Position numbers and translations under genes: made by a program. The notes beneath the pieces are model-generated. The model made no database searches, was not told where the DNA came from, and worked only from the letters and a program-made list of their open reading frames with translations. Of a stretch of 64,000 bases of DNA, positions 1 to 64,000 are shown piece after piece. The DNA is taken from positions 1 to 64,000 of the forward strand of contig CALLOA010000098.1 in NCBI GenBank assembly GCA_938005265.1, read 5' to 3'. Origin of the DNA: an uncultured Granulosicoccaceae bacterium (lineage in GTDB: Bacteria; Pseudomonadota; Gammaproteobacteria; Granulosicoccales; Granulosicoccaceae). Within the stretch, counting starts at the first letter, position 1, and every line of letters begins with the position of its first letter.

Positions 1-1
1 T

Positions 2-1837
2 CATACGGCAGCCCAGACTACCGCTATTGAAGGGCAGGAAGCAGTTACGGGTGTCAGGTTGGCAGACGATACCCACATTCCTTGTGAACTGGTTGTTATG
101 GCGGTGGGTATCACACCTTCCACCGAGCTAGCCGAATACGCAGGTCTTGCCGTGAATCGCGGCATTCTGGTTAACGATGTACTTGAAACGTCTGCTCACG
201 ATGTGTTCGCACTTGGGGAGTGCGTTGAGCACAACGATATTTGTTACGGCCTGGTGGCGCCGCTTTATGAAATGGCCAATGTGCTGGCTGATCGTTTATT
301 GGGTGAATCAGCCGCGTACACGGGTTCAGTAACAGCCACCAAACTTAAAGTCAGTGGTGTTGATCTTTATTCAGCGGGCGATTTTGCTGATGCGCCGGAT
401 CGTGAAGAAATTGTGCTGCGCGATGCCAGTGCCGGTGTTTACAAACGGCTGATACTCCACAACAACACGATATGCGGGGTCGTTCTGTACGGCGATACTG
501 CCGATGGCCCGTGGTATTTTGATTTGTTAAAAAAGTCGGAGGATATTTCAGAACTGCGCGAAACACTTGTGTTTGGTCAGGCATACCAGGGAGGTGAACC
601 GCTGGACCCTACGGCGGCCGTTGCAGCCTTAGCGGATGATGCTGAAATCTGTGGCTGTAACGGCGTTTGTAAAGGCACTATTGTTAAGGGAATTGAATCA
701 CTAAAGCTCACCACACTTGATGAGGTTCGGGCTCATACCAAGGCATCCTCCTCCTGTGGCACCTGTACCGGTCTGGTGGAGCAGTTGATGCAGTTATCGT
801 TAGGTGAATCGTACAACCCTTCCGCTCTCACACCGGTATGTGGCTGCACGCCGCTAGGCCATGACGAAGTCCGTCGTTTGATCAAGGCGCAATCCCTGAA
901 GAGTATTGAATCCGTCATGCAAGCGCTGGAGTGGAAAACGTCCTGCGGTTGTGCAAAGTGCCGGCCGGCCCTTAACTACTATCTGGTTTGCGAGTGGCCG
1001 GAGGAATACAAGGACGATTACCAGTCCCGCTTTATCAATGAACGAGCGCACGCCAATATTCAAAAGAATGGTACGTACTCAGTGGTCCCTCGTATGTGGG
1101 GCGGTATGACGTCTGCCAGTGAACTAAGAGCCATTGCTGATGTGGTCGATAAATTCAACATACCGGCGGTCAAGGTAACCGGTGGGCAGCGTATTGATAT
1201 GCTGGGTGTCGAGAAAGAGGATTTGCCGTTGGTCTGGAAAGACCTGGGCAAAGCAGGTTTTGTGTCTGGGCATGCTTATGCCAAGGGATTGCGTACGGTG
1301 AAAACCTGTGTGGGCAAAACCTGGTGTCGGTTTGGTACACAGGATTCTACGGGCCTCGGTATCACGCTTGAAAAAAGTCTTTGGGGTTCCTGGACACCGG
1401 CAAAGGTCAAGCTTGCGGTTTCCGGCTGCCCACGCAACTGTGCTGAGGCGACGTGCAAGGATATCGGGGTGATTTGCGTTGAATCGGGTTTTGATATTCA
1501 CTTCGCGGGAGCTGCGGGGCTTGATATCAAAGGCACTGAAATTCTCGGGCATGTCAGTACCGAAAAAGAAGTGCTGGAAGTCACTCGGGCTTTGCTGCAA
1601 ATGTATAGGGAGCAGGGGCACTATCTTGAGCGTATTTACAAGTGGGCACGCCGTGTTGGTGTTGATACGGTTAAAGAACAGATCATGCGGAACGAAGCAG
1701 TTCGGCGCCAATATGCCGGGCGATTTATAGCATCACAAAAAGTAGCTCAGGTGGATCCATGGGCCGAACGTGCAAGTGGCCAGTATCATCACGAATTTGC
1801 AGCCTTGAATGTCGGCCGTGAAAGGGTGGTGGCATGA
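2..1837 (+). CDS. nirB: NAD(P)H-dependent assimilatory nitrite reductase large subunit, 5'-truncated by window edge
   Basis: Reduces nitrite to ammonium in the cytoplasm with siroheme and [4Fe-4S] centres, using electrons that pass from NAD(P)H through FAD. The frame is open to the window edge, so the N-terminal FAD/NAD-binding part lies outside. Numbering from the TTG at 59, I see the end of the pyridine-nucleotide oxidoreductase domain (motif DVFALGEC near 48), two BFD-like [2Fe-2S] cysteine clusters (C198/C200/C204/C233/C236 and C261/C263/C296/C298/C301), the ferredoxin-like sulfite/nitrite reductase domain (about 330-400), and the siroheme/[4Fe-4S] ligands C417-x5-C423 and C457-x3-C461. 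All key cysteines are present. The stop overlaps the nirD start, so the two are translationally coupled. Family assignment is very secure; only the missing N-terminus cannot be judged. Confidence 0.96.
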   Translation, partial: HTAAQTTAIEGQEAVTGVRLADDTHIPCELVVMAVGITPSTELAEYAGLAVNRGILVNDVLETSAHDVFALGECVEHNDICYGLVAPLYEMANVLADRLLGESAAYTGSVTATKLKVSGVDLYSAGDFADAPDREEIVLRDASAGVYKRLILHNNTICGVVLYGDTADGPWYFDLLKKSEDISELRETLVFGQAYQGGEPLDPTAAVAALADDAEICGCNGVCKGTIVKGIESLKLTTLDEVRAHTKASSSCGTCTGLVEQLMQLSLGESYNPSALTPVCGCTPLGHDEVRRLIKAQSLKSIESVMQALEWKTSCGCAKCRPALNYYLVCEWPEEYKDDYQSRFINERAHANIQKNGTYSVVPRMWGGMTSASELRAIADVVDKFNIPAVKVTGGQRIDMLGVEKEDLPLVWKDLGKAGFVSGHAYAKGLRTVKTCVGKTWCRFGTQDSTGLGITLEKSLWGSWTPAKVKLAVSGCPRNCAEATCKDIGVICVESGFDIHFAGAAGLDIKGTEILGHVSTEKEVLEVTRALLQMYREQGHYLERIYKWARRVGVDTVKEQIMRNEAVRRQYAGRFIASQKVAQVDPWAERASGQYHHEFAALNVGRERVVA

Positions 1838-2241
1838 GTGGGGCTATCAGTGGGACTGCGAGTGGTTCGATGAGTGGGGCAGCGATTGGCTCTATAAGTG
1901 AGTCTGAATGGCAACCGGTTGGCCGGCTTGAAGATATTCCGGTCAGGGGTGCCAGAAAGCTGGTTCATGGTTCAAGGCGGATCGCTTTGTTTCGCACCGT
2001 AGATGATGCTGTCTTTGCCATTGAAGATCGCTGTCCGCATCAGGCGGGTCCATTAAGCGAAGGTATCGTTCACGATAACTGCGTTACCTGCCCGCTGCAT
2101 AATTGGGTCATTTCTCTTGAAACCGGTACTGCACAGGGTGCAGACAGTGGTAGCACCTCAACCTTTGCTGTGCGAGTAGAGGCGGGTAGTGTAGAAGTCG
2201 AGCTTCCTGTTCTGCCACTTCAGAGTGCTTGCGCATCGTGA
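1834..2241 (+). CDS. nirD: Nitrite reductase small subunit, Rieske type
   Basis: Small partner of NirB. The protein has 135 residues with a NirD-type Rieske fold; C67-x-H69 and C86-x2-H89 are intact, so unlike many NirD proteins, which lack the ligands, this one could bind a [2Fe-2S] cluster. The ATG overlaps the nirB stop by four bases. The first 22 residues are a low-complexity Ser/Gly/Ala stretch encoded by an imperfect 36-bp duplication (MSGA appears twice). An internal ATG at the second MSGA could be an alternative start that would drop this tail. It lies between nirB and nasA in a nitrate-assimilation operon. Confidence 0.93.
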   Translation: MSGAISGTASGSMSGAAIGSISESEWQPVGRLEDIPVRGARKLVHGSRRIALFRTVDDAVFAIEDRCPHQAGPLSEGIVHDNCVTCPLHNWVISLETGTAQGADSGSTSTFAVRVEAGSVEVELPVLPLQSACAS

Positions 2242-2251
2242 ACCCTGTTTT

Positions 2252-5017
2252 ATGAAGCAGAGTGTCAAAACCTGTTGCCCTTATTGCGGTGTTGGCTGTG
2301 GTGTTGTTGCGAATATTGCAGGTTTAAAACCTGATGCTGCCGAGAGCATCAGCATACAGGGTGATGAAACCCACCCGGCCAATTTTGGCAAATTGTGTTC
2401 CAAAGGTTCTGATCTCGCAGCCACGTTAACACCACAGAATCGTTTGTTGTATCCGCTCATCAATGGTTCCAGGTCCAGCTGGGATGCTGCACTTGATTTG
2501 GTCAGTGATAAATTACAGCGCACTATAGATGAGTACGGTGCCGAGTCGGTTGCATTCTATGTGTCTGGCCAGCTGTTGACCGAGGACTATTATGTGGTCA
2601 ATAAATTGGTCAAAGGGTATCTGGGTACAGCCAACATAGATACCAATTCACGATTGTGTATGGCATCAAGTGTTGCCGGGCACAAGCGGGCATTTGGTAG
2701 TGACACAGTACCGGGTTGCTATGACGATATTGAACAGGCAGATCTGGTTGTTCTGACCGGTTCCAATCTGGCGTGGTGCCATCCCATTCTGTTTCAGCGA
2801 CTGCAAGAGGCTAAGAAACGCCGCCCGGCTTTAAAAGTGGTAGGTATTGATCCGCGTATTACCGCAACGTGTGATCTGGCGGATTTACATTTGCAGATCA
2901 AATCCGGCTCGGATATTTCACTTTTCTCGGGTTTATTGTCCTACCTTGCCGAGCATGAGCTACTGGATAACGCTTATATACAGAATCACACCAGCGGTTT
3001 TGAAGATTGTCTGGAGCTAGCAAGCAAAGCTACATCCAGACAGGTATCTGCTGATACAGGAATTCAGGAGTCGCAACTGGCTGAATTCTACCGGCTGTTT
3101 GCTGGCACCCGGAAAGTCGTCACTATTTACAGTCAGGGAGTTAATCAGTCAGAACAGGGCACGGATACCGTCAACAGTATTATCAACTGTCACTTGGCCA
3201 CTGGCAGAATAGGCAGGCCTGGGATGGGGCCGTTTTCCGTAACCGGGCAACCGAATGCCATGGGAGGTCGCGAAGTGGGTGGTTTGAGCAATATGCTCGC
3301 CGCACATATGGAGCTGGCTGAGCCAAGCCATCGGCAACTGGTACAGGAATTCTGGCGCTCACCCAAAATAGCAGACAAGCCCGGGCTAAAAGCTGTGGAC
3401 CTGTTTCAGGCGATTGCCGATAAACAAATCCGCTTCCTGTGGATTATGGCGACCAATCCTGTCGATAGTATGCCGAGGGCTGATTCAGTCAAAGCAGCAC
3501 TCTCATCCTGTGATTTTGTGGTGGTATCCGATATTGTTGAAAACAATGATACGCAAATGTCGGCAGATGTGAGGTTGCCCGCAGCTGCCTGGAGTGAAAA
3601 GGACGGTACAGTCACTAATTCAGAGCGTTGTATCTCGCGCCAGCGTGCCTTTAGAAAACCGTTGGGTGAAGCACGTCCCGACTGGTGGCAGGTAGTACAG
3701 GTTGCCCGCCGATTAGGCTATGCAGATGCGTTCGATTACGAGAAGCCATCTGCGATATTCAGGGAACATGCAGCGCTTTCTGCCTACCGCAACAACGGCA
3801 GGCGCGATTTCGATATTGGTTACTATGAGGGAGTTTCAGACAAGGAATACGATGCGTTGCAGTCTTTCTATTGGCCTGCCAGTAAAACGAGTGAGCCAGC
3901 TGAAAAAATTACTGTAGCAGGTGGCGTAGCTGCAACCGAATCAGTAACAACAATGGCCGCGTCAACCGCAATTACTCCCGTGCGTTTTTTTTCCGATGGC
4001 AATTTTTTTACAGGTAATGCACGGGCGCGTTTTGTTGCGGTAGACGCCAAACCCATTCAAAGAAACAAGAAGGGTTTCCCGCTTATCCTCAATACCGGGC
4101 GAATTCGAGACCAATGGCATACCATGACCCGAACAGGTTACAGCAGCCGCTTGAATTCCCATCTAGCCGAACCTTTTGTACAGATACATCCGGATGATGC
4201 AAGCCGTTACGGAATCAAGGCTGCAGAACTTGTCCAAGTCAGCAGTGAGCATGCGGATGTTGTTGTGCGTGCTCTTGTTACGGAAAAACAATTGCCTGGT
4301 AATGTTTTCGTGCCTATTCATTGGTCAGAACAATTTGCTTCAAATGCACGGGTGGACAAGTTGGTCTCGTCAATTACTGATCCTTTTTCAGGGCAGCCTG
4401 CCTCTAAAAGTGAACCGGTATCGCTCAGCAAGGTTGAGCCGTCTGTCTATGGCTTTGCTGTTTCACGAGTACCCATTCATTCTAACCATGAGCTGATGTA
4501 TTGGGCTGTTGCACCTTGCAGTGATGGTTGGCGAACAGAGTTTGCCAGTGCTTCCGGGCTTGAACAGGAAGTAGCTTACTGGAAAGCTCTGCCATCCGAT
4601 GTTTACGGGCAAGTGGAGGTTGCAGAATTTGCCGATGAAAAAAAAGGTATGTTCAGTCTGGCGGCATTCAGCAAGGATGAATTGCAGTGGGCTGTTTTTC
4701 TTGCTCGAACTCCTGTGTCCGTATCCAGAGTATGGGCGTCACAGCAGCTTCAAGTAAGCCATTCACCAACCACTCGCTCTGTCTTGTTAGCGGGTATCGC
4801 GAGTGCAGAGCGGCCCGATCAGGGGGCCATTGTTTGTTCGTGTTTTATGGTTGGTAGTAACGACATCCGCCTGGCTATCCAGAAACGCAATTGTTTGTCA
4901 GTGGAGGCGATTGGTGAGCATACCAGTGCCGGTACCAATTGCGGTTCCTGTCGTAGCGAAATACGTGGCCTGCTTAAGCAAACGCAAACTAGAGAAATGG
5001 TCTGTTCACCAAGTTGA
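2252..5017 (+). CDS. nasA: Assimilatory nitrate reductase catalytic subunit
   Basis: Cytoplasmic molybdopterin enzyme that reduces nitrate to nitrite for NirBD. I start it at the ATG at 2252 (921 residues), 10 bases after nirD; an in-frame GTG at 2225 would overlap nirD. The N-terminus has the [4Fe-4S] motif C9-x2-C12-x3-C16 with the fourth Cys in GKLCSKG near 50. A Cys in SRLCMASS is the expected Mo ligand of the Nap/Nas class. The molybdopterin dinucleotide-binding domain follows after about residue 600, and a BFD-like [2Fe-2S] domain closes the protein (CSC and NCGSC motifs near the end), typical of NasA. There is no Tat signal, which agrees with an assimilatory role. No nitrate transporter or NasST/NtrBC regulator is inside the window; they may lie upstream. 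Confidence 0.95.
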   Translation: MKQSVKTCCPYCGVGCGVVANIAGLKPDAAESISIQGDETHPANFGKLCSKGSDLAATLTPQNRLLYPLINGSRSSWDAALDLVSDKLQRTIDEYGAESVAFYVSGQLLTEDYYVVNKLVKGYLGTANIDTNSRLCMASSVAGHKRAFGSDTVPGCYDDIEQADLVVLTGSNLAWCHPILFQRLQEAKKRRPALKVVGIDPRITATCDLADLHLQIKSGSDISLFSGLLSYLAEHELLDNAYIQNHTSGFEDCLELASKATSRQVSADTGIQESQLAEFYRLFAGTRKVVTIYSQGVNQSEQGTDTVNSIINCHLATGRIGRPGMGPFSVTGQPNAMGGREVGGLSNMLAAHMELAEPSHRQLVQEFWRSPKIADKPGLKAVDLFQAIADKQIRFLWIMATNPVDSMPRADSVKAALSSCDFVVVSDIVENNDTQMSADVRLPAAAWSEKDGTVTNSERCISRQRAFRKPLGEARPDWWQVVQVARRLGYADAFDYEKPSAIFREHAALSAYRNNGRRDFDIGYYEGVSDKEYDALQSFYWPASKTSEPAEKITVAGGVAATESVTTMAASTAITPVRFFSDGNFFTGNARARFVAVDAKPIQRNKKGFPLILNTGRIRDQWHTMTRTGYSSRLNSHLAEPFVQIHPDDASRYGIKAAELVQVSSEHADVVVRALVTEKQLPGNVFVPIHWSEQFASNARVDKLVSSITDPFSGQPASKSEPVSLSKVEPSVYGFAVSRVPIHSNHELMYWAVAPCSDGWRTEFASASGLEQEVAYWKALPSDVYGQVEVAEFADEKKGMFSLAAFSKDELQWAVFLARTPVSVSRVWASQQLQVSHSPTTRSVLLAGIASAERPDQGAIVCSCFMVGSNDIRLAIQKRNCLSVEAIGEHTSAGTNCGSCRSEIRGLLKQTQTREMVCSPS

Positions 5018-5172
5018 GCAAGGCAGATTGATATGACTCCCGTGGGTAGCGACGGCTGATTGAGATAGCTTTGCTGTCTGCCTGTCTCTCTGTCTGAATT
5101 GGCCATTCCTCCACCCAAACAGTATATTAGTGTACGATTCTTCGTAGTTGCCTTTGCACATTCGTACGTTAA

Positions 5173-5955
5173 ATGACTGAACCCAGTTTTGAATTCTCCC
5201 GCGCTATCACCCGGCGACCTGCGGCCTCGATTACCGATGGTCTGCGTGCTGTCGATGTAGGGTCGCCTGACCATGCTCAAATGCTCGCGGACCATGCGCA
5301 CTATGTGGCCACGCTGAAATCGACTGGTGCCGAAGTTATTGAATTAGCGCCACTGGAAGAATTTCCCGACTCAGTGTTTGTTGAAGATGCAGCACTTTGC
5401 CTGCCGCAAGGTGCTGTAGTCATGCGCCCCGGTGCTCCCAGCCGTTTAGGGGAAGCTGCAGAAATGGCTATTACCCTTCGTGATATGTATGACGATGTTC
5501 TTGAGATCAACAGCCCGGGTTTTATCGAAGGTGGTGATATTCTGGTTACGGGGCGTGAAATTCTGGTTGGCCGGTCAGCGCGAACGGATGCTGCCGGTGT
5601 GGCACAGCTTGCCCGTATCGTGGCTGATTGGGGTCATACGCTGCGTGAAGTGTTCACACCACCGGGCGTACTTCATTTCAAAACCGATTGTTCACTGCTT
5701 GATGCTGAGACCATTCTGGCAACCAAACGGCTGGATGCCTCAGGTTGTTTCGACGGGTACCGTGTATTGCATGTTGCCGATGGCGAAGAGGCTGCAGCTA
5801 ATTCGATCCGGTTTAATCAGCTCGTTATCATGCCCTCGGGTTTTCCACGTACAGCCGGGATGCTGAGTGACAATGGCTTTGAAGTGGTTGAAATCAACAA
5901 TTCCGAATGTGCCAAGGTGGATGGAGGCATGTCATGTTTATCGCTAAGATTCTGA
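5173..5955 (+). CDS. ddaH: Dimethylarginine dimethylaminohydrolase (DDAH)-like
   Basis: Member of the guanidino-group modifying superfamily (arginine deiminase/DDAH). The known reaction hydrolyses N-omega-methylated arginines to citrulline plus a methylamine. At 260 residues it has the single-domain DDAH length. Visible landmarks are FVEDAAL near 69-75, GGDILV at 120, catalytic His168 in LHFK and the C-terminal nucleophile Cys255 in GGMSC, all where DDAH has them. It follows nasA after 155 bases on the same strand, which suggests nitrogen scavenging, although a separate promoter is likely. Free arginine deiminase activity is less likely because that enzyme is about 400 residues. Confidence 0.85.
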   Translation: MTEPSFEFSRAITRRPAASITDGLRAVDVGSPDHAQMLADHAHYVATLKSTGAEVIELAPLEEFPDSVFVEDAALCLPQGAVVMRPGAPSRLGEAAEMAITLRDMYDDVLEINSPGFIEGGDILVTGREILVGRSARTDAAGVAQLARIVADWGHTLREVFTPPGVLHFKTDCSLLDAETILATKRLDASGCFDGYRVLHVADGEEAAANSIRFNQLVIMPSGFPRTAGMLSDNGFEVVEINNSECAKVDGGMSCLSLRF

Positions 5956-5986
5956 ACGTTTAGTTGCTCGGGTATAGAGACTCGTT

Positions 5987-6292
5987 ATGCCACGAAAAAA
6001 CCGTCCTCACACCCCCGATGGCCGTTATCTGGTATCGAAGGGTGTTTTGAAGCGATGCACGAATCCGGGTCTGGACAACTCGGTTCGGCGCCAGGCGCTA
6101 AAAGCTTTGATGCAAGCTCGCCGCAACCATGACAAAGTTGCGGCGCTGCAAGCCAAGACCATCCTGGGGGAAGCGGGGCCGGTTTGGTGGCAGGGAGACA
6201 GCGAAGACTATAGCCTGCGTGACCCTGCGGACACCCCGTATCAGGAGTGGTGGCATTCGCTTAGTGATGAGGAACGAATGGCTGGAGCCTAG
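5987..6292 (+). CDS. Hypothetical small basic protein
   Basis: A 101-residue ORF starting 31 bases after ddaH in the same direction, so possibly co-transcribed. The first half is rich in Arg/Lys (MPRKNRPHTPDGRYLV, then repeated basic residues to about 48), and the second half carries Trp pairs (VWW and EWW) and an acidic C-terminus. I see no signal peptide, membrane segment or cysteine motif. I do not recognise the family. The composition is that of a real folded protein rather than a random reading frame, but the function is unknown. Confidence 0.6.
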   Translation: MPRKNRPHTPDGRYLVSKGVLKRCTNPGLDNSVRRQALKALMQARRNHDKVAALQAKTILGEAGPVWWQGDSEDYSLRDPADTPYQEWWHSLSDEERMAGA

Positions 6293-6317
6293 TTTCACCC
6301 TGCTCAGTGGTCACTGT

Positions 6318-6704
6318 TCAGGTGCTGTAACTAACCACTTCAATTTCTATCCCATCGGGTGTATCAAAATAGAACCGTAAACCAGGGTCATAGTCTGCTT
6401 CGCTGGTAATGCTCAGGCCTTCATCACTTACCCGTTGTTTTATGGTGTTTATATCGTTTACCACGATGCCCAGGTGATTCATTTGGCCCAATGAGCCGTA
6501 GCTGTTTACGTCGACTGTCTCTGTATCCGCTTGTGTATAGAGTGCAATGTAGGAATGATCGGTACCCACATGGACGGTACGGCCTATATCCATGGCGTCC
6601 CCCTGCCAGCGCACTTTCCAGTCGAAAAGCCTGCACAGCAGTGCAGCACTTGCTTCAGGGTCTTTGACAGTCACGTTGGTGTGTTCAAGATTTGCTGTGG
6701 TCAT
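6318..6704 (-). CDS. VOC-family (glyoxalase/bleomycin-resistance fold) protein
   Basis: A 128-residue vicinal-oxygen-chelate protein with the two expected beta-alpha-beta-beta-beta halves: LEHTNVTVKD at the N-terminus, NHLGIVVNDI in the middle and GIEIEVVSYS at the end supply the usual His/His/Glu metal positions. I chose the ATG at 6704 because GGGAGA lies eight bases upstream; a longer start at 6737 would run into the promoter. The gene is divergent from soxR, and a SoxR-type promoter with a 19-bp spacer points straight at it, so it is probably induced by redox-cycling compounds. A role in detoxifying a quinone-like or thiol-reactive compound is inference. Confidence 0.85.
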   Translation of the reverse strand: MTTANLEHTNVTVKDPEASAALLCRLFDWKVRWQGDAMDIGRTVHVGTDHSYIALYTQADTETVDVNSYGSLGQMNHLGIVVNDINTIKQRVSDEGLSITSEADYDPGLRFYFDTPDGIEIEVVSYST

Positions 6705-6739
6705 GGTTGGTTTTCTCCCTTTGTTGTAAGGCTGCAAGT

Positions 6740-6770
6740 ATGATAGAACCTCAAGTTAACTTGAGGTCAA
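6740..6770 (-). promoter_or_regulatory. SoxR-controlled promoter with perfect sox box
   Basis: Positions 6749-6766 read CCTCAAGTTAACTTGAGG, an exact 18-bp palindrome matching the classical SoxR operator. On the minus strand it sits between a -35 TTGACC (6765-6770) and a -10 TATCAT (6740-6745) separated by 19 bp, the over-long spacing typical of MerR-family-activated promoters. It lies 36 bp from the VOC start and 22 bp from the soxR start, so SoxR bound here would also cover its own promoter. Confidence 0.93.
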
Positions 6771-6787
6771 GCTTTTTTGAGGAAATT

Positions 6788-7252
6788 ATGGAGAATTCGA
6801 AGCTCGTCAGTATCGGAACACTAGCCAATCGCACCGGTACCACTGTCAGTGCTATTAGATTCTATGCGGATAGGGAGCTGATTCCCTGTGTCAGAACGCC
6901 GGGTGGCAAGCGCTTATTTAAAAAGGAGGTAATAAGGCGGGTGTCGTTTATTCTGATTGCGCAGCAGCTTGGCTACACACTTGATCAGATTCAACAACAG
7001 CTTAGTGGCTTACCGTCTGGCAGGACGCCTACAAAACGTGACTGGCAAAAACTGAGCAACCGTTTTAGAGCCGATCTGAATGAAAAAATAGCACAGCTGA
7101 CTCACCTGCGTGATTCATTGTCGTCGTGTATTGGCTGTGGTTGCTTGTCGTTAAAAAGTTGCCACTTGTACAATACTGCCGATGTTGCAGCCAAGCTAGG
7201 CGCAGGCCCGCGTTATTTGTTGGGAGACAAGCCTACCCGGCGATCCCACTGA
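6788..7252 (+). CDS. soxR: Redox-sensing transcriptional activator SoxR
   Basis: MerR-family dimer sensing redox-active compounds through a [2Fe-2S] cluster. The protein has 154 residues from the ATG at 6788, which is preceded by GAGGA; a longer upstream frame exists but crosses the sox box. The N-terminal winged helix (IGTLANRTGTTVSAIRFY) is followed by a dimerisation helix and the diagnostic cluster motif C114-x2-C117-x-C119-x5-C125 (CIGCGCLSLKSC), virtually the enterobacterial sequence. No soxS is adjacent. The divergent VOC gene is the obvious direct target, in line with the direct-target mode known for SoxR outside enterics. Confidence 0.97.
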   Translation: MENSKLVSIGTLANRTGTTVSAIRFYADRELIPCVRTPGGKRLFKKEVIRRVSFILIAQQLGYTLDQIQQQLSGLPSGRTPTKRDWQKLSNRFRADLNEKIAQLTHLRDSLSSCIGCGCLSLKSCHLYNTADVAAKLGAGPRYLLGDKPTRRSH

Positions 7253-7442
7253 CAAGACACGCTGGTTCGCCTTGTTCCCGGTAGTCTTCAGGTATTGTGC
7301 TTAAGCGTTGCCACGAATTACCTATAGAGTTCCACTACGGTTCCAAGTCGACAACCAAATAGTTTGATATTAACTCGGTGCAAGGTTTACACTGTGTTGG
7401 TAGTATGGTTTTAAACGTTGTGTTTTATGGAGATGTAGATCA

Positions 7443-8948
7443 ATGTGGATGAAAAGACCTGTTAGTCGCGCATGTTCGGTTAACGCCAATAAGCATACCA
7501 ATGCCATTCGCCCGGGCATCCAGGGTATTCCTCTTCTTGTAATTTCCTTAAGCTTCGCCAGTACGCTTGCGGTTGCGCAGGATTTTATGCCTGTTCGTAC
7601 TCTTGGCCAAATAGGTATCACCGAAAATAATCAACGCGTTGGCGATGCTGTTCAGGCGGTGTGTGGCCAATTCGTTGCTGAGAATCCTGATCCGGCTGCT
7701 GCAAATTTTGCCGAGCAATCAGCCTTGTTCGACGCCTGTGGGGAAATGGTGCATACGGCCAACCGCATAGCCAACTCCGGTGGCCCGGAAGGCAGGGATC
7801 TGGGTATCGGTGTTGTCGAATTAAATGCCGCTTTGCAGAATGCTGCAGGTGAAGAAAGCTCTGCCGTCAGCAGCCTTGCTACTGAGACTGCCTCAAGTCA
7901 GACAACCGTTGTAAACAACCGAATGGCAACTTTGATTTCGTCTTCCTCAACCCTCAAAATCAGTTCTGCAAGTATTCTGGGCCAGTCTGCCATAGTGGTT
8001 GCTGACAAGGATTTGCAATATCCGTTGAGTTCTGGGGGTGCTGCATCGGCAGATGACGGCTTGCGCTCCACGTTCGGTGTTTATGCCAATGTTGCTGGCG
8101 CATTTACCAACCGTTCATCCACCAATGATGAGGATGGTTTTACAGCTGATGGCAGTGGCTTTGTGGTGGGTGCCGATTACTTCATCACCGATAGTTTTCT
8201 GCTGGGGGCGGCCTTTGGATTCTCTGCTTCAACACTTGATTTCAGAGTATCAGACTTTGTTGCAGGTGGTTCTATGGATTCTGAGCAAACCAGTGTTACA
8301 GGTTATGGAATGTGGTTCAGCGGTAACAAGTATGTCAATGCTGTGGTTGGCGTCGGTCAGGGGTCAGCAGATCTTGAACGGCGTATTTTAATACAGGCTA
8401 CTGATGAAGCAATTGCATTAGGAAATGATGGGCTGAATGATACAGTCGATGCCTCGACCGATACTGTTGAAACCCGGCTTAGTCTGGGAGCTGGAATGGA
8501 GTCCAATACTGGTTGGCTTACGCTTGCCGCCTTTGGGCGGATTTCTTATCTTGATCTTACCGTTGATGGCTATGACGAGGCTGGATCTGCACTGGCGCTG
8601 AGAGTTGATGAGCAGGATGTTGAGTCTGTTACCAGTAGTCTTGGATTTCGGTTGGTGGGTGCTTATAGCAATCAGGCGGCGGTTATCCTTCCTCAGTTCA
8701 GTTTTGAGTGGGTGCGTGAATACAGTGATGACGAGAGGCAGATTGTTTCTGCTTATGTCAACGATCCGAGGCAAAACTCTCTGGTAGTTGTCACTGATGA
8801 ACCGGATCGGAATTACTTTATCGCCGGCATTGGCGCTTCTGCCGTGTTTCGCAATGGCATCCAGGCGTTTGTTGATGTTAAATCGCTGTTGGATTTGGAC
8901 AGCACACACCAGACTGCTGTCACGTTGGGTGGCCGGTATGAATTCTGA
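7443..8948 (+). CDS. Outer-membrane autotransporter-type beta-barrel protein
   Basis: A 501-residue exported protein. Residues 1-46 form a long signal peptide ending in LAVAQ. About 60-180 is an Ala/Asn/Gln-rich helical stretch (AVQAVCGQFVAEN, TVVNNRMATL). From about 205 to the end there are alternating hydrophobic beta strands rich in Gly, Ser and aromatic residues. The last residues GGRYEF end in Phe, the C-terminal signature recognised by BamA. The barrel resembles the autotransporter domain, but the passenger is short and has no recognisable enzyme, so it could also be a non-secreting barrel. It is monocistronic, between soxR and a terminator at 9034-9068. Confidence 0.8.
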   Translation: MWMKRPVSRACSVNANKHTNAIRPGIQGIPLLVISLSFASTLAVAQDFMPVRTLGQIGITENNQRVGDAVQAVCGQFVAENPDPAAANFAEQSALFDACGEMVHTANRIANSGGPEGRDLGIGVVELNAALQNAAGEESSAVSSLATETASSQTTVVNNRMATLISSSSTLKISSASILGQSAIVVADKDLQYPLSSGGAASADDGLRSTFGVYANVAGAFTNRSSTNDEDGFTADGSGFVVGADYFITDSFLLGAAFGFSASTLDFRVSDFVAGGSMDSEQTSVTGYGMWFSGNKYVNAVVGVGQGSADLERRILIQATDEAIALGNDGLNDTVDASTDTVETRLSLGAGMESNTGWLTLAAFGRISYLDLTVDGYDEAGSALALRVDEQDVESVTSSLGFRLVGAYSNQAAVILPQFSFEWVREYSDDERQIVSAYVNDPRQNSLVVVTDEPDRNYFIAGIGASAVFRNGIQAFVDVKSLLDLDSTHQTAVTLGGRYEF

Positions 8949-9025
8949 TCTCAGGAATGCTAATCAAAGATTCTGTTGTCGGTTTTTGCAGAGTACTGAA
9001 CAGGCCTGCCGCCTAAGCAAAATAT

Positions 9026-9068
9026 AAAAAAATCCCCGCCCCTTATCCAGATTGGAATCAAGGCGGGG
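9026..9068 (-). terminator. Rho-independent terminator between convergent genes
   Basis: Inverted repeat CCCCGCC (9034-9040) and GGCGGGG (9062-9068) with a 21-base loop. An A-run at 9026-9032 becomes a U-run on the minus strand directly after the stem. It terminates the DUF4399 gene and may also act on the barrel gene. Confidence 0.85.
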
Positions 9069-9096
9069 CTGTAAAAACCTGTACAGATATTATTGA

Positions 9097-9534
9097 TTAC
9101 TCAACAGTGATGGTGATTACTTCCGAGACAACCGGTGGGTTGTGGGGTACGTGCAAGTGATTTCCCAGCACTAGTTGCAGGGTGTGGGTACCTGGCTCAA
9201 GTGTCACTGTAGTTTCAGTCTGGCCTTTACCAAAGTGCATAACGTCAGCACCCATGGGCAAGCCTGCTGGTGGTAGCTCTTTCTGATCAACCAGCAGGTG
9301 GTGGTGGCCCGTGTGTTCTTTTTCTACGCCAGCCGGGGCAACACCCATGCCTTTCAGGCCAAATACAACTTGAAATTCCTTCCCAACTGTATCGCCATCT
9401 TTGGGTGAAACGATATAAACATTAGAACCCTCAGCACTCGGTGTAGATAAGTCCTGGGCGTTGACAAGGCCAGTCAGCAGCGCTAGCGTAGCGATTACGG
9501 CTAAGATTGGGGCGATAATTGTAGATTTAGTCAC
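9097..9534 (-). CDS. Secreted DUF4399 protein
   Basis: A 145-residue protein with a cleavable signal peptide (about 1-26, ending VNAQ). The mature part is a single DUF4399 domain: VYIVSPKDGDTV, FGLKGMGVAPAGVEKEHTGH and HHHLLVDQKELPP, then a beta-rich end with GNHLHVPHNPPV. The clustered histidines suggest metal binding in the periplasm, but no activity is established for the family. A strong GAGGAAGAAA-like ribosome site precedes the ATG. It stands alone, followed by a good terminator. Confidence 0.85.
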   Translation of the reverse strand: MTKSTIIAPILAVIATLALLTGLVNAQDLSTPSAEGSNVYIVSPKDGDTVGKEFQVVFGLKGMGVAPAGVEKEHTGHHHLLVDQKELPPAGLPMGADVMHFGKGQTETTVTLEPGTHTLQLVLGNHLHVPHNPPVVSEVITITVE

Positions 9535-9820
9535 TTTTTCTTCCTCCTGGAGTGGATAATTGTCGGGTTTATTGTTTCAAAGTGGATTGTTTGGTTTTTT
9601 GAACAATTCATAAGTAATGACACCTGACATGGTTATTTTATTCCAACAAATTTTAATTTTTTTTTTGCACCAGTAATTTTTACCTGAAAATGCTCACCTT
9701 CAGCTACGATTCCCGGCGGTGTAATAAGCCCGTATGCCATCACTGCCAGCCTCAGCCTGCCTACCTTTATATTGCCGGCCACTATTGCATTGCCGGCTCA
9801 TACGTCAGGCACGGGGTTGA

Positions 9821-10342
9821 ATGAGTACGTTGCCCGCGTTTTCAGGAGACTTTGAGCGCCGCCTTGTCACTGCCATGCCACGATTAAAGCGCCTGGCTTA
9901 CGCACTAACCGCATCTACCGCTGATAGTGAAGATCTTGTACAGTCGACTGTGGAACGAGCACTTGCAAGGCAGGAACAATGCATAGATAAGTCGAAGGTT
10001 GAAAGTTGGGCATTTTCGATTTTGCGCTCGATTTGGAAAAATGAACTAAGATCACGCTATGTTCGCCGCGGTCATGGCCTCGAAAATGTGGAAGATTTGA
10101 TCGATCCGAACATGCCAGAGAAACAATACGAATTAGGGCTATTGCGAAAAGCCGTACAGGAATTACCGGAACACTATCGTGAGGTGGTGATGCTGGTTGA
10201 TGTATGCGGCATGTCCTACCAGGAGGCAACGGATATGCTTGCACTACAGAAAGGGACTGTTATGAGCAGAGTGTCCCGGGGGCGTAAGATGTTGCTTGAT
10301 ACCCTTGGAACTAAAAATGTTGCAGAGGTGCAAAAACAATGA
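9821..10342 (+). CDS. ECF-family RNA polymerase sigma factor
   Basis: A 173-residue sigma-70 factor with only regions 2 (about 12-75, with DSEDLVQSTVERAL and the WAFSILRSIWKNELR helix) and 4 (about 115-165, with LPEHYREVVMLVDVCGMSY and the helix-turn-helix TVMSRVSRGRKML). The downstream anti-sigma gene overlaps its stop by four bases, the normal sigma/anti-sigma arrangement. The 286-bp leader (9535-9820) is AT-rich near 9650-9665 and holds nothing else I can name. Target promoters and inducing stress are unknown. Confidence 0.92.
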   Translation: MSTLPAFSGDFERRLVTAMPRLKRLAYALTASTADSEDLVQSTVERALARQEQCIDKSKVESWAFSILRSIWKNELRSRYVRRGHGLENVEDLIDPNMPEKQYELGLLRKAVQELPEHYREVVMLVDVCGMSYQEATDMLALQKGTVMSRVSRGRKMLLDTLGTKNVAEVQKQ

Positions 10343-11208
10343 ACGGAGCCAATGCCGAGTCATTAAGTGATGAGCTTTTGAATGCGTTCATTGATGGCGA
10401 GTTGACTGAAAAGGAAATGCAACGCGTTGAACTGCAGATAGCCAATAGCGACGAGCTGAAAGCAAGGCAGGCATCAATCATCGCCTTGAAACAAAATTTG
10501 CGTAGTGCATTTGCTGATGAAGCTTCAAAGCTCGACCAGCACTCTACGGATGCTGAGCATTTTGTTCAGCACGGCTATACGTTGGGTGCAACCGAGGGGA
10601 AGGGTTCAAAAACAGAGAACAACAGCCGAATCCCGATTTTTGCAGCAGCAGCCTGCTTATTGCTGGGTTTGTTAAGTGGTGTGCTGGGGTATCGGTATCT
10701 GGTCGGCAATCCGAATAGTGCTGATGATCGTCTTGTGGCTGTGGCTAACCCTGAGCTGCCGGCACAAAGTTGGTTGTTGCAAATGGCCAACTATCAGGAA
10801 ATGTATACGCTCGCTACTTTGTCGCACGTTCAGAAAGCCGGTGATGAAGCGTTGCAGGATGATCTTAATCGCTGGCAGGAAGCTGTGGATGCAAAACTTG
10901 TAGTACCGGATCTTGATTCTCAGGGTGTGGGATTCCGACGTGGCCAGATTCTGCAATCCAATGCGGTTCCCGTTATTCAGCTTGCCTATCTGTCCACGGA
11001 AGATGGAAAGCCTGTTGCTGTTTGTATAACACCAAAACGCGCAAACACTGCGAGCGAGTCCGGTTCTCTTGTCAGCCGCTTCGGAGATCTGAACTATGTC
11101 CACTGGCAGCAGGGGCAGCTTGAAATCGCGGTTATGGCCAAATTGCCGAGTGCGCGTCTGCAGGAACTCAAGCGCCTTGTAGCGGAGTCTTTTTCTGCAG
11201 CTTCCTAG
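10339..11208 (+). CDS. Membrane-bound anti-sigma factor
   Basis: A 289-residue single-pass protein. The cytoplasmic N-terminus carries the anti-sigma helix SDELLNAFIDGELTEKEMQ (9-27); one hydrophobic segment spans about 98-121 and is followed by a periplasmic domain of about 165 residues. The zinc-binding HxxxCxxC motif of ZAS anti-sigma factors is absent, so redox sensing through that motif is excluded. The periplasmic part is not a FecR domain that I recognise; it includes WLLQMANYQEMYTLATL and may sense envelope or secretion stress. It is coupled to the ECF sigma gene through an ATGA overlap. Confidence 0.85.
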   Translation: MNGANAESLSDELLNAFIDGELTEKEMQRVELQIANSDELKARQASIIALKQNLRSAFADEASKLDQHSTDAEHFVQHGYTLGATEGKGSKTENNSRIPIFAAAACLLLGLLSGVLGYRYLVGNPNSADDRLVAVANPELPAQSWLLQMANYQEMYTLATLSHVQKAGDEALQDDLNRWQEAVDAKLVVPDLDSQGVGFRRGQILQSNAVPVIQLAYLSTEDGKPVAVCITPKRANTASESGSLVSRFGDLNYVHWQQGQLEIAVMAKLPSARLQELKRLVAESFSAAS

Positions 11209-11276
11209 GTCTGCACGGAGCGATTTGTGCTGTTTATAGCATTCGTATCCATGGGAATTGAGCACGGCCAGCTAAC

Positions 11277-12101
11277 ATGAAACTCGAACAGCGTTTGCAC
11301 AAAATTGCAGACAACCGTGTGTTTGAATGGACGGCTGTCGCTGTCATTATCGCTTCCGCCTTGCTGCTGGGCGCGAAAACGTTTGAGTTGTCTCTGGCAA
11401 CCCAGGCTTTGCTGGAAGCGTTTGACTGGTTTATCACGGTCTTTTTCGTCTGTGAAATCGGGCTGCGGTTCCTGGCGGCTCCCGATAAAAAACGCTTTTT
11501 TTCCAATGGTTGGAATCTCTTCGATACCGTCATTGTCGGGATCAGTCTCATACCCACCGGAGGGGCAGACCAGGTTCTTATAGCAAGGCTGATACGTGTG
11601 TTTCGCGTGCTTCGTATGGTCTCTATTATCCCTGAGCTCAGGGTGTTGTTGAATTCACTGCTCAAGGCATTGCCGCAGCTTGCGTATGTGCTTTTACTGA
11701 TGTTCATTATTTTTTATATTTATGCGGCTATCGGTACGACGCTGTTTGAGCACATTAATCCGGTTCTTTGGGGCGATATCGCAGTATCACTGCTGACTTT
11801 GTTCCGGGTCATGACCTTTGAAGACTGGACTGATGTGATGTATGAAACTCAAGCTGTGTATCCTTTAAGCTGGATTTTCTATTTGAGTTTTATATTCTTC
11901 ACAGCTTTTGCGTTCCTCAACATGGTGATAGGCATCGTAGTCAATGTTCTTGACCAGGAGCAGGCCCGTGCCAGTGCAGAGGCTGATCGTAAAGCGGGTA
12001 TAGAAGAAGATATTGACAATCGGGCTCTGTTGAAGGAACTTCAGGCCTTGCGTTCCGAAGTGGTTGAACTCCGTCAGAGTGTTAAGTCTCAGCGCGAGTG
12101 A
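11277..12101 (+). CDS. Bacterial voltage-gated cation channel (BacNaV-like) with an acidic selectivity filter
   Basis: A 274-residue six-segment ion-transport protein that would form a homotetramer in the inner membrane. S4 carries four arginines at every third position (R104, R107, R110, R113). The pore loop has the filter T180-F-E-D-W-T-D186, followed by the S6 segment and a C-terminal coiled coil (about 245-272) like that used for tetramer assembly in NaChBac relatives. Sodium channels of the family usually show TLESW-type filters; here Asp occupies the two positions that were mutated to Asp in the calcium-selective variants of NavAb and NaChBac. Selectivity is therefore uncertain and may favour calcium. 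It starts 68 bases after the anti-sigma gene and may belong to that transcript. Confidence 0.88.
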   Translation: MKLEQRLHKIADNRVFEWTAVAVIIASALLLGAKTFELSLATQALLEAFDWFITVFFVCEIGLRFLAAPDKKRFFSNGWNLFDTVIVGISLIPTGGADQVLIARLIRVFRVLRMVSIIPELRVLLNSLLKALPQLAYVLLLMFIIFYIYAAIGTTLFEHINPVLWGDIAVSLLTLFRVMTFEDWTDVMYETQAVYPLSWIFYLSFIFFTAFAFLNMVIGIVVNVLDQEQARASAEADRKAGIEEDIDNRALLKELQALRSEVVELRQSVKSQRE

Positions 12102-12558
12102 CTGGTTATTAAGCCTGAGGTAGAACTGTTGTTCAGTTTACATAGCTGTCTGAACATCAAATCAAATTTGCTTGCCATTCAAGGAATATCCTCAACTACA
12201 AGCAGTAATGCCGCTTGCCGCTTGTAGCACTTGCCAATTCAGCACTTGCCAATTCGGGTACTGAAATTGTTGCCTGCTCAATATTGCAGTTAACAATGCT
12301 CTATACCTCCCTTCTTGTTTCCTATTGATACAATTATGTATCGGAATGAAAAATGGTAACGAATTATTATTGAGTCACTTCAGGAATATTACTGCAGTGC
12401 GATATCAGATATATACGCTTAGTCTGCATTGATTCGCAGTACAGGTGGCGTTTAGTTACTCCGTTGATTGATAAGAAATGCCTGCTGTTGGCAATTTAAA
12501 GTTAATGGTACAAGCGTAACTACCCTTGACTCAACGGATTACGAATAGGGGAGAAAGC
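12102..12558. other. 457-bp intergenic region with a hairpin and a 15-bp tandem duplication
   Basis: No convincing gene. An 8-bp perfect inverted repeat CTACAAGC/GCTTGTAG (12196-12203 and 12220-12227) overlaps the start of an exact tandem duplication AGCACTTGCCAATTC (12226-12240 and 12241-12255). A weaker hairpin GTTCAG/CTGAAC lies just after the channel gene and might act as a terminator. The rest is AT-rich and probably holds the promoter of the small ORF and response regulator. Confidence 0.6.
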
Positions 12559-12753
12559 ATGGATACAGAAGAATACAGTAACGATTCAGAGTTGCCACCG
12601 ATGCCAATGTTAACGCTATTGCTCTACCGAACATTTGGTATCACCAGTCGGCAGCAAAACGAAGCAAACGCAACAAGCGAATTAACAGAAAATGGACTGA
12701 ACGATTCCAGCCATCAGGAACCCACATGCGAACAATACAAGCCAAAAAAATAA
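12559..12753 (+). CDS. Small acidic protein upstream of an orphan response regulator
   Basis: A 64-residue ORF with a good ribosome site (GGGGAGAAAGC directly before the ATG at 12559). It is acidic and rich in Glu, Ser and Asn, with one short hydrophobic patch (MPMLTLLLYRTFGIT) and a Lys-rich end. Its last 28 bases overlap the start of the response regulator in another frame, so it may act by translational coupling as well as, or instead of, through its product. I recognise no family. Confidence 0.5.
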   Translation: MDTEEYSNDSELPPMPMLTLLLYRTFGITSRQQNEANATSELTENGLNDSSHQEPTCEQYKPKK

Positions 12754-13484
12754 ACAAAGGAATTACTAATGGGTCTCATGGAGCAGAGCAGATCTCGGTA
12801 AAACGGATTGCCTACCTGGAAGATGATGAAATCCATGGTGCTTACCTTTCGAACTGGTTGGCCCGGCGCCAGATAAGTTGTGAAGTGTTCAAAAGTTGTA
12901 CTGACTTCAAAGAAGCTATCACCAAGACACAATATGATCTTGTGCTGTTGGATTGGGAGCTCAGTGGAGGTGTATCTGGTCTTGACATGCTTGAATTCAT
13001 TAGAAGCACTTTGAGCGTAGAACTGCCCGTAGTTTTTGTTTCTTCGAAGAATACACGAGATGCGGTTCTCACCGCCATCAGTCAAGGTGCTAATGATTAT
13101 ATTACAAAGCCTGTACATCGCTCAGAGCTCTTGAGCAGAATCTGTAACCTGACGGATCAAAACGAGGTAGGCCACACTACTCGCTGTTGTGAGCCCTACT
13201 TGATCGACAGAACGCTTTGTCACATCTACCTTAATGGAAAGACAATTTCACTAACCCCGCGTGAATACCGCCTTGCATTGACCCTGTTCGACAATGCCGG
13301 GAAAACTCTGAGTCATGAGCAGTTATTAACTGCCGTTGGAGGGGAATGTACGTTAAAACCTTACAGTGAAATTGAATATCTTTTGCACAAACTCAAGAAG
13401 AAATTGAAATTTAGCCTCTATTCCAATTGGCATGTTGATAAAATTGGCGAAATAGGTTTTCGTTTACTGGCCGACGGGCAGTAA
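12726..13484 (+). CDS. OmpR/PhoB-family response regulator, orphan
   Basis: A 252-residue transcription factor. The receiver domain shows the acidic pair in LEDDE (32-35), phosphoacceptor Asp76 in LVLLDWE, Ser at about 106 and Lys128 in YITKPV. It is followed by a winged-helix DNA-binding domain (LTPREYRLALTLFDNAGK to about 250). It has an N-terminal extension of about 25 residues; no other in-frame ATG precedes the receiver, so the start inside the upstream small ORF is the most likely one. No histidine kinase gene is adjacent, so the partner is unknown. The duplicate-looking CC pair near 173 is unusual but not known to be functional. Confidence 0.85.
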   Translation: MRTIQAKKINKGITNGSHGAEQISVKRIAYLEDDEIHGAYLSNWLARRQISCEVFKSCTDFKEAITKTQYDLVLLDWELSGGVSGLDMLEFIRSTLSVELPVVFVSSKNTRDAVLTAISQGANDYITKPVHRSELLSRICNLTDQNEVGHTTRCCEPYLIDRTLCHIYLNGKTISLTPREYRLALTLFDNAGKTLSHEQLLTAVGGECTLKPYSEIEYLLHKLKKKLKFSLYSNWHVDKIGEIGFRLLADGQ

Positions 13485-13855
13485 TTGGAACTGACTTCAA
13501 GCGTAGCAGTAGAAATGAACAAAGTGCTGTATTGCTGACCGGCGTCACAAAATACCGGTTTCGTAACGACACCCGTCATCCAGCGTTTCCGAATCGTTTT
13601 TGCGACATATTCCCTGCGAAAATATTCCTTTGCGCCAACCGTCCTGTTGGTGCTTCCAATTGATAGGCAATGAATGAATATTTGATCCATAACTAATGGA
13701 TCTATATATCTGCCCTGTAATCGGTTCGAGGTAAAGACCGAGATTACCGCAACCGTTAAACCCAAATAGTTGTACCTCAGTAGATGTGCCCGCATCGTTG
13801 GTATGCAATAGAAAATTATAAGAATAATAATATCGGGCAGTTGTAGGTGGTATTC
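13485..13855. other. 371-bp intergenic region, nothing identified
   Basis: Separates the response regulator from the lipoprotein/DUF1501 pair. Short reading frames on the minus strand lack ribosome sites and protein-like composition. The end is AT-rich (13800-13830) and probably contains the promoter of the next gene. Confidence 0.4.
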
Positions 13856-15766
13856 ATGTCAGTATTTAAACGCCGTATTGGTGTTGTTATTTGTAGTTCT
13901 TTTATGGCCGCTTGCGGCGGTGGGAATTCTCCCGATAGTAACTCTTCCACTAGTACTTTTGCATCCGGTTCATCGAGTTTAATACCGGACTCAGGGGCCG
14001 GGAGCCAGAGTGGATCACAAGGAATCCCTCTGGGTAGTGCTCTGGCAGGCCAACCGTTGATTGAGGTTATGCCTTATACACAGGGTGCATTGAGCAGGCT
14101 TTCGGACGATGAGTTCAATTCGTTCACAGCTATAGAACAATACCGTTTGGCGAACAGACTCGCATCTACTCTCTATCGTGGCATTTCGTTGGATGAGTTT
14201 CTGGATGTCTCACAACAGTACGAGCATCGTCTGTCATCGTTCAATGATGGCTGGCTGTCTGATTATTACCGTGATTTACAGACACCACTTACCAATGAAG
14301 CCCGATGGTTACTGGATGAGAGAATTCTTGGCAGTGACGAGTTGAATTCGCTTGGCAACGACGATGGTGAGTATAGGGAAGCCAGGTATTCTTTCAGTAA
14401 TGACAGGCCGCGTGAGTTACCGCTTGCACGAATTCATAACTATCCGGTAAGTCTTGACCAAGCCTCGCAATGGATGGCCTGGCATCTGTCGAATACTCTT
14501 TTATTTTCACCGTCGTCTGAATTGGATAGTGCTGGCATGACTGATGTACAGAATGTGATGCGACGGCTGGATAAAGCCATAATTGCCAACCAGCCGGTCA
14601 GTGAGGTGGTTTTTCAGCATATGCGATCTCAGGAGAACTGGAGGCGCTTTCGCTCACCTGAAGACAATACACGTGAGATGATGGAAGTCTACCTCGGTTT
14701 GGAGGAGGTTGATGAAGAGGTGCCGGCGGCTTCTATTGCCTGTCAGGATTTGTATCTGACAACCGAAAATGACGGCTACCAATTGGCATACACTGATTTT
14801 CCTAACAGTGAGCCCCAATCAGTCCTGGGAAGTGATGTTGTCAATTGTGATGATTTTTATCGCGCGGTGGCAAATCACGAACGGCTTATGCCAACGGTGG
14901 CTGGAACACTTGTGTCGTATTTTTTCTCTACTCGTGATCCAGAGTTCAAGCAAATGGCGGTGCAACAACTTCTTGAAAATGGCGCTGAATCATTCAGTGA
15001 TTTGTTTCTACCGATTATATTCTCGCGGGCCTATTTGCTGGAAACTGAAAGAGTACGTTCTTTTGAAGAGAGTTTTTTACCTCTTGCTGAGAGAGTTCAT
15101 TGGCGTGCAGGTCGGGATCTATTCAAGGGGCTTGCCTCGGGGCGGGGTGAGCATTCGCGCGGGTTTATGCTGGAAATGGGATGGCCTGCCATGAGTTCAA
15201 AGCTGGGCCGTTCGCCGTTCGTACCAACGGATTCGCTAAGTTTCGCTAATTACCACAAGGCTATCCGTGAGGAGATACTGATAAAAGACTGGCGATGGAG
15301 AGCGGAACTGGGCATACGCGAACCTGAGCCTCCAGAGCCGGCTCCCCTGCCGCCGCCGCCGGAAGGTGCGTCCGCACAGGCTATTGCTGATTACCAGACA
15401 GTGCTGGCATTGAATGAAGCAGCCATCGCGCAAATGAGTGATGCTGAGCGGTCTGATTATCGTCAAGCCCTACAGGATTACGAACTGCACCTGCTTCGCC
15501 ATGAGAACGTCAAGGCTTTCAATTTGCCTGAATTCGTTGATTATCTGTTCTTGTCAGTTGTTATGCGTAAGGCGCATCCTGAAGAAACATCAACTCTAGT
15601 CGGGCTTTTTCATGCCAATGACTGGTTGCGCATCGAAGAGGAAGGGCAATATCTAAACCGCTGGAATCGCGATGATGCCGCAAAGTTAGTGATGGATTAT
15701 TTATCAAGATTACCAGAACTCTACTATCACACCGCTGTTGAAAACGCATTTGAAGGAGCACGCTAA
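13856..15766 (+). CDS. Large secreted lipoprotein, possible DUF1800-like partner of DUF1501
   Basis: A 636-residue protein with a lipobox (FMAAC, Cys near residue 20) followed by a Ser/Gly/Asn-rich linker, so it is exported and lipid-anchored. The body is mostly helical. A stretch SPEDNTREMMEVYLGL resembles the ARELLELFTLG-type motif of DUF1800 proteins, which are the usual neighbours of DUF1501 genes, but overall similarity to that family looks weak by eye. A Pro-rich insert (EPPEPAPLPPPPE) lies near 500. The stop overlaps the start of the DUF1501 gene by one base (TAATG), so the two products are made together. The function is unknown. Confidence 0.7.
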   Translation: MSVFKRRIGVVICSSFMAACGGGNSPDSNSSTSTFASGSSSLIPDSGAGSQSGSQGIPLGSALAGQPLIEVMPYTQGALSRLSDDEFNSFTAIEQYRLANRLASTLYRGISLDEFLDVSQQYEHRLSSFNDGWLSDYYRDLQTPLTNEARWLLDERILGSDELNSLGNDDGEYREARYSFSNDRPRELPLARIHNYPVSLDQASQWMAWHLSNTLLFSPSSELDSAGMTDVQNVMRRLDKAIIANQPVSEVVFQHMRSQENWRRFRSPEDNTREMMEVYLGLEEVDEEVPAASIACQDLYLTTENDGYQLAYTDFPNSEPQSVLGSDVVNCDDFYRAVANHERLMPTVAGTLVSYFFSTRDPEFKQMAVQQLLENGAESFSDLFLPIIFSRAYLLETERVRSFEESFLPLAERVHWRAGRDLFKGLASGRGEHSRGFMLEMGWPAMSSKLGRSPFVPTDSLSFANYHKAIREEILIKDWRWRAELGIREPEPPEPAPLPPPPEGASAQAIADYQTVLALNEAAIAQMSDAERSDYRQALQDYELHLLRHENVKAFNLPEFVDYLFLSVVMRKAHPEETSTLVGLFHANDWLRIEEEGQYLNRWNRDDAAKLVMDYLSRLPELYYHTAVENAFEGAR

Positions 15767-17286
15767 TGACAACACGACGACACTTCCTGAAAACTTCCAG
15801 TGCTTTGGGTCTGGTGACCGTTGCTCCCTCAGTAGCACGACTTGCCGGATTGCATAACAGCAATGGATTGGTATCAAGTGCACAGGCGGCTCAACTGGAA
15901 ACGGCAGACTTCCAGTTGCCGGCTATGCTGCCACAGATTATTAATATATTTCTCTATGGTGGCGCTTCGGAACTGGCTGGTAATCTGACTAATATTGAGC
16001 ATATTGCAGCGGTCTCCCAGAATCCTTATCCGCAAGATCTCTTGCAAACCAGCGATTCTGATTCCGGTGAAATAACCCGAAACCGGTTTTGGAAATCAGC
16101 CGGTGGAGGTGCTATGGAAGCTATGCTTGCCGATGGTGACCTCTCAGTTTATCGCACGATTAACCGGCGCAAAAATAATACACGAGCACATCGACCAAGC
16201 ATTTTCTCCAGTCAGAAGGGATCGCTCAACATAGATGCTGCTGGTGGCATGGGGTCAACCATTGCAGCTGTTTTTAATGCGAATCGTCATTTGCTGGATG
16301 GTTCAACCCAATTACGCGGTAAAACTGTCGATGAACTGGTGTTGCCATTTGTATCGTTTGAAGGAACGAGTATTGCGTTTGCGCAAAACCCGAACAAGCC
16401 ACTGCCACTGCGAATGCGAGGACTTAGTCTTGATGAGCAATTCGACAACCCTTACAGCCGTGCTGGTGCAAGAAATGATAGCGAGTTGAATGCTCTGCTG
16501 CGCCAGATGGAACAATCGTTGACCAACAACCGTTTTCAGCGGATTCGCGATGCGTTTGCCTGGCGTGAGGGAATGGAAGCGGTAATTGGTGAATTGCAGG
16601 CAGCTATAGATAATCCTTTACCTGTTGTTCCGGCTGAAGAGGTTGGATTGGCCGGGGACAGCCTGGATATGGATATTGAAACCAACCGTCTGCAGTACCC
16701 GGCAGACAATCAGTTCAGTGCGCGGATTCGCGCGGCAGTAACTCTGGCTATCAGTAACCCTGACACCCAGTTTATTTCTCTTGGCGGGGGGCTTTCTGGT
16801 TGGGATGATCATGATGGCGCTTTGGATTCCTACGTGCCGAGAATGAACCAACTGATGCAGGCATTGCGAGTCGCAATGAAACATATTCGGTATTCTGGAG
16901 TAGAAAATGGTGGCATTCGTGATACTTCAAATATAATTATAAATGTCCATGGTGATTTCGGGCGCAACGCAAACCTGAATAACTCATCAGGCTGGGACCA
17001 TGGCAATAATCAAACGTTCTTTACAATGGGTGGTAACAGCATCAGGCCTGCAGGAGCGCTAGGCAAGATTGTTGGAACAACAGAGGTGTTCGGCTCTGCC
17101 GAACAGAACCGCCTGTTCACCCGCCCCGCCGGCGACAGTTATGAGGCCGAGCCGATGGCGATCGCCGCCTCAACCTATCGCTACTACGGAGTCAATAACC
17201 CGCGGGCCTTGACACACGACGGCCTATACAATCCTGATGGCGATGATGCAATTGATGAAACTGTAGCAGGTGTGATGCCTGGTTAA
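15766..17286 (+). CDS. DUF1501 family protein, Tat-exported
   Basis: A 506-residue protein beginning with a twin-arginine signal (TTRRHFLKTSSALGLVTVAP), so it is exported folded. DUF1501 belongs to the alkaline phosphatase/sulfatase-like fold; the stretches SLGGGLSGWDDHDG, VHGDFGRNANLN and GWDHGNNQTFF match its typical metal-site neighbourhoods, with Asp and His in the expected pattern. Substrates of the family are not established. It is translationally coupled to the upstream lipoprotein, which argues for a shared envelope process. Confidence 0.85.
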   Translation: MTTRRHFLKTSSALGLVTVAPSVARLAGLHNSNGLVSSAQAAQLETADFQLPAMLPQIINIFLYGGASELAGNLTNIEHIAAVSQNPYPQDLLQTSDSDSGEITRNRFWKSAGGGAMEAMLADGDLSVYRTINRRKNNTRAHRPSIFSSQKGSLNIDAAGGMGSTIAAVFNANRHLLDGSTQLRGKTVDELVLPFVSFEGTSIAFAQNPNKPLPLRMRGLSLDEQFDNPYSRAGARNDSELNALLRQMEQSLTNNRFQRIRDAFAWREGMEAVIGELQAAIDNPLPVVPAEEVGLAGDSLDMDIETNRLQYPADNQFSARIRAAVTLAISNPDTQFISLGGGLSGWDDHDGALDSYVPRMNQLMQALRVAMKHIRYSGVENGGIRDTSNIIINVHGDFGRNANLNNSSGWDHGNNQTFFTMGGNSIRPAGALGKIVGTTEVFGSAEQNRLFTRPAGDSYEAEPMAIAASTYRYYGVNNPRALTHDGLYNPDGDDAIDETVAGVMPG

Positions 17287-17461
17287 CGGCTTTTTGTCCG
17301 GGGAGATGCAAATCCTGTTGTTGGCAAACCTGTTTTAAACGCTGCGTGTTAATATTCGATCCGGGATTCCGGGCATTTGCCAGAAAGGCAAATGTTGAAT
17401 TGCAATAGCGTGCATATGCGGATTTAATTTACCCATTTGATCGCCATGGAATAGAAAAATC

Positions 17462-18262
17462 GTGAGTTGTTCATCTAATCGTTTGGAGAATAAAACAGCA
17501 CTGATTACCGGGTCTGCTCGTGGTATAGGCAAAGCGTTTGCTGCTGCCTATGTTCGGGAAGGGGCTACGGTATGCATTGCTGATATAAATTTACAGGCAG
17601 CACAGCGGGCTGCTGAGGAAATCAGTAGTGATGAGAGCGCTGGTAAAGCCATAGCTGTGCACTTGGATGTAAGCCGGCAAGAAAGTATTGATGTAGCTGT
17701 TAGCGATACTATCGAGAAACTGGGTCACATAGACATTCTTATCAATAATGCAGCCCTTTTTACTGCTGCACCGATCATCGATATACAACGAAAAGATTAT
17801 GAAGATGTATTTGCGGTAAATTTTGCTGGTTCTTTATTCACCCTGCAGGCTGTTGCAAAACATATGATCGCACGTGGTGAGGGTGGCAAGATTATTAATA
17901 TGGCGAGTCAGGCGGGGCGTCGCGGGGAAGCGTTGGTTGCCGTCTATTGTGCGACCAAAGCTGCTATTGTGTCGCTTACTCAATCGGCGGGGCTTGACTT
18001 GATCCAGTATGGTATTAATGTCAATGCGATTTCTCCGGGGGTCGTTGATGGTGAACACTGGGAAGGCGTTGATGGTTTTTTTGCCAGATTGGAGAATTTA
18101 CAACCCGGCGAGAAAAAAGCGCAAGTTGGCAAGAGTGTGCCCTATGGTCGCATGGGAGTTGCCGAGGATTTAACCGGCATGGCAGTATTCCTGGCATCTT
18201 CAGAATCCGACTATGTAGTGGCGCAAACCTACAATGTGGATGGTGGAAATTGGATGAGCTGA
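17462..18262 (+). CDS. SDR-family sugar alcohol dehydrogenase, sorbitol dehydrogenase-like
   Basis: NAD-dependent oxidation of a polyol such as D-sorbitol or galactitol is the likely reaction. The protein has 266 residues from a GTG start. The Rossmann motif T16-GSARGIG is present, followed by NNAAL, catalytic Ser149, Tyr162 and Lys166 (YCATK). The C-terminal half carries VVDGEHWEGVDGFFARLE and the end VAQTYNVDGGNWMS, both strongly reminiscent of the SmoS/polyol dehydrogenase branch of SDRs. No sugar-alcohol transporter is nearby; the next gene is a ferredoxin 41 bases downstream. Confidence 0.85.
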   Translation: MSCSSNRLENKTALITGSARGIGKAFAAAYVREGATVCIADINLQAAQRAAEEISSDESAGKAIAVHLDVSRQESIDVAVSDTIEKLGHIDILINNAALFTAAPIIDIQRKDYEDVFAVNFAGSLFTLQAVAKHMIARGEGGKIINMASQAGRRGEALVAVYCATKAAIVSLTQSAGLDLIQYGINVNAISPGVVDGEHWEGVDGFFARLENLQPGEKKAQVGKSVPYGRMGVAEDLTGMAVFLASSESDYVVAQTYNVDGGNWMS

Positions 18263-18303
18263 GTTTGCAACTTTCAATCGTATAGGCTGCAGGTAAAAGA
18301 GCG

Positions 18304-18645
18304 ATGAGCAATAAATCTGCGGAGTGTAAAGCCGCACCCGGCAAGTATATGCCCGTTATTGATCGCAACCGTTGTGAAGCGAAAGCGGATTGCGTGACAG
18401 TTTGCCCCTATAGCGTATTTGAGATCCAGCGGCTGGCTGAGGATGAACGAAAACAACTCAGCTTGCGTGGAAAAATAAAGGCATGGGCGCACGGTGGCAA
18501 TCAGGCCTACGTTGTTCAGCCTACTGCCTGCCAGGCATGTGGTTTGTGCATAGAGGCATGCCCTGAGGGTGCGATTCGATTGACTAGTACAAGTGATATT
18601 GTCGGCAACAATAGCACTACAAGTAATACTGATAACGCTGACTGA
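18304..18645 (+). CDS. Small ferredoxin with two cluster motifs
   Basis: A 113-residue soluble electron carrier. The first motif is C-x5-C-x3-C-P (RCEAKADCVTVCP), lacking the CxxCxxC spacing, while the second is a normal C-x2-C-x2-C-x3-C-P (CQACGLCIEACP). This layout fits a 7Fe-type ([3Fe-4S] plus [4Fe-4S]) ferredoxin, although two [4Fe-4S] clusters cannot be ruled out. A linker of about 40 residues separates the motifs. It lies 41 bases after the SDR gene on the same strand, so it may be co-transcribed, though SDR enzymes do not need ferredoxin. Confidence 0.85.
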   Translation: MSNKSAECKAAPGKYMPVIDRNRCEAKADCVTVCPYSVFEIQRLAEDERKQLSLRGKIKAWAHGGNQAYVVQPTACQACGLCIEACPEGAIRLTSTSDIVGNNSTTSNTDNAD

Positions 18646-18714
18646 CAGGTCTGTTGCTAAATTGGCTGCCGCCTAAACCTGTCCTTTAAAGTAATTCTCC
18701 AATCAATAGTTCCG

Positions 18715-19425
18715 TTATATCTGGCAATGCCCTGCACCTGGTGCTCTGATCCACCCGGAGCTTTCTGCCTCGGCACTACTCGAAAACCATTTCTCTCCTT
18801 TGGCTTCAGTGATCCGCGTTTTACTGTAAGAGCGGTCACCCGGGCAGTGATAGTAGCGGCTTCCTTTGCGATTGATATTGCCCTTTATTAAACGTGTTGA
18901 ATCGGGCGGCGGTATTTCCAGTTTTCTGCCGTTTTTCCGGTGATATTCCGGTTGTTCGAATGTGCCACTCCAGATGCCGCTCTGATTGTTGCGGGCTTCG
19001 TTCTCAAAGGGCGTATATTTATCTGAATATCGGCGGTAGGCGACCGCATAGCCGGTGTATACCATGGCTGCCGCCAGGTCGATATCATTAACATGGCAGG
19101 TTGCAATTCGCCGCCCGTAACGATCCAGGGTTTGCCATTCACAGGTAACGGTTTGATTGTTGGTTAACGCTTTCAGTGTCTCTTTGGCTTTTTGCCCACA
19201 TCGCCACAGGCGCCCGGCGCTGTCCTTGCAGCCCTGGTCACTTTCAAGCGCATCAATGCCATGTAGGCGATATTCGGCATTATCTATCCATAAGCCATCG
19301 CCATCGACCACTCTGGCCGTGCCAGAGTGTGATGCAGCTAAAGAGGGCTCGGGGTAGAGTGCTGGTGTTGTAAGACAAAATGCCAGAGCGACAACTCGCC
19401 CGGTGGTGTATCGCTGGGTCAACAT
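18715..19425 (-). CDS. Secreted thermonuclease-family (SNase-like) nuclease
   Basis: A 236-residue exported protein from the ATG at 19425; a GTG at 19452 is less likely. A signal peptide ends near LAAS. The staphylococcal-nuclease fold is clear: ARVVDGDGLWID, YRLHGIDALES (with the catalytic Arg and Glu) and DRYGRRIATC (second catalytic Arg). The extra C-terminal module (LIKGNINRKGSRYYHCPG, then TRITEAKGEKWF) is the one often found attached to this family. It probably degrades nucleic acid in the periplasm or medium. Confidence 0.88.
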   Translation of the reverse strand: MLTQRYTTGRVVALAFCLTTPALYPEPSLAASHSGTARVVDGDGLWIDNAEYRLHGIDALESDQGCKDSAGRLWRCGQKAKETLKALTNNQTVTCEWQTLDRYGRRIATCHVNDIDLAAAMVYTGYAVAYRRYSDKYTPFENEARNNQSGIWSGTFEQPEYHRKNGRKLEIPPPDSTRLIKGNINRKGSRYYHCPGDRSYSKTRITEAKGEKWFSSSAEAESSGWIRAPGAGHCQI

Positions 19426-19560
19426 GTAAGGTGCTCGCGGGAGAGGGCACAAGTTGTGGATTATAGCGGTTGCGCTTCATGTTGCTATCAAGTTCCTTTC
19501 ATATAGTGATCTTTGGTTGTTAGCGGATGCTGATAGCCGCCCTGAAAGGAATTGGGCATG

Positions 19561-19590
19561 TGCCCCATACAGATCTGCCCGATACAGATG
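19561..19590. repeat. Tandem 15-bp duplication
   Basis: Two imperfect copies, TGCCCCATACAGATC and TGCCCGATACAGATG, in the gap between the nuclease and modF genes; they differ at two of 15 positions. The copies follow each other without a spacer. Confidence 0.85.
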
Positions 19591-19625
19591 AGGCAGCACT
19601 TGCCAACCACAGGCAGCTTTAACGT

Positions 19626-21059
19626 CTAAAGGGAGTCAAGCGCCAGATAATTTTCTACACCCACTATTTTGTCTTCAGCATGGTGGTTAACATACAACAC
19701 GGTTGAGTCGCTGCGTGCACAAATCAGTTCTATCAGTGATAACACCTGTTGCCGGTTCATATCATCCAATCCCAGGCAGGGTTCATCCAGAATCAGTAGC
19801 GGAGGGTGTTTGACCATGGCTCTGGCGATCAACAGCAAACGCTGGTCTCCGTAGGATTGGCTGGTAAAAGTCTCATCTGCGCGATCGCGCATGCCCAGTA
19901 CTTCCAGCCATTGATTGGCTATGTCACGTTGATTGTCTGTGTACTTGCTGTACAGACCTATACTGTCGTAGAAACCTGAAATTATGACGTTTCGCAGGCT
20001 GGTACCAACGGTGTACTCCCATTGCAATGCGGTCGATACATAGCCGATAAACTGTTTAATTTGCCAGATGCTCTCGCCACTGCCGCGCTTGAAGCCAAAT
20101 ACAAAAATATCATTCACATAACACTGAGGGTGGTCACCGGTAATCAGCGATAGCAGGGCAGTTTTGCCGCTGCCGTTAGGCCCGGTCAGTTGCCAGTGTT
20201 CGCCGCGGTTGATAGTCCAGTCCAGATCTTTGAAAATGACCGTGTCCGTGTATTTAACTGCAGCACTTTTTAATTGCACCAACGGTTTTGCCGGATCAAG
20301 CTCTGGTAGGGTGTGGTCGATGTCAGTCGGGGGCAACGTCAGCTGTGTGGTTTTCAAGTGCATCAACTGTGTCAGCTGTTGATAAGCGTCGTGATCGTCT
20401 CGTGCAATTTGCTGTGTGAGTTTGCCATCCTGCATGAAGGCGATATGGGTGACGAACTCAGGGCATTGATCCAGCCTGTTAAGTACGATCACCATGGGGA
20501 TATGGCTGGCCAGGCTAAGCAAATGTTGTTGCAAGGCTGCAAGGCTTGCGGCATCAAGGCCTTCAAAGGGCTCATCCAGGATCAATAACTGCGGCTTGCT
20601 CGTAAGCGCGCGTATCAGCATGACCTTTCTGGTCTCACCCGTTGAGAGTTTTCTGAATGCTCGATCAAGAAGCGGGGTTAAGCCGAATTGCTCGCACAAT
20701 TTGTCTGCCAGTGTCTGGTCCTTGCATACCTGCGCGATGATTTCACCAGCCGGTGTGCCCTCGGCGATAACATCGAGAATGTCAGCGTCATCCTTGCGCC
20801 GTTCTGCTTCAATGAGCTCAGCCTGCGCTTCGAATGAGACAACTCCTATCCGTTCCGGCACTCCGGTAATGTAACCACCGTCAATGTCTCCAGCACCTGT
20901 AAGGATCGCCGCCAGCGCTGATTTGCCTGCTCCGTTGCTGCCGCAAATCATCCAGTGTTGGCCGGGAAAGAGTTGCCAGTTAATATTACTGCAGCGAAAC
21001 CCCTTGTCGAATTCTACCGTCAGATCACTTACGTTGATTAGCAGGTGTTGCATGGTCAT
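19626..21059 (-). CDS. modF: ModF-like double ABC ATPase
   Basis: A 477-residue cytoplasmic protein of two fused ABC ATPase domains with no membrane part. The first has Walker A GSNGAGKSA (about 40), signature LSTGETRKV and Walker B LLILDEP. The second has GPNGSGKTALL, a degenerate signature (SYGDQRLLL) and LLILDEPCLGLDD. The length, the paired domains and the IAQVCKD/RAFRKLSTGE context are those of ModF (PhrA), associated with molybdate genes in enterobacteria; its function is unclear even there. No modABC genes are in the window, but the molybdenum enzyme NasA is 15 kb away. Confidence 0.75.
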   Translation of the reverse strand: MTMQHLLINVSDLTVEFDKGFRCSNINWQLFPGQHWMICGSNGAGKSALAAILTGAGDIDGGYITGVPERIGVVSFEAQAELIEAERRKDDADILDVIAEGTPAGEIIAQVCKDQTLADKLCEQFGLTPLLDRAFRKLSTGETRKVMLIRALTSKPQLLILDEPFEGLDAASLAALQQHLLSLASHIPMVIVLNRLDQCPEFVTHIAFMQDGKLTQQIARDDHDAYQQLTQLMHLKTTQLTLPPTDIDHTLPELDPAKPLVQLKSAAVKYTDTVIFKDLDWTINRGEHWQLTGPNGSGKTALLSLITGDHPQCYVNDIFVFGFKRGSGESIWQIKQFIGYVSTALQWEYTVGTSLRNVIISGFYDSIGLYSKYTDNQRDIANQWLEVLGMRDRADETFTSQSYGDQRLLLIARAMVKHPPLLILDEPCLGLDDMNRQQVLSLIELICARSDSTVLYVNHHAEDKIVGVENYLALDSL

Positions 21060-21095
21060 CGGCTATGCAGGGTGTAGTGTATGAAGCGTGCGGGC

Positions 21096-21132
21096 AAAAA
21101 AAGGCCGGGCAGATCCCGGCCTTTTGTTTTTT
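21096..21132. terminator. Bidirectional rho-independent terminator
   Basis: Stem GGCCGGG (21103-21109), loop CAGAT, stem CCCGGCC (21115-21121), flanked by A7 upstream and T4GT6 downstream. It ends ilvC on the minus strand, and the poly-T on the other side makes it symmetrical. Confidence 0.93.
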
Positions 21133-21148
21133 CATTAAGACTTGGCGA

Positions 21149-22624
21149 TCAGACGATTTTTTTCATGTCGGACATGTAGCCACGCAGTGTTGAGCCAATG
21201 GCTTCAACCGGGTGGTTTCTTATCGCGTCATTGACTTCGATCAGGCGCGCGTTGTCCACACCAGTGTGATTCAGTTGCAGTCCGGCGCCGATAACATCGC
21301 TCTTGATATTTTTCATGAAGTCACCGAGCAGCGGTACGCAAGCATGGTTGTATAGGTAGCAGCCATACTCCGCGGTATCAGAAATAGTGGAATTCATTTC
21401 ATACAGTTTTTTGCGCGCGATAGTATTGGCAATCAGTGGTGTTTCATGCAGTGATTCGTAGTAGGCAGAATCGGCGATGATGCCAGCTGATGTCATGGTC
21501 TCGAATGCCAGTTCTACTCCTGCCTTGACCATGGCAACCATGAGTATGCCGTTGTCAAAGTATTCCTGTTCGGTGATCTCATCTTCAGTTGCCGGGGTTT
21601 TCTCGTAAGCGGTCTCTGCTGTGTCGGCGCGCCAGCCTAACAATTCCTTATCGTCATTCGCCCAATCCGCCATCATTGTTTCAGAGAATTTGCCCGTCAT
21701 GATGTCGTCCTGGTGCTTGTTGTAGAGCGGACGCATGATGTCTTTCATTTCTTCCGCCAGATCAAAAGCCTTGATTTTGGCCGGGTTGGAGAGTCTGTCC
21801 ATCATGTTGGTTACGCCACCGTACTTCAGTGCTTCGGTGACCGTTTCCCAGCCATACTGAATCAGTTTTGACGCATAGCCAGGGTCGATTCCTTCTTCGA
21901 TCATTTTATCGAAGCACAGTAGTGACCCGGTTTGCAGCATGCCGCAGAGGATAGTTTGTTCGCCCATCAGATCCGATTTAACTTCGGCAATAAAAGACGA
22001 CATCAGTACACCTGCCTTATGCCCACCCGTACCCACGGCATAGGCTTTGGCTAATGCCAGACCCTCGCCTTTGGGGTCATTGTTTTCGTGTACCGCGATC
22101 AATGTGGGAACACCGAAGCCGCGCACGTACTCGGCACGTACTTCCGAGCCCGGGCATTTGGGTGCAACCATGATGACTGTCAGGTCATCGCGTATCTGCA
22201 TACCTTCTTCAACGATATTGAACCCGTGTGAGTAGGAAAGGCATGCGCCTTCTTTCATGAGTGGCATGACACTATTAACAACGGCTGTGTGTTGCTTGTC
22301 CGGTGTAAGGTTGAGTACGACATCCGCTGTAGGTATCAGTTCTTCATATGTGCCCACAGTAAAGCCGTTTTCTGTGGCGTTTTTCCAGGACTGGCGTTTT
22401 TCGGCAATGGCCTCAGCGCGTAAAGTGTACGACACGTCAAGACCGCTATCACGCAGATTCAGGCCCTGGTTAAGGCCCTGCGCGCCACAGCCGATCACGA
22501 CCATCTTTTTGCCTTTCAGGGCATCGACTCCATCGCTGAATTCATCCAGATGCATGAACCGGCATTTGCCCAGCTGTTCCAGTTGTTCGCGTAGTGACAG
22601 GGTATTGAAATAGTTAGTCGACAT
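21149..22624 (-). CDS. ilvC: Ketol-acid reductoisomerase, class II
   Basis: Second common step of branched-chain amino acid synthesis: NADPH-dependent isomerisation and reduction of acetolactate or acetohydroxybutyrate. From the ATG at 22624 it has 491 residues, the enterobacterial long-form length, with [19 protein letters not shown] as N-terminus. The NADPH site [20 protein letters not shown] is present, followed by two knotted helical domains that hold the acidic metal ligands. It is divergent from ilvY, and the strong terminator at 21096 closes the unit. Expression is probably activated by IlvY with substrate as inducer, as in E. coli. Confidence 0.97.
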
Positions 22625-22775
22625 GGTGATGGCTTCTACAGTCAGAGTTGAGTTCCATGCTCCCGCTTTTGGGGCGCTGCATGCTTTGCATTCTATCTTA
22701 AGTATCACATATCGCAAATTGAAATATATGAAACACTATGTCCCGATAAATGCAATTATGGGGTAGGCTGGGCAC
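22625..22775. promoter_or_regulatory. ilvC/ilvY divergent control region
   Basis: A 151-bp region between the two start codons. A partly symmetrical element CATAT-N13-ATATG (22708-22730) contains a TxGCAA-like core, and an AT-rich core covers 22690-22735. By analogy with ilvYC of enterobacteria it should hold the IlvY operators and both promoters, but I cannot fix the exact sites. Confidence 0.6.
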
Positions 22776-23651
22776 ATGAACATAAAGGCGCTTAACCATT
22801 TTCTTGCACTGGCTGAACACCTGCACTTCGGGCGAGCCAGCATAGCTTGTGATATCAGTATTTCGGCGTTGTCCCGCAATATCCGGCAACTGGAAGACGA
22901 GACGGGGGCCACACTTTTCATTCGTGATAACCGCTCCGTCAGTCTTACCGCCAAGGGGCTGAGATTCCAACAGTATGCAAAGGAATCCACCCGCCAATGG
23001 CGTTTCATATGTAATGAATTAGCGGATGCCGAGAATAAGTTGCAAGGGGAGATTAGTCTCTATTGCTCGGTCACGGCCAGCTACAGTATTTTGTTCGAAC
23101 TGCTTAACCGCTTTCGTCCCGATTACCCCGGAATAGAAATAAAACTGCATACCGGTGACCCAGAGCACGCGATTAGTCGCATAGTTGCGGGGGACGAGGA
23201 CGTTGCCATAGCCGCTTTGCCGCGTTCGGTTCCCAGGGGTGTGGAATTTAAATCTGTAACGATGTCACCGTTGTTATTTATAGCGCCACGCAAACAAGGT
23301 GAATTAAAAGTGCCTGCCAACAAAGCAGCAGAGTCGTGGAGTCAGGTGCCAATGATTCTTGCCGAGAGTGGTATAGCGCGCACCCGGGTCAACGACTGGT
23401 TCAGAGCGCTGGGTATCAGCCCGAAAATCTATGCACAGGTAGCAGGCAATGAAGCTATAGTCAGTATGGTGAGTCTGGGACTGGGCATCGGTGTAGTGCC
23501 AAAGATTGTAATCGATAACAGTCCCTTGGCTGATCGAATTCGGGTGTTGGATGTCAAGCCGCGCCTGGAGGCGTATAACCTTGGGTTATTCACACTGAAA
23601 CGCAATCTTTCCAATCCACTGGTTAAAGCGTTTTTTCAGCTGGTTGACTAA
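22776..23651 (+). CDS. ilvY: LysR-family regulator of ilvC
   Basis: A 291-residue LysR-type activator. The N-terminal winged helix (LNHFLALAEHLHFGRAS, SALSRNIRQLE) is followed by a periplasmic-binding-like effector domain. Several stretches (RDNRSVSLTAKG, GLGIGVVPKIVIDNSP) match IlvY, and the divergent position next to ilvC supports the assignment. It probably binds acetolactate or acetohydroxybutyrate and activates ilvC. Confidence 0.92.
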   Translation: MNIKALNHFLALAEHLHFGRASIACDISISALSRNIRQLEDETGATLFIRDNRSVSLTAKGLRFQQYAKESTRQWRFICNELADAENKLQGEISLYCSVTASYSILFELLNRFRPDYPGIEIKLHTGDPEHAISRIVAGDEDVAIAALPRSVPRGVEFKSVTMSPLLFIAPRKQGELKVPANKAAESWSQVPMILAESGIARTRVNDWFRALGISPKIYAQVAGNEAIVSMVSLGLGIGVVPKIVIDNSPLADRIRVLDVKPRLEAYNLGLFTLKRNLSNPLVKAFFQLVD

Positions 23652-23767
23652 CTATAGCTAATTAATGTCTCATGCCTATTGTATGATGAAGCCTGGCTGT
23701 AATGAACAACACCACGCTTGTTGCAACGATTGTTGTAGCGAGGTTGATAATTAACCGAGGTCGTATC

Positions 23768-23935
23768 ATGGGTTTTATGCTGATTTTGTTGGCGCTTAAT
23801 ATTGTTTGTGTTGTTGTGTGCCACAACATGGCAAAAGCGCGCGGAGCGAAGCCCGTGTTCTGGGGTGTAATGGGTGCTTTGTTTGGTCCGTTCGCTATAC
23901 CGTTTGCTTACAAGGCCAAACCTGCTGACTACTGA
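23768..23935 (+). CDS. Small membrane protein
   Basis: A 55-residue ORF from the ATG at 23768; an upstream in-frame ATG at 23702 would add 22 residues. There are two hydrophobic segments (about 2-19 and 30-46, the second reading FWGVMGALFGPFAIPFAY) with a positively charged KARGAK hinge between them, so both ends probably face the same side of the inner membrane. It lies 9 bases before the DUF1801 gene in the same direction. No family name can be given. Confidence 0.6.
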   Translation: MGFMLILLALNIVCVVVCHNMAKARGAKPVFWGVMGALFGPFAIPFAYKAKPADY

Positions 23936-23943
23936 GTAGCCTT

Positions 23944-24255
23944 GTGGAAATGCTGGCTCTGGCGGATGAGATTGAAGGTTTTATTCAGGAGGTTGTGCCC
24001 GAAGCCGAAACTGTACAGAAGTACGGGGGTACATTATTTACCTTGCTGCCTGAAGAGAAAGAAGGGCAGTTTTGCGGTGTATTCATACACAAGAAGCACG
24101 TTCAAATTTCTTTCAGTAAGGGTGCCAGTCTGAAAGACCCGGACGCTTTGTTGCTGGGTAGCGGGAAACTGCGCCGGCACGTCAATATTACATCCTCGGC
24201 CGAATTGGAACGTGGCAAACTAAAAAAGCTATTGCTACAAGCGGCTGGTCTGTAG
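23944..24255 (+). CDS. DUF1801-family small protein
   Basis: A 103-residue cytoplasmic protein with a GTG start. The pattern YGGTLFTLLPE, GVFIHKKHVQISFSKGASL and DALLLGSGKLRRHVN fits the DUF1801 (YdhG-like) fold, small alpha/beta proteins of unknown activity related in fold to frataxin and MmcQ. The separation of 9 bases from the preceding small membrane protein suggests one transcript. Confidence 0.75.
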   Translation: MEMLALADEIEGFIQEVVPEAETVQKYGGTLFTLLPEEKEGQFCGVFIHKKHVQISFSKGASLKDPDALLLGSGKLRRHVNITSSAELERGKLKKLLLQAAGL

Positions 24256-24442
24256 TGGGAGCTTTCTCTGTCGAAGAAGCTACACGCAACAGTCGGAATA
24301 GTAATTCGTACGATCAACACAGAGATATTGTGCAAACAGGGCCAACTGTTTGACTGATTAACAATTCCTCACATGACACGCCCGTGTTGTGGTTCTACAG
24401 TAACCCCATCCTTGGAATTAGCAACTAGGTATTACAAGCCCC

Positions 24443-26002
24443 ATGCGAAATCTTCTACTCTTTGCTGTATTAGCTTTAGCGCTGCCACAAACTGCATCAG
24501 CCCGGTTTACCGATTTTTCGTTCAATCGGGCAGGCACAAATTTCTGTGGTTTGTTGGAGTCCGGTCACGCTCTATGCACAAGCGGTAGTATTGACTCTAC
24601 GTTTTTAATGCCTGATCCCGAACAGACCTTTACCGCAATTGAGCTGGGTAATTTTTACGCCTGCGGAATTACCTCCCAAGGTGGGATTGAGTGTTTCGGG
24701 AGAGGGGGAGAAGGTCAGCTGTCACCACCTGAGTTTGACGCACCGGTGGTTAAACTAAGTGTGGGTGCCTATCATGCCTGCGCCATAGACAGCGATAGTA
24801 ATTTAAAGTGTTGGGGGCAGAACGTTCATGGTCAAACCGAGCCACCACAACCGACCAGCGGATTTCGCGATGTAGTTGCACGTAGTCTGTTTGATAGTTG
24901 CGGTGTCAGGGATAGTGGTGAACTGGTTTGTTGGGGCCGGGGGTTGACCCCTCAGTTCCCGCCAGGGCTGGACGATGCTTCACTCTCACCGATTGCACAA
25001 ATCAGCGCGAATGATATATCAGGCTGTGTGATTCGCGAAGATGGGACCGCCGATTGCTGGGAACGAATTACCTCTCAGGGTGAAACCAATGTTGTAACCG
25101 TTGCTGAATTTCGTGATGGGCCATACGAAAGGGCATTTCCTTTGGCCGCTGGTGATACCAGGCCCTATTGTGCGGTGACATTAAACGGTGAACTGGATTG
25201 TGCTGATGGGCCTTATGCGCGTGGACCCTCCAACTTCGCACCACTGCCGTTGGGCATTACTCGAGATACCCAACTGCATCAGCTTCTCCGTTCAAATGGG
25301 CTGTTCGTTCATGGTTTGACGTTTGATGATCGAATCGAAGCCGTCAATATAAGTCTTGGATCGGTTTTACAACGGCATCTGGATATTATCAATGGCGAAC
25401 TTACTCTTGATACCGTTACATTGAATGATGCCCAGTATTACGGAGCTGCTTTGGGTGTGGAGCTGTTTTTCAGCGTCAGGACTGAAAGTCAAAATCGCAC
25501 TCGTTTTCAAATAAACAACGATATAGAAATTTACAGGGATGGTGAATTGCTTGCCACTACAGATGGTATTGCGTCTTTTGTTGATTCATCAGCTGTTGAT
25601 GGACAGGAATATGAATACATGCTGCGAGTTGTTCATGCACTTGGGCAGGTGGGTGAATTCTCAAATGCTATTCAGATTGCCACTACAGCGGCGGGCACGG
25701 GGGACGTGTTGCTGCCTGTGCCTACAACAACCCGTCCTAACAGGCCTGCCGGCCTGCGTGCTGAAATTTACTTTTTTGACGTTGAGTTGTTTTGGGATAG
25801 AAACTTCAGCGGTAATGTTGAAGCTTACGAGATCAGGAAGGACGGCGAGTTAGTGGCTGTTACCCGTGGTACGTCGTGGTACGACGATACCAGTGTCAGT
25901 GGTGACAATCCACAGTATGACGTTTTAGCCGTTGGTCGAGATAATCAATTATTGGGTATTGATTCTGTGAGTGTTCAGATAGGGCCTGCTATTTGTCAGT
26001 AA
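24443..26002 (+). CDS. Secreted RCC1-like repeat protein with C-terminal FN3-like modules
   Basis: A 519-residue protein with a signal peptide (1-20, ALALPQTASA). About 20-250 holds six or so RCC1-like units, each with a Cys pair (ACGITSQGGIECFG, ACAIDSDSNLKCWG, SCGVRDSGELVCWG), as in extracellular RCC1-type propellers stabilised by disulfides. The C-terminal half has two fibronectin type III-like modules with an IYRDGELLATTDGIASFVD-type pattern. It is paralogous to the protein at 58432-60072. It is probably a cell-surface or periplasmic binding protein; the ligand is unknown. Confidence 0.8.
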   Translation: MRNLLLFAVLALALPQTASARFTDFSFNRAGTNFCGLLESGHALCTSGSIDSTFLMPDPEQTFTAIELGNFYACGITSQGGIECFGRGGEGQLSPPEFDAPVVKLSVGAYHACAIDSDSNLKCWGQNVHGQTEPPQPTSGFRDVVARSLFDSCGVRDSGELVCWGRGLTPQFPPGLDDASLSPIAQISANDISGCVIREDGTADCWERITSQGETNVVTVAEFRDGPYERAFPLAAGDTRPYCAVTLNGELDCADGPYARGPSNFAPLPLGITRDTQLHQLLRSNGLFVHGLTFDDRIEAVNISLGSVLQRHLDIINGELTLDTVTLNDAQYYGAALGVELFFSVRTESQNRTRFQINNDIEIYRDGELLATTDGIASFVDSSAVDGQEYEYMLRVVHALGQVGEFSNAIQIATTAAGTGDVLLPVPTTTRPNRPAGLRAEIYFFDVELFWDRNFSGNVEAYEIRKDGELVAVTRGTSWYDDTSVSGDNPQYDVLAVGRDNQLLGIDSVSVQIGPAICQ

Positions 26003-26066
26003 GTCTGGCCAGTACGTTCGTTTTTGCTGAACATGTTCTGTAACCTGTAAACCACCGCTACCGGGG

Positions 26067-27077
26067 TTATCCCCCGGGTAGTGATGCGCAGGGTATAAGA
26101 TCTACTGGCAACACCGGGGCTGCTGGTTCAAGAAGAGTGTTACCCGCTGATGTAACGAAGGTGATTCCGTTTTGCGTCGGCAGGATCATGATGGATTGTG
26201 TTCCCGGAGCGCTGTATTCATTGTTCGGTAATGCGCGAGTGGCAGATACCGTGACATTAAAACAATCAGTCTGCGTTTCTGAAGGTAAATATTCCACTAG
26301 AATGGTATTGCTGCGCAGCTCGTAAAAAAAACTGGTACCGCTCACCCGCCAAAAGCCCAAAACGTCTGCAGGAAAACCTTCTTCAGCTTCTAGTTGTCTC
26401 ACATGACTGGGTATGGGTGTCAGTTGTGTTGGTCTTTGCTCTGCAGAGAAAATGAGCTCATTGCCGAAGGAGAGAAAATAGTCATCGGTAATATTGTAAA
26501 TCTGCGCCACATCGAACAATTGTGCGTCTACTTCAAGTAATCCGGTTGGGCAGGTCTGCACCTCCCGGGAAACATTAATTTGCCAATCCGTGAAGCCGCA
26601 AGTTGCTGTCAGATTAAACGATTGCACGCTATCTGCAGATGTTGGTGTTACCAGTCGACCGGCAAGTCTGGCAAAGTCAAGCTCCCTGATTGTACGCCCA
26701 TCAGAAAGTTCTCGTTCCTCACCTTCACTAAAAACGGCAAACGCGGTGTCGGTGTATGCGAGGCTGGAACAATTGGTTCTGGCAAAGTTCCGGAATGTCA
26801 GCTCTACTGTGCCATCCGGATTGAAAGTCAGAAAGTTATTTCTGGAAGAGCCTGCGCTAATTTCACAACCCGCACCTTCCCAGCTACCCAGCAGTGGAGA
26901 GTCAGGGGCTGGTTCCTGAGAAAAGTCCGGGCCGGAGCCGTTGTTGGTGCCACTACTACAGGCTGCTATGAAAATCAGCATGAGAAAGTTAGTCAACAGG
27001 AATGGGTTCCTGGGTAGCAGGTGTCGACTAAATGATCTTGAACGAAAAGAGGAACAAAAAGAGAATTTTCCCAACAT
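26067..27077 (-). CDS. Secreted lipoprotein, unknown function
   Basis: A 336-residue protein. I chose the ATG at 27077 because a GGAG lies 8 bases upstream. The hydrophobic segment TNFLMLIFIAAC has a lipobox (IAAC), but about 35 residues of basic sequence precede it, which is long for a lipoprotein signal. The mature part starts Ser/Gly/Asn-rich and contains LLGSWEGAGCE and FRNFARTNCSSL, a lipocalin-like beta pattern with paired cysteines. It is convergent with the RCC1-like gene. No family recognised. Confidence 0.65.
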   Translation of the reverse strand: MLGKFSFCSSFRSRSFSRHLLPRNPFLLTNFLMLIFIAACSSGTNNGSGPDFSQEPAPDSPLLGSWEGAGCEISAGSSRNNFLTFNPDGTVELTFRNFARTNCSSLAYTDTAFAVFSEGEERELSDGRTIRELDFARLAGRLVTPTSADSVQSFNLTATCGFTDWQINVSREVQTCPTGLLEVDAQLFDVAQIYNITDDYFLSFGNELIFSAEQRPTQLTPIPSHVRQLEAEEGFPADVLGFWRVSGTSFFYELRSNTILVEYLPSETQTDCFNVTVSATRALPNNEYSAPGTQSIMILPTQNGITFVTSAGNTLLEPAAPVLPVDLIPCASLPGG

Positions 27078-27285
27078 TGACACAGCTCCAAAATACTATA
27101 GATCTTCGGCTGCCTTAGCTGGAATAGCGCTGGAATAAGATAGGCTAATTCAAGCTAAAGTTTGGCTGCCGATCCTTACGGCTGATCATAACAATACTAT
27201 GCGGCTAATGCATCTATGTCGTTCTTTTATGGAGACTACCCGGTTCGGTTTGCTTAAATTTTGATTGATTAGCTTGGTCGTTGCG

Positions 27286-28419
27286 TCAGGGCGGCAAAAC
27301 TTCCGCCGAGAATGTTGCAACAGCGACCCCACCTACGGGAACACTAATTCCTGTCCAGTTGATCGTGTTGCCTGCGATTGAAAAGGTGGAGCCTGGTGAG
27401 GAGGATATCGGGGTCAGTGCTGTAAATCCATTAGGTACAGTGTCCAGCACGCTTGTGTCTACAGCGGCATCAGGGCCGGCATTGCTTACCTCCAAAGAGA
27501 ACACGATGGTGTCACCTATATTGGGAGTTAGATCACTGACTGTTTTGGATAATGTTAGTTCCACTGCGGTATCGTCTTCTTCGAGCGTTATGGTAGCCGT
27601 ATCAGATATGTCAATGCCGTGTGTTGAATTGCTGATCCCGGTGAAACCCACCAATATGGTTTCATTGCCTTCTGGCACAATGTCGGCATTGGGTGTAACA
27701 GTAAATGTTGCCGTATCACCTGCCTGACCATTAAAAGTGAGTGTTCCGCTAGCAGCGTTGTAGTCATTATCAGCAATGGTTGCGGTGCCGTCCGAGGTGG
27801 CATAGTCAACCGTAAAGCTGACGAACCCGGCTGCGTTTCGAACATTGTGCGACAGAGTCGCGGTTACGGTTATAGCGCCATTGTCTTCAGGTGAGCTAAT
27901 ATCAGTAATCGTAATTGTTTCGCTGACATCAGCTACCAACAGAAAGTCTTCAGTGTCGCCAAAGGTATTATCTCCACAACTGTCAGGAGGTGTAAGGTCG
28001 TTATAACTCAACATCACCCTGCCTCGAAAAGTGGTGTCCTCTGTCACACTTGGGATGGTGATATTCTGTGTTGTTGAGCAACCGGGTGGTGTTGCAGTAC
28101 GGTCATAACTACACTGGTCCGTAGATAAAACTTCCGGCGTGCCATCATTATTTGTATCAAGCAATATGATGACGTTTTCCGGGTCTCCAGTGTTTGCTTG
28201 ATTGCCGCCCGGAAACTCGGTATCACCCACGACCGTCGTGATGGTTTGCAAGCTACCAGTGGCATAGTCACCGCCGATTGTTATTGGCAGTGTAATGCTT
28301 TCATAATCGCTATTACTATTAGCGACGCAGAGGTTTGTCGGTGTGAAGCGCGCAGCATGAACTCTTTGGGTGCCGATAAGGCAAAAAAGTACAGAAATTA
28401 TTAATATAATAGGCTTCAT
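27286..28419 (-). CDS. Exported GEVED / Calx-beta / DUF11 surface protein, possibly truncated
   Basis: A 377-residue exported protein (signal peptide ending RVHA, from the ATG at 28419). Domains in order: a GEVED-like domain (about 30-150, ending with NTFGDTEDFLL), a Calx-beta domain (about 155-270, with YATSDGTATIADNDY and EGNETILVGFTG), and a DUF11 repeat (about 275-377, LTLSKTVSDLTPNIGDTIVF). Proteins of this kind are usually much longer and end in an anchoring or sorting signal. Here the DUF11 module stops right after TFSAEVLPP, where the G strand normally continues. It may be a naturally short member or a 3'-truncated remnant. Confidence 0.75.
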   Translation of the reverse strand: MKPIILIISVLFCLIGTQRVHAARFTPTNLCVANSNSDYESITLPITIGGDYATGSLQTITTVVGDTEFPGGNQANTGDPENVIILLDTNNDGTPEVLSTDQCSYDRTATPPGCSTTQNITIPSVTEDTTFRGRVMLSYNDLTPPDSCGDNTFGDTEDFLLVADVSETITITDISSPEDNGAITVTATLSHNVRNAAGFVSFTVDYATSDGTATIADNDYNAASGTLTFNGQAGDTATFTVTPNADIVPEGNETILVGFTGISNSTHGIDISDTATITLEEDDTAVELTLSKTVSDLTPNIGDTIVFSLEVSNAGPDAAVDTSVLDTVPNGFTALTPISSSPGSTFSIAGNTINWTGISVPVGGVAVATFSAEVLPP

Positions 28420-28627
28420 TCGTTTAATATATTCCACCCATGCTAGACGATCAGCCTCCGGGATAACCTGCTTATCGAATGTATGTGTAGTGTAAAGCAG
28501 TGTAAATTACAGCAATTTCGAAACCAACACAGGTTCCTTTTTTTAAATTTAGATGTTTGCAGGCCTGCCAAGCCCAATAAAGCAAACAATCGTATTCGCT
28601 GTTAGAACGATAAAATAACTACTAACC

Positions 28628-30901
28628 GTGGCGATAACCAAAATATTTACTCGGAACCTAACGCAAACACCCCCGTCTGCTTCCAGCTCATCTACGTTCG
28701 GCACTGGTTCTATAGGTGAGTTTTTAAATGTAGTGATAGCAGCGCTAATGTGCACGGTTATGACAATCGTATTCGCATTGGCCGATGCGTCATTACTTTT
28801 CGGTTCTGCTTTATCCAATCATCTTGCAGTTGCAGTATCGATGACCATGATAAGTGCAGTAGTGCTTACTTTAGTGGTAGGGCTGCTGTCTACATTTCGA
28901 GGTGTTGTAGCCGGTGCGCAGGAAGCCTCCATTGTAGTGTTGGCGACCATGACCGCATCTATTCACAGTAGTATGCAGGCCGTTGATGGACAAAACGAAT
29001 CAGCCATTCTCGCAACAGTTGTTGCAAGTGTTGTTATTGCAACTGTTTCATTCGGATTCGCCTGCCTGGTTTTGGGAACGTTACGGCTTGGGCGATTTAT
29101 TCGTTACATCCCTTTCCCTGTTATTACTGGCTTTTTGGCAGGGGCCGGATTGCTCATGATCAAGTTTGGCCTTGAGTTGGCGCTTGGGTTTAACCCGTTT
29201 GCCAATTTAACGATAGATACTTTGTCGGTTGGAATGCTGGCAAAACTGACTGCTACTGTTTTGATGGTCTTCTTATTATTCTGGATGTCAGGTGAGAATA
29301 AATCAAGATATGCAATACCGATACTGGTCGTTCTGGCCGTACTTGTTTTTCTGCTTGTGGTTTTTCTATCAGGTAGTGGTATGGCAACTTGGGTGGACAG
29401 CGACTGGATGCTTATCCGCGATGCACAGGCAACAGTTTACCCGCCGATACAGTTCTCTGATTTCAGTTTAATTGACTGGTCTGTTGTGGCAGCACAAGTG
29501 CCACAGATGGGTATATTGGTGATTGTCTGTGTGACAGGTGCTTTGGTGAAAATCAATGCGCTTGAAGTAATTTTGCGTACAGATGTTGATCAGGAAAAGG
29601 AGCTTCGAGCCTTAGGTGGGGCTAATCTCATTGCAGGTTTTCTAGGCGGCTATTGTGGCTTTCACACTCTGGGATTAACACAGATTGTCAAAAGAATGCA
29701 CGCAGAATATCGCCTTATAGGAGTTCTCGTCTCTCTATTTACCCTGATTGCATTCGTATTTTCAGCAGATCTTTTGTTCTACATGCCACGGTTTGTATTC
29801 GCTGCAATAATTATTTGGGTGGGAGTGGATATGGTGATCAATTTTCTCCTGCAGCCGATGGAGACGCTCAAAAAGCTAGAAATGGCGATTGTTGTACTAG
29901 TGGTCTTGTTAATACTTTTTTTCGGATTTATTCCTGCTATGATTTTCGGGATTATTGCCGGGATGTTTTTATTTATTATTGATTTCAGTCGCATTGATGT
30001 CATCAGGCGGCAATACACAGGGCGTCATATACAAAGTAATGTTGATCGAACAGGTGAGATTCGAGATATTCTGTATAAGCATGGTAATGAGTTACGAGTA
30101 TTCTGTATTCACGGCTTTCTTTTTTTTGGAACCAGCTATCGTCTGGTGCAACAGGTTCGTAACAATCTGGAAACTGTCAGAGCCAAGCAGGTTCGTTTTC
30201 TGATTCTTGATTTTGAAAAAGTGGTGAGAGTTGATTCCTCTGCCAGGGTGACTTTATCGCGCCTGGTGGCTTTCGCCGATGCTCGCAATTTAACTTTTTT
30301 AGTGTCCGGGGCTAAAGGTGATGTGCAAGTAGCATTGCAGATTGCCTTCTGTGCAGAGGATGGGTATCGATCACCTCAATTTTTCGATTCCCTGGATCAT
30401 GCTCTTGAATGGTATGAGCACTGGCAGTTGAATGATCTTAGAGTTGGTGCTGAGCATGGCAGAAGAATTGGCCTGCATGAGTGGGTCGGTTTTGATTTCG
30501 ACAAGCAGCTAATGAATCAAATGTTCCAATATGTCAGTAGCAGGACATTGGCAGCGGGTGAGACTCTGTTTCGAAAAGGTGAGTTAACCGATGGTATGTA
30601 CCTGGTGCAGTATGGCAGCCTTGATATTTTTGTTGCCACAGATGAGGAAACTATACGAGTGCGCAAGGTGGGGCCTGGAGCGGTTTTGGGGGAAGTGTCG
30701 TTGTACCTTAACCAGCCGGCGACCGCCAGTGTGGTGGCGACTACGGATGCTGAGGTGTTGCATTTTACACGTCAACAACTGACACAGATGCTTTTAGAGA
30801 ACCCTGCCATTGCGGCACACTTTCATGAGCGCATGGCGCGAGTTATGGCTTATCGGATGGCAGACAATAACCGTTTGATCAAGGCGCGGACTGATTCCTA
30901 G
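28628..30901 (+). CDS. SulP-family anion transporter with STAS and cyclic-nucleotide-binding domains
   Basis: A 757-residue inner-membrane protein from a GTG start. The first 430 or so residues hold many hydrophobic segments of the SulP transporter core (with RYIPFPVITGFLAGAG and GGYCGFHTLGLTQ). A STAS domain follows (about 470-590, with VRVDSSARVTLSRL), then a cNMP-binding domain (about 620-740, with FRKGELTDGMYLVQYGSLD and GPGAVLGEVSLYL). SulP proteins exchange sulfate, bicarbonate or dicarboxylates. The third domain suggests allosteric control by cAMP or cGMP, but the family has also been linked to GDSL and Crp-like ligands, so the ligand is open. Confidence 0.9.
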   Translation: MAITKIFTRNLTQTPPSASSSSTFGTGSIGEFLNVVIAALMCTVMTIVFALADASLLFGSALSNHLAVAVSMTMISAVVLTLVVGLLSTFRGVVAGAQEASIVVLATMTASIHSSMQAVDGQNESAILATVVASVVIATVSFGFACLVLGTLRLGRFIRYIPFPVITGFLAGAGLLMIKFGLELALGFNPFANLTIDTLSVGMLAKLTATVLMVFLLFWMSGENKSRYAIPILVVLAVLVFLLVVFLSGSGMATWVDSDWMLIRDAQATVYPPIQFSDFSLIDWSVVAAQVPQMGILVIVCVTGALVKINALEVILRTDVDQEKELRALGGANLIAGFLGGYCGFHTLGLTQIVKRMHAEYRLIGVLVSLFTLIAFVFSADLLFYMPRFVFAAIIIWVGVDMVINFLLQPMETLKKLEMAIVVLVVLLILFFGFIPAMIFGIIAGMFLFIIDFSRIDVIRRQYTGRHIQSNVDRTGEIRDILYKHGNELRVFCIHGFLFFGTSYRLVQQVRNNLETVRAKQVRFLILDFEKVVRVDSSARVTLSRLVAFADARNLTFLVSGAKGDVQVALQIAFCAEDGYRSPQFFDSLDHALEWYEHWQLNDLRVGAEHGRRIGLHEWVGFDFDKQLMNQMFQYVSSRTLAAGETLFRKGELTDGMYLVQYGSLDIFVATDEETIRVRKVGPGAVLGEVSLYLNQPATASVVATTDAEVLHFTRQQLTQMLLENPAIAAHFHERMARVMAYRMADNNRLIKARTDS

Positions 30902-31000
30902 AACGTAAATGTGCAAAGCCATCCTGTTAAGTACATCTGAGTGTGCATGTCCCTGCAATAACTTCCCTGTTTTTCAAATGCCCTTTATCCTATTCCAACA

Positions 31001-31483
31001 ATGAACACAGTTTCCATACTGGTTGATGTGCAAAACGTGTACTACACAACGCGTCAAGCATACGGTAGTCACTTTGACTACAAAAAGTTTTGGGAAAAGG
31101 CAACACATTGTCGAAAAGTTGCTAACGCTACGGCTTACGCTATTGACCGAGGTGATAAGCAGCAAAGGCGGTTTCAGGAAATTCTTAAATCAATAGGTTT
31201 TAATATAAAACTAAAGCCCTATATTCAGCGGGCTGATGGTTCTGCGAAAGGTGATTGGGATGTGGGTATTGCCTTGGATGCGATGGAATACGCGGAACAT
31301 AGCGATACAGTCGTGTTGGTATCGGGTGATGGCGATTTTGATTTGCTGGTTAATAGAATAAGAGTCAGGCATCAAGCCTCGGTAGAGGTTTACGGGGTTA
31401 GACAATTGACGGCTGATTCGTTGGTTACAGCGGCCAGCGTTTTTGTTCCCATAGAGTCAGACTTATTGATTGCCAGGGGTTAA
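31001..31483 (+). CDS. NYN-domain (LabA/DUF88-type) putative ribonuclease
   Basis: A 160-residue PIN-like protein. The conserved acidic residues stand in VSILVDVQNVYY, DWDVGIALDA and LVSGDGDFDLLV, the Mg-binding pattern of the NYN superfamily. Members cut structured RNA; the role here is unknown. It is convergent with the PAS-GGDEF-EAL gene with only 19 bases between the stops. Confidence 0.85.
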   Translation: MNTVSILVDVQNVYYTTRQAYGSHFDYKKFWEKATHCRKVANATAYAIDRGDKQQRRFQEILKSIGFNIKLKPYIQRADGSAKGDWDVGIALDAMEYAEHSDTVVLVSGDGDFDLLVNRIRVRHQASVEVYGVRQLTADSLVTAASVFVPIESDLLIARG

Positions 31484-31502
31484 TGGTGTTGGCATCCAAT
31501 GC

Positions 31503-34472
31503 CTAAGCGGCTTGTTGCACAGCTATGCCAAGGTGGTGCGATTCGTAAGGAACTGGAACTCCTATACCGTAACCCTGAGCATAATCAACGCCCATTTCAT
31601 TGAGTATCCCGAGTATCTTTTCATCTTCTACGAATTCTGCAATGGTTTGCATATTCATACCATGGCCTATGGTATTGATCGCAGTTACCACAACACGATC
31701 TGTTGGGTCAGTTGCCAAGTCTCGAACAAAGCTACCGTCTATTTTAAGAAAGTCAACATCAAAATGTTTAAGGTAGGTGAATGATGACAGGCCGCTGCCA
31801 AAGTCATCCAGTGCCAAACTGCAACCAAGTTGCTTTATGTCTTTCATAAATTGCTTGGCTATGCTCATGTTGTTGATTACGTTTGTCTCAGTAATTTCAA
31901 AACATACCCGTGTCGGGTCAACCGAATATCGCTCAAGATTTTCCTGTATATATTTGAACAAAGAACTGTCGCTCATCGAGCTGCCGGAAAGATTAATGGT
32001 AATTCCCACCTCTTCAGCTAATCTAAACACTTCGTTAAAGGAAGCTAGCGCTGCCTGAATAACCCATTGATCGATTTCGCCCATGAGTCCATAACGTTCT
32101 GCCGCAGGAATAAAAGCACCCGGAGGTACAATATTTCCAGCATCATCCAGCATACGTAACAGGATTTCATAATGACTAATTGCGTCAGACTTCTCTGATA
32201 TTCTTGTTATCGGCTGCATGTACAGAATGAACTGTTTATGTTCAAGCGCACTTCTAATTCCGGTGGCGGCTAACATTTCATTCTGACGCTGCATCAGTTC
32301 TCTATCGTTTTCAGTATAGACGTGGCATCGATTACGACCATGTTCTTTAGCTGCATAGCAGGCCATATCGGCTCTTGACATGACTTCACCTGTACTTCCA
32401 TGTTGCGCGTCCAGTGGTACAATTCCAATACTGCCCCCAACATCAAAAACACGATCTTGCCAATTGAAACGATAAGCGCTAAGTTGTTCCAATATACTTT
32501 TTGAAAGTGATTCTGCTTGCTTAATGTTACAATCTCTGAATAGTAAACCAAATTCGTCACCACCCAGGCGTGCCACCAAGTGATTGCTGTGCATGCTGTT
32601 TTCCAGTATGCGAGCAACATGGCAAAGTAATTGATCACCGGCCTGATGGCCGGTCGTGTCGTTTACTATTTTAAATTGATCAAGATCTAGATAGCCAATG
32701 ACAGTATTGGACGTGTTGTTTTGTACTTGCTCCAGCTCAAGTTGAAGCTCCTTTTGGAAACATTCTCTATTAGGCAGGCCAGTTAACATGTCGTGGTGTG
32801 CACGATATGCTAATTGAATTTGTAATAACTTTGCCTGACTGGTATCGCGCACCACACCGCGGTATCCTGAAAAATCACCTGATTCGTCAAATACGGGCTT
32901 GCCGCTTACACTGTAATAGAATTTTCCACCGGCTTTGGGCTCTAGTGTTATTTCGATGTTGTTAAAGGGTTTTTGGTTATTTATAAACTGGTGGAATAGT
33001 CTGTATGCTTTTGGGTTTTCGAAAATACTTTCTTTGTATTGCAACAGGTTTTTGCCAATAACCTTGTCTGCAAAATCATCTACGATTGTTGCATGATTAT
33101 CTGATAAGTAATTAATATTTAAGTTGCTATCGCATTCCCATAGCCAGTCTGCCGCGGTTTCTGCAAAATCCTTGAAGCGTTGTTGGCTTTTTGCAAGCTC
33201 AATGTGTAGTAGTTGCTGTTTTGTGATATCCCTGCTGACACCAACTAGCCCTATAATATTCCCCTGTTTGTCTTTGAGTGGTGATTTTTTTGCGCCTACC
33301 CAGTAATTTTCCCCTTTAGACGTGTTGGTTACGTTTACAATCTGTTCCTCGAACATCTGCCCACTTTCGAGTAAGTTGAGTTCATCTGCTCTATATTTTT
33401 CAGCCACCTCAGTGGGGTGGAAATCCATGTCGGTTTTTCCAATAAGAGTGGTGTGTTCCGGGTTTAGACCCAGCATGAAATCACTAGCAGCTTTATTTGC
33501 AAAGGTGAAGTTCGAATCAAGATCTTTCGCATAAATAATGTCAGTAAGGTTGTCTACGAGGGAGCGAAGCAGGTTGCGTTCTTTCTCTATCAGTAGTTCG
33601 GCTTTTTTTCGGTCAGTTATATTGAGTAACATTTTGAGGCAACCGCCACCCGGTAAGCTGGCTGTTGTGATGCGAAACCAGAAATCCCCCCGCTTTACTT
33701 CTCTATAACTGCTTCTGTCTGTTTGTAGTCGAAGCTGGTTTTCGAACCAGAGCTCTTCACTGCCTTTGGCTTCCTGTACCATTCCTGACGCAAGCTGTGC
33801 TTTTAGCAATTTTTTCCGTGTTGTGCCCACCTTGAGATAAGGTTCTAATTCCGGTAGGTAGTTTTTGATTTGTTCGCTGCATAGAATGATTTTGTCGGAG
33901 TGATCAAACAGTATCAGCCCGCCCGGTAAATGTTCGGCTGCATGACGAAGTTGCTGGGCAGCAATTTGCGCCGATCGCTCCATGTCCTTTAAAACAGTGA
34001 CGTTGCTTGCGGTGCCACGATAGCCTAGAAATTTTCCATCACCATCAAAGTAGGGTACACCGCTGGTGCTTGCCCAACCACTGTCGCCGTTTGGCAGTGT
34101 GAATCTGTATTCGAAATTTTTGAATGATTTATGCGAATCCAGAATTGTTTGGTGGTGTTGTCTGAGATTATTGCTCTGTAGCGTGTCGTTAATATCGGTA
34201 CGCCGGCGTCCGTAGAAGAGACTACGCTTTATGCCGTGAATCCTTTCGTAATTATCCGAAATCCAGGTGAATCTGTGCTCTTCGTCGGTTTCCCAAAACC
34301 AGTTTTCATTGGATTCGGAAAAGTCCGATACGTATCGGTCCGGAGTAGTGCTGCTAAAATCGGTTCGGGAGTTGCAGCCACCGGTGTTTGAGTTTCCGGC
34401 CGCGCCGGAGATTTTTTTGCCGTTTGGTGATTGGGCGACTGGAGAGTTTGTTGTCGGATCTAGTGTGTCCAT
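31503..34472 (-). CDS. PAS-GGDEF-EAL cyclic-di-GMP signalling protein
   Basis: A 989-residue cytoplasmic protein with no membrane segments. Four PAS-like domains stand in front (starting near 55, 175, 300 and 425, including ENWFWETDEEH and WLWECDSN), then a GGDEF domain (about 560-720, with LVARLGGDEFGLL) and an EAL domain (about 730-980). The GGDEF signature is intact. In the EAL domain the first motif reads EILLR rather than EALLR/EVLLR, but DDFGSG, KIDGSF and the catalytic Glu of CFEITET are kept. Both activities could therefore be present, controlled by the sensory PAS modules. The divergent neighbour is the CNNM gene. Confidence 0.9.
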   Translation of the reverse strand: MDTLDPTTNSPVAQSPNGKKISGAAGNSNTGGCNSRTDFSSTTPDRYVSDFSESNENWFWETDEEHRFTWISDNYERIHGIKRSLFYGRRRTDINDTLQSNNLRQHHQTILDSHKSFKNFEYRFTLPNGDSGWASTSGVPYFDGDGKFLGYRGTASNVTVLKDMERSAQIAAQQLRHAAEHLPGGLILFDHSDKIILCSEQIKNYLPELEPYLKVGTTRKKLLKAQLASGMVQEAKGSEELWFENQLRLQTDRSSYREVKRGDFWFRITTASLPGGGCLKMLLNITDRKKAELLIEKERNLLRSLVDNLTDIIYAKDLDSNFTFANKAASDFMLGLNPEHTTLIGKTDMDFHPTEVAEKYRADELNLLESGQMFEEQIVNVTNTSKGENYWVGAKKSPLKDKQGNIIGLVGVSRDITKQQLLHIELAKSQQRFKDFAETAADWLWECDSNLNINYLSDNHATIVDDFADKVIGKNLLQYKESIFENPKAYRLFHQFINNQKPFNNIEITLEPKAGGKFYYSVSGKPVFDESGDFSGYRGVVRDTSQAKLLQIQLAYRAHHDMLTGLPNRECFQKELQLELEQVQNNTSNTVIGYLDLDQFKIVNDTTGHQAGDQLLCHVARILENSMHSNHLVARLGGDEFGLLFRDCNIKQAESLSKSILEQLSAYRFNWQDRVFDVGGSIGIVPLDAQHGSTGEVMSRADMACYAAKEHGRNRCHVYTENDRELMQRQNEMLAATGIRSALEHKQFILYMQPITRISEKSDAISHYEILLRMLDDAGNIVPPGAFIPAAERYGLMGEIDQWVIQAALASFNEVFRLAEEVGITINLSGSSMSDSSLFKYIQENLERYSVDPTRVCFEITETNVINNMSIAKQFMKDIKQLGCSLALDDFGSGLSSFTYLKHFDVDFLKIDGSFVRDLATDPTDRVVVTAINTIGHGMNMQTIAEFVEDEKILGILNEMGVDYAQGYGIGVPVPYESHHLGIAVQQAA

Positions 34473-34892
34473 GAGAGTAAATCCCTTGTTACTTCTCTAG
34501 GTAGAATAGAGGGCAAACTGTTCGATCTTGATGGTTTGCCTACTAAACAATGCCAGTAATATACAGTTTGCTGTATTGAGGTGCGCAATGATCATGCCAT
34601 TGTTGACTGGTCCAGCTTGATGGCTAATGAGTCTCTGGGCAAGGTGGGGAGCAAAATAATGCAAATCTTGTGCAGCATTGTGTTTTAAGATTTCCCCTTG
34701 AGGTTAATTTAGAATGTGTGAGGACTTAAAGTAGGTACAAAATGTGAGTGCTCATGCCTGGTGGGCTCTACATCTGCACAGTGATCTGGTTTTACCATTC
34801 ATAATACTTGAACCTCCCTATTTTTGATTTGTATGTAATACTTCGGGTTGTCTTGCTTTTTCCAATCCTTATATTCGCTGGAATATTCCTTA
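34473..34892. other. 420-bp divergent intergenic region
   Basis: Lies between the start of the PAS-GGDEF-EAL gene and the CNNM gene. I see only a short hairpin ACAG/CTGT near 34563 and an AT-rich core. No magnesium riboswitch element is recognisable. It probably holds both promoters. Confidence 0.5.
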
Positions 34893-35966
34893 ATGTATTT
34901 GACACTGATACTTTTTTTTATTGTTTCGATCGTTTTTTCGTTCCTCTGTTCAATCTGGGAGGCAGTGCTATTGAGCATTACGCCAGCCCACACGCAGCAA
35001 TTGGTGCAAAAGGGTGGAGAGCCTGGCGAATCACTACAGTCTTTTAAAGAAAATATAGATCGACCACTAGCTGCCATTCTCACACTAAATACCATTGCCC
35101 ATACAGTTGGTGCTATCGGTGTGGGCGCACAGGCCAGTCGGATTTGGGGTGTTTCCATTATGGCCACCATGGTTGTACCGGTGGTAATGACGCTGGCAAT
35201 TCTGTTGCTTTCTGAAATTATTCCTAAAACTATTGGTGCTAATTACTGGCGTGAACTCACACCTTTCACTGTGCGTAGTTTAAATTTTGTTATTAAAGTG
35301 CTTGCACCACTGGTTTTATTAAGCCAGGTAATAACAAAGTCTTTGAAAAAGGATAAGTCAGCAAGTGTTTTAAGCAGGGCAGACTTCACAGCAATGGCAA
35401 CGCTTGGCAGTGAACAAGGTGTTTTGGATGAAAGCGAGTCGCAGTACCTGAAGAATCTTCTTAAGTTCAATAAGGTTCGTGCCCAGGACGTCATGACACC
35501 GCGTACAGTGGTTATTTCCTGTGATGAGAATACCGGCCTTGCTGATTTTCATAAAAATCATAGCGACCTCAGATTCTCGCGCATTCCAGTGTTTAAAGGT
35601 AGTCCTGATAACGTAACAGGTTATTTTCTTAAAGACGAATTACTTGCTGCCTTGCTTGCCAATCCTGATTCACAATCGCCGGTTTCCGGTTTAAAGCGCG
35701 ATGTCATAGCGGTTGCCGAGGACTCTCCCATCCTCAAACTGTTTACCCGGTTTATTGAAACTCGTGAGCATATTTCGTTGGTATTGGATGAGTTTGGTGG
35801 TATCGCAGGTGTGGTGACAATGGAAGATGTTATTGAAACACTTTTGGGAATCGAGATAGTAGACGAACTGGACGATACAGAAGACATGCAAGTTTTGGCT
35901 CGGCAGCGATGGAAAGAAAGAGCAAAACATCTTGGTTTACTTGAAAATGAATCCGCTTCTGATTGA
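34893..35966 (+). CDS. CNNM/CorC-type membrane protein (DUF21 plus CBS pair)
   Basis: A 357-residue protein from the ATG at 34893. The DUF21 domain spans about 1-165, with several hydrophobic segments, LNTIAHTVGAIGVGAQ and the signature LSEIIPKTIG. It is followed by a CBS-domain pair (about 185-315, starting VMTPRTVV). The C-terminal CorC/HlyC domain seen in many relatives is missing; it ends after an acidic tail. Family members export Mg2+ or Co2+ or regulate such transport; hemolysin activity is not supported. Confidence 0.85.
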   Translation: MYLTLILFFIVSIVFSFLCSIWEAVLLSITPAHTQQLVQKGGEPGESLQSFKENIDRPLAAILTLNTIAHTVGAIGVGAQASRIWGVSIMATMVVPVVMTLAILLLSEIIPKTIGANYWRELTPFTVRSLNFVIKVLAPLVLLSQVITKSLKKDKSASVLSRADFTAMATLGSEQGVLDESESQYLKNLLKFNKVRAQDVMTPRTVVISCDENTGLADFHKNHSDLRFSRIPVFKGSPDNVTGYFLKDELLAALLANPDSQSPVSGLKRDVIAVAEDSPILKLFTRFIETREHISLVLDEFGGIAGVVTMEDVIETLLGIEIVDELDDTEDMQVLARQRWKERAKHLGLLENESASD

Positions 35967-36164
35967 AAAGTTCCAGCTTTAGCGCCTGAAAAGCAGGAAA
36001 TAATGGATTCAGGCTAGTAAAGCAATCAAAAAGCCCTGTATTTCCTGAATAATTGCTCCAATTAATTATTTTTACTGACGTGTGAAAAATTCCCGCTACA
36101 AGTGGGGTGAACGATCTTTGTGTGCTGGCTACTAATGTTTAAACCATTACACAGGAGATTGAAC

Positions 36165-36593
36165 ATGACAAAACATTTACACACTTCTCTGAAAATTCAA
36201 AGCGTCTTTCTGCTAGCCGTACTAACCATGTTTACAATACTGAGCATGCCGCTGGCTGCAGGTACCGGGGTTGATCGTCCATGGGTTGAAAAGAAATATA
36301 ACATTAAAGGACAATGGAATATCGTACAGCAGGATGGGCAAACCGTTATACGATTTAGCGATGATTTCAAAACTAAAAATGGACCTGACCTGAAGATTTT
36401 CCTGTCCAAACAAAACATAGCGCAAGTCAACGGTAGAAACGCCACTCAGGATTCTGTGCTGGTTGGATTGCTAAAGAGCCCTAAGGGCGGTCAGGACTAT
36501 GTTCTTCCAGCGGGCATTGATGTTAACGAATTTCAGACCGTACTGATTCACTGTGAAAAGTATAGTGTTTTGTGGGGTGGTGGAACGATCTAA
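36165..36593 (+). CDS. Secreted DM13-domain protein
   Basis: A 142-residue protein from the ATG at 36165, preceded by AGGAG. A signal peptide ends about SMPLAA. The mature part is one DM13 domain (GQWNIVQQDGQTVIRFSDDF, then KTKNGPDLKIFLSK, and a final CEKYSVLWGGG). DM13 is proposed to carry a redox-active Cys; here a single Cys lies in HCEKYSVLWG. It stands alone between the CNNM gene and the secretin-like fragment. Confidence 0.85.
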   Translation: MTKHLHTSLKIQSVFLLAVLTMFTILSMPLAAGTGVDRPWVEKKYNIKGQWNIVQQDGQTVIRFSDDFKTKNGPDLKIFLSKQNIAQVNGRNATQDSVLVGLLKSPKGGQDYVLPAGIDVNEFQTVLIHCEKYSVLWGGGTI

Positions 36594-36683
36594 GTCGTCA
36601 ATAGAAATTCGGTAAAAACAGTGACGCACGGCTTAAAATAATTGCAGCAACAAGGGATAAATACCACGAGTGAATGTTGGTCT

Positions 36684-36749
36684 CTATGGAGCCTGGGCCT
36701 GGTGAGTTGCGCTGGCTGCACGCCAAGGCAGGTATTCCCGGCTCCATAG
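36684..36749. other. Long near-perfect inverted repeat (possible structured RNA or repeat element)
   Basis: Arm 1 CTATGGAGCCTGGG (36684-36697) pairs with arm 2 CCCGGCTCCATAG (36737-36749) with one bulged base, enclosing a GC-rich 39-base loop. It has no U-run, so it is not a normal terminator. It sits 90 bases after the DM13 gene and 30 bases before the secretin fragment. A REP/MITE-like element, attenuator or ncRNA are all possible. Confidence 0.7.
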
Positions 36750-36778
36750 CCGAGTGATACTGCAGAGCTGATGAAGTA

Positions 36779-37489
36779 ATGCTGATACACGTTTTTTTGT
36801 GCACGAGAATAATGCTTAGGCCGATACATCCGCGACAACAGATGATCTATCGATTGCGATTGGGCTGGGTATCTTTGCGCTTTGTTAAGGTTGAAAATAA
36901 TGCTGTTTCTGCATTTCGGTGTTCAGCATCAGTAATTTATTTTTTATTGGCTACACTGTTTCTTTCCCAAATGGCGCAAGCTCAATCGACAGCTGAGGAT
37001 GCTTATATACCAAATCTGGTCAACGTTGATATCCACAATCTGATTGAAACCGTCTCTCAGCGAACGGGAAAAAATTTTATTGTTGAGCCCAGAGTTAATG
37101 CCAAGGTAACTGTCGTTTCGTCAGAATCAATGGATGCGGAAGAGCTGTATGACTTGTTTCTGTCGATACTGGATGTTCATGGATTTGCTGCTGTTCCCGC
37201 AGGTGGGTTTATCAAGATCGTGCCTGCCGCGATTGGTGTGCAGAGTGCGGTTCCTGTTTTGCGCGAACGGGGTGTTGCACGGGGTATTGCGAGTGATGAA
37301 TTGGTTACCGAGATTATCCCTGTTAAACATGTGCCTGTGCAGCAATTAGTGGATGCCTTGAGGGCGCTACTACCGGCGACCTCCAGCATCAATGCCGAAA
37401 CACATTCCAATACCCTGGTGTTGACTGGCCGTGCTGCCAATATCGCGCGATTGGTTGAGATTGTCCAGTCGCTGGATAGTCTGAATTGA
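36779..37489 (+). CDS. Stand-alone secretin N-terminal (GspD N0-N1-like) fragment
   Basis: A 236-residue exported protein. A long basic N-terminus precedes the signal segment VIYFLLATLFLSQMAQAQS, so the real start may be at 36812 or 36842. The mature part matches the N0 domain of type II secretion secretins (VDIHNLIETVSQRTGKNFIV, then VVSSESMDAEELYDLFLSIL) and the first N1 repeat (EIIPVKHVPVQQLVDALRAL, NTLVLTGRAANIARLV). It ends where the second N1 domain should begin: the remaining N domains, the secretin barrel and the S domain are missing, and no Gsp genes are nearby. It is either a decayed remnant or a functional free periplasmic domain. Confidence 0.8.
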   Translation: MLIHVFLCTRIMLRPIHPRQQMIYRLRLGWVSLRFVKVENNAVSAFRCSASVIYFLLATLFLSQMAQAQSTAEDAYIPNLVNVDIHNLIETVSQRTGKNFIVEPRVNAKVTVVSSESMDAEELYDLFLSILDVHGFAAVPAGGFIKIVPAAIGVQSAVPVLRERGVARGIASDELVTEIIPVKHVPVQQLVDALRALLPATSSINAETHSNTLVLTGRAANIARLVEIVQSLDSLN

Positions 37490-37497
37490 GCTAGCAA

Positions 37498-38328
37498 TTA
37501 ACGATTGCGAGGGTAAATTTCCGGAAATTCATCGGCATTCATGGGGCCGCCTGCCTGTAACCGTTTTTCCAGCCCGGGGAAGGGTGGTGACATCTCGCCG
37601 CTTCTTATAGCGTATACCGCATCATCGCCCAATAACCTGGCGGAAAACGCACGGCGCCTGTGTGCGGATAAATTTTCAGGTGCCCCGTGAACTGTCATAA
37701 AGTGAAATGCGATCGCATCGCCGGGTTGGAGATCCCAGCTGAGGATGTCATAGTCGTCACGATTGGCGTCTATGTCAGGTAATTGTTCATGGTTTTCGCC
37801 CGGGCGATCATAGGATACACCTGAAAATTTCGTCGGCAGGAACGATCGATTCCAGCGATGCGAGCCTGAGATGAATTCTGCACACACAGACTTGTCTACG
37901 GGGTCCAGTGGTATCCACAAGCTGCACAGTTTGGTTCCATCCACACAATAGTAGGGCTGGTCATGATGCCAAGGGGTTTTGCGGGCGGTTCCGGGTTCTT
38001 TAACCAGCACATGTTCGTGAAAAATTCGCACACTGTCTGAGTCAACCAGCTGGGATACTATTTCTCCGGCGGCAGAATCAAAGAAAAACTTTCTGTAGGG
38101 ATCGATACGCTGCCAATTACAGTAGTCGCCAAAAAAGCGGCCCTGTTCACCTTCTGTTGTATAGACCTTGCCAAATTCACCGGGTTCGGCCAAATTCTGT
38201 TCGACCCCGCGCCGTAACGTGTCCACCCAATCGGCAAACACCCCGCGCAGTACCACCGCACCATTGCGATTGAATTCGTCTATGGATTCGGTAGACAGTT
38301 TGTTACCGGGATTGCCTTCTGTGATCAT
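37498..38328 (-). CDS. Phytanoyl-CoA dioxygenase-family (PhyH) oxygenase
   Basis: A 276-residue Fe(II)/2-oxoglutarate-dependent oxygenase. The metal site is intact: H121-x-D123 in PWHHDQPYY and the distal H214 in MTVHGAPEN, with an Arg cluster (R224-226) that can bind 2-oxoglutarate. The family includes ectoine, aliphatic and aromatic hydroxylases; the substrate here cannot be read. It is convergent with the secretin fragment (8-base gap). Confidence 0.85.
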   Translation of the reverse strand: MITEGNPGNKLSTESIDEFNRNGAVVLRGVFADWVDTLRRGVEQNLAEPGEFGKVYTTEGEQGRFFGDYCNWQRIDPYRKFFFDSAAGEIVSQLVDSDSVRIFHEHVLVKEPGTARKTPWHHDQPYYCVDGTKLCSLWIPLDPVDKSVCAEFISGSHRWNRSFLPTKFSGVSYDRPGENHEQLPDIDANRDDYDILSWDLQPGDAIAFHFMTVHGAPENLSAHRRRAFSARLLGDDAVYAIRSGEMSPPFPGLEKRLQAGGPMNADEFPEIYPRNR

Positions 38329-38705
38329 GGCCTACTCCTGTCTGATTGGTGGTGTTGTAAGCACCAGGTTAGTGTGTATTCTACAAATTGCGGCATTGGG
38401 TTATGAATGCCCGCTTATCTGATGAATTCGGCAAGTGTTTAGCTATGTACGGCATTCTATGGAATACGACATAGAAAATAAATTGGGTGCGATGCTTGTT
38501 TTTCCTGATAGCCTGAACCATATGGTGCCTCAGAGCGAAAACAAGGCGAAGCGTTATACAGCATTATACGGTTGGAATAACTGTTCATGGTTACCACGCC
38601 CTTGATAAAACCCTGATACAGGGTGTTGCAGATAATAACGAGTATCAGGAAACAATATTCCTTAATAGCCCTGACTAAACGGTTGGCCCTGACTAACAGG
38701 TGCGC
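38329..38705. other. 377-bp intergenic region with small repeats
   Basis: Contains a perfect hairpin ACCCTG-ATA-CAGGGT (38610-38624) and a tandem imperfect 18-bp duplication (38668-38685 and 38686-38703, GCCCTGACTAAACGGTTG and GCCCTGACTAACAGGTGC) abutting the end of the next gene. No gene seen. Confidence 0.55.
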
Positions 38706-39404
38706 TTAAACTTCGTTGGTTTTGTTGCTATCTGCAATCATTACAGCGCAGTCCAGTTCGGCTTGCAAGCTTTCTCTAATTCGTTCGATCGGCCATGATT
38801 TCTTGATAATGATTGTGTTATCTCTGGATTCAATGGATGCAAGCTGTGTATCCATTAAAAATTCCCTGATAGTGTTAGTGATCAATGGAATAACTTTGTC
38901 GGTTTCCTCGGTCATTAGCAAGTAACGTTTTTCAATCTCTTCGTCAGATTTTAAATCAACTCCGGGATCGTCAAGCATTTGCATGACAGTATTCGGGTTG
39001 GTTTTTTCCAGCAATGAAAATTCCGGTAAGTCATGTTCGCTTTTTAGAATGGTGGCTGACCAGCGCGACTGCAGTTGTCTTCTTTTTATCTTGCTGAAAG
39101 CGAACAGGCTTTTTCTTTGTAGGTGGCATTTGGCTTTTTCGACCTTGTACATGCGGTATTCGGTTGTGTACAGGTGGTTGGTGGCCAGATCTTTTAGAAT
39201 TTCGGAATTGGCATAGGCTTCAAATCGCGACTTCCCAGCATCAGAAAATCCGTTTTCGCGGAAGAACTTTCTGCTAAGAAAAGGCATGGCAATCATGTTG
39301 GCAATACCAAAGAACAGGAATGCAGCTACGAAAACCGCAATCAAAATTTCAGCATTACCCATCGAAATCGTGTCTTGTGAGAGTTGAACAGGAGTCGCTA
39401 GCAA
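38706..39404 (-). CDS. Membrane-anchored hypothetical protein
   Basis: A 232-residue protein with one N-terminal membrane segment (about 16-42, AEILIAVFVAAFLFFGIANMIAMPF) and a charged cytoplasmic domain of about 185 residues rich in Lys/Glu/Arg and helical. An in-frame ATG 14 codons later would still keep the segment. I recognise no family. It is divergent from the ABC exporter genes. Confidence 0.6.
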   Translation of the reverse strand: MLATPVQLSQDTISMGNAEILIAVFVAAFLFFGIANMIAMPFLSRKFFRENGFSDAGKSRFEAYANSEILKDLATNHLYTTEYRMYKVEKAKCHLQRKSLFAFSKIKRRQLQSRWSATILKSEHDLPEFSLLEKTNPNTVMQMLDDPGVDLKSDEEIEKRYLLMTEETDKVIPLITNTIREFLMDTQLASIESRDNTIIIKKSWPIERIRESLQAELDCAVMIADSNKTNEV

Positions 39405-39550
39405 GCGGATGTCTGAATGGTGATTGTACCGTAACTTGCCTGCCTGTTACCGTATACCTTTTGCAGACTGAATGGTGCTGTGAAATCGATTAGAATAGGG
39501 TTGCTGGCATACAAATCTGTTTGCCTTGTCTTTGCTGGAGCCTCTGCACC

Positions 39551-40228
39551 ATGATCGTGCTTGAAAGTGTCAACCTTGCCTACACTGCAGGTGAGACTTC
39601 CGTGTCTGTGTTGAACAATGCTTCTCTTGATGTGGCACAAGGTGAAAGTGTTGCCATTGTGGGGCCTTCAGGGTCTGGAAAGACATCGTTGCTATTGGTG
39701 TTGACGGGCCTTGAAACCCCTGATAGTGGTTCGGTTGTATTTGATGGTGCTGAACTTCACACCTTGTCGAACGATCAACGGGCAGATATCCGTCGTCAAT
39801 CTATCGGTATTGTTTTTCAGGGCTTTCATCTTATCCAGAGCCTTAGCGCTTGTGAGAACGTAGCCTTGCCTCTGGATATTGCTGGTGTCAGCGGTGCGCG
39901 TGATAAAGCTGCCGAGCTTCTGCATCGTGTCGGGCTGGGTCATCGACTGGATCATTACCCGAATGCGATGTCTGGCGGTGAACGGCAACGTGTGGCAATT
40001 GCGCGGGCGCTAATTCATCAGCCTGCTTTGATCGTGGCGGATGAGCCGACTGGTAACCTGGATAACGAAACAGGAGCGGCGGTTGCTGATCTCTTGTTTG
40101 AATTGAACAATGAGAATAATGCCACCTTGTTGTTAGTCACGCATGACCCTTCGCTGGCTGCGCGATGCCAGCGACAGATTCAATTGCATCAGGGAGGTTT
40201 GCAGCCCTTCGTGCCTGTTGTCAACTAA
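39551..40228 (+). CDS. ABC transporter ATPase, LolD/YbbA type
   Basis: A 225-residue ABC ATPase from the ATG at 39551. Walker A GPSGSGKTS, Q-loop QGFHLIQSL, signature MSGGERQRVAIARAL and Walker B LIVADEPTGNLDN are all intact; the TGNLD variant is typical of the MacB/LolD/YbbA exporters. The permease gene starts 39 bases later, so they form one operon. The YbbA/YbbP system is the closest counterpart by gene order. Confidence 0.9.
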   Translation: MIVLESVNLAYTAGETSVSVLNNASLDVAQGESVAIVGPSGSGKTSLLLVLTGLETPDSGSVVFDGAELHTLSNDQRADIRRQSIGIVFQGFHLIQSLSACENVALPLDIAGVSGARDKAAELLHRVGLGHRLDHYPNAMSGGERQRVAIARALIHQPALIVADEPTGNLDNETGAAVADLLFELNNENNATLLLVTHDPSLAARCQRQIQLHQGGLQPFVPVVN

Positions 40229-40267
40229 TCCCTTTATACAGACTGGATAATACCGAGACTACTAACC

Positions 40268-42856
40268 TTGATTGCATTTTTATGGCGTGATTTTCTAGGC
40301 AACCGCGGGTCCCGTGCGCTACATCTGTTGGCTGCCAGTCTGTTTCTGGGTGTGTTACTGATTGCTGCCTGTACTGGTTTGCTGGCGCTTATTCGGGACG
40401 GCATTGCCAATGAAGAACGACAGTTATTTGGTGGCGATGTTGAATTTGATGTGCGGGAGCCACTGCAGCCGGAAGTACTGGATTGGCTGGATGGCCAGGG
40501 TACTGTGTCGCGACTGGTCGAGATGCGCACGATGCTGGGTACAGAAAATAGTGACTTTACCGTTGTTGAGTTACTCAGTGTTGATGCTAATTATCCATTG
40601 TACGGGACGGTGCAGTTTGAACCAGCGATGTCATTGCAGGAGGCGACCGAGGATTTTGGTGCTGCGATTGATCCTGCACTTGCCAATGATCTGGGATTGG
40701 CCAAAGGCGACGCAGTTACATTGGGTAATGCCACGGTGACGGTGCGCGCGATTGTACAAAACCAGCCTGATCGTGCTTTTAGTGCTGATGTTCGTGGGCC
40801 GCCAGTGCTGGTGTCTCAGGAAACCCTGGATGCTACCGGCTTGGTGACTCCCATGAGTCTGGTCGAATATGAATATCGATTGCGGCTTGAAGGTCCCGGT
40901 ATTGAGCCCGGCAGCAGGGTATATGGCGATACGGGTAGATTCATCGATGACTGGCGCAACGCCTTTCCCGATAATACGGCGGAACTCACCACTGTTGAAC
41001 AGCGTAATGACCGCGTATCAGATCGATTGAATGAAGTAGCAGCTGTAGTGCTACTGATTGCCGTAGCCACATTGCTGGTCGGTGGCCTGGGAGTTGCCAA
41101 TGGTGTTGCAGCATGGCTGCATTCCAGGCGTGAAGATCTCGCCACACTGTCAGCTATCGGTGCACGTGACGGCTGGCGTAGTCGAGTCATCGTTATTGAA
41201 GTGTTATTGGTAGCAGCCATAACCAGTTCGGTGGCAGCAATCCTGGGTGCTTTGGTTGCCTATGTCGTTTCCCGAAGTCTGTCTGGTGGGTTGCCAGTGT
41301 CAACGTCACCGCTGTTGTTGATGCCACCGGCACTAATCTCTATCGCTTTTGGTACGCTTGCCGCATTGGCGTTTGCCGCGCCCAATCTCGCCAGAAGTCT
41401 TGCTACATCGCCAGCTCGACTGCTGCGGGGTGACACAGATAACGATATAAGAGCGGCATTGTCTACACGCGCCCGAATTGTCTGCGTGGTACTTGCTGTT
41501 TGTGCGGCATTGGCTTTGGTCGCCTTGCTGCCGGATCGAGTTATCGGTTTGGGGTTTGTTGTTTCCATGCTGTTGCTCTATGTGGCATTGTCGGTATTGG
41601 TTGTGCTGATTCGTAAAGCTGCAAAACGCATCGTGCGGTCGGGTAGAATTGACGGACAATTTGCATCGCGACGTGCACTGGCCGGGTTGAATCAACCGGG
41701 GTCACCTTTGCGACCCTTATTACTTTCATTGGGTATTGCAACAACGCTACTGGTTGCAGCCACCATCGTCATCGTTGCCATGTTGAGGTTGCTGGGTGAT
41801 ACGGTGCCGGCGCGTGCACCGGCACTCGCCTTTTACGATATTCAGTCTCCGGATATCGCAGCATTTGAAGAAACGGTGGCCAATGCTCCCGGTGTAACTG
41901 ATGTGCAAACTGTGCCGTTAGTGCTTGGACGGTTGACTGCCGTTAATGGTGAGCCTTTGCTCGAGCGTAGTGAGGCATCTGAAGCGCTGGAAGCTAATGA
42001 TGAACACAAGCTGGGTTACCGTGTTGAGCGTGTTGACAATGTGCGGGCTACATCGGGCGAATTGTGGTCGTCTGATTATGCGGGGCCACCATTGGTTGCA
42101 ATGGAAGACCGTGAAGCAGGCCAAATCGGTGTGGAAGTAGGGGATCGCTTGAGTTTTACGATTTCCGGGGAAACGCTGGACGCCAGGCTGGTTGCCATTT
42201 ATGCGCAAGGTAATTTTGAAACCCGGTTCTGGTTTGAGGCCTTGTTCAGTCCCGGCGTGCTGGATCGATTTATTACGCGGTATGTCGGGGTGGCTTACCA
42301 GGATAAACAATCTGCAGAAGCCTCAGCCGGCTCCAACGCAACTGAATCAATGACCAATACAATTGATATTGCCGCGGCTAACGCGATCGCCAATGATTTT
42401 CCAGCTGTTGTTACTATCCGTACGGCACGCGGGCTGGCGTCTGCCCGGCGCATCCTGAATGCCGCAGCTCTGGCGGTTACGATCGTAGCTGTCACCAGTC
42501 TTCTGGCGAGTCTGCTGGTGCTGGCCAGTGTGGTTGCGGCAAACAGGCAAAGACAATTGCGTGAAGCCGCAATCCTGCACGCCATTGGCAGTCGTCATCA
42601 CAGCCTGATGCATGCGCTGGGAATTGAGTACCTTTTGTTGGGTAGTGTTGTTGCTTTGTTCGCTGGTATTGTCGGAGGCTTGCTGGGAACGCTGGTTGCT
42701 ACAACCTGGCTCGAGTTGCCGGTTGGGCCGGTAACCTGGTTGTCCGGGTGGGGAGTGGCTTTTGCCATTGTTCTTCTCTGTCTGGGAGCAGGCGCAATAT
42801 GGGTATCGCGTTCCCTTTCCGCATCTCCGGCAAAGTTGCTGCGAGATTTAGCTTGA
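40268..42856 (+). CDS. ABC permease with FtsX domains, YbbP-like
   Basis: An 862-residue inner-membrane protein from a TTG start. It has an N-terminal hydrophobic segment, an extracytoplasmic domain, an FtsX-type membrane core around 250-390, four more central segments, a second extracytoplasmic domain (about 520-700) and a final FtsX core (about 720-860). This double-FtsX layout is that of the YbbP family, possibly exporting lipids or other amphiphiles. It uses the ATPase encoded 39 bases upstream. Confidence 0.88.
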   Translation: MIAFLWRDFLGNRGSRALHLLAASLFLGVLLIAACTGLLALIRDGIANEERQLFGGDVEFDVREPLQPEVLDWLDGQGTVSRLVEMRTMLGTENSDFTVVELLSVDANYPLYGTVQFEPAMSLQEATEDFGAAIDPALANDLGLAKGDAVTLGNATVTVRAIVQNQPDRAFSADVRGPPVLVSQETLDATGLVTPMSLVEYEYRLRLEGPGIEPGSRVYGDTGRFIDDWRNAFPDNTAELTTVEQRNDRVSDRLNEVAAVVLLIAVATLLVGGLGVANGVAAWLHSRREDLATLSAIGARDGWRSRVIVIEVLLVAAITSSVAAILGALVAYVVSRSLSGGLPVSTSPLLLMPPALISIAFGTLAALAFAAPNLARSLATSPARLLRGDTDNDIRAALSTRARIVCVVLAVCAALALVALLPDRVIGLGFVVSMLLLYVALSVLVVLIRKAAKRIVRSGRIDGQFASRRALAGLNQPGSPLRPLLLSLGIATTLLVAATIVIVAMLRLLGDTVPARAPALAFYDIQSPDIAAFEETVANAPGVTDVQTVPLVLGRLTAVNGEPLLERSEASEALEANDEHKLGYRVERVDNVRATSGELWSSDYAGPPLVAMEDREAGQIGVEVGDRLSFTISGETLDARLVAIYAQGNFETRFWFEALFSPGVLDRFITRYVGVAYQDKQSAEASAGSNATESMTNTIDIAAANAIANDFPAVVTIRTARGLASARRILNAAALAVTIVAVTSLLASLLVLASVVAANRQRQLREAAILHAIGSRHHSLMHALGIEYLLLGSVVALFAGIVGGLLGTLVATTWLELPVGPVTWLSGWGVAFAIVLLCLGAGAIWVSRSLSASPAKLLRDLA

Positions 42857-42861
42857 ATGCC

Positions 42862-43143
42862 GTGCAAGTCGCTGTCACCCGCTCTCTGATGGTAAGGGGT
42901 GAATTCAGCGCGACACAATTCTGCGACTGGATTGTGCACAGGGCAAATGTGCTGTCGCTGTCTGGTTGCGTATCCAGCCCATGTGAAGGGCTGCTGGAGA
43001 TTCGTATGACAGGTAACCCTGTCCTGCTTGAAGCCATGGAAACAGCCTGCAGCCTTGGGCCACTTGATGCTCAGGTCGAATCTATTGAGGTGCTTAAGCA
43101 TGAGGTGGTTGATACAGAGCAGGGCTTTTATCAATGCAGCTAG
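42862..43143 (+). CDS. Acylphosphatase-like protein lacking catalytic residues
   Basis: About 93 residues from a GTG 6 bases after the permease stop; the frame is also open upstream (ATG at 42799, inside the permease gene). The pattern TRSLMVRGEFSATQFCDWIV, LSLSGCVSSPCEGLLEIRMTG and CSLGPLDAQVESIEV follows the acylphosphatase fold, but the catalytic Arg of the GFR motif and the Asn of the GWVRN motif are replaced (TQFC and GCVSS). If expressed, it is a non-catalytic member or a decaying gene. It is not obviously linked to either neighbour. Confidence 0.55.
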   Translation: MQVAVTRSLMVRGEFSATQFCDWIVHRANVLSLSGCVSSPCEGLLEIRMTGNPVLLEAMETACSLGPLDAQVESIEVLKHEVVDTEQGFYQCS

Positions 43144-43180
43144 CACGACCAATAGCTTTGCAGCCGCAGCCCGGAGTGTT

Positions 43181-43230
43181 TCCCCATCGATCGGCATCGA
43201 TCCCCATCGAACCCCGTCGATCCACATCGA
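43181..43230. repeat. Five tandem 10-bp repeats upstream of the Rieske gene
   Basis: Five adjacent decamers (CCCCATCGAT, CGGCATCGAT, CCCCATCGAA, CCCCGTCGAT, CCACATCGAC) with consensus CCCCATCGAT, one DNA turn each. They lie 55 bp before the Rieske start codon at 43285, so they could bind a regulator on one face of the helix. Confidence 0.9.
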
Positions 43231-43284
43231 CAAAGTACGCGATTCATCGGATACTGAAACTTTAAAACAACGGCCTGTTTGATA

Positions 43285-43992
43285 ATGACTACCACGCCTG
43301 TCGCACTTGCGAGAGATTTGCCCGTACAGCGAGTTATGAGAGCGCAGGTCGATGGTTGCGATCTGGCCATCTGGCGTGGAATATCCGGGCAAGTGCAGGC
43401 TTGGGAAAATCGCTGTCCTCACCGCGGTATGCGGCTGTCCTATGGCTTTGTCAGGCAAGACAGTCTGGCCTGCGCCTACCACGGTTGGCATTACAACTGT
43501 GAAGCGGTTTGCCACTATATACCGGCTCACCCCGAGCTACAGCCCCCTGCCAGTATAAAACCGGTCACCTACAGTGTTGTCGAGCATCAGGGGGTGCTGT
43601 GGGTCAATACCAGAAATGAAGCCGAGGTGCCGGAATTTCCAGAAGACAGCATTGGCATCCGGAGCATTACCTTTGATTGTCCCTTATCCGTTGCGTTCGA
43701 AGCCTGTCTTGCTGCACAACTCAGTGATGAAGCGGGGTTGAGTCTGTCGCCGCGTCAGCTTGGTGATGCTCCACTAATTCTTTCGTTTGGCAATCAACAG
43801 CAGGCTGATTCTGTTTTGCTACTTTTTCAGCCTTCGGATCTTGCAAACGTTGTTATCCATGTGCTTGCACATCATTCGTACTCTGTTGACGGTCGAATTG
43901 GCATTTCGCAATGGTGTGAGTCAGTTCGACGGCAGGCTGAACTGAATCATGAGGTAGCAATGAATGCCGGGATGGAGTGCACACATGAATAA
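43285..43992 (+). CDS. Stand-alone Rieske [2Fe-2S] protein
   Basis: A 235-residue protein. Residues about 10-110 are a Rieske domain of the ring-hydroxylating-oxygenase type, with intact ligands C44-x-H46 (RCPHRG) and C63-x2-H66 (CAYHGWH). The C-terminal 125 residues resemble no complete catalytic domain and lack iron ligands. The next gene encodes an oxygenase without a Rieske site whose start overlaps this stop by 8 bases, so this protein probably donates electrons to it. The arrangement recalls the extra Rieske domain of NdmD, which serves NdmC in methylxanthine degradation; a reductase domain is missing here. Confidence 0.85.
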   Translation: MTTTPVALARDLPVQRVMRAQVDGCDLAIWRGISGQVQAWENRCPHRGMRLSYGFVRQDSLACAYHGWHYNCEAVCHYIPAHPELQPPASIKPVTYSVVEHQGVLWVNTRNEAEVPEFPEDSIGIRSITFDCPLSVAFEACLAAQLSDEAGLSLSPRQLGDAPLILSFGNQQQADSVLLLFQPSDLANVVIHVLAHHSYSVDGRIGISQWCESVRRQAELNHEVAMNAGMECTHE

Positions 43993-44944
43993 TGGTCTCG
44001 AGTACGCAATGCATGACTGGTACCCGGTTGCAATAGAGGGCGAACTGGAAATCGGGCAATCAAGACAAACACGTTTACTGGGTGAGCAGCTGGAATTGCG
44101 CTGCGATGATAGTGTTTGCGACGCCAGTGTTTGTGACGCCAGTCAGCGTGCTGGCAATACTGGAGACTCTGTTGGCACGATTACTATTTTTTCGAATGGC
44201 CGAAAGTTGCCTGTGCAGCGTGCGTTCAACCATCTCTGGACAACGTTGTCTGAAAAACCGCGTGAGTTGTTTGCTATATCCGAAGCACAGGAACCAGGCA
44301 GGCGCCTGGTGCCTTGTGGCGTTGTCAGGGTAAAGTGTTCGCCATTGCGGGCTGTCGAGAATTTTCTGGATATCGCGCACTTTCCGTTTGTGCATACTGA
44401 TGTGTTGGGGGCGGAACCCCATACTGAAGTTTACAAGTATGACGTTCGTATCGATGATACTGATGATGAAGTGATTGCGAGTAATATCCGTTTTTATCAA
44501 CCGCAGGCATCAAAGTCTTCCTCCGGCGGTATTGAGACACAATACATCTATCGGGTCCCGGCGCCGATGGCAGCTGTGCTTTATAAAACCTGCCCGCCAA
44601 AACCCGAAGCTATGGATGTTATCGCGATTTTTGTACAACCGTTGGATGAAGAGACTTGCAATGTTTGGCCCTGGATGGCTTTGTACGATGATGTCAGTAG
44701 CATGGCCGATCTCATACAGTTTCAACAACTGATATTCCTGCAGGACCGTTCAATTCTGGAAAATCAAATACCTCGTAGACTGCCGCTCGATCCGAAAATG
44801 GAAATTCCAACCCGTGCGGACCTGACATCGGTAGCCTATCGTCGCTGGTTGAAGCGCCACAGCGCCTGGTATGGTGCGCAAATTTCAATTGATTCCCTGC
44901 AAAACCATTCGGAAGGCCCTAATGCTCACGAGTTGGCAGAATGA
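43985..44944 (+). CDS. Rieske-less ring-hydroxylating oxygenase, catalytic subunit (NdmC-like)
   Basis: A 319-residue protein. The N-terminal part has the strand order of a Rieske domain (MHDWYPVAIEG, RLLGEQLEL) but neither CxH nor CxxH. The C-terminal mononuclear-iron domain is intact: N126, D129, H132 and H137 in VENFLDIAHFPFVH, with a candidate carboxylate D244 in FLQDRSILENQ. Such oxygenases demethylate or hydroxylate small heterocycles or aromatic acids. An in-frame 15-bp tandem duplication produces VCDAS twice. It is coupled to the Rieske gene upstream and to the GST gene downstream by ATGA-type overlaps. NdmC-like function is inferred from architecture and neighbours, not from alignment scores. 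Confidence 0.82.
   Translation: MNNGLEYAMHDWYPVAIEGELEIGQSRQTRLLGEQLELRCDDSVCDASVCDASQRAGNTGDSVGTITIFSNGRKLPVQRAFNHLWTTLSEKPRELFAISEAQEPGRRLVPCGVVRVKCSPLRAVENFLDIAHFPFVHTDVLGAEPHTEVYKYDVRIDDTDDEVIASNIRFYQPQASKSSSGGIETQYIYRVPAPMAAVLYKTCPPKPEAMDVIAIFVQPLDEETCNVWPWMALYDDVSSMADLIQFQQLIFLQDRSILENQIPRRLPLDPKMEIPTRADLTSVAYRRWLKRHSAWYGAQISIDSLQNHSEGPNAHELAE
44111..44140 (+). repeat. In-frame tandem 15-bp duplication in the oxygenase gene
   Basis: AGTGTTTGCGACGCC (44111-44125) repeats as AGTGTTTGTGACGCC (44126-44140), one mismatch, encoding VCDAS twice in the position where a Rieske loop would normally be. Confidence 0.9.
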
Positions 44945-45618
44945 CAATCAGGTTTTATAACTATGTGCTTTCCGGAAACTGTTACAAGTTTCGCTTGCTT
45001 GCCAGTTTGTTAGCGGTTGAATACGAATCGGTGGCGGTTGATTTTCATCCTGGAGTTGAGCATAGATCTGAAAAATATTTACGCTTAAACCCGGCTGGAA
45101 CGTTACCCATTCTGCAAGCAGATGGTCGGGTGTTTACCGAAACACAGGCGATGTTGGTCTGGCTGGCCAGTAAACATGATAAAAGTGGTGCATGGTGGCC
45201 TGAAAAAAACAGTGACGCTATTGTTCAAGTCATGCAGTGGTTGGGTTTTGCAGCGCGTTTGAGTGCTACGGTCGGTGAACTGCGATTGCATAGTATGTTG
45301 AATAAAGATATCGATGCTGCTGCAGCCAAAGCTGGCGCGATTAAGGCACTGCGCGAATTGGAAGCTCATTTGGTGCAGCAACAAATTCGCGGAGAACAGT
45401 GGTTGGGAGCAAATTCCCCAACGGTAGCTGACATAGCCTGTTTCCCGTACACAGCACTGAGTCCCGATGCCGGTATTGAGCATGACGCTTTTCCTGCTAT
45501 TCGCCAATGGCTGTATGCGGTTCGCAGTCTGGACGGATTTGTCACCATGCCCGGTATTCATGAATTACATGAGCAGCGCGACGAACAATCACCTGCTGCT
45601 GAAACGAAAACCTCATGA
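44941..45618 (+). CDS. Glutathione S-transferase-fold protein (NdmE-like)
   Basis: A 225-residue GST. The thioredoxin-fold N-domain (MTIRFYNYVLSGNCYKFRLL, then NPAGTLPILQADGRVFTETQAM with cis-Pro and the SNAIL-like TETQA loop) is followed by the helical C-domain (EQWLGANSPTVADIACFPY). It lies between the oxygenase and the deaminase with four-base overlaps on both sides. In the caffeine-degrading bacterium Pseudomonas putida CBB5 a GST homologue, NdmE, is a structural part of the NdmCDE N7-demethylase. The same role is proposed here; free detoxification is the alternative. Confidence 0.85.
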   Translation: MTIRFYNYVLSGNCYKFRLLASLLAVEYESVAVDFHPGVEHRSEKYLRLNPAGTLPILQADGRVFTETQAMLVWLASKHDKSGAWWPEKNSDAIVQVMQWLGFAARLSATVGELRLHSMLNKDIDAAAAKAGAIKALRELEAHLVQQQIRGEQWLGANSPTVADIACFPYTALSPDAGIEHDAFPAIRQWLYAVRSLDGFVTMPGIHELHEQRDEQSPAAETKTS

Positions 45619-47000
45619 AATATACGCTGTTTAAATCCTGCGATGCCATCGTTAGTTGTGATGATGCGCATACTGTCTACAGAGACGCTGATTTGCTGGT
45701 GTCGGGTAACGCAATCAGCCGAATAGGCAGCTCAATCGCAGAACATGAGTTACCCGAAGGCACGAAGGTGATTGATGCGCGCGGGCATTTTGTCTACCCG
45801 GGGTTGGTTAATACGCACCACCATTTCTTTCAGTGTTTTGTACGTAATCATGCCTTTCTTGATTGGACCAAGCTGTCCCTGATTGAGTGGCTGGATCTGA
45901 TTTATCCGATATTCAGCCGGCTTGATGAAGAGTGTTTCTATCATGCATCGCTGGCAGCTATGGGCGAGCTTATCAAGCACGGTTGTACTACCGCGTTTGA
46001 CCATCAATACAATTTTCCGCGACATGCTGGCACACGTATTATTGACCGCCAGTTTGAAGCGGCAGACTTGTTGGGAATGCGCTTTCATGCCGGGCGCGGA
46101 GGCAATACCCTGCCAAAGTCTGAAGGCAGCACTATTCCGGATGAAATGTGTGAGTCAACAGATGAATTTATCGCTGATTGTGCACGCTTGATAGACAGCT
46201 TTCACAATCCTGATCGCTTCAGTATGCGACAGGTTGCGGTTGCACCCTGCCAACCGGTGAACTGCTACCGTGATACTTTTGTTGAATCTGTGTCACTTGC
46301 GCGAGACAAACGGGTGTTGTTGCACAGCCATGTGGGTGAAGGGGAAAGTGAAGTTATCTTTAGTCGTTTTGGCCAGCGCACAGTTGATTGGTGTGAAGCG
46401 ATCGATTTTGTTGGTGAAGACGTCTGGTTTGCGCATTGTTGGGAACTGGATCACAAGGAAATCAAGCAATTGTCGGAGACTCTTACCGGAGTTTCTCATT
46501 GCCCGGAACCCGTTTATCTGGTGGGTGCTGAAGTGACGCCACTTGCCGAGATGCAAGCCGCTGGTGTGCGCATCGGTTTGGGTGTTGATGGTGCGGCCTC
46601 GAACGATAATTCGAACCTGATGCACTGCATACACAGCGCCTATATGCTGCAGGCTTTGGTTGCAGGGCGCCATGATTTCGCTGTCCCTGAACCGCGTGAA
46701 TTCCTTCAATATGCGACGCGTGGTGGTGCTGCATTGCTGCAACGGCCGGAATTGGGCTCACTGGCTGTGGGACAGGCGGCGGATTTGTTTATAATTGATA
46801 CACGGAAAATGGAATATGTGGGAGCGCGGCATGATCCGGCGAGCCTGCCAGCTAAACTCGGTATTGGCAGCCCGGTTGATTTGACCATGATTAACGGGAA
46901 AATAGTCTGGCAGCATGGTGAGTTCGTTGGGCTGGATGAGCACAAGTTAATGGCAGATGCTGAAGCTCATGTGGAGCGTGTGGTGTACAGCAATTTGTAG
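45615..47000 (+). CDS. COG0402 amidohydrolase, probable (modified) purine deaminase
   Basis: A 461-residue metal-dependent deaminase of the guanine/8-oxoguanine deaminase/TrzN group. HxH (NTHHHFFQ, 68 and 70), HSHVGEGE, AHCWEL and GLGVDGAASND carry the metal and catalytic residues. The substrate-side segment that reads HCPSSNM in 8-oxoguanine deaminases is changed to HCPEPVYLVGAE, and the following VNQPLF-type loop is also different, so it probably acts on another purine. It is the last gene of the Rieske-oxygenase-GST operon (ATGA overlap). Confidence 0.85.
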   Translation: MKYTLFKSCDAIVSCDDAHTVYRDADLLVSGNAISRIGSSIAEHELPEGTKVIDARGHFVYPGLVNTHHHFFQCFVRNHAFLDWTKLSLIEWLDLIYPIFSRLDEECFYHASLAAMGELIKHGCTTAFDHQYNFPRHAGTRIIDRQFEAADLLGMRFHAGRGGNTLPKSEGSTIPDEMCESTDEFIADCARLIDSFHNPDRFSMRQVAVAPCQPVNCYRDTFVESVSLARDKRVLLHSHVGEGESEVIFSRFGQRTVDWCEAIDFVGEDVWFAHCWELDHKEIKQLSETLTGVSHCPEPVYLVGAEVTPLAEMQAAGVRIGLGVDGAASNDNSNLMHCIHSAYMLQALVAGRHDFAVPEPREFLQYATRGGAALLQRPELGSLAVGQAADLFIIDTRKMEYVGARHDPASLPAKLGIGSPVDLTMINGKIVWQHGEFVGLDEHKLMADAEAHVERVVYSNL

Positions 47001-47030
47001 GCCTTTGGAATTCCTCAGGCCTGTTGGTAT

Positions 47031-47075
47031 TACCGGCTCCACATTTACCGGCTCTGCATTTACCTGCTTTACTTT
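47031..47075. repeat. Three tandem 15-bp repeats
   Basis: TACCGGCTCCACATT, TACCGGCTCTGCATT and TACCTGCTTTACTTT, in the gap between the deaminase and the BMP gene. The copies decay progressively, which suggests old slippage duplications. Confidence 0.85.
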
Positions 47076-47164
47076 TCATACTCGGCCAAAGAGCCGGGAG
47101 CCAATTTTTATTTGTAATCTTATTTACTAATTTTAGTTATTAAACAAGGGTGAGACTTTTACGC

Positions 47165-48244
47165 ATGATTAAAAAAATAGCAAAACGCCTGGCGACCGTA
47201 GCGGTAGCTGCAGTCATGGTGCAAAACGTTGCCAGTGCCGAAACGCTGGAAGTCGGCATACTGTTACCTTCACCGATTGCTGATGTGGGCTGGTCACATG
47301 CATTGGTCGCAGGTATGGATGCGGTCAAGGCCAAACATGGTGACAAGGTTAATTTCAATGTAGTTGAGAACATCCAGGAAGGCCCGGATGCAGATCGCAT
47401 CATGAACAAGATGGTAGGTGATGGTGCTGAATTTCTGTTGCTGGGATCTTTCGGTTATATGAATGGTGGTTTGAAGCTTGCCAAGCGCAACCCCGAACGC
47501 AGTTTCGTTCATGCATCAGGTTACAAAGTGGCTGACAATTTCTCACCTTTTACCGCCAAGTATTATGAAGGCGCTTATCTAATGGGAATGGCTGCAGCAG
47601 ATCTGACTAAAACCAAGAAGCTGGGTGTGGTTTCGGCGTTCGCCATTCCTGAACTGATTTCGACTATTAACGGATTTACGCTTGGCGCACGCAGCGTTGA
47701 CCCGGAGATCACCGTCGATGTTATCTGGATCAATTCCTGGTTCGATCCGGCAAAGGCGCAGGATTCAGCCAAAGCCTTGCTCGCTAATGGTGCCGATATT
47801 CTTTTCTCTAACGCACAAGACACCCCTTCGGTTGTATCTGTAGGTGAGGAAAACGGTGCTTATGTTTTTAACCTGAACAGTTCCATGAAAGAGTATGCTC
47901 CTACCAAGTATCTCGGTGTTGTGAAAACCGATTGGGCCCCGTTTTTTGTAGCGTCTGTTGATGCTCATTTGGCCGGTAATTTTGAGGGCGCCAACCAGTG
48001 GCTGGGAATGCAGGATGACGTTGTTGTGGTCGAAGACTGGAGCGATGATATTAGTGCTGAAATGAAAGACAAGATTAAGGCGAAGCAGGATGAAATTGCT
48101 TCTGGTGCTGTGCATGTCTATGACGGGCCACTGACAAATCAGGCTGGTGAAGAAGTTGTGGCTGCGGGTTCCAGGCTGGAAGATGGTGCCATTCTTGGTA
48201 TTGACTGGCATGTAGAAGGCATTAACTCTCCACTACCCAAGTAG
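47165..48244 (+). CDS. BMP-family ABC transporter substrate-binding protein
   Basis: A 359-residue periplasmic binding protein (signal peptide to about VASA). The BMP family (PnrA/Med) binds nucleosides, nucleobases or related ligands. Typical stretches are VGILLPSPIADVGWSHAL, GFGY-like SFGYMNGGL, YYEGAYLMGMAAA and VVKTDWAPFF. Together with the ATPase and two permeases downstream it forms a complete importer. The neighbouring deaminases favour a purine ligand. Confidence 0.92.
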   Translation: MIKKIAKRLATVAVAAVMVQNVASAETLEVGILLPSPIADVGWSHALVAGMDAVKAKHGDKVNFNVVENIQEGPDADRIMNKMVGDGAEFLLLGSFGYMNGGLKLAKRNPERSFVHASGYKVADNFSPFTAKYYEGAYLMGMAAADLTKTKKLGVVSAFAIPELISTINGFTLGARSVDPEITVDVIWINSWFDPAKAQDSAKALLANGADILFSNAQDTPSVVSVGEENGAYVFNLNSSMKEYAPTKYLGVVKTDWAPFFVASVDAHLAGNFEGANQWLGMQDDVVVVEDWSDDISAEMKDKIKAKQDEIASGAVHVYDGPLTNQAGEEVVAAGSRLEDGAILGIDWHVEGINSPLPK

Positions 48245-48440
48245 GTGGGGATTGCGGGGCATGATTCGCGTTCAAGTTGCGTTTGCAGCTATTGTTGTGG
48301 CGTATCGAAAGCGCGTTGTGTCCCGTTTTACTTCGTGTCCCGCCTTATATGTTGAGTATCTACTGTGCTTTGCTATGGCTTGCATAACAGAAACTTGCAG
48401 CAAGAAGCTCGTCCAATCCCGGGCGCTTGCCACTTTCATA

Positions 48441-48475
48441 GCTGAACAAAGCCGAACAAAGCTGAACAAAGCTGA
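48441..48475. repeat. Tandem 10-bp repeats before the ABC ATPase gene
   Basis: GCTGAACAAA, GCCGAACAAA, GCTGAACAAA and a partial GCTGA follow each other, 38 bp upstream of the ATPase start. The 268-bp gap they occupy otherwise holds nothing visible. Confidence 0.9.
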
Positions 48476-48512
48476 TTTAGTATTGCACCCCCGGTATTTG
48501 AATTGAGTAATA

Positions 48513-50078
48513 ATGCCTTCCGTTGAACCCGTTTCTGCTGATTCCGAACCACTGCTGTCGCTACGTAATATCACTAAAGCGTATCCTTCGGTTGTAGCCA
48601 ATGACAGTATCAATCTGGATGTGCATGCTGGCTCCATCCATGCAATTCTGGGTGAAAACGGTGCTGGTAAATCCACGTTAATGAAACTCGCCTATGGGGT
48701 TGTCGAGCCCGATAGTGGGGAGATTCTATGGCGCAATAAACCTGTGGACCTGCGAAGCACGGCAGCAGCTAGAAAGTTGGGCATTGGTATGGTGTTTCAG
48801 CATTTCTCGCTCTTTGAGACACTCAGTGTGGTTGAAAATATCTCGCTGACGATGCCGGGCTCAAGAAAAAAACTAGCCAGGCGTATCGCACAAGTAGGTG
48901 CTGATTATGATTTGCATGTCGACCCGGCAGCATCGGTACATTCTCTGTCGGTGGGTGAGCGTCAACGTGTGGAGATCATTCGTTGTTTGATGCAAGATTT
49001 AAAACTGTTAATTCTGGATGAGCCCACGTCGGTCTTACCACCGCAGCATGTCAGTTCACTGTTCGCAGCGTTGCGAAAGCTTCGCGATAATGGTGTGGCC
49101 ATTCTGTTTATCTCACATAAACTCGAAGAAATTCGTGCCCTTTGTGACAGCGCGACCATTCTCAGGGGTGGGAAAGTCGCTGCCACGGTAAATCCAAACG
49201 AGAAAACTGCACATGAGTTAGCCACGTTAATGATAGGACACGATATCCCGCAGGTGGAAGCACGGGCGAATCAGGTAGATCTAAACAAGCCTTTACTGGA
49301 GTTGTCTGCTGTTAGTGTCAAGAGCAGTGACCCCTTCGGCACTGATCTGAAGAACATCAATCTTTCCGTGCATGCCGGCGAAATTGTCGGTGTAGCCGGT
49401 GTGTCAGGTAATGGGCAGCAGGAACTTTCCCGTTTGATCTCCGGAGAACATGTTGAAACATCTGCGGCTTTTGATTGCATTCGCATGATGGATAAACCGG
49501 TTACGTACCTTGGTGCTGTAGATCGGCGACAGCTTGGCTTTGCTTTCGTGCCGGAAGAACGATTGGGGCGCGGTGCGGTACCGCCAATGTCGCTATCCAA
49601 AAATTCCTTGTTAACGGCCTCCGACAAGGGGATGCATAGAAAAGGTTTTCTTAATAAGCCACGCATGGATGAATTCACGCAACACTGTATCAAGGAGTTT
49701 GATGTGCGTTGTGGTGGTGTGGAGGCTGAGGCTACGTCTCTCTCGGGTGGTAATCTGCAAAAGTTTATTGTGGGCCGCGAGCTTTCATTGCAACCCAAGC
49801 TCTTGTTTCTTTCACAACCGACTTGGGGAGTGGATATTGGTGCGGCGACTGCCATCCGGCAACGGTTGCTTGATTTGCGTGATGCTGGTGTCGCCATATT
49901 GGTAATCTCAGAAGAGCTGGAGGAGTTATTTGAAATTACTGACAGGGTTTATGTCATCCGAAGTGGCACATTGTCACCTTCGCTAGTCACGTCTGATGTG
50001 ACACCAAACGATATTGGCAAATACATGATTGGCGAGCAACAACAAGCAAGCGTTACGGGGGGATCTCATGCAACTTAG
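48513..50078 (+). CDS. ABC importer ATPase, double domain (nucleoside/sugar type)
   Basis: A 521-residue protein with two ABC domains: the first has GENGAGKSTLM, the LSVGERQRVEII signature and LLILDEPTSVL; the second has the weak P-loop GVSGNGQQEL, signature LSGGNLQKF and LFLSQPTWGVD. The degenerate second site is normal for the CUT2/BMP family. It overlaps the first permease gene. Confidence 0.93.
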   Translation: MPSVEPVSADSEPLLSLRNITKAYPSVVANDSINLDVHAGSIHAILGENGAGKSTLMKLAYGVVEPDSGEILWRNKPVDLRSTAAARKLGIGMVFQHFSLFETLSVVENISLTMPGSRKKLARRIAQVGADYDLHVDPAASVHSLSVGERQRVEIIRCLMQDLKLLILDEPTSVLPPQHVSSLFAALRKLRDNGVAILFISHKLEEIRALCDSATILRGGKVAATVNPNEKTAHELATLMIGHDIPQVEARANQVDLNKPLLELSAVSVKSSDPFGTDLKNINLSVHAGEIVGVAGVSGNGQQELSRLISGEHVETSAAFDCIRMMDKPVTYLGAVDRRQLGFAFVPEERLGRGAVPPMSLSKNSLLTASDKGMHRKGFLNKPRMDEFTQHCIKEFDVRCGGVEAEATSLSGGNLQKFIVGRELSLQPKLLFLSQPTWGVDIGAATAIRQRLLDLRDAGVAILVISEELEELFEITDRVYVIRSGTLSPSLVTSDVTPNDIGKYMIGEQQQASVTGGSHAT

Positions 50079-51159
50079 ATTCGAGAAACGCCTGCATCAA
50101 TCAAAAATCATGTTGTTGGCGGCACCCTTCATAGCTATCGCTCTGTCGGTTGTCTTGTCCTGCATACTTCTGGTGGTATTAAAAAAGCCGATACTGCTCA
50201 CCTTTCATTCCTTTTTTATCGCACCCTTTGAAAATTTTTATTCGATTACCGAGATCTTTCTGAAGTTCGGGCCATTGCTGTTGATAGCCCAGGCGTTGGC
50301 TGTTGGATTTCGCGCAAAAATCTGGAATATCGGTGCCGAAGGGCAGATGGTAATCGGTGCGATTGCTGCCAGTGCAGTGCCTGTTTATTTTGTAGACAGC
50401 ACTTCAGGTTGGTTGTTGCCTGCGATGATTGTACTGGGTGCCCTTGGGGGGATGGCCTGGGCCGCAATTGCGGCTTTCCTGCGCACTCAATTTAACGCTA
50501 ACGAGATTCTGGTTACGCTGATGTTGACCTCAATTGCTTTGCAATTGTTGTATTTCCTGCTGCTTGGCCCTTGGAAAGATCCGATGGGTTTTAATTTTCC
50601 ACAAACGGTCATGTTTCAGGATGAGGCATTATTTCCGGCGTTGTTTTCAGGGGTGCGCTTAAACGTATCCATTATATTTCCAATCCTGTTCACCATTGCG
50701 GTGTGGCTGTTTATGGAAAAGCATTATGGCGGCTATAAACTGGTGGTGGGTGGTCTGGCACCATCGGCTGCCGGCTATGCAGGTTTCAGTTCCAAAAAAG
50801 CTGTTTGGGGCAGCTTGTTGCTGGCAGGTTTTGCCGCCGGTATCGCCGGTATGAGTGAAGTCGCGGGACCTATCGGTCAGTTGCAACGTTCGATGACCTC
50901 CGGCTACGGTTACTCGGCAATTATTGTTGCCTATCTGGGTGCGTTGAACCCGATCGGCATTGTGTTTGCCGCTTTTTTTCTTGCTGTCCTACATATCGGA
51001 GGGGACGTAGCACTGGTGTCAGCGGGCCTGCCGATTAGTGCCGTTCACATATTTCAAGGAATGATATTAATTTTCTATTTGTCCGCTTATGCTTTTGTTA
51101 ATTATCGTCTGCGAGTTGTTCAGCCTGTAACTCAACCTGATTCGGCGGTCTCATCATGA
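50068..51159 (+). CDS. BMP-type ABC importer permease 1
   Basis: A 363-residue membrane protein of the BPD_transp_2 family with about ten hydrophobic segments; the motif NIGAEGQMVIGAIAA is typical for this importer class. I start it at the ATG at 50068, which overlaps the ATPase stop by 11 bases. The second permease overlaps its end by four bases. Confidence 0.9.
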   Translation: MQLRFEKRLHQSKIMLLAAPFIAIALSVVLSCILLVVLKKPILLTFHSFFIAPFENFYSITEIFLKFGPLLLIAQALAVGFRAKIWNIGAEGQMVIGAIAASAVPVYFVDSTSGWLLPAMIVLGALGGMAWAAIAAFLRTQFNANEILVTLMLTSIALQLLYFLLLGPWKDPMGFNFPQTVMFQDEALFPALFSGVRLNVSIIFPILFTIAVWLFMEKHYGGYKLVVGGLAPSAAGYAGFSSKKAVWGSLLLAGFAAGIAGMSEVAGPIGQLQRSMTSGYGYSAIIVAYLGALNPIGIVFAAFFLAVLHIGGDVALVSAGLPISAVHIFQGMILIFYLSAYAFVNYRLRVVQPVTQPDSAVSS

Positions 51160-52082
51160 GTACTCTTGAATTTTTCCTTGCCGGTACGCTAAGTGCTGCG
51201 ACAGTTTTTCTTTTGGCAGCCCTTGGTGAGCTGGTTGTTGAGAAGTCAGGGTTATTGAATCTGGGTGTGGAAGGGATGATGGCTGTCTCGGCTGCTGTTG
51301 GTTTTGTGGTAACTTTTGAAACCGGTAGCCACATCTGGGGTTTTGCACTGGCCGGTTTGTCCGGAGTCGTTATTTCCATGGTGTTTGCTGTGGTCGCCAT
51401 TACTTTTCTGGCCAATCAGGTAGCAACAGGTCTGGCGGTGGGAATCATGGGCTTGGGTTTATCTGCGTTGATCGGACGCGAATACGAAAGCCGTACAATT
51501 ACCTCTCCGGCGGATCTTGTTATCCCTTATCTAAGCGACCTGCCGCTGCTCGGGCCGGTTTTGTTTCAGCAAAATATAGTGGTGTATCTGACTTTTTTAC
51601 TGGCAGTTGTTATTGGCTACACCCTGACCCATACACGTTTGGGGTTGGCAATACGGTCCGTTGGAGAGCAGCCGTCTGCCGCACATGCTCTGGGTTTCCC
51701 GGTTTATCTGATTCGTTACGCAACTGTAGCGTTCGGTGGTCTACTGGCAGGGTTTGCGGGTGCTTATGCATCCACTATTTACACACCTTTGTGGGCTGAT
51801 GGCATGATTGCCGGGCGTGGCTGGATTGCGGTAGCGCTGGTAGTTTTTGGGACCTGGAAAACCGGACGTGTAGCGTTTGGTGCTTTATTGTTCGGAATGA
51901 TTTCCTTAGGGGAGCTTATAGCTCAGTCGATGGGAGCCAGAATTCCCTCGCAATTACTCTCAAGTCTGCCATACATCGTCACGATAATTGTTCTGGCCAT
52001 GATTTCTACCAATAAAGCTCGAATGAAATTGCATGCGCCATTTTCCCTCGGTGAGGTTTATGACGGATCAGAAGGGCGATAA
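51156..52082 (+). CDS. BMP-type ABC importer permease 2
   Basis: A 308-residue partner permease; NLGVEGMMAVSAAVGF and RSVGEQPSAAHALG are characteristic of the BMP/ribose permease family. It is co-translated with permease 1 through an ATGA overlap and is the last gene of the operon; the next gene is convergent. Confidence 0.9.
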   Translation: MSTLEFFLAGTLSAATVFLLAALGELVVEKSGLLNLGVEGMMAVSAAVGFVVTFETGSHIWGFALAGLSGVVISMVFAVVAITFLANQVATGLAVGIMGLGLSALIGREYESRTITSPADLVIPYLSDLPLLGPVLFQQNIVVYLTFLLAVVIGYTLTHTRLGLAIRSVGEQPSAAHALGFPVYLIRYATVAFGGLLAGFAGAYASTIYTPLWADGMIAGRGWIAVALVVFGTWKTGRVAFGALLFGMISLGELIAQSMGARIPSQLLSSLPYIVTIIVLAMISTNKARMKLHAPFSLGEVYDGSEGR

Positions 52083-52145
52083 GATTTCCGGGCGAGGAGT
52101 AAACGAAACACCAGGGCTGAACCAATCAGTTTTAATCAGTGTTAT

Positions 52146-53537
52146 TCAATTTTGTACGGACTCAAGTGGTTGAAAACGGCGCGCTATAGATTTGTGTTGC
52201 GTCAGCATATCCTGGATTCGGGGTGATACCAGCTCACCGTTTTGTACAATGATGTTACCGTTGACAACCGTATGCCAGGCCGACGTCGGGCCACATCGCA
52301 GCCAACCTTCAATAGGGTCATTCAATACACCTGCGTGACCCACTCCGTCCATTTTCCATACAGCTACGTCACCTGCAGCACCTACTGACAGCTCGCCGAT
52401 TTCGCCCACACGACCAAGGCAGCCAGCGCCGCCACGCGTTGAAATTTCCAGCGAGAGCCTTGCATTCATGGCATCCGCTCCTGAAACCAGCTTACCTTGC
52501 AGCATCGCAAGCCTTGCTTCCTGCCACATTGAAGCGGCATCTGCCGATGATGAGCCATCGCAACCCAGGCCTACGGGGCAACCTGCATGATGCAATTTGA
52601 CTGTCGGTGCCAGTCCGGAAGCCAGAATCATATTCGAGCTCGGGCAATGCGCAACTCCGACGCCTGCCTGGCCAAGCCTCACTATCTCGGTGTCATCGGG
52701 TTTAACAACATGTGCACCCCAGGTGCGATCATTCATCCAGCCCACATCTTCAAGTAACTCGACTGGCCGCATACCAAAGGTACGCAGAGCGTACTCTGTG
52801 TCTTCGTCGTTTTCAGCCAAGTGGGTGTGTAGCCTCACGTCCAGCTTGCGGGCAAGCTCTGCCGTTTCTTTCATTAAATGTGGCGTTACAGAAAACGGTG
52901 AACAGGGTGCCAGGGCTATTTTGATCATGGCGTTATGGGAATCGTCGTGCCAGCGTTTTACATGTGATTCGGATGCGCTGAGTATGTCCTCTTCCTGCAT
53001 TACAGCGTTGTCGGGTGGAAGACCGCCATCTTTTTGTGACAGCGACATGGAGCCATAGGTGGGGTGAAAACGCATGCCGAGTTCTTGTGCCGCCTTGATT
53101 TCGGCCGACAATAAATCACCGGCACGGGGTGGGTGTAAATAGTGATGATCAGAGCTGGTCGTGCAGCCAGACAAAGCAAGTTCTGCAAGACCAATCCAGG
53201 CCGCGGTATACACAGCTTCTTCGTCCAGGTTATCTGTCCATAAGGGGTAGAGCGTTTGCAGCCAGCCGAACAAAGGTTTGGATGTCATGGGTGTGTAGGC
53301 ACGGGTCAGATTCTGATAGAGATGATGATGAGTGTTTATCAGGCCCGGGGTCACCAGGCAATCCTGTGCGGATAGCACCTTGTTGCCGTGTGGCATGGAA
53401 TCGTTGATTCCACCTATCGCGACTATTACGCCGTTAGTGATAGCTAGCCACCCGCTGGTGATTTCGCGCCGGTCCTTGTCAACAGTTGCGACCAGGTTTG
53501 CGTCTTTGATTAACAGGTCGGCGGTTTGGTTATTCAC
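52146..53537 (-). CDS. 8-oxoguanine deaminase-like amidohydrolase
   Basis: A 463-residue COG0402 enzyme. Compared from memory with the characterised Pseudomonas 8-oxoguanine deaminase (Pa0142), key stretches agree closely: NTHHHLYQNLTRAYTP, DHHYLHPP, RFHPTYGSMSLSQKDGGLPP, IALAPCSPFSVTP, LHTHLAEND, HCPSSNMILASG and GLGCDGSSS. It probably deaminates 8-oxoguanine or a related 2-aminopurine/isocytosine to a urate-type product. It lies convergent to the BMP importer and 91 bases after the flavin amine oxidase gene on the same strand. Confidence 0.9.
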   Translation of the reverse strand: MNNQTADLLIKDANLVATVDKDRREITSGWLAITNGVIVAIGGINDSMPHGNKVLSAQDCLVTPGLINTHHHLYQNLTRAYTPMTSKPLFGWLQTLYPLWTDNLDEEAVYTAAWIGLAELALSGCTTSSDHHYLHPPRAGDLLSAEIKAAQELGMRFHPTYGSMSLSQKDGGLPPDNAVMQEEDILSASESHVKRWHDDSHNAMIKIALAPCSPFSVTPHLMKETAELARKLDVRLHTHLAENDEDTEYALRTFGMRPVELLEDVGWMNDRTWGAHVVKPDDTEIVRLGQAGVGVAHCPSSNMILASGLAPTVKLHHAGCPVGLGCDGSSSADAASMWQEARLAMLQGKLVSGADAMNARLSLEISTRGGAGCLGRVGEIGELSVGAAGDVAVWKMDGVGHAGVLNDPIEGWLRCGPTSAWHTVVNGNIIVQNGELVSPRIQDMLTQHKSIARRFQPLESVQN

Positions 53538-53628
53538 GATTCAGGGTGGTTTGCAGGTTTGGGTTTATGAAATCAGGTTGCAATGAGCCAGGCTAGTCGT
53601 AACGTTTGCCAGCCTGCCAGCCGCGGAT

Positions 53629-54969
53629 TTACAAACAGGCTAAAACTTCTTTGGCGGCACGCTCTGATGAGCGTAACGCTCCATCTACGTAGCCCGGATT
53701 TATCTCGGCTGTTTCAGTGCCAGCCCAATGAATTCTGCCACAGGGATGCGCCAGCGTATCACCGAAAACGCTAAAACTTCCAGGCTGGGACGAGCAGGAA
53801 TAGCCACCCTCAATCCAGGGTTCCAATGGCCACACGTTTTCGATGTAGTCCTGCGGTGTATGTGCTTGCCTGCCAAATACTGATGCCAGATCTGCTTTCA
53901 CCTGATCACATCGCTTCTGTTTAGTGGTATCTGACCAGATCATTGCCGTATCACCACCGATAAATCCTGCCAATATACCTCCAGTATAGTCAGGTGGTGT
54001 TATGTCTTGAAAGGCGTTTGTTATGGTTGATGTCAGATTGCCATGACCGCTGTAGCCCTGGTTGCGCCAGAACGGGGTTGGGTAGGCTATCAGGCATTTG
54101 ATAATACTGCCCATCGGCATCCGTTCCATGCAACCGGATTTTGTAAAAGGCAAAGGCGGTGTGAAATCTATGCGTGTGGCGACCGGTGGAGGGGCTGTGA
54201 TGATCACGCGTTGGGCTTTGCAGGTGATCTTATCGCTTACCACCGTGACGGATGAAGAATCCTGGGAGACGCTGCGTACGGGTGATTGCAGTATCAGTTC
54301 GTCCTGGTCAAGTTCGGCCGCCATGTGCAGGGCCAGTTGAAAGAAACCGTCCTTGAAACAATGCTGCAGCGCGCCATCGTTTATCCGTAATTCTTCATCT
54401 ATGGTTTGTTCGATAAAACTGCTGAAAAAATCCAGCATGGATAATTGGCAGGGGTGTTTGGTGAAAAATCCACGTATAACAGTGGTCAGATAGGCGCGAG
54501 CTTGAACGTCTTCAATATTTTGATTTAACCAGCTCTCGGTCGTGGATCTGTCCCAGGCTAGGGTGTCCTCGCTGTCCCAGAATCCCGGACGATGTATTTT
54601 TTCAACCCACTGCTCGATGACTTTATAGGGAGATCTGACAACTCTTTCAAATACTTCGGGATCATTTTCTTCTGTGTAAATTTCACCATCCAGTTCCAGT
54701 ATGTTGTTGCCAAATGTGGGGGTGACGTAGGTATCCATGCCATAGCGTTCTGCGACTCTGTAGCTATGGTCTTGCCCTTTACCTACCCATTGGCCACCGA
54801 GATCAACGCTTTTACCGTCAAGCACACCACCCTTGAGCCGGCCGCCGACGCGATCATTGGCTTCGAGAATCACAACCGATTTGCCCGCATCACGAAGAGT
54901 GAGTGCCGCCCAGAGTCCAGCCACTCCTGCGCCGACAACGATTACGTCAATGTTGGGTTCAGATTTCAT
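53629..54969 (-). CDS. Flavin-containing amine oxidase
   Basis: A 446-residue FAD enzyme from the ATG at 54969. The N-terminal Rossmann motif VVGAGVAGLWAALTLRDAGK is followed by VVILEANDRVGGR; the C-terminus has GRIHWAGTETAEINPGYVDGALRSSE, typical of monoamine/polyamine oxidases. No signal peptide is seen, so it is cytoplasmic. Substrate unknown; since deaminase 2 follows on the same strand they may be co-transcribed. Confidence 0.85.
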   Translation of the reverse strand: MKSEPNIDVIVVGAGVAGLWAALTLRDAGKSVVILEANDRVGGRLKGGVLDGKSVDLGGQWVGKGQDHSYRVAERYGMDTYVTPTFGNNILELDGEIYTEENDPEVFERVVRSPYKVIEQWVEKIHRPGFWDSEDTLAWDRSTTESWLNQNIEDVQARAYLTTVIRGFFTKHPCQLSMLDFFSSFIEQTIDEELRINDGALQHCFKDGFFQLALHMAAELDQDELILQSPVRSVSQDSSSVTVVSDKITCKAQRVIITAPPPVATRIDFTPPLPFTKSGCMERMPMGSIIKCLIAYPTPFWRNQGYSGHGNLTSTITNAFQDITPPDYTGGILAGFIGGDTAMIWSDTTKQKRCDQVKADLASVFGRQAHTPQDYIENVWPLEPWIEGGYSCSSQPGSFSVFGDTLAHPCGRIHWAGTETAEINPGYVDGALRSSERAAKEVLACL

Positions 54970-55173
54970 GGGAAGGAGCTGATTGTTGCGGTCAATTTGC
55001 ACAGAATGATCAATATAATCAGTAAAGGCAATACCTCTTATGATTATCTTGATGTGGCCTATGTACATACCGGGAACCTGATGAATTGCCTGTCCACTAG
55101 GCATGGACCGGGAAAACAGTTAGATTGCCCCTGCTGATATTTGCAATACTTATTGAATTTCGTTGGTGTTTGT

Positions 55174-56190
55174 ATGGCTAGCATGCTTCATATTACAAAC
55201 GGTGATAACGCAGCTGATCTTATCCGTCAGAGCGGCATAAAGGGTGATGTCTTGCCTTGGCGAGACCCGATGCATCATGGCCCGTTCCCGGCTGGCATCG
55301 AGCTTGGCGAGCTGAGCCGGTTGCGCATTCAGTATTTAAGCGGTGGGATGGAGGGCGCTGATGAAACCACCAGCCACGGATTTTCTCATCGTGATGCAAC
55401 CCTGGCCAGGGCTAGCGAGTTCGATGAGGTGATACTTTGGTTTGAGCATGACGTGCTTGATCAATTGCAGATTCTGCAACTGTTGCATTACTTCAATAAA
55501 ACGAAAAGCAAAGAGCCAAACCTGTCAATGATCTGTATTGATCACTTTGATGGGGTGCCGGGATTCAGGGGGTTAGGTCAGCTAGCGCCGGCACAGATTG
55601 CCTCGCTTTTCCCATCCAGAAACAAGCTGACGCCACTTCAATTACAACAAGCATCGCGTTGCTGGGACAGTTTTCTGGAACCCGAACCATTGGCGCTTCA
55701 GCAGTTGATAGCGACTGATATTTCCGAATTGCCGTTTATGCGCTCAGCATTGATCAGGCAATGCCAGGATTTTCCATGGTTAAGCGATGGGCTTACGCGC
55801 ACGGAGCGGCAGCTGCTAAAACTGGTGCAAGAAGGTGAGACAAAGGCGGCGCAGCTATTTGTGCGCAATATGGATTTTGAGACCTGCCTCTACATCGGAG
55901 ATGCCAGAACATACAGTGTCATTGAAAGTCTGTGCAATGGTGATAAACCGTTACTCTCAAGCAGTGATGGGCAGCCTTTCAAACACCCATATCATACTGA
56001 CATAACTGCAGAACAGTTTAAGGCTCAAAGGCTTGCCATATCTGAATTCGGGCGGCAGGTTCTGGCAGGTAAAATCGCAAGTTCAGAAGTGCTGGATCGA
56101 GACGGATGGTTAGGGGGTGTGCATTTGCTGGCTGGTCGCTCTGTCTGGTACTGGGATGAAAATGGCCAGGTTTTCCAGCATGGTATTTAA
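55174..56190 (+). CDS. DUF1835-family protein
   Basis: A 338-residue cytoplasmic protein from the ATG at 55174. The N-terminal domain LHITNGDNAADLIRQSGIKGDVLPWRD matches DUF1835; a second, DUF3658-like helical region runs to about 310. The family is common in proteobacteria and Bacillus but has no assigned reaction. It is convergent with the Ala-rich lipoprotein gene. Confidence 0.75.
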   Translation: MASMLHITNGDNAADLIRQSGIKGDVLPWRDPMHHGPFPAGIELGELSRLRIQYLSGGMEGADETTSHGFSHRDATLARASEFDEVILWFEHDVLDQLQILQLLHYFNKTKSKEPNLSMICIDHFDGVPGFRGLGQLAPAQIASLFPSRNKLTPLQLQQASRCWDSFLEPEPLALQQLIATDISELPFMRSALIRQCQDFPWLSDGLTRTERQLLKLVQEGETKAAQLFVRNMDFETCLYIGDARTYSVIESLCNGDKPLLSSSDGQPFKHPYHTDITAEQFKAQRLAISEFGRQVLAGKIASSEVLDRDGWLGGVHLLAGRSVWYWDENGQVFQHGI

Positions 56191-56247
56191 GGTGGTCAAT
56201 GGGCGTCCCTGCCCAAAGTAACTGATATGGATTCGTCAAGTTTCGTT

Positions 56248-56267
56248 AGCACCGAAATTCCGGTGCT
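56248..56267. other. Hairpin between convergent genes
   Basis: Perfect 7-bp stem AGCACCG, loop AAATTC, CGGTGCT. There is no T-run, so termination is possible but not certain. It lies between the DUF1835 stop and the lipoprotein stop. Confidence 0.55.
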
Positions 56268-56300
56268 CGAAATCGTCGGACTTGATCCGTTGGATTGGAA

Positions 56301-57914
56301 TCAATAAACCCAGTTTGCAACGTTCTGCAGCTGCTCTTCGGTCAAGCCTTCAACCAGTGGGCTACCTGCTGCCGGTGTTACATCAAATTGGGCGGCGGCA
56401 AGCACAGCCTCGCTGCCTGCAGCGGCCATAGAGTGAAAGAACATCAAGGAGCGTTGCTCACCAGCGGGTATAGTCAGGTCGATACGAGCATTTAGCCCTT
56501 GAGGTCCTGCGCAGTTAAATACCTCGCGGCTGGTAAAGACAGTGCTTGAAGCCGGTGAATCGGGCCCGAAAAATACCGTAGTGTTGGTTGGATCGCCACC
56601 CTCTGCAAAGTCATCAGTGATGACCCATCGATCTTCTGCATCAAAACTGGTATTGCCGTTACTTGAAACGGATACGAAAGTGGAGCCATCCGAACCAAAG
56701 TTTGATGCGTGATTGATAATCACAGAAATATCGTTTGCTGTTGAGTTGCTGAAGGTTGTGAAATTTCTCAATACAGGTTGAGTGCTGATGGCTCGGTATT
56801 CAGTTGTAATTTCCAGATTGGCAAGTGGAACAGACGCAAAGTTGGTTGTATTGTCAGTTGCTGAACGTAACCAGCCTCCGATTTGTTCGCCATTGACCCA
56901 CATTAACGACGCGTAGTCGAATGCATCGCCGTGCCCTGGAATTGATGCGTCGATAATGCCAACGCCTGCACCGGCACCGGCAGAAGCGCAATTTCCGCCT
57001 GAAGGCATACCGTTGGTTGTGCTAGTGCCATCACTTATGGTCCAGCGTGCAGAACCTCCACCATTAAGTACTGCTGTGTTAGAAGGCGCTTCACCGGCGG
57101 CAATATCTGCTGGCGTGGTGAGTGTGACCGTTGATGCTTCACTTCTGTTGCCTTCGTCGTCTATCGCAATAACGGTATAAGTGTACTCAGTTTCCGGTTG
57201 CACCTGATCATCGTAGAAACTTAGTGCGTCAATCATGGGTGTCAGTAATTCATCATTGCGAAAAACGTCATAACCCAGAACCCAGCCGTTGTCTGTAGAA
57301 CGGGTCCAGAATATTTCCAGATCAAATCCTGAGTACTCAATACTTAGTACTTGATCGGGAGCTGATGGTGGCATCAGTGCGGCCAGCGCTTCGGCCTCAG
57401 CCGCTGCTGCTTCAGCTGCGGCCTGTGCTTCAGCTGCGGCCTGTGCTTCAGCTGCTGCTTGTGCTTCAGCTGCGGCCTGTGCTTCAGCTGCGGCCTGTGC
57501 TTCAGCTGCGGCTTGTGCCTCTGCTGCGGCTTGTGCGTCAGCCGCTGCTTGTGCCTCAGCCGCTGCTTGTGCTTCAGCTGCGGCCTGTGCTTCAGCTGCG
57601 GCCTGTGCTTCAGCTGCGGCTTGTGCTTCAGCTGCGGCTTGTGCTTCAGCTGCTGCCTGTGCTTCAGCTGCGGCTTGTGCCTCAGCTGCGGCTTGTGCGT
57701 CAGCTGCTGCCTGGTTGTTCGTATCTTCCTCAGCTACCAAAGCAGGCGTATCATCTGCCAAAATTTGATTACTATTATCGGAAGAGCTACCGCTACCGCC
57801 GCCGCAGCTGGCAAGTAGTGTGAATGCAGCGATGACACTACTATTGCGAATCAGGTTCGACCGATCGTTGTAGATGCAATGATTCAAATTCTGCTTATTG
57901 TTTTCTTGTTTCAT
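56301..57914 (-). CDS. Ala-rich hexapeptide-repeat lipoprotein with an FN3 module
   Basis: A 537-residue protein from the ATG at 57914, which has a GAGG ribosome site. A lipobox (LLASC) follows a 45-residue N-terminus. Then 17 copies of the hexapeptide QAAAEA (or QAAADA) form a long helix-prone stalk (about 65-170), followed by a fibronectin type III-like domain (about 185-275, with LEIFWTRSTDNGWVLGYDVF) and a C-terminal domain of 260 residues rich in Ser/Asn/Gly. A cell-surface protein held away from the membrane by the stalk is the simplest reading. Confidence 0.85.
   Translation of the reverse strand: MKQENNKQNLNHCIYNDRSNLIRNSSVIAAFTLLASCGGGSGSSSDNSNQILADDTPALVAEEDTNNQAAADAQAAAEAQAAAEAQAAAEAQAAAEAQAAAEAQAAAEAQAAAEAQAAAEAQAAADAQAAAEAQAAAEAQAAAEAQAAAEAQAAAEAQAAAEAQAAAEAAAAEAEALAALMPPSAPDQVLSIEYSGFDLEIFWTRSTDNGWVLGYDVFRNDELLTPMIDALSFYDDQVQPETEYTYTVIAIDDEGNRSEASTVTLTTPADIAAGEAPSNTAVLNGGGSARWTISDGTSTTNGMPSGGNCASAGAGAGVGIIDASIPGHGDAFDYASLMWVNGEQIGGWLRSATDNTTNFASVPLANLEITTEYRAISTQPVLRNFTTFSNSTANDISVIINHASNFGSDGSTFVSVSSNGNTSFDAEDRWVITDDFAEGGDPTNTTVFFGPDSPASSTVFTSREVFNCAGPQGLNARIDLTIPAGEQRSLMFFHSMAAAGSEAVLAAAQFDVTPAAGSPLVEGLTEEQLQNVANWVY
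57409..57714 (-). repeat. 17 tandem 18-bp repeats inside the lipoprotein gene
   Basis: Plus-strand unit GCTTCAGCTGCGGCCTGT repeats 17 times without gaps, with third-position and a few first-position changes; two units carry Asp (GCGTCA) instead of Glu. Copy number is likely to vary between isolates without shifting the frame. Confidence 0.97.
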
Positions 57915-58431
57915 GTCGCTTTCCTCTTTGCCTGGTTCTTTGTGCTGTGCGCATTTTGTCACAGTGCTGGTGTTATTGCTGCGTGCCTGTGTTTGTATCT
58001 GGTGTAACCAGGTGACGTGTTGGTAAATCTTTAGTTGAAAACCGCACCCCTAACGCTGGATTAACATTGCTGCCAATAGTTTGTCGCAAAGTGTTTTACG
58101 TACTTTTACATTCTGAATTGCGATTACGTTTATCGTGAAAATGATCGTTATCAATGCTTGAGTTTATTGCCTGCCGGAACTGTTGCGAACGGTGCCTGGT
58201 TGAGCTGCCCTGGTCCAGCCTGCGATATAGCTAAAACTTGTTTCATTTATTGCAGTTCGATTTAATGACTGCATATTACTGTATGTTTGGGAATAATATC
58301 CTAAAAAATGCGCAATGTTTAGGCTTCAATGCCCGAACTGAGAACTGGTCAGAATGTGCCGTCTGGGTATGCCTGTTTACGGTCGGGCTGCCACCCTTTA
58401 TCCAACCTGCAATGCGATCGCGAAACTACTA
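57915..58431. other. 517-bp divergent intergenic region, nothing identified
   Basis: Lies between the Ala-rich lipoprotein and the second RCC1-like gene, which are divergent, so both promoters should be here. I see no repeat, RNA gene or clear operator; it is AT-rich near 58060-58150 and 58230-58320. Confidence 0.45.
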
Positions 58432-60072
58432 ATGAATAAAAGAACAGTGAAGCCCATATTGGCGGCCTTTTCGGCGTTAACTCTGCTGTGGTTAAACACA
58501 GGGTTGAATCACGCCTATGCCCAGTCTTTCGAGCAGGTGGCAGTGGGCAGCATGCATATCTGCGCGCTTGATTCGGCGGGGCAGGTAGAGTGTACGACAG
58601 CACCTGGTGCTGATCGCTTTTCGAAGCCGAATGACTTGCCGCTTATGAGCGAGATCACGGCTGGCCAACAACACACTTGTGGTATCACGCTAGACGGCAA
58701 TGTGGAATGTTGGGGTGTAAACTTCGCTGGTGTTTTGGATGTGCCGGTATTTAATGCGCCGGTTGTCGATATAGCCGCGGGTTTTAACCACACCTGTGCA
58801 GTCGATGCTGAAAACCGTGCACAGTGTTGGGGTCTTAATACGAACAGCCAACTTGATGTGCCTGAGACTGCAGGCGGATTTATCAAAGTTGCTGCGGCCG
58901 AAAATTATTCCTGTGGTATCGAATCCAATGGCGATATTGTTTGCTGGACAACTGATTTTGAGGTTCAAGCCGGCACGGTGATTCCAGGTCCTTTTCTGGA
59001 CCTCGACCTGTCTTCCACGCATGCCTGTGGAATCAGAGGCACAGGTGATATTGAATGCTGGCTTGATCTTACCGGTTCGAATCAACCCAATGCACCAGGT
59101 AATGGCCCTTACATTGATCTTGTCGCCAGCAATTTTGCGATCTGCGGTTTGACAACAGACCAATTACTGGATTGCTCGTTTGGCGTTGAAGCCCTGGGGT
59201 TCTCTGACAGGGATTCTGCTATCTCTCAATTCCCGCTTGATGAACGCTTTTCCTCGATCGAGCGAAGCATACCCTTAACCGCTTCATTCAACTTCATCGC
59301 ACCATTGTGCGGTGTGCGTGCAGACACGAATACATTAACCTGCTTTGGTGATGGCGGTGCTGCCGGTTTACCCGCACCTCCGGGTGCCAGCCCCATGGCT
59401 GCTCCTGTTGCTGCCAACAATATTATTCTGGGTTTGACGGCCCAAGTGTACGATGTCAATGCTCTGGAGCTATTTTGGAATCGAGTGCCTCATGTGGTAC
59501 CAGCTATTTCTGTCGAAGTGCATCGTGACGGCGAGTTGCTGACTACAACGAATGCGTCGTTCAGTTTTTTTGATACTGAAACAGTAAGCAATGAAGAGAC
59601 TCGATATCGTGTTCGAACGGTGGACGCCGCAGGCAACTTGGGTGAATTTTCGAATGAGGTTATTGTCAATCGCCAGACCCGGCAGGTACTCATAGGCGAT
59701 ACTATAGTTGCCGGATCTGTACCTGCCGGTGAAAACCCAAGGCCTGTAAATGCTTCGCGTATCGGCGAGTTAACGTTCACACCGCTGAATTTTTTCAATA
59801 GACCGAACAGGGATTCGCTTATATTAAACTGGGATTTCGTTAATCTGTCGGATGCTACGGTTGCGGGATTTGAAATCCGGGTTGATGGAGAAGTTGTTGG
59901 CTTTACAAGCTCAACATTATTTGTTGATGACCAGCTAACACTTGATAGTTGTCGAATCTACAGTGTTGCTGCGATTGCTGATGATGGGGCGATTCTGGAT
60001 TTTAGATCGATTGTATACAATGTGAGGCAAAGTGATGTTTTCCGTTGCACTCAGGGTCTTATCGGGTTCTGA
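58432..60072 (+). CDS. Secreted RCC1-like repeat protein, second paralogue
   Basis: A 546-residue protein from the ATG at 58432, with a signal peptide ending AYAQ. RCC1-like units with Cys pairs (ICALDSAGQVECTT, TCGITLDGNVECWG, TCAVDAENRAQCWG, SCGIESNGDIVCW) fill about 30-270, then two FN3-like modules (about 300-410 and 450-540) with LELFWNRVPHVVPAISVEVH and EVHRDGELLTTTNASFSF. It has the same architecture as the protein at 24443, so the two arose by duplication. Confidence 0.82.
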   Translation: MNKRTVKPILAAFSALTLLWLNTGLNHAYAQSFEQVAVGSMHICALDSAGQVECTTAPGADRFSKPNDLPLMSEITAGQQHTCGITLDGNVECWGVNFAGVLDVPVFNAPVVDIAAGFNHTCAVDAENRAQCWGLNTNSQLDVPETAGGFIKVAAAENYSCGIESNGDIVCWTTDFEVQAGTVIPGPFLDLDLSSTHACGIRGTGDIECWLDLTGSNQPNAPGNGPYIDLVASNFAICGLTTDQLLDCSFGVEALGFSDRDSAISQFPLDERFSSIERSIPLTASFNFIAPLCGVRADTNTLTCFGDGGAAGLPAPPGASPMAAPVAANNIILGLTAQVYDVNALELFWNRVPHVVPAISVEVHRDGELLTTTNASFSFFDTETVSNEETRYRVRTVDAAGNLGEFSNEVIVNRQTRQVLIGDTIVAGSVPAGENPRPVNASRIGELTFTPLNFFNRPNRDSLILNWDFVNLSDATVAGFEIRVDGEVVGFTSSTLFVDDQLTLDSCRIYSVAAIADDGAILDFRSIVYNVRQSDVFRCTQGLIGF

Positions 60073-60129
60073 CAGTTACTTGATAGTGATTTTCTATGCA
60101 AGGTATTATCCCAATCTGGAATACTAAAA

Positions 60130-61386
60130 TTGAAGCGTCATAGTTGGCCCGAGAATCACTGGCACTGGCCGGTGGAGCTGACGCATCAGCATGGGGTGCG
60201 TTGCAGGGACTTGGTGTTTACCGGTGGACAGGCTGATCTCGACAAAAAGGGTAATGTCGTTAATCCTGAATTACTTAAACCTCAATGTAAAAATGTGATT
60301 GGGTTTGTCAGGGATATTCTGTATGACCTTGATGCATCGCTTGAGCACGTAGTTCGATGGGTTGTGTACTTTGTCGGTGATGCAACAGATGAAGCCTACA
60401 TTTTGTCACAGCTTGACAAAGCAACATCTGACAACTGTATGCCCACAGTATCAACCGTCTGTCTGCCCGCGCTGTGTTACCCCGGCATGAGAATAGAGCT
60501 GGAAGCCATTGCCTGGTGTCCTGAAACGAATTCCGCTGCACCGAATTCTGCCGCAACGAATGCCGCTGCAACGAATGCCGCAAGCCTCCCTCACTATGCT
60601 TATGATGAAACTTTACCCATGCTTGCACCGGGTTTCTCTCATGCCGTTCGCTGTAACGATCTGATTTTTACCAGTGATTGTTCTGCAACAGGGCCATCAG
60701 GTGATGTCGCGAGTCCCGGTAATCTGCTCGCACAGACAGAGCTGATGATGGATACACTGGAACGCACATTAGGTCTTGTGGGTGCCACGCTCGCGGACGT
60801 ACTCAAGTTAAACGTGTTCTACCAAGGAGACGGCACGGCTGAAAACTGGGCGGAGCCTGCGCTTATTCGGGCTTCACGTTTTCCTGATCCAGGGCCTGCT
60901 GCAACCGGCATAGCTGTACCGGGTTTTTCTCTTCCCGGACTGATGACCAAAATTGCAGTCACTGCTGGTGTTGAAGCGCTAGAGGTTGATCGCGATTTTG
61001 CCTGGCCTGAGGGTCATTGGGACTGGACTGAGAAGTTGCCTTACAAGCATGGTAACCGCTTTAAACGATTGATTCATTTGGGTGGTCAGGTGGCCCTGGA
61101 TCAGAATGCAAATGTTATACATCCCGATAACATGGTTGAGCAGACTCGCGTAGCAATGCAAAATATTGAATCCGTATTGGCGGAGCTGGGTGGAACACTT
61201 GCGGATGTTGTGAAGGTGACTACCTTCTACCAAGGCAATGCATCGGCTGCTGCCTTGCACGAAAATCTGCTGATACGATCAGGCTCCTATCAATTTCCCG
61301 GTCCTGCCACTTCTGGCATTCCGGTAACTCACCTGGTCTATGAATCGATGCTGATTGAAATTGAAGTTATCGCCATGCTGAATTGA
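60130..61386 (+). CDS. Triple RidA (YjgF/Rid) domain fusion
   Basis: A 418-residue protein from a TTG start, 57 bases after the RCC1-like gene. Three RidA-type domains follow each other (about 5-135, 155-285 and 290-418), each with the pattern LIHLGGQVALD, TLADVVKVTTFYQG and ending IELEAIA or IEIEVIA. The Arg of the ARLP motif that RidA uses for imine hydrolysis is absent in all three (CLPAL, AVPGF and PVTHL at that place), so it belongs with the non-RidA Rid subfamilies and may not have enamine deaminase activity. Domains 1 and 3 resemble each other most (WPEGHW, WPENHW). A repetitive Asn/Ala linker joins 1 and 2. Confidence 0.82.
   Translation: MKRHSWPENHWHWPVELTHQHGVRCRDLVFTGGQADLDKKGNVVNPELLKPQCKNVIGFVRDILYDLDASLEHVVRWVVYFVGDATDEAYILSQLDKATSDNCMPTVSTVCLPALCYPGMRIELEAIAWCPETNSAAPNSAATNAAATNAASLPHYAYDETLPMLAPGFSHAVRCNDLIFTSDCSATGPSGDVASPGNLLAQTELMMDTLERTLGLVGATLADVLKLNVFYQGDGTAENWAEPALIRASRFPDPGPAATGIAVPGFSLPGLMTKIAVTAGVEALEVDRDFAWPEGHWDWTEKLPYKHGNRFKRLIHLGGQVALDQNANVIHPDNMVEQTRVAMQNIESVLAELGGTLADVVKVTTFYQGNASAAALHENLLIRSGSYQFPGPATSGIPVTHLVYESMLIEIEVIAMLN
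60526..60585 (+). repeat. Four tandem 15-bp repeats encoding an Asn/Ala linker
   Basis: ACGAATTCCGCTGCA, CCGAATTCTGCCGCA, ACGAATGCCGCTGCA and ACGAATGCCGCAAGC follow each other in frame and encode the TNSAA-type linker between RidA domains 1 and 2. Confidence 0.92.
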
Positions 61387-61453
61387 ACCGTTGTTCCGTT
61401 GTCCAGATGCGAGGTTGCCCCGCGTTGGTAGACTCCTTCGCCGGGCCGGCAAG

Positions 61454-61478
61454 ACTGTCTGCTGAGATTGCAGACAGT
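61454..61478. other. Perfect 9-bp hairpin between convergent genes
   Basis: ACTGTCTGC, loop TGAGATT, GCAGACAGT. It lies in the 221-bp gap between the triple-RidA stop and the EamA gene stop. No U-run follows; it may still slow or end transcription. A 90-residue frame through this gap has no good start and was not called. Confidence 0.6.
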
Positions 61479-61607
61479 ATCCTGTCTGAATATGAGGACG
61501 ATACAGCTCTGACAGCGCCAGTACCCTTCACCAAATTTCGAGATGACCGAATCAGTTGGCGAGAGCTGGAACCTTGGTGTTTTGCGTTATTTATTTTGTG
61601 GACAGCA

Positions 61608-62510
61608 TTATTTACTGGACAGCACGTACTCACGATAGCTGGTATACAGCCCTGAAACCACTATGATGATGCAGCCCAGCAGCGTCCAATGGTCTGGCAG
61701 CTCGTTGAAAATAATATAGCCATAAAATGTGCTCCAGATTATCAACGTGTAGTGGATAGGGGCAAGCACAACAGATTGCGTTATATCCAGTGCTCTGATA
61801 ATCAATATTTCACCTGCTCCGGCCAGAATGGTCAGCCCTGCTATCAGGGCAAGTGTTTTGCTTCCCGGCGGAGTTACCCACACAAACGGCATTGCCAGGC
61901 TACTAACAGAAAATGCCACGATAGACGTGTAGGCGACGGTGGTGATAACAGGGTCTATCCCGCTGAGCCAGCGTGATAGCAGTTGCCGGATGGCAAAGAA
62001 TATTGCCGCTACCACGACCAGCAGTATGGCGGGGCTGAACACTCCCAAGCCGGGCCTGATGACAATCAACATGCCGATAAACCCGGCAAGTACAGCCAGC
62101 CATCGACGAATGCCTACAGGTTCTTTCAAGAGTACAGCACCAAAAACAGTAACGATAAAAGGTGCAATAAAAGTTACAGCGACCGCATCAGCTAGTGGCA
62201 CATAGGCTACCGCATAGATAAAGCAGGCTGCCGAGCCCGATGCGACAACTCCCCTTAGAATTTGCAGTTTAGGTTTTGCCGTTCTGAGTATGGCAGGGCC
62301 CCTGACTGCAAGTAAAAAACACACGCCTGTAAACAGACCTAAGGTCCGCATCCACACAATTTGCAAAGGATGGAAGGATTCTGTCAGCAGCTTGGCAATG
62401 CTGTCGCTGGCCGCGAAAGAGAAAAATCCAAGTGCCATTAATGCTATACCGGCAACACTATTGTGTTTTTGCTGTGGGTTTAGCTGTGAACTGGCAGCCT
62501 GGGTTTGCAT
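61608..62510 (-). CDS. EamA/DMT-family transporter
   Basis: A 300-residue inner-membrane protein with ten hydrophobic segments in two EamA halves (FFSFAASDSIAKLLTESFHP and FIGMLIVIRPGLGVF, then a second half with TVAYTSIVAFSVSSLAMP and LAPIHYTLIIWSTFYGYIIF). The DMT superfamily exports amino acids, purines, nucleotide sugars or quaternary amines; the substrate cannot be deduced. The gene is monocistronic, convergent with the triple-RidA gene. Confidence 0.88.
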   Translation of the reverse strand: MQTQAASSQLNPQQKHNSVAGIALMALGFFSFAASDSIAKLLTESFHPLQIVWMRTLGLFTGVCFLLAVRGPAILRTAKPKLQILRGVVASGSAACFIYAVAYVPLADAVAVTFIAPFIVTVFGAVLLKEPVGIRRWLAVLAGFIGMLIVIRPGLGVFSPAILLVVVAAIFFAIRQLLSRWLSGIDPVITTVAYTSIVAFSVSSLAMPFVWVTPPGSKTLALIAGLTILAGAGEILIIRALDITQSVVLAPIHYTLIIWSTFYGYIIFNELPDHWTLLGCIIIVVSGLYTSYREYVLSSK

Positions 62511-62649
62511 GAATGGCTTGAAGGGATCTCAGGTTATCGGCGCACAGCCAAACGCTGGTAAAAGAACGTACCAACGGGATAGCAGATTGATAAGCGGATT
62601 GAAGCCTACAGGCTATACACAATTAGCGCCTGAGGCAAACCTTGCTTTA

Positions 62650-63555
62650 TCAGGGGTCGACTTGGTAAATGATGGTTGGCTCTATCGCAGGCGCGTTGAT
62701 ATCGCACGCTCCATTGTTATCCACAGGGAAAACACGGGCAAGATAAGTGCTTAGTTCGCTTGGTCTGGGAATCTCAACAACGGCTCGCAGTTGACCGAAT
62801 TCATCGGGCTGCAAAATTCCCGATGCGAGATGAGTCACTTCAGTAAACACCAGCTCGCCATCAGATTGCGTGAAGATATCGTGATCGACGCACAAGTTTC
62901 CGTCCAGAGGTAAATCTCGGTAGCGAGTCTGTATTCCCGGATTCGGGATTGGTGAATTTTCATCAGCTGGCGGAATTTTGATGACTATCAATTCAGTTCC
63001 ATCCGGTAAGAAAGGATCGTTACTTTCCAATGTTCCCGAGGCGGTCAACGTTTCTGTGACCAGCGGGATTGGATCGTTAAAGGCGTTTATTACTTCAATT
63101 GAAGCAGTCAGGCTTGATGGCAACAGCCCCATGTTCTCGGGAGTCAGGAAAATTTTGCGGGTGACTGTTGTCGTGGTTGCGCCATTGAATTCTTCAATCT
63201 CTGTTTCCGAGGTGAAATCGAACTCGGCTGTAGCAGTCTCAAAATCGGTGATCATCGTGGCGTTTCTATTGGCACGCGATTCTACGGTGTAGCGAATACA
63301 GACCAGGGTTTTGGATGTGAATGTATGTGCCAGGCTGAGAAATTGCGAGTCGTTGGGGTCGGAACAACTATTCAGGCGCGCTTCGTAAAAATCTATTGAA
63401 GCGCTTTGTACAACGAAGTCGTCAATATCAACAGGCCCCTGAGAAGGGTCCTGTACGAATGGTGTGACCGGAGGATCGTCCTGAATATTGCCATTATCCG
63501 TGCACCCTCCCAGAAGAAGAACGGATATTGTAAATACTGGAAATAGTCTATTCAT
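62650..63555 (-). CDS. Secreted lipoprotein, unknown function
   Basis: A 301-residue protein with a clean lipobox (VLLLGGC, Cys near 18) followed by an Asp/Asn-rich linker. The mature part is beta-rich with paired cysteines (LNSCSDPND, TLVCIRY, NLCVDHDIFTQ, NGACDINAP). It resembles the lipoprotein at 26067 in general layout only. No named family recognised. Confidence 0.7.
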   Translation of the reverse strand: MNRLFPVFTISVLLLGGCTDNGNIQDDPPVTPFVQDPSQGPVDIDDFVVQSASIDFYEARLNSCSDPNDSQFLSLAHTFTSKTLVCIRYTVESRANRNATMITDFETATAEFDFTSETEIEEFNGATTTTVTRKIFLTPENMGLLPSSLTASIEVINAFNDPIPLVTETLTASGTLESNDPFLPDGTELIVIKIPPADENSPIPNPGIQTRYRDLPLDGNLCVDHDIFTQSDGELVFTEVTHLASGILQPDEFGQLRAVVEIPRPSELSTYLARVFPVDNNGACDINAPAIEPTIIYQVDP

Positions 63556-63970
63556 AATTCCAACGGGTTCGGCTAAGGCCCCTGTGTAATTCGCTGGTCG
63601 GGCTGTTAGTGAACTCTAGCTCATCCTTACAGCTGATTATACAGAACGGTTTGCCTGAATATATTGTCGTAGTTGGCACCTTTTGCGGTAGTTGGCACTT
63701 CTATAACGTATTTCCAGCCAGGTTTTCGGGCAGCAGCAGGCGGGGCAAAGCCCATGGGGCGCAGTTGGTGCTTTATCCGGCTCTCGAGTGAATGTGCTAA
63801 CCTCACTAAAAGACCCTATTACCAAGCTGATGCCAGGTAATTAAATGCATCAGAATCTAACTGAATCGGAGTCGGCTTCAGTGATTGCAATCCTGTTTGT
63901 TTTCAAAAAAAGTTTTGAAAATCTCTGAGCAGTGTTTGTTGAACCGATGATCTAAACAAGGAGTTGCGAC
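63556..63970. other. 415-bp intergenic region, nothing identified
   Basis: Short frames at 63609-63791 and 63845 have no supporting ribosome site or protein-like composition. A tandem-like GTAGTTGGCAC motif occurs twice, at about 63670 and 63690. The end carries AAGGAG (63958-63963) in front of the next start codon. Confidence 0.45.
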
Positions 63971-64000
63971 GTGTGGGTAGAGCCCGATGCTGCTGATCTG
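63971..64000 (+). CDS. Start of an unidentified gene, cut by window edge
   Basis: GTG start with AAGGAG seven bases upstream and a ten-codon open frame (MWVEPDAADL) to the edge. Too short to identify. Confidence 0.4.
   Translation, partial: MWVEPDAADL

Follow-up and report, generated by a model that had tools for sequence, protein, structure and literature searches.

Within the window (the whole 64,000-nucleotide stretch of DNA analysed here), RSK-OXY-GST-AMH1-BMP-ATPase-permease-permease form a single eight-gene operon (Table 1), which probably serves the uptake and degradation of methylated guanine bases, ending in xanthine. RSK and OXY are reciprocally degenerate subunits of a Rieske oxygenase, each without the cofactor of the other. 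The preliminary description of this region had noticed four overlapping genes followed by a complete BMP-type ABC importer, and this is borne out by open reading frames and Pfam matches: the genes in the region 43285-55104 are real and correctly positioned, and RSK, OXY, GST and AMH1 (a COG0402 amidohydrolase) overlap on the plus strand. Two start codons were adjusted. The OXY frame opens at 43964, but orthologues indicate the ATG at 43985 as the probable start, and for permease 1, listed from a TTG at 50029, the ATG at 50068 is likelier.

Table 1. Genes of the operon and its neighbours in the window.
Gene	Position	Strand	Assignment and evidence
RSK	43285..43992	+	Stand-alone Rieske [2Fe-2S] subunit, 235 aa; Pfam Rieske 6e-19
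OXY	43985..44944	+	NdmC-type non-heme iron oxygenase; Pfam VanA_C 3.5e-20
GST	44941..45618	+	NdmE-like glutathione S-transferase fold; Pfam GST domains
AMH1	45615..47000	+	NdmH-type amidohydrolase; Pfam Amidohydro_1; AtzB-progenitor type
BMP	47150..48244	+	PnrA-like periplasmic binding protein; Pfam Bmp 3.8e-40
ABC ATPase, double-domain	48513..50078	+	Pfam ABC_tran 5.5e-44; gene order conserved
Permease 1	50068..51159	+	Pfam BPD_transp_2 1.1e-34
Permease 2	51156..52082	+	Pfam BPD_transp_2 8.8e-30; last gene of the operon
AMH2	52146..53537	-	8-oxoguanine deaminase family; neighbour outside the conserved operon
FAO	53629..55104	-	FAD amine oxidase; neighbour outside the conserved operon

RSK has retained the Rieske cluster, the ligands of which (CPH..CxYHGW) are invariant among 42 orthologues. 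In both alignment and fold, it resembles an entire Rieske oxygenase whose catalytic domain has shrunk; this domain is iron-less and of the helix-grip type (AlphaFold model, pLDDT 94.4; Foldseek E 3e-16 against whole Rieske oxygenases; TMq 0.73 for NdmA). The isolated C-terminus of RSK from the RSK-OXY-GST trio gave no significant match to oxygenase profiles (3.8% probability), while the homologous region of NdmD does match them (87%, E 4e-6). Pfam recognizes only the Rieske domain in RSK, while the NdmD-type sister clade combines Rieske, FAD, NAD and Fer2 domains. A full NdmD is ruled out by the missing reductase domain; the separate Rieske protein that had been expected by comparison with NdmCDE is present, but only as its Rieske part. 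By the same analogy, we infer that RSK is the putative electron-transfer partner of OXY.

OXY lacks the Rieske ligands and keeps the catalytic motif N-x2-D-x2-H-x4-H...D, with N133, D136, H139, H144 and D261 invariant across orthologues. In the tree, it is placed in one clade with the caffeine-type NdmC proteins from genuine ndm clusters (support 100/98), while NdmA/B and HpxD fall outside, the latter in a separate clade (support 99/96). Clustering of the oxygenase away from NdmC, which the preliminary description had named as evidence against its proposal, is thus not what the tree gives, and motif and clade together confirm a Rieske-less oxygenase of the NdmC lineage. Identity to NdmC is just 44-46%, and the sequence does not pin down the methyl position. 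The OXY model (pLDDT 82.6) matches GxtA (1e-18) and NdmA (5e-13) in Foldseek. The nearest solved structures of both RSK and OXY are the guanidinium-compound oxygenases GxtA/SxtT, which were rejected as functional relatives since the likeness is one of fold only. An assignment of OXY as VanA (vanillate demethylase oxygenase) was also rejected: there are no Rieske ligands, and the VanA_C match reflects the shared catalytic fold. The GST homologue reported alongside the oxygenase is indeed NdmE-like, with 38-41% identity to NdmE of genuine ndm clusters, and is adjacent to its trio partners in 80 of 80 loci. We propose, by analogy, that it acts as an NdmE-like scaffold.

AMH1 is an NdmH-type amidohydrolase, for which its sequence predicts the activity of the N2,N2-dimethylguanine hydrolase family. 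The 13 published active-site residues of poNdmH (the CQNN set C213, Q214, N217 and N165, together with W85, W93, Y98, Y133, Q74, E243, H275, D326 and P300) are all identical in 68 of 68 AMH1 orthologues, including that of the window, where residue numbers are lower by one. The AMH1 found within the operon in Pleomorphomonas matches the published numbering exactly, and in 14 genomes of the Pleomorphomonas genus group all five NdmH genes sit between GST and BMP. NdmH was published in 2026 as an N2,N2-dimethylguanine hydrolase with a kcat/KM of ~1e5-1e6 on this compound; the assays described are on N2,N2-dimethylguanine, with no demonstration for ring-methylated guanines, and the main text leaves the physiological and genomic context unreported (PMC13054789). 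AMH1 and AtzB share 55% identity; at the CQNN sites AtzB carries SSII. The COG0402 deaminase noted earlier is hence of the NdmH (methylguanine hydrolase) type: an 8-oxoguanine deaminase is ruled out by the specificity residues and by the NF006055 score of 407.9 bits, below the curated cut-off of 532.

That cut-off is passed by AMH2 (587.9 bits), so that the 8-oxoguanine deaminase-like gene next door is real. Its inclusion in the island had to be abandoned, as AMH2 is mostly absent beside the operon elsewhere: it adjoins the trio at none of eight trio loci, and among the 80 best related loci there are two with an AMH2-type match and one with an FAO-type match. Synteny thus excludes both AMH2 and the FAD amine oxidase as operon members.

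The best PDB matches of BMP are the guanine-binding AtzT (2e-72; ~36% identity) and 3S99, which has adenine modelled (2e-70). From the AtzT site, S97, F98, E165, W194 and N218 are kept; Y45W (still aromatic), T139A, N169T and N220D are changes. An importer for nucleosides and related compounds had been assumed. Judging from these residues, free bases are likelier cargo of the importer than nucleosides.

The operon is widely conserved. Among the 80 best relatives in the genome collection, which span Granulosicoccaceae, Rhizobiales and Rhodobacterales, the RSK-OXY-GST core is found in all and the complete set of eight genes in 65. The operon also occurs on rhizobial plasmids, and AMH1-type amidohydrolases at 60-80% identity are found on 128 plasmids. 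Core, complete sets and plasmid copies together show that the grouping is not due to chance. There are also variant operons in which AMH1 is swapped for a divergent guanine deaminase; one variant trio lies directly behind xdhABC. A conserved reductase gene was not found within ~9 kb of the operon at the 80 loci examined. In the genome of the organism itself (assembly ~91% complete), the sole strong match to an NdmD-type reductase is a P450-reductase fusion. A housekeeping guanine deaminase (610 bits) is also encoded in this genome, as is a Mo-dependent xanthine dehydrogenase (XDH, 1137 bits); the operon enzyme is therefore more likely to act on a substrate other than plain guanine.

The guanine deaminases of the variants, the trio adjacent to xdhABC, the NdmH-type residues and the AtzT-like BMP all argue for a purine route, and they support the earlier proposal of a modified 2-aminopurine as substrate. 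7-Methylguanine specifically, which had been suggested, is a plausible candidate. In the route that we propose, the importer would capture free guanine-type bases, as its binding-site residues suggest. With its 13 conserved active-site residues, AMH1 would direct a metal-dependent attack of water at C2 and remove the amino or methylamino group, giving xanthine, or a methylxanthine where the ring carries a methyl group as well. OXY may then hydroxylate the ring N-methyl group, most likely at N7 by analogy to NdmC, and the hydroxylated methyl would leave as formaldehyde, yielding xanthine for xanthine dehydrogenase. As in NdmCDE, RSK would pass electrons to OXY while the NdmE-like GST would hold the pair together. 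Since the operon has no reductase, the electrons for RSK would have to be supplied from elsewhere.

Other substrates and reactions have to be weighed against this route. If 7-methylguanine, a common RNA breakdown product, were the sole substrate, it might first be demethylated to guanine and then deaminated. The NdmC lineage of OXY and the guanine deaminase of the variant operons would fit, but a second enzyme for plain guanine is superfluous in hosts with a canonical guanine deaminase, and the island enzymes are divergent second copies (388-414 bits versus 530-625 for the canonical ones). In addition, guanine is a 150-3600-fold poorer substrate than N2,N2-dimethylguanine for NdmH enzymes (PMC13054789), and we consider this order of reactions unlikely.

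OXY could also be a purine C8 hydroxylase, converting (methyl)guanine to its 8-oxo form for deamination to a urate. The model would be HpxD, a molybdenum-independent xanthine hydroxylase and single-chain Rieske oxygenase, which belongs among the relatives of the OXY family and has purines as substrates; one of the trios (locus L111) even has an HpxD-like gene beside it. This reading is quite improbable, as OXY clusters with NdmC and not with HpxD, the AMH1 residues are those of NdmH and not of 8-oxoguanine deaminase, and the host owns a Mo-dependent XDH, with one trio lying behind xdhABC. It is more doubtful still that the target of OXY is a pterin, an s-triazine-like compound or another heterocycle, attacked at an exocyclic or side-chain N-alkyl group, and that the likeness to purine systems is only inherited. 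AtzB is among the relatives of AMH1, the family is described as promiscuous (PMC13054789), and among solved structures GxtA/SxtT come closest to RSK and OXY. Against this stand the natural-enzyme CQNN of AMH1 instead of the SSII of AtzB, the guanine deaminase and XDH genes that accompany variants, and the largely retained guanine site of AtzT type in BMP.

The degradation of methylated guanine bases thus remains our preferred reading. On this reading, bacteria would have a catabolic route for methylated guanines, which are products of RNA turnover; our literature searches found no described route for methylated-guanine catabolism and nothing relevant on 7-methylguanine with Rieske or demethylase catabolism. 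Rather speculatively, the operon might be dedicated to hypermethylated RNA guanine such as N2,N2,7-trimethylguanine of snRNA caps: NdmH would release dimethylamine to give 7-methylxanthine, which RSK/OXY and GST would demethylate at N7 to xanthine, and such systems would be the natural reservoir from which AtzB, and perhaps AtzT, was recruited. The NdmH family gains its first genomic context, a conserved operon with importer and demethylase, which makes its role directly testable.

The closest characterized system is NdmCDE, the 7-methylxanthine N7-demethylase of Pseudomonas putida CBB5, which converts 7-methylxanthine to xanthine and formaldehyde. Both systems combine a Rieske-less NdmC-type oxygenase with a GST partner, and in both the Rieske domain comes from a separate protein whose catalytic region is degenerate. 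However, RSK is devoid of the FMN/NAD/ferredoxin reductase half (235 aa versus ~590 aa for NdmD), and the operon has a different transporter and a different deaminase, with no ndmA/B and no formaldehyde genes. Clusters of ndmCDE homologues of unknown function have been described in Sinorhizobium and others (PMC4408171), and we find such OXY-NdmD-GST clusters, with BMP importer and guanine deaminase, also in Granulosicoccaceae. They have the same core as the window but keep the Rieske-reductase fusion, whereas the window type has a stand-alone Rieske protein and NdmH. Among relatives of this split Rieske oxygenase, the reductase is fused, separate or absent. AMH1 has the 13 published active-site residues of NdmH; with the 8-oxoguanine deaminases of Pa0142 type, to which AMH2 does belong, it has only the amidohydrolase superfamily in common. 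It differs from AtzB, the hydroxyatrazine hydrolase, in the CQNN set, just as BMP departs from AtzT, the guanine/hydroxyatrazine binding protein, at Y45, T139, N169 and N220, and the operon suggests where the atrazine enzyme AtzB originated.

Every gene of the preliminary description was recovered in the window, in its place and with the domains named there. The genes for the stand-alone Rieske protein (RSK), the NdmC-type oxygenase (OXY), GST and the COG0402 amidohydrolase (AMH1) overlap end to end, and a complete importer is encoded in the same operon. By comparison with orthologues, a start of OXY at 43985 is likelier than one at 43964. On the opposite strand follow the genes for an 8-oxoguanine deaminase (AMH2) and a FAD amine oxidase. 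Conservation does not extend to these two genes, so that 52082 marks the end of the functional unit, and AMH2, previously counted as part of the island, is removed from it. The two genes are possibly a separate purine-related pair.

Features in the window and at related loci (L-numbers: other contigs or genomes)
Location	Strand	Feature
43285-43992	+	RSK
to 44944	+	OXY
44941-45618	+	GST
45615-47000	+	AMH1
47150-48244	+	BMP, importer binding protein
to 52082	+	ABC ATPase, two permeases
52146-53537	-	AMH2
52146-55104	-	AMH2 (true 8-oxoguanine deaminase) together with the adjoining FAD amine oxidase
59-5017		consecutive genes for part of a nitrite reductase, a small Rieske protein (1906-2142) and a molybdopterin oxidoreductase; probable role in assimilatory nitrate reduction
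60130-61386		single-chain protein with three L-PSP/RidA-type stretches
L047:8955-9224		Shinella, acylphosphatase immediately upstream of RSK
L048:8925-9191		R. leguminosarum, same
L178:5462-5713		Qingshengfaniella, same
L178:14163-17365		Qingshengfaniella, downstream of operon: YcaQ-type DNA glycosylase, GntR regulator, flavin reductase, allantoinase
L053:7289-10436		Variovorax plasmid, NdmC-type oxygenase fused to reductase, stand-alone Rieske protein; same parts, other fusion
L050:4917-11468		Komagataeibacter plasmid (kombucha), two stand-alone Rieske/oxygenase/GST sets and separate reductase adjoining NdmA/B-like genes; possible methylxanthine pathway in split form
L082:7173-9380		own genome, cytochrome P450 (recognised by eye in the translation) fused to FAD/NAD/ferredoxin reductase, 40% identical to NdmD reductase half

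A search of relatives found the order of the eight genes to be identical in further Granulosicoccaceae. Among the best 80 relatives in the genome collection, from Rhizobiales, Rhodobacterales and Granulosicoccaceae, RSK-OXY-GST is present in 80 of 80 and the complete set of eight in 65 of 80, the remaining loci being variants or interrupted by contig ends. Plasmid-borne operons retain the order in Rhizobium, Shinella and Qingshengfaniella, and the amidohydrolase occurs at 60-80% identity on 128 plasmids. In many rhizobial loci a small ORF upstream of RSK resembles the acylphosphatase gene found there in other genomes.

The identity of the deaminase encoded in the operon had to be revised. Against the 8-oxoguanine deaminase model (cut-off 532 bits) AMH1 scores 408 bits and AMH2 588. 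NdmH, an N2,N2-dimethylguanine hydrolase, was described in 2026 with listed residues for the Pleomorphomonas oryzae enzyme (C213, Q214, N217, N165, W85, W93, Y98, Y133, Q74, E243, H275, P300, D326; PMC13054789). All 13 are found in AMH1, at the number minus one, and 68 of 68 orthologues agree in them; AMH2 lacks five. The Pleomorphomonas copy within the operon has them at exactly the published numbers. In that genus group, 5 of 14 genomes carry an AMH1-type gene, each time between GST and BMP. The prediction that AMH1 is an NdmH-type hydrolase rests on the active-site residues and the genus. The atrazine enzyme AtzB, said to descend from NdmH (PMC13054789), is 55% identical to AMH1 and bears the published SSII exchange. 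By their own statement, the authors of the NdmH study are investigating its physiological context (PMC13054789).

OXY carries the mononuclear iron motif and, N-terminally, a remnant domain that lacks Rieske ligands. In a tree with genuine ndm clusters as references, OXY and NdmC share a clade of 30 rows (support 100/98), with NdmA, NdmB and HpxD outside. The sister of this clade is a canonical one-chain oxygenase whose gene, in two genomes from a different family, is flanked by those for a BMP protein and adenosine deaminase.

The Rieske protein had been likened to NdmD. It is indeed a separate Rieske subunit, but corresponds to the first part only, without the reductase; sister operons in the Granulosicoccaceae encode a protein of 585-640 aa with the full NdmD architecture (Rieske, FAD, NAD, ferredoxin). 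By hhalign, the NdmD region following the Rieske domain resembles the oxygenase catalytic domain (probability 87%, E 4e-6). In the predicted RSK model (pLDDT 94.4) there is a helix-grip domain whose last helix is long. The model aligns with complete Rieske oxygenases: with GxtA at E 3e-16, and with NdmA at a TM-score, by query length, of 0.73. This suggests that RSK and OXY arose as copies of a single ancestral subunit and lost complementary cofactor sites. Rieske protein and reductase are fused in NdmD, oxygenase and reductase in Variovorax, and all three are separate in Komagataeibacter. The window-type operon has no reductase, and no conserved reductase gene was found near it.

Among solved structures, the best matches to BMP are AtzT, a protein with an affinity for guanine of 0.11 micromolar (PMC6834077), and 3S99, modelled with adenine. 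Of nine AtzT site residues compared, BMP keeps S97, F98, E165, W194 and N218, has W for Y45, and differs at T139, N169 and N220. Its predicted ligand is likely a guanine-like base.

Guanine deaminase replaces AMH1 in the NdmD-type sister operons and in three stand-alone-Rieske operons; in R. tumorigenes it adjoins OXY. In the sister clade this enzyme is divergent and comes in addition to a housekeeping guanine deaminase encoded in the same genomes. In one marine Rhodobacteraceae cell, xdhA, xdhB and xdhC are immediately upstream of RSK-OXY-GST; a xanthine-dehydrogenase-family gene pair lies a few kilobases off in S. meliloti, and allantoinase neighbours the operon in Qingshengfaniella. The window's own genome encodes guanine deaminase and xanthine dehydrogenase elsewhere.

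The general direction of the preliminary description was right and the finding is real. A methylated guanine would be imported, hydrolysed at C2 by the NdmH-type AMH1 and N-demethylated by RSK/OXY/GST, releasing xanthine. Such a route would explain each conserved gene by a precedent; we infer the order of steps, the methyl position and the electron donor. N7 is preferred because OXY is of the NdmC lineage and the known substrate of NdmCDE is 7-methylxanthine (PMC4408171). It is speculation that N2,N2,7-trimethylguanine would take both activities in succession. The operon is predicted to work in the same way as NdmCDE of Pseudomonas putida CBB5, but the reductase fusion, a defining feature of that system, is absent from it.

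Follow-up and report, generated by a model that had tools for sequence, protein, structure and literature searches.

Gene content of the locus and its relatives

In the window, a stretch of 64,000 nucleotides from an uncultured Granulosicoccaceae bacterium, three adjoining genes encode a Rieske protein, an oxygenase subunit without Rieske ligands and a GST-like protein, and genes for an amidohydrolase and a purine-type importer lie downstream (Table 1). The catalytic subunit was counted from the ATG at 43985; a further in-frame ATG is present at 43964, and the start in relatives is the equivalent of 43985. The Rieske gene overlaps the catalytic gene by eight bases, as the original prediction had stated, and lies in a different frame; in relatives the overlap is usually four bases, the pattern of translationally coupled genes. 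The acylphosphatase-like ORF upstream of the Rieske gene belongs to an ORF cluster that recurs in seven loci, and between the two genes, at 43181-43230, a 10-bp unit, TCCCCATCGA, occurs in five imperfect copies. PADLOC gave no match.

Table 1. Coordinates, strands and supporting evidence of the features in the window.
Feature	Position	Strand	Evidence
Acylphosphatase-like small protein, possible first operon gene	42889..43143	+	Pfam Acylphosphatase 6e-7
Rieske subunit, apparently degenerate alpha subunit, 235 aa	43285..43992	+	Pfam Rieske 6e-19; AF2 pLDDT 93.7
Rieske ligands C44, H46, C63, H66	43414..43482	+	Invariant in 23 sequences
Putative vestigial catalytic domain of the Rieske subunit, without iron ligands	43636..43989	+	hhalign and structure match
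Rieske-less oxygenase subunit (NdmC-like), 319 aa	43985..44944	+	Pfam VanA_C 3.3e-20, no Rieske match; AF2 model
15-bp tandem duplication, within the loop that stands in for the cluster-binding segment	44111..44143	+	TRF 15 bp x 2.2
D129 (bridging Asp), H132, H137, mononuclear iron site	44369..44395	+	Invariant in 56 proteins and 4 outgroups
D254, iron carboxylate ligand	44744..44746	+	Invariant; aligned with the NdmA Asp of LVFAEDKPVIESQ
GST-like third subunit (NdmE-like)	44941..45618	+	GST Pfam domains; in 23 loci
Amidohydrolase with NdmH (N2,N2-dimethylguanine hydrolase) residue signature	45615..47000	+	13/13 poNdmH residues
BMP/PnrA-type substrate-binding protein (purine nucleoside or base uptake)	47150..48244	+	Pfam Bmp 3.8e-40; synteny
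ABC ATPase and two permeases, same importer as the BMP protein	48513..52082	+	ORFs; conserved order
Second amidohydrolase, 8-oxoguanine deaminase	52146..53537	-	588 vs 532 bits cut-off; just past the operon

A scan of GTDB genomes yielded 23 relatives with 57-69% identity, hosted by Granulosicoccaceae, Rhizobiaceae, roseobacters and others. The Rieske gene was located directly upstream of the catalytic gene in 22 of these 23 loci and the GST gene downstream in all of them; at one locus (L017) no Rieske gene was found and the GST gene was truncated. The order Rieske-catalytic-GST was also observed on p42c of Rhizobium etli CFN 42 (at about 87-95 kb) and on Shinella p1. At some level 269 plasmid records matched, and a strong match was obtained in 15 of 398 sampled genomes of the phylum. 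The GST gene, overlooked in the first reading, is a conserved third partner; its product is 47% identical to NdmE-type proteins of Sinorhizobium and 39% identical to those of P. putida.

As the two genes overlap by eight bases in different frames, the split might be taken for an assembly error or for a pseudogene pair derived from one full-length gene. The relatives, however, already refute this: two separate genes are present in 22 of 23 related loci as well as on the Rhizobium and Shinella plasmids, which excludes both a pseudogene origin of the pair and the sequencing frameshift that the original prediction had itself raised as an objection. Moreover, a joined gene would contain the N-terminal strands twice, as the catalytic subunit brings its own set. 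We assign this explanation practically no probability.

Among 20 surveyed regions three layouts were found, namely Rieske-catalytic-GST alone, a Rieske-reductase fusion, and a separate reductase after the GST gene (L089). In the tree a branch with weak support sets the fused layout on one side, and good support was obtained for the subclade of stand-alone types that contains the window's own sequence. Several regions showed further arrangements. A kombucha plasmid, Komagataeibacter nataicola pKNA08 (L035, 2917-9468), carries the split cassette twice, together with a full-length oxygenase and a separate PDR/VanB reductase, and in one of its Rieske subunits the second ligand Cys is lost (GVYHGW); it is possibly a tea-derived methylxanthine island. 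One Rieske-reductase fusion and one GST serve two tandem Rieske-less catalytic subunits in L032 (7965-9776) and also in L084, L085 and L086. On Roseicitreum antarcticum pRA01 (L033, 7971-8837) a lone Rieske-less catalytic subunit is annotated as '(2Fe-2S)-binding protein', and no annotated Rieske or GST gene is present near it.

Distribution of the two metal centres over two chains

The catalytic subunit had been described as a ring-hydroxylating oxygenase that has lost its own Rieske cluster, and the loss was borne out. Within residues 1-110 the only cysteines and histidines are H10, C40, C45, C50 and H83, and a search for CxH...CxxH along the whole protein found none, so that the ligands have not moved elsewhere in the chain. 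The Rieske ligands are missing in 56 of 56 aligned Rieske-less proteins, while all four full-length outgroups carry C-H-C-H. Because these 56 proteins are alike, a frameshift and a chance loss can both be dismissed as the cause of the absence. The 'ring-hydroxylating' part of the description is a generic label; the nearest characterised kind of catalytic subunit is the N7-demethylase NdmC.

The mononuclear iron site had been called complete, with D129, H132, H137 and a candidate D244. The first three residues were confirmed, but residue 244 is Ile and the real fourth residue is D254. D129, H132, H137 and D254 are invariant in an alignment of 24 sequences, and they are kept in all 56 Rieske-less proteins as well as in the four full-length outgroups. 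Among solved structures, the closest relatives are SxtDIOX/SxtT and the methylxanthine demethylases NdmA/NdmB. An AF2 model built from the family alignment (pLDDT 76.5, low at residues 134-145 and at the C-terminus) matched SxtT over residues 2-298 (Z 26.1, 266 aligned) and NdmA over residues 2-294 (Z 22.5). The N-terminal strands of an alpha subunit, also part of the original prediction, are thus present in the model.

The 15-bp tandem duplication is real and occupies the position of the lost loop. Its copies (44111-44125 and 44126-44140) are identical in 14 of 15 bases, and none of 300 codon shuffles produced a repeat as good. As a scar of the ligand loss it was rejected, since it occurs in 0 of 23 close relatives. 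Being missing from all of these, the duplication is younger than the loss of the Rieske cluster and represents a recent insertion into a loop that was already shortened.

The adjoining upstream gene carries all four Rieske ligands (numbered from the ATG at 43285). It had been proposed to encode exactly a Rieske domain; the Rieske centre is indeed there, but the model spans a whole alpha subunit. It aligned over residues 1-233 with residues 7-313 of dicamba monooxygenase (Z 19.8, 3.0 Å, 229 residues) and also matched SxtT/GxtA and NdmA, and the best 50 structural matches contained no Rieske ferredoxin. In an hhalign comparison the C-terminal half scored 32.2 against the partner's catalytic domain, and the highest of 100 column shuffles reached 18.7; this significant score needed NdmD-type relatives in the profile, and an earlier profile comparison with fewer sequences was not significant. 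Against the full-length outgroups (n = 4, probably too few sequences) hhalign gave no match. In an alignment read by eye, the partner's iron-binding helix is seemingly kept in the Rieske subunit without its Asp and His ligands.

The weak sequence likeness of the C-terminal half to catalytic domains, together with the unmatched small full-length set, would suit a Rieske subunit that is a mere soluble ferredoxin-like shuttle, its C-terminal half being an unrelated docking domain and not a decayed catalytic domain. Given that the full-length model aligned with whole alpha subunits and that the hhalign score lay above all column shuffles, we consider such a shuttle quite improbable. A decayed alpha subunit agrees better with the models: the Rieske subunit is predicted to have the alpha-subunit fold over both domains, though its catalytic domain is incomplete, and the gene looks like a whole alpha subunit that has decayed, with the Rieske centre retained and the iron ligands lost. 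The fold, a Rieske-like N-terminal domain followed by a helix-grip catalytic domain, was found in the models of both subunits (VIA-align). The mark of a canonical alpha subunit, a Rieske cluster and a mononuclear iron in one chain, is present in neither. The two genes look reciprocally degenerate, each having apparently kept one centre and lost the other. Both subunits may descend from one duplicated alpha subunit, although their common sequence is not long enough to build a tree.

Comparison with NdmCDE and the supply of electrons

According to reviews, NdmC of Pseudomonas putida CBB5 has no Rieske cluster, and its partner NdmD is a reductase with the Rieske domain fused to it (PMC4408171). 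NdmC is reported to depend on this domain and on the GST-like NdmE (PMC4408171, PMC10380055), and the NdmCDE complex is reported to be 3:3:3 (PMC10380055). The principle of a separated Rieske centre is therefore already known from NdmC/NdmD. The system in the window resembles this 7-methylxanthine N7-demethylase in several respects: the catalytic subunit lacks Rieske ligands and has an intact iron triad, the Rieske centre with all four ligands, the predicted donor, resides on another, genetically linked chain, a gene for a GST-like partner of the NdmE type, required in NdmCDE, is present, and the context is that of purines. However, the Rieske gene of the window encodes a stand-alone protein, whereas the NdmD type comprises 585-588 aa and is fused to an FMN/NADH/ferredoxin reductase, and the clade of the window is distinct and linked to an NdmH-like deaminase. 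As the defining fusion to a reductase is absent, we set the system apart from the members of NdmCDE.

Clusters of the NdmCDE type were found on P. putida pKF715A and Sinorhizobium pSymA. The catalytic subunit of the window is about 43% identical to their Rieske-less subunits, and the Rieske subunit of the window could be aligned with the NdmD-type proteins of these clusters over residues 11-215 of the latter. Since the alignment covers this range, the NdmD-type homologues have the extra middle domain between Rieske domain and reductase as well.

In the chlorophyllide a oxygenase of Micromonas the two centres lie on different chains. This enzyme of Micromonas pusilla, made of two polypeptide chains (PMC9615114), resembles by its description the system in the window in spreading the functional unit over two chains, but it is algal and its substrate is unrelated. 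The single-chain alpha-3 enzymes NdmA/NdmB, SxtT/GxtA and dicamba monooxygenase share the fold but hold both cofactors in each chain. In NdmA the distance from Rieske centre to iron is 44.7 Å within a chain and 12.1 Å between chains (PMC10380055), and in such single-chain enzymes electrons pass between neighbouring subunits, over 12 Å as against about 45 Å (PMC12445004, PMC10380055). Because the transfer runs between neighbouring subunits, splitting a Rieske oxygenase is feasible.

We consider it likely that 43285-45618 encodes a split Rieske N-demethylase functioning as NdmCDE does, in an operon for N-methylated guanine-type bases. The catalytic subunit would hold the mononuclear iron and the substrate, and the upstream Rieske protein very likely provides its electrons, which would pass from the [2Fe-2S] cluster across the subunit interface to the catalytic iron. 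The GST-like protein would keep both redox subunits together, each of which looks like a whole alpha subunit minus the half retained by its partner.

No reductase was found in the operon, and the 235-aa Rieske protein has no reductase domain. At a threshold of 1e-10, 4 of the 15 genomes searched gave no match to a VanB/NdmD-type reductase, cassette-bearing genomes among them. Among these four was the L023 genome, whose contig is titled complete chromosome; other flavin reductases are present in it. As the operon lacks a reductase and in some genomes none of the VanB/NdmD type was found, the electron donor of this clade differs from that of NdmCDE. In the window's own genome, a VanB-like match on contig C2 was rejected as the reductase because it forms the C-terminal portion of a P450-like protein of 735 aa, and a match on C84 was discarded since its sequence reads like BoxA. 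The 735-aa protein (L122, 3174-5381) is seemingly a P450 fused to a VanB-type reductase. A protein on C54 with FNR and a C-terminal ferredoxin is an unproven candidate.

The purine setting and the proposed pathway

A residue set has been published for poNdmH, an N2,N2-dimethylguanine hydrolase (PMC13054789). It consists of the catalytic machinery (Q74, E243, H275, D326) together with substrate-flanking and CQNN residues. All 13 residues (Q74, W85, W93, Y98, Y133, N165, C213, Q214, N217, E243, H275, P300, D326) were matched in the amidohydrolase that follows the GST gene, at a constant offset of -1 from the poNdmH numbers, and they recur in 14 aligned orthologues from other loci. The set is not carried by the true 8-oxoguanine deaminase just beyond the operon, by two similar proteins (L081, L085) or by two guanine deaminases. 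From its sequence, the product of 45615-47000 is thus predicted to be an NdmH-like deaminase. No Rieske partner is mentioned in the NdmH paper (PMC13054789), and among the papers searched none joins 'Rieske' with either 'dimethylguanine' or '8-oxoguanine deaminase'.

A close (type A, >=65%) oxygenase and the NdmH-like gene occurred in identical genomes, in 7 of 57 relatives and in 5 of 398 members of the phylum; the remainder had neither, and no genome had one alone. The Fisher p values of 4e-9 (57 genomes) and 1e-11 (398) are inflated by a single linked operon, and because of this linkage the co-occurrence is not independent evidence. In a sister clade a guanine deaminase takes the place of the NdmH-like gene (L011). 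Genes for XdhABC, guanine deaminase, ureidoglycolate lyase and xanthine permease, all over curated cut-offs, were found beside relatives, and xanthine dehydrogenase homologues were detected in all 10 searched genomes, in 8 of them over the model cut-off, including the window's own.

The split enzyme might instead hydroxylate the purine ring at C8 or C2, like HpxD on xanthine, with the adjoining deaminase making urate. HpxD-annotated proteins are distantly related to the catalytic subunit (about 28%), and the deaminase scores best with the 8-oxoguanine deaminase model. Its score is, however, 407.9 bits against a cut-off of 532 for NF006055 (NCBIfam equivalog), and it has the NdmH residues instead of those of an 8-oxoguanine deaminase; we therefore rejected that assignment. 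A true 8-oxoguanine deaminase is encoded separately at 52146-53537, and the nearest characterised relatives with a split layout are N7-demethylases. Moreover, as the cassette genomes hold xanthine dehydrogenase homologues, a further xanthine hydroxylase seems unnecessary. Ring hydroxylation is therefore, in our view, unlikely, and N-demethylation of a methylated guanine or xanthine is favoured by the NdmH signature, the importer and the purine neighbours.

Methylated guanines come from RNA turnover. N-methylated guanines including N2,N2,7-trimethylguanine are also found in marine invertebrates (PMC5793054). The operon probably strips methyl groups off modified guanine-type bases: most likely it would import N-methylated bases of this type and then degrade them to xanthine, with (di)methylamine released by the NdmH-like deaminase and a ring N-methyl group cleaved off by the oxygenase in the form of formaldehyde. 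More tentatively, two reciprocally decayed copies of one alpha subunit and a GST-like holder might make up an N-demethylase that is obligately hetero-oligomeric and has no dedicated reductase. Together with the NdmH-like deaminase, this enzyme might constitute a bacterial pathway, so far undescribed, for guanines that carry methyl groups both on N2 and on a ring nitrogen. Such a pathway could convert, for example, the ascidian natural product N2,N2,7-trimethylguanine to xanthine, dimethylamine and formaldehyde; this fuller account is possible, though we hold it to be somewhat doubtful.

What is new here is the tight linkage of the split oxygenase to a deaminase with the NdmH signature and to a purine-type transporter. 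Rieske oxygenases need two metal centres about 12 Å apart across a subunit interface, and a natural pair with one centre per chain allows each half of catalysis to be produced, mutated and studied on its own. In the hosts of the family, namely Rhizobium, roseobacters and Granulosicoccaceae, the catalytic subunit is annotated as 'aromatic ring-hydroxylating dioxygenase', which probably names the wrong reaction. The linkage to an NdmH-like deaminase gives the family a concrete substrate class to test, and the recently described dimethylguanine hydrolases a genomic setting.
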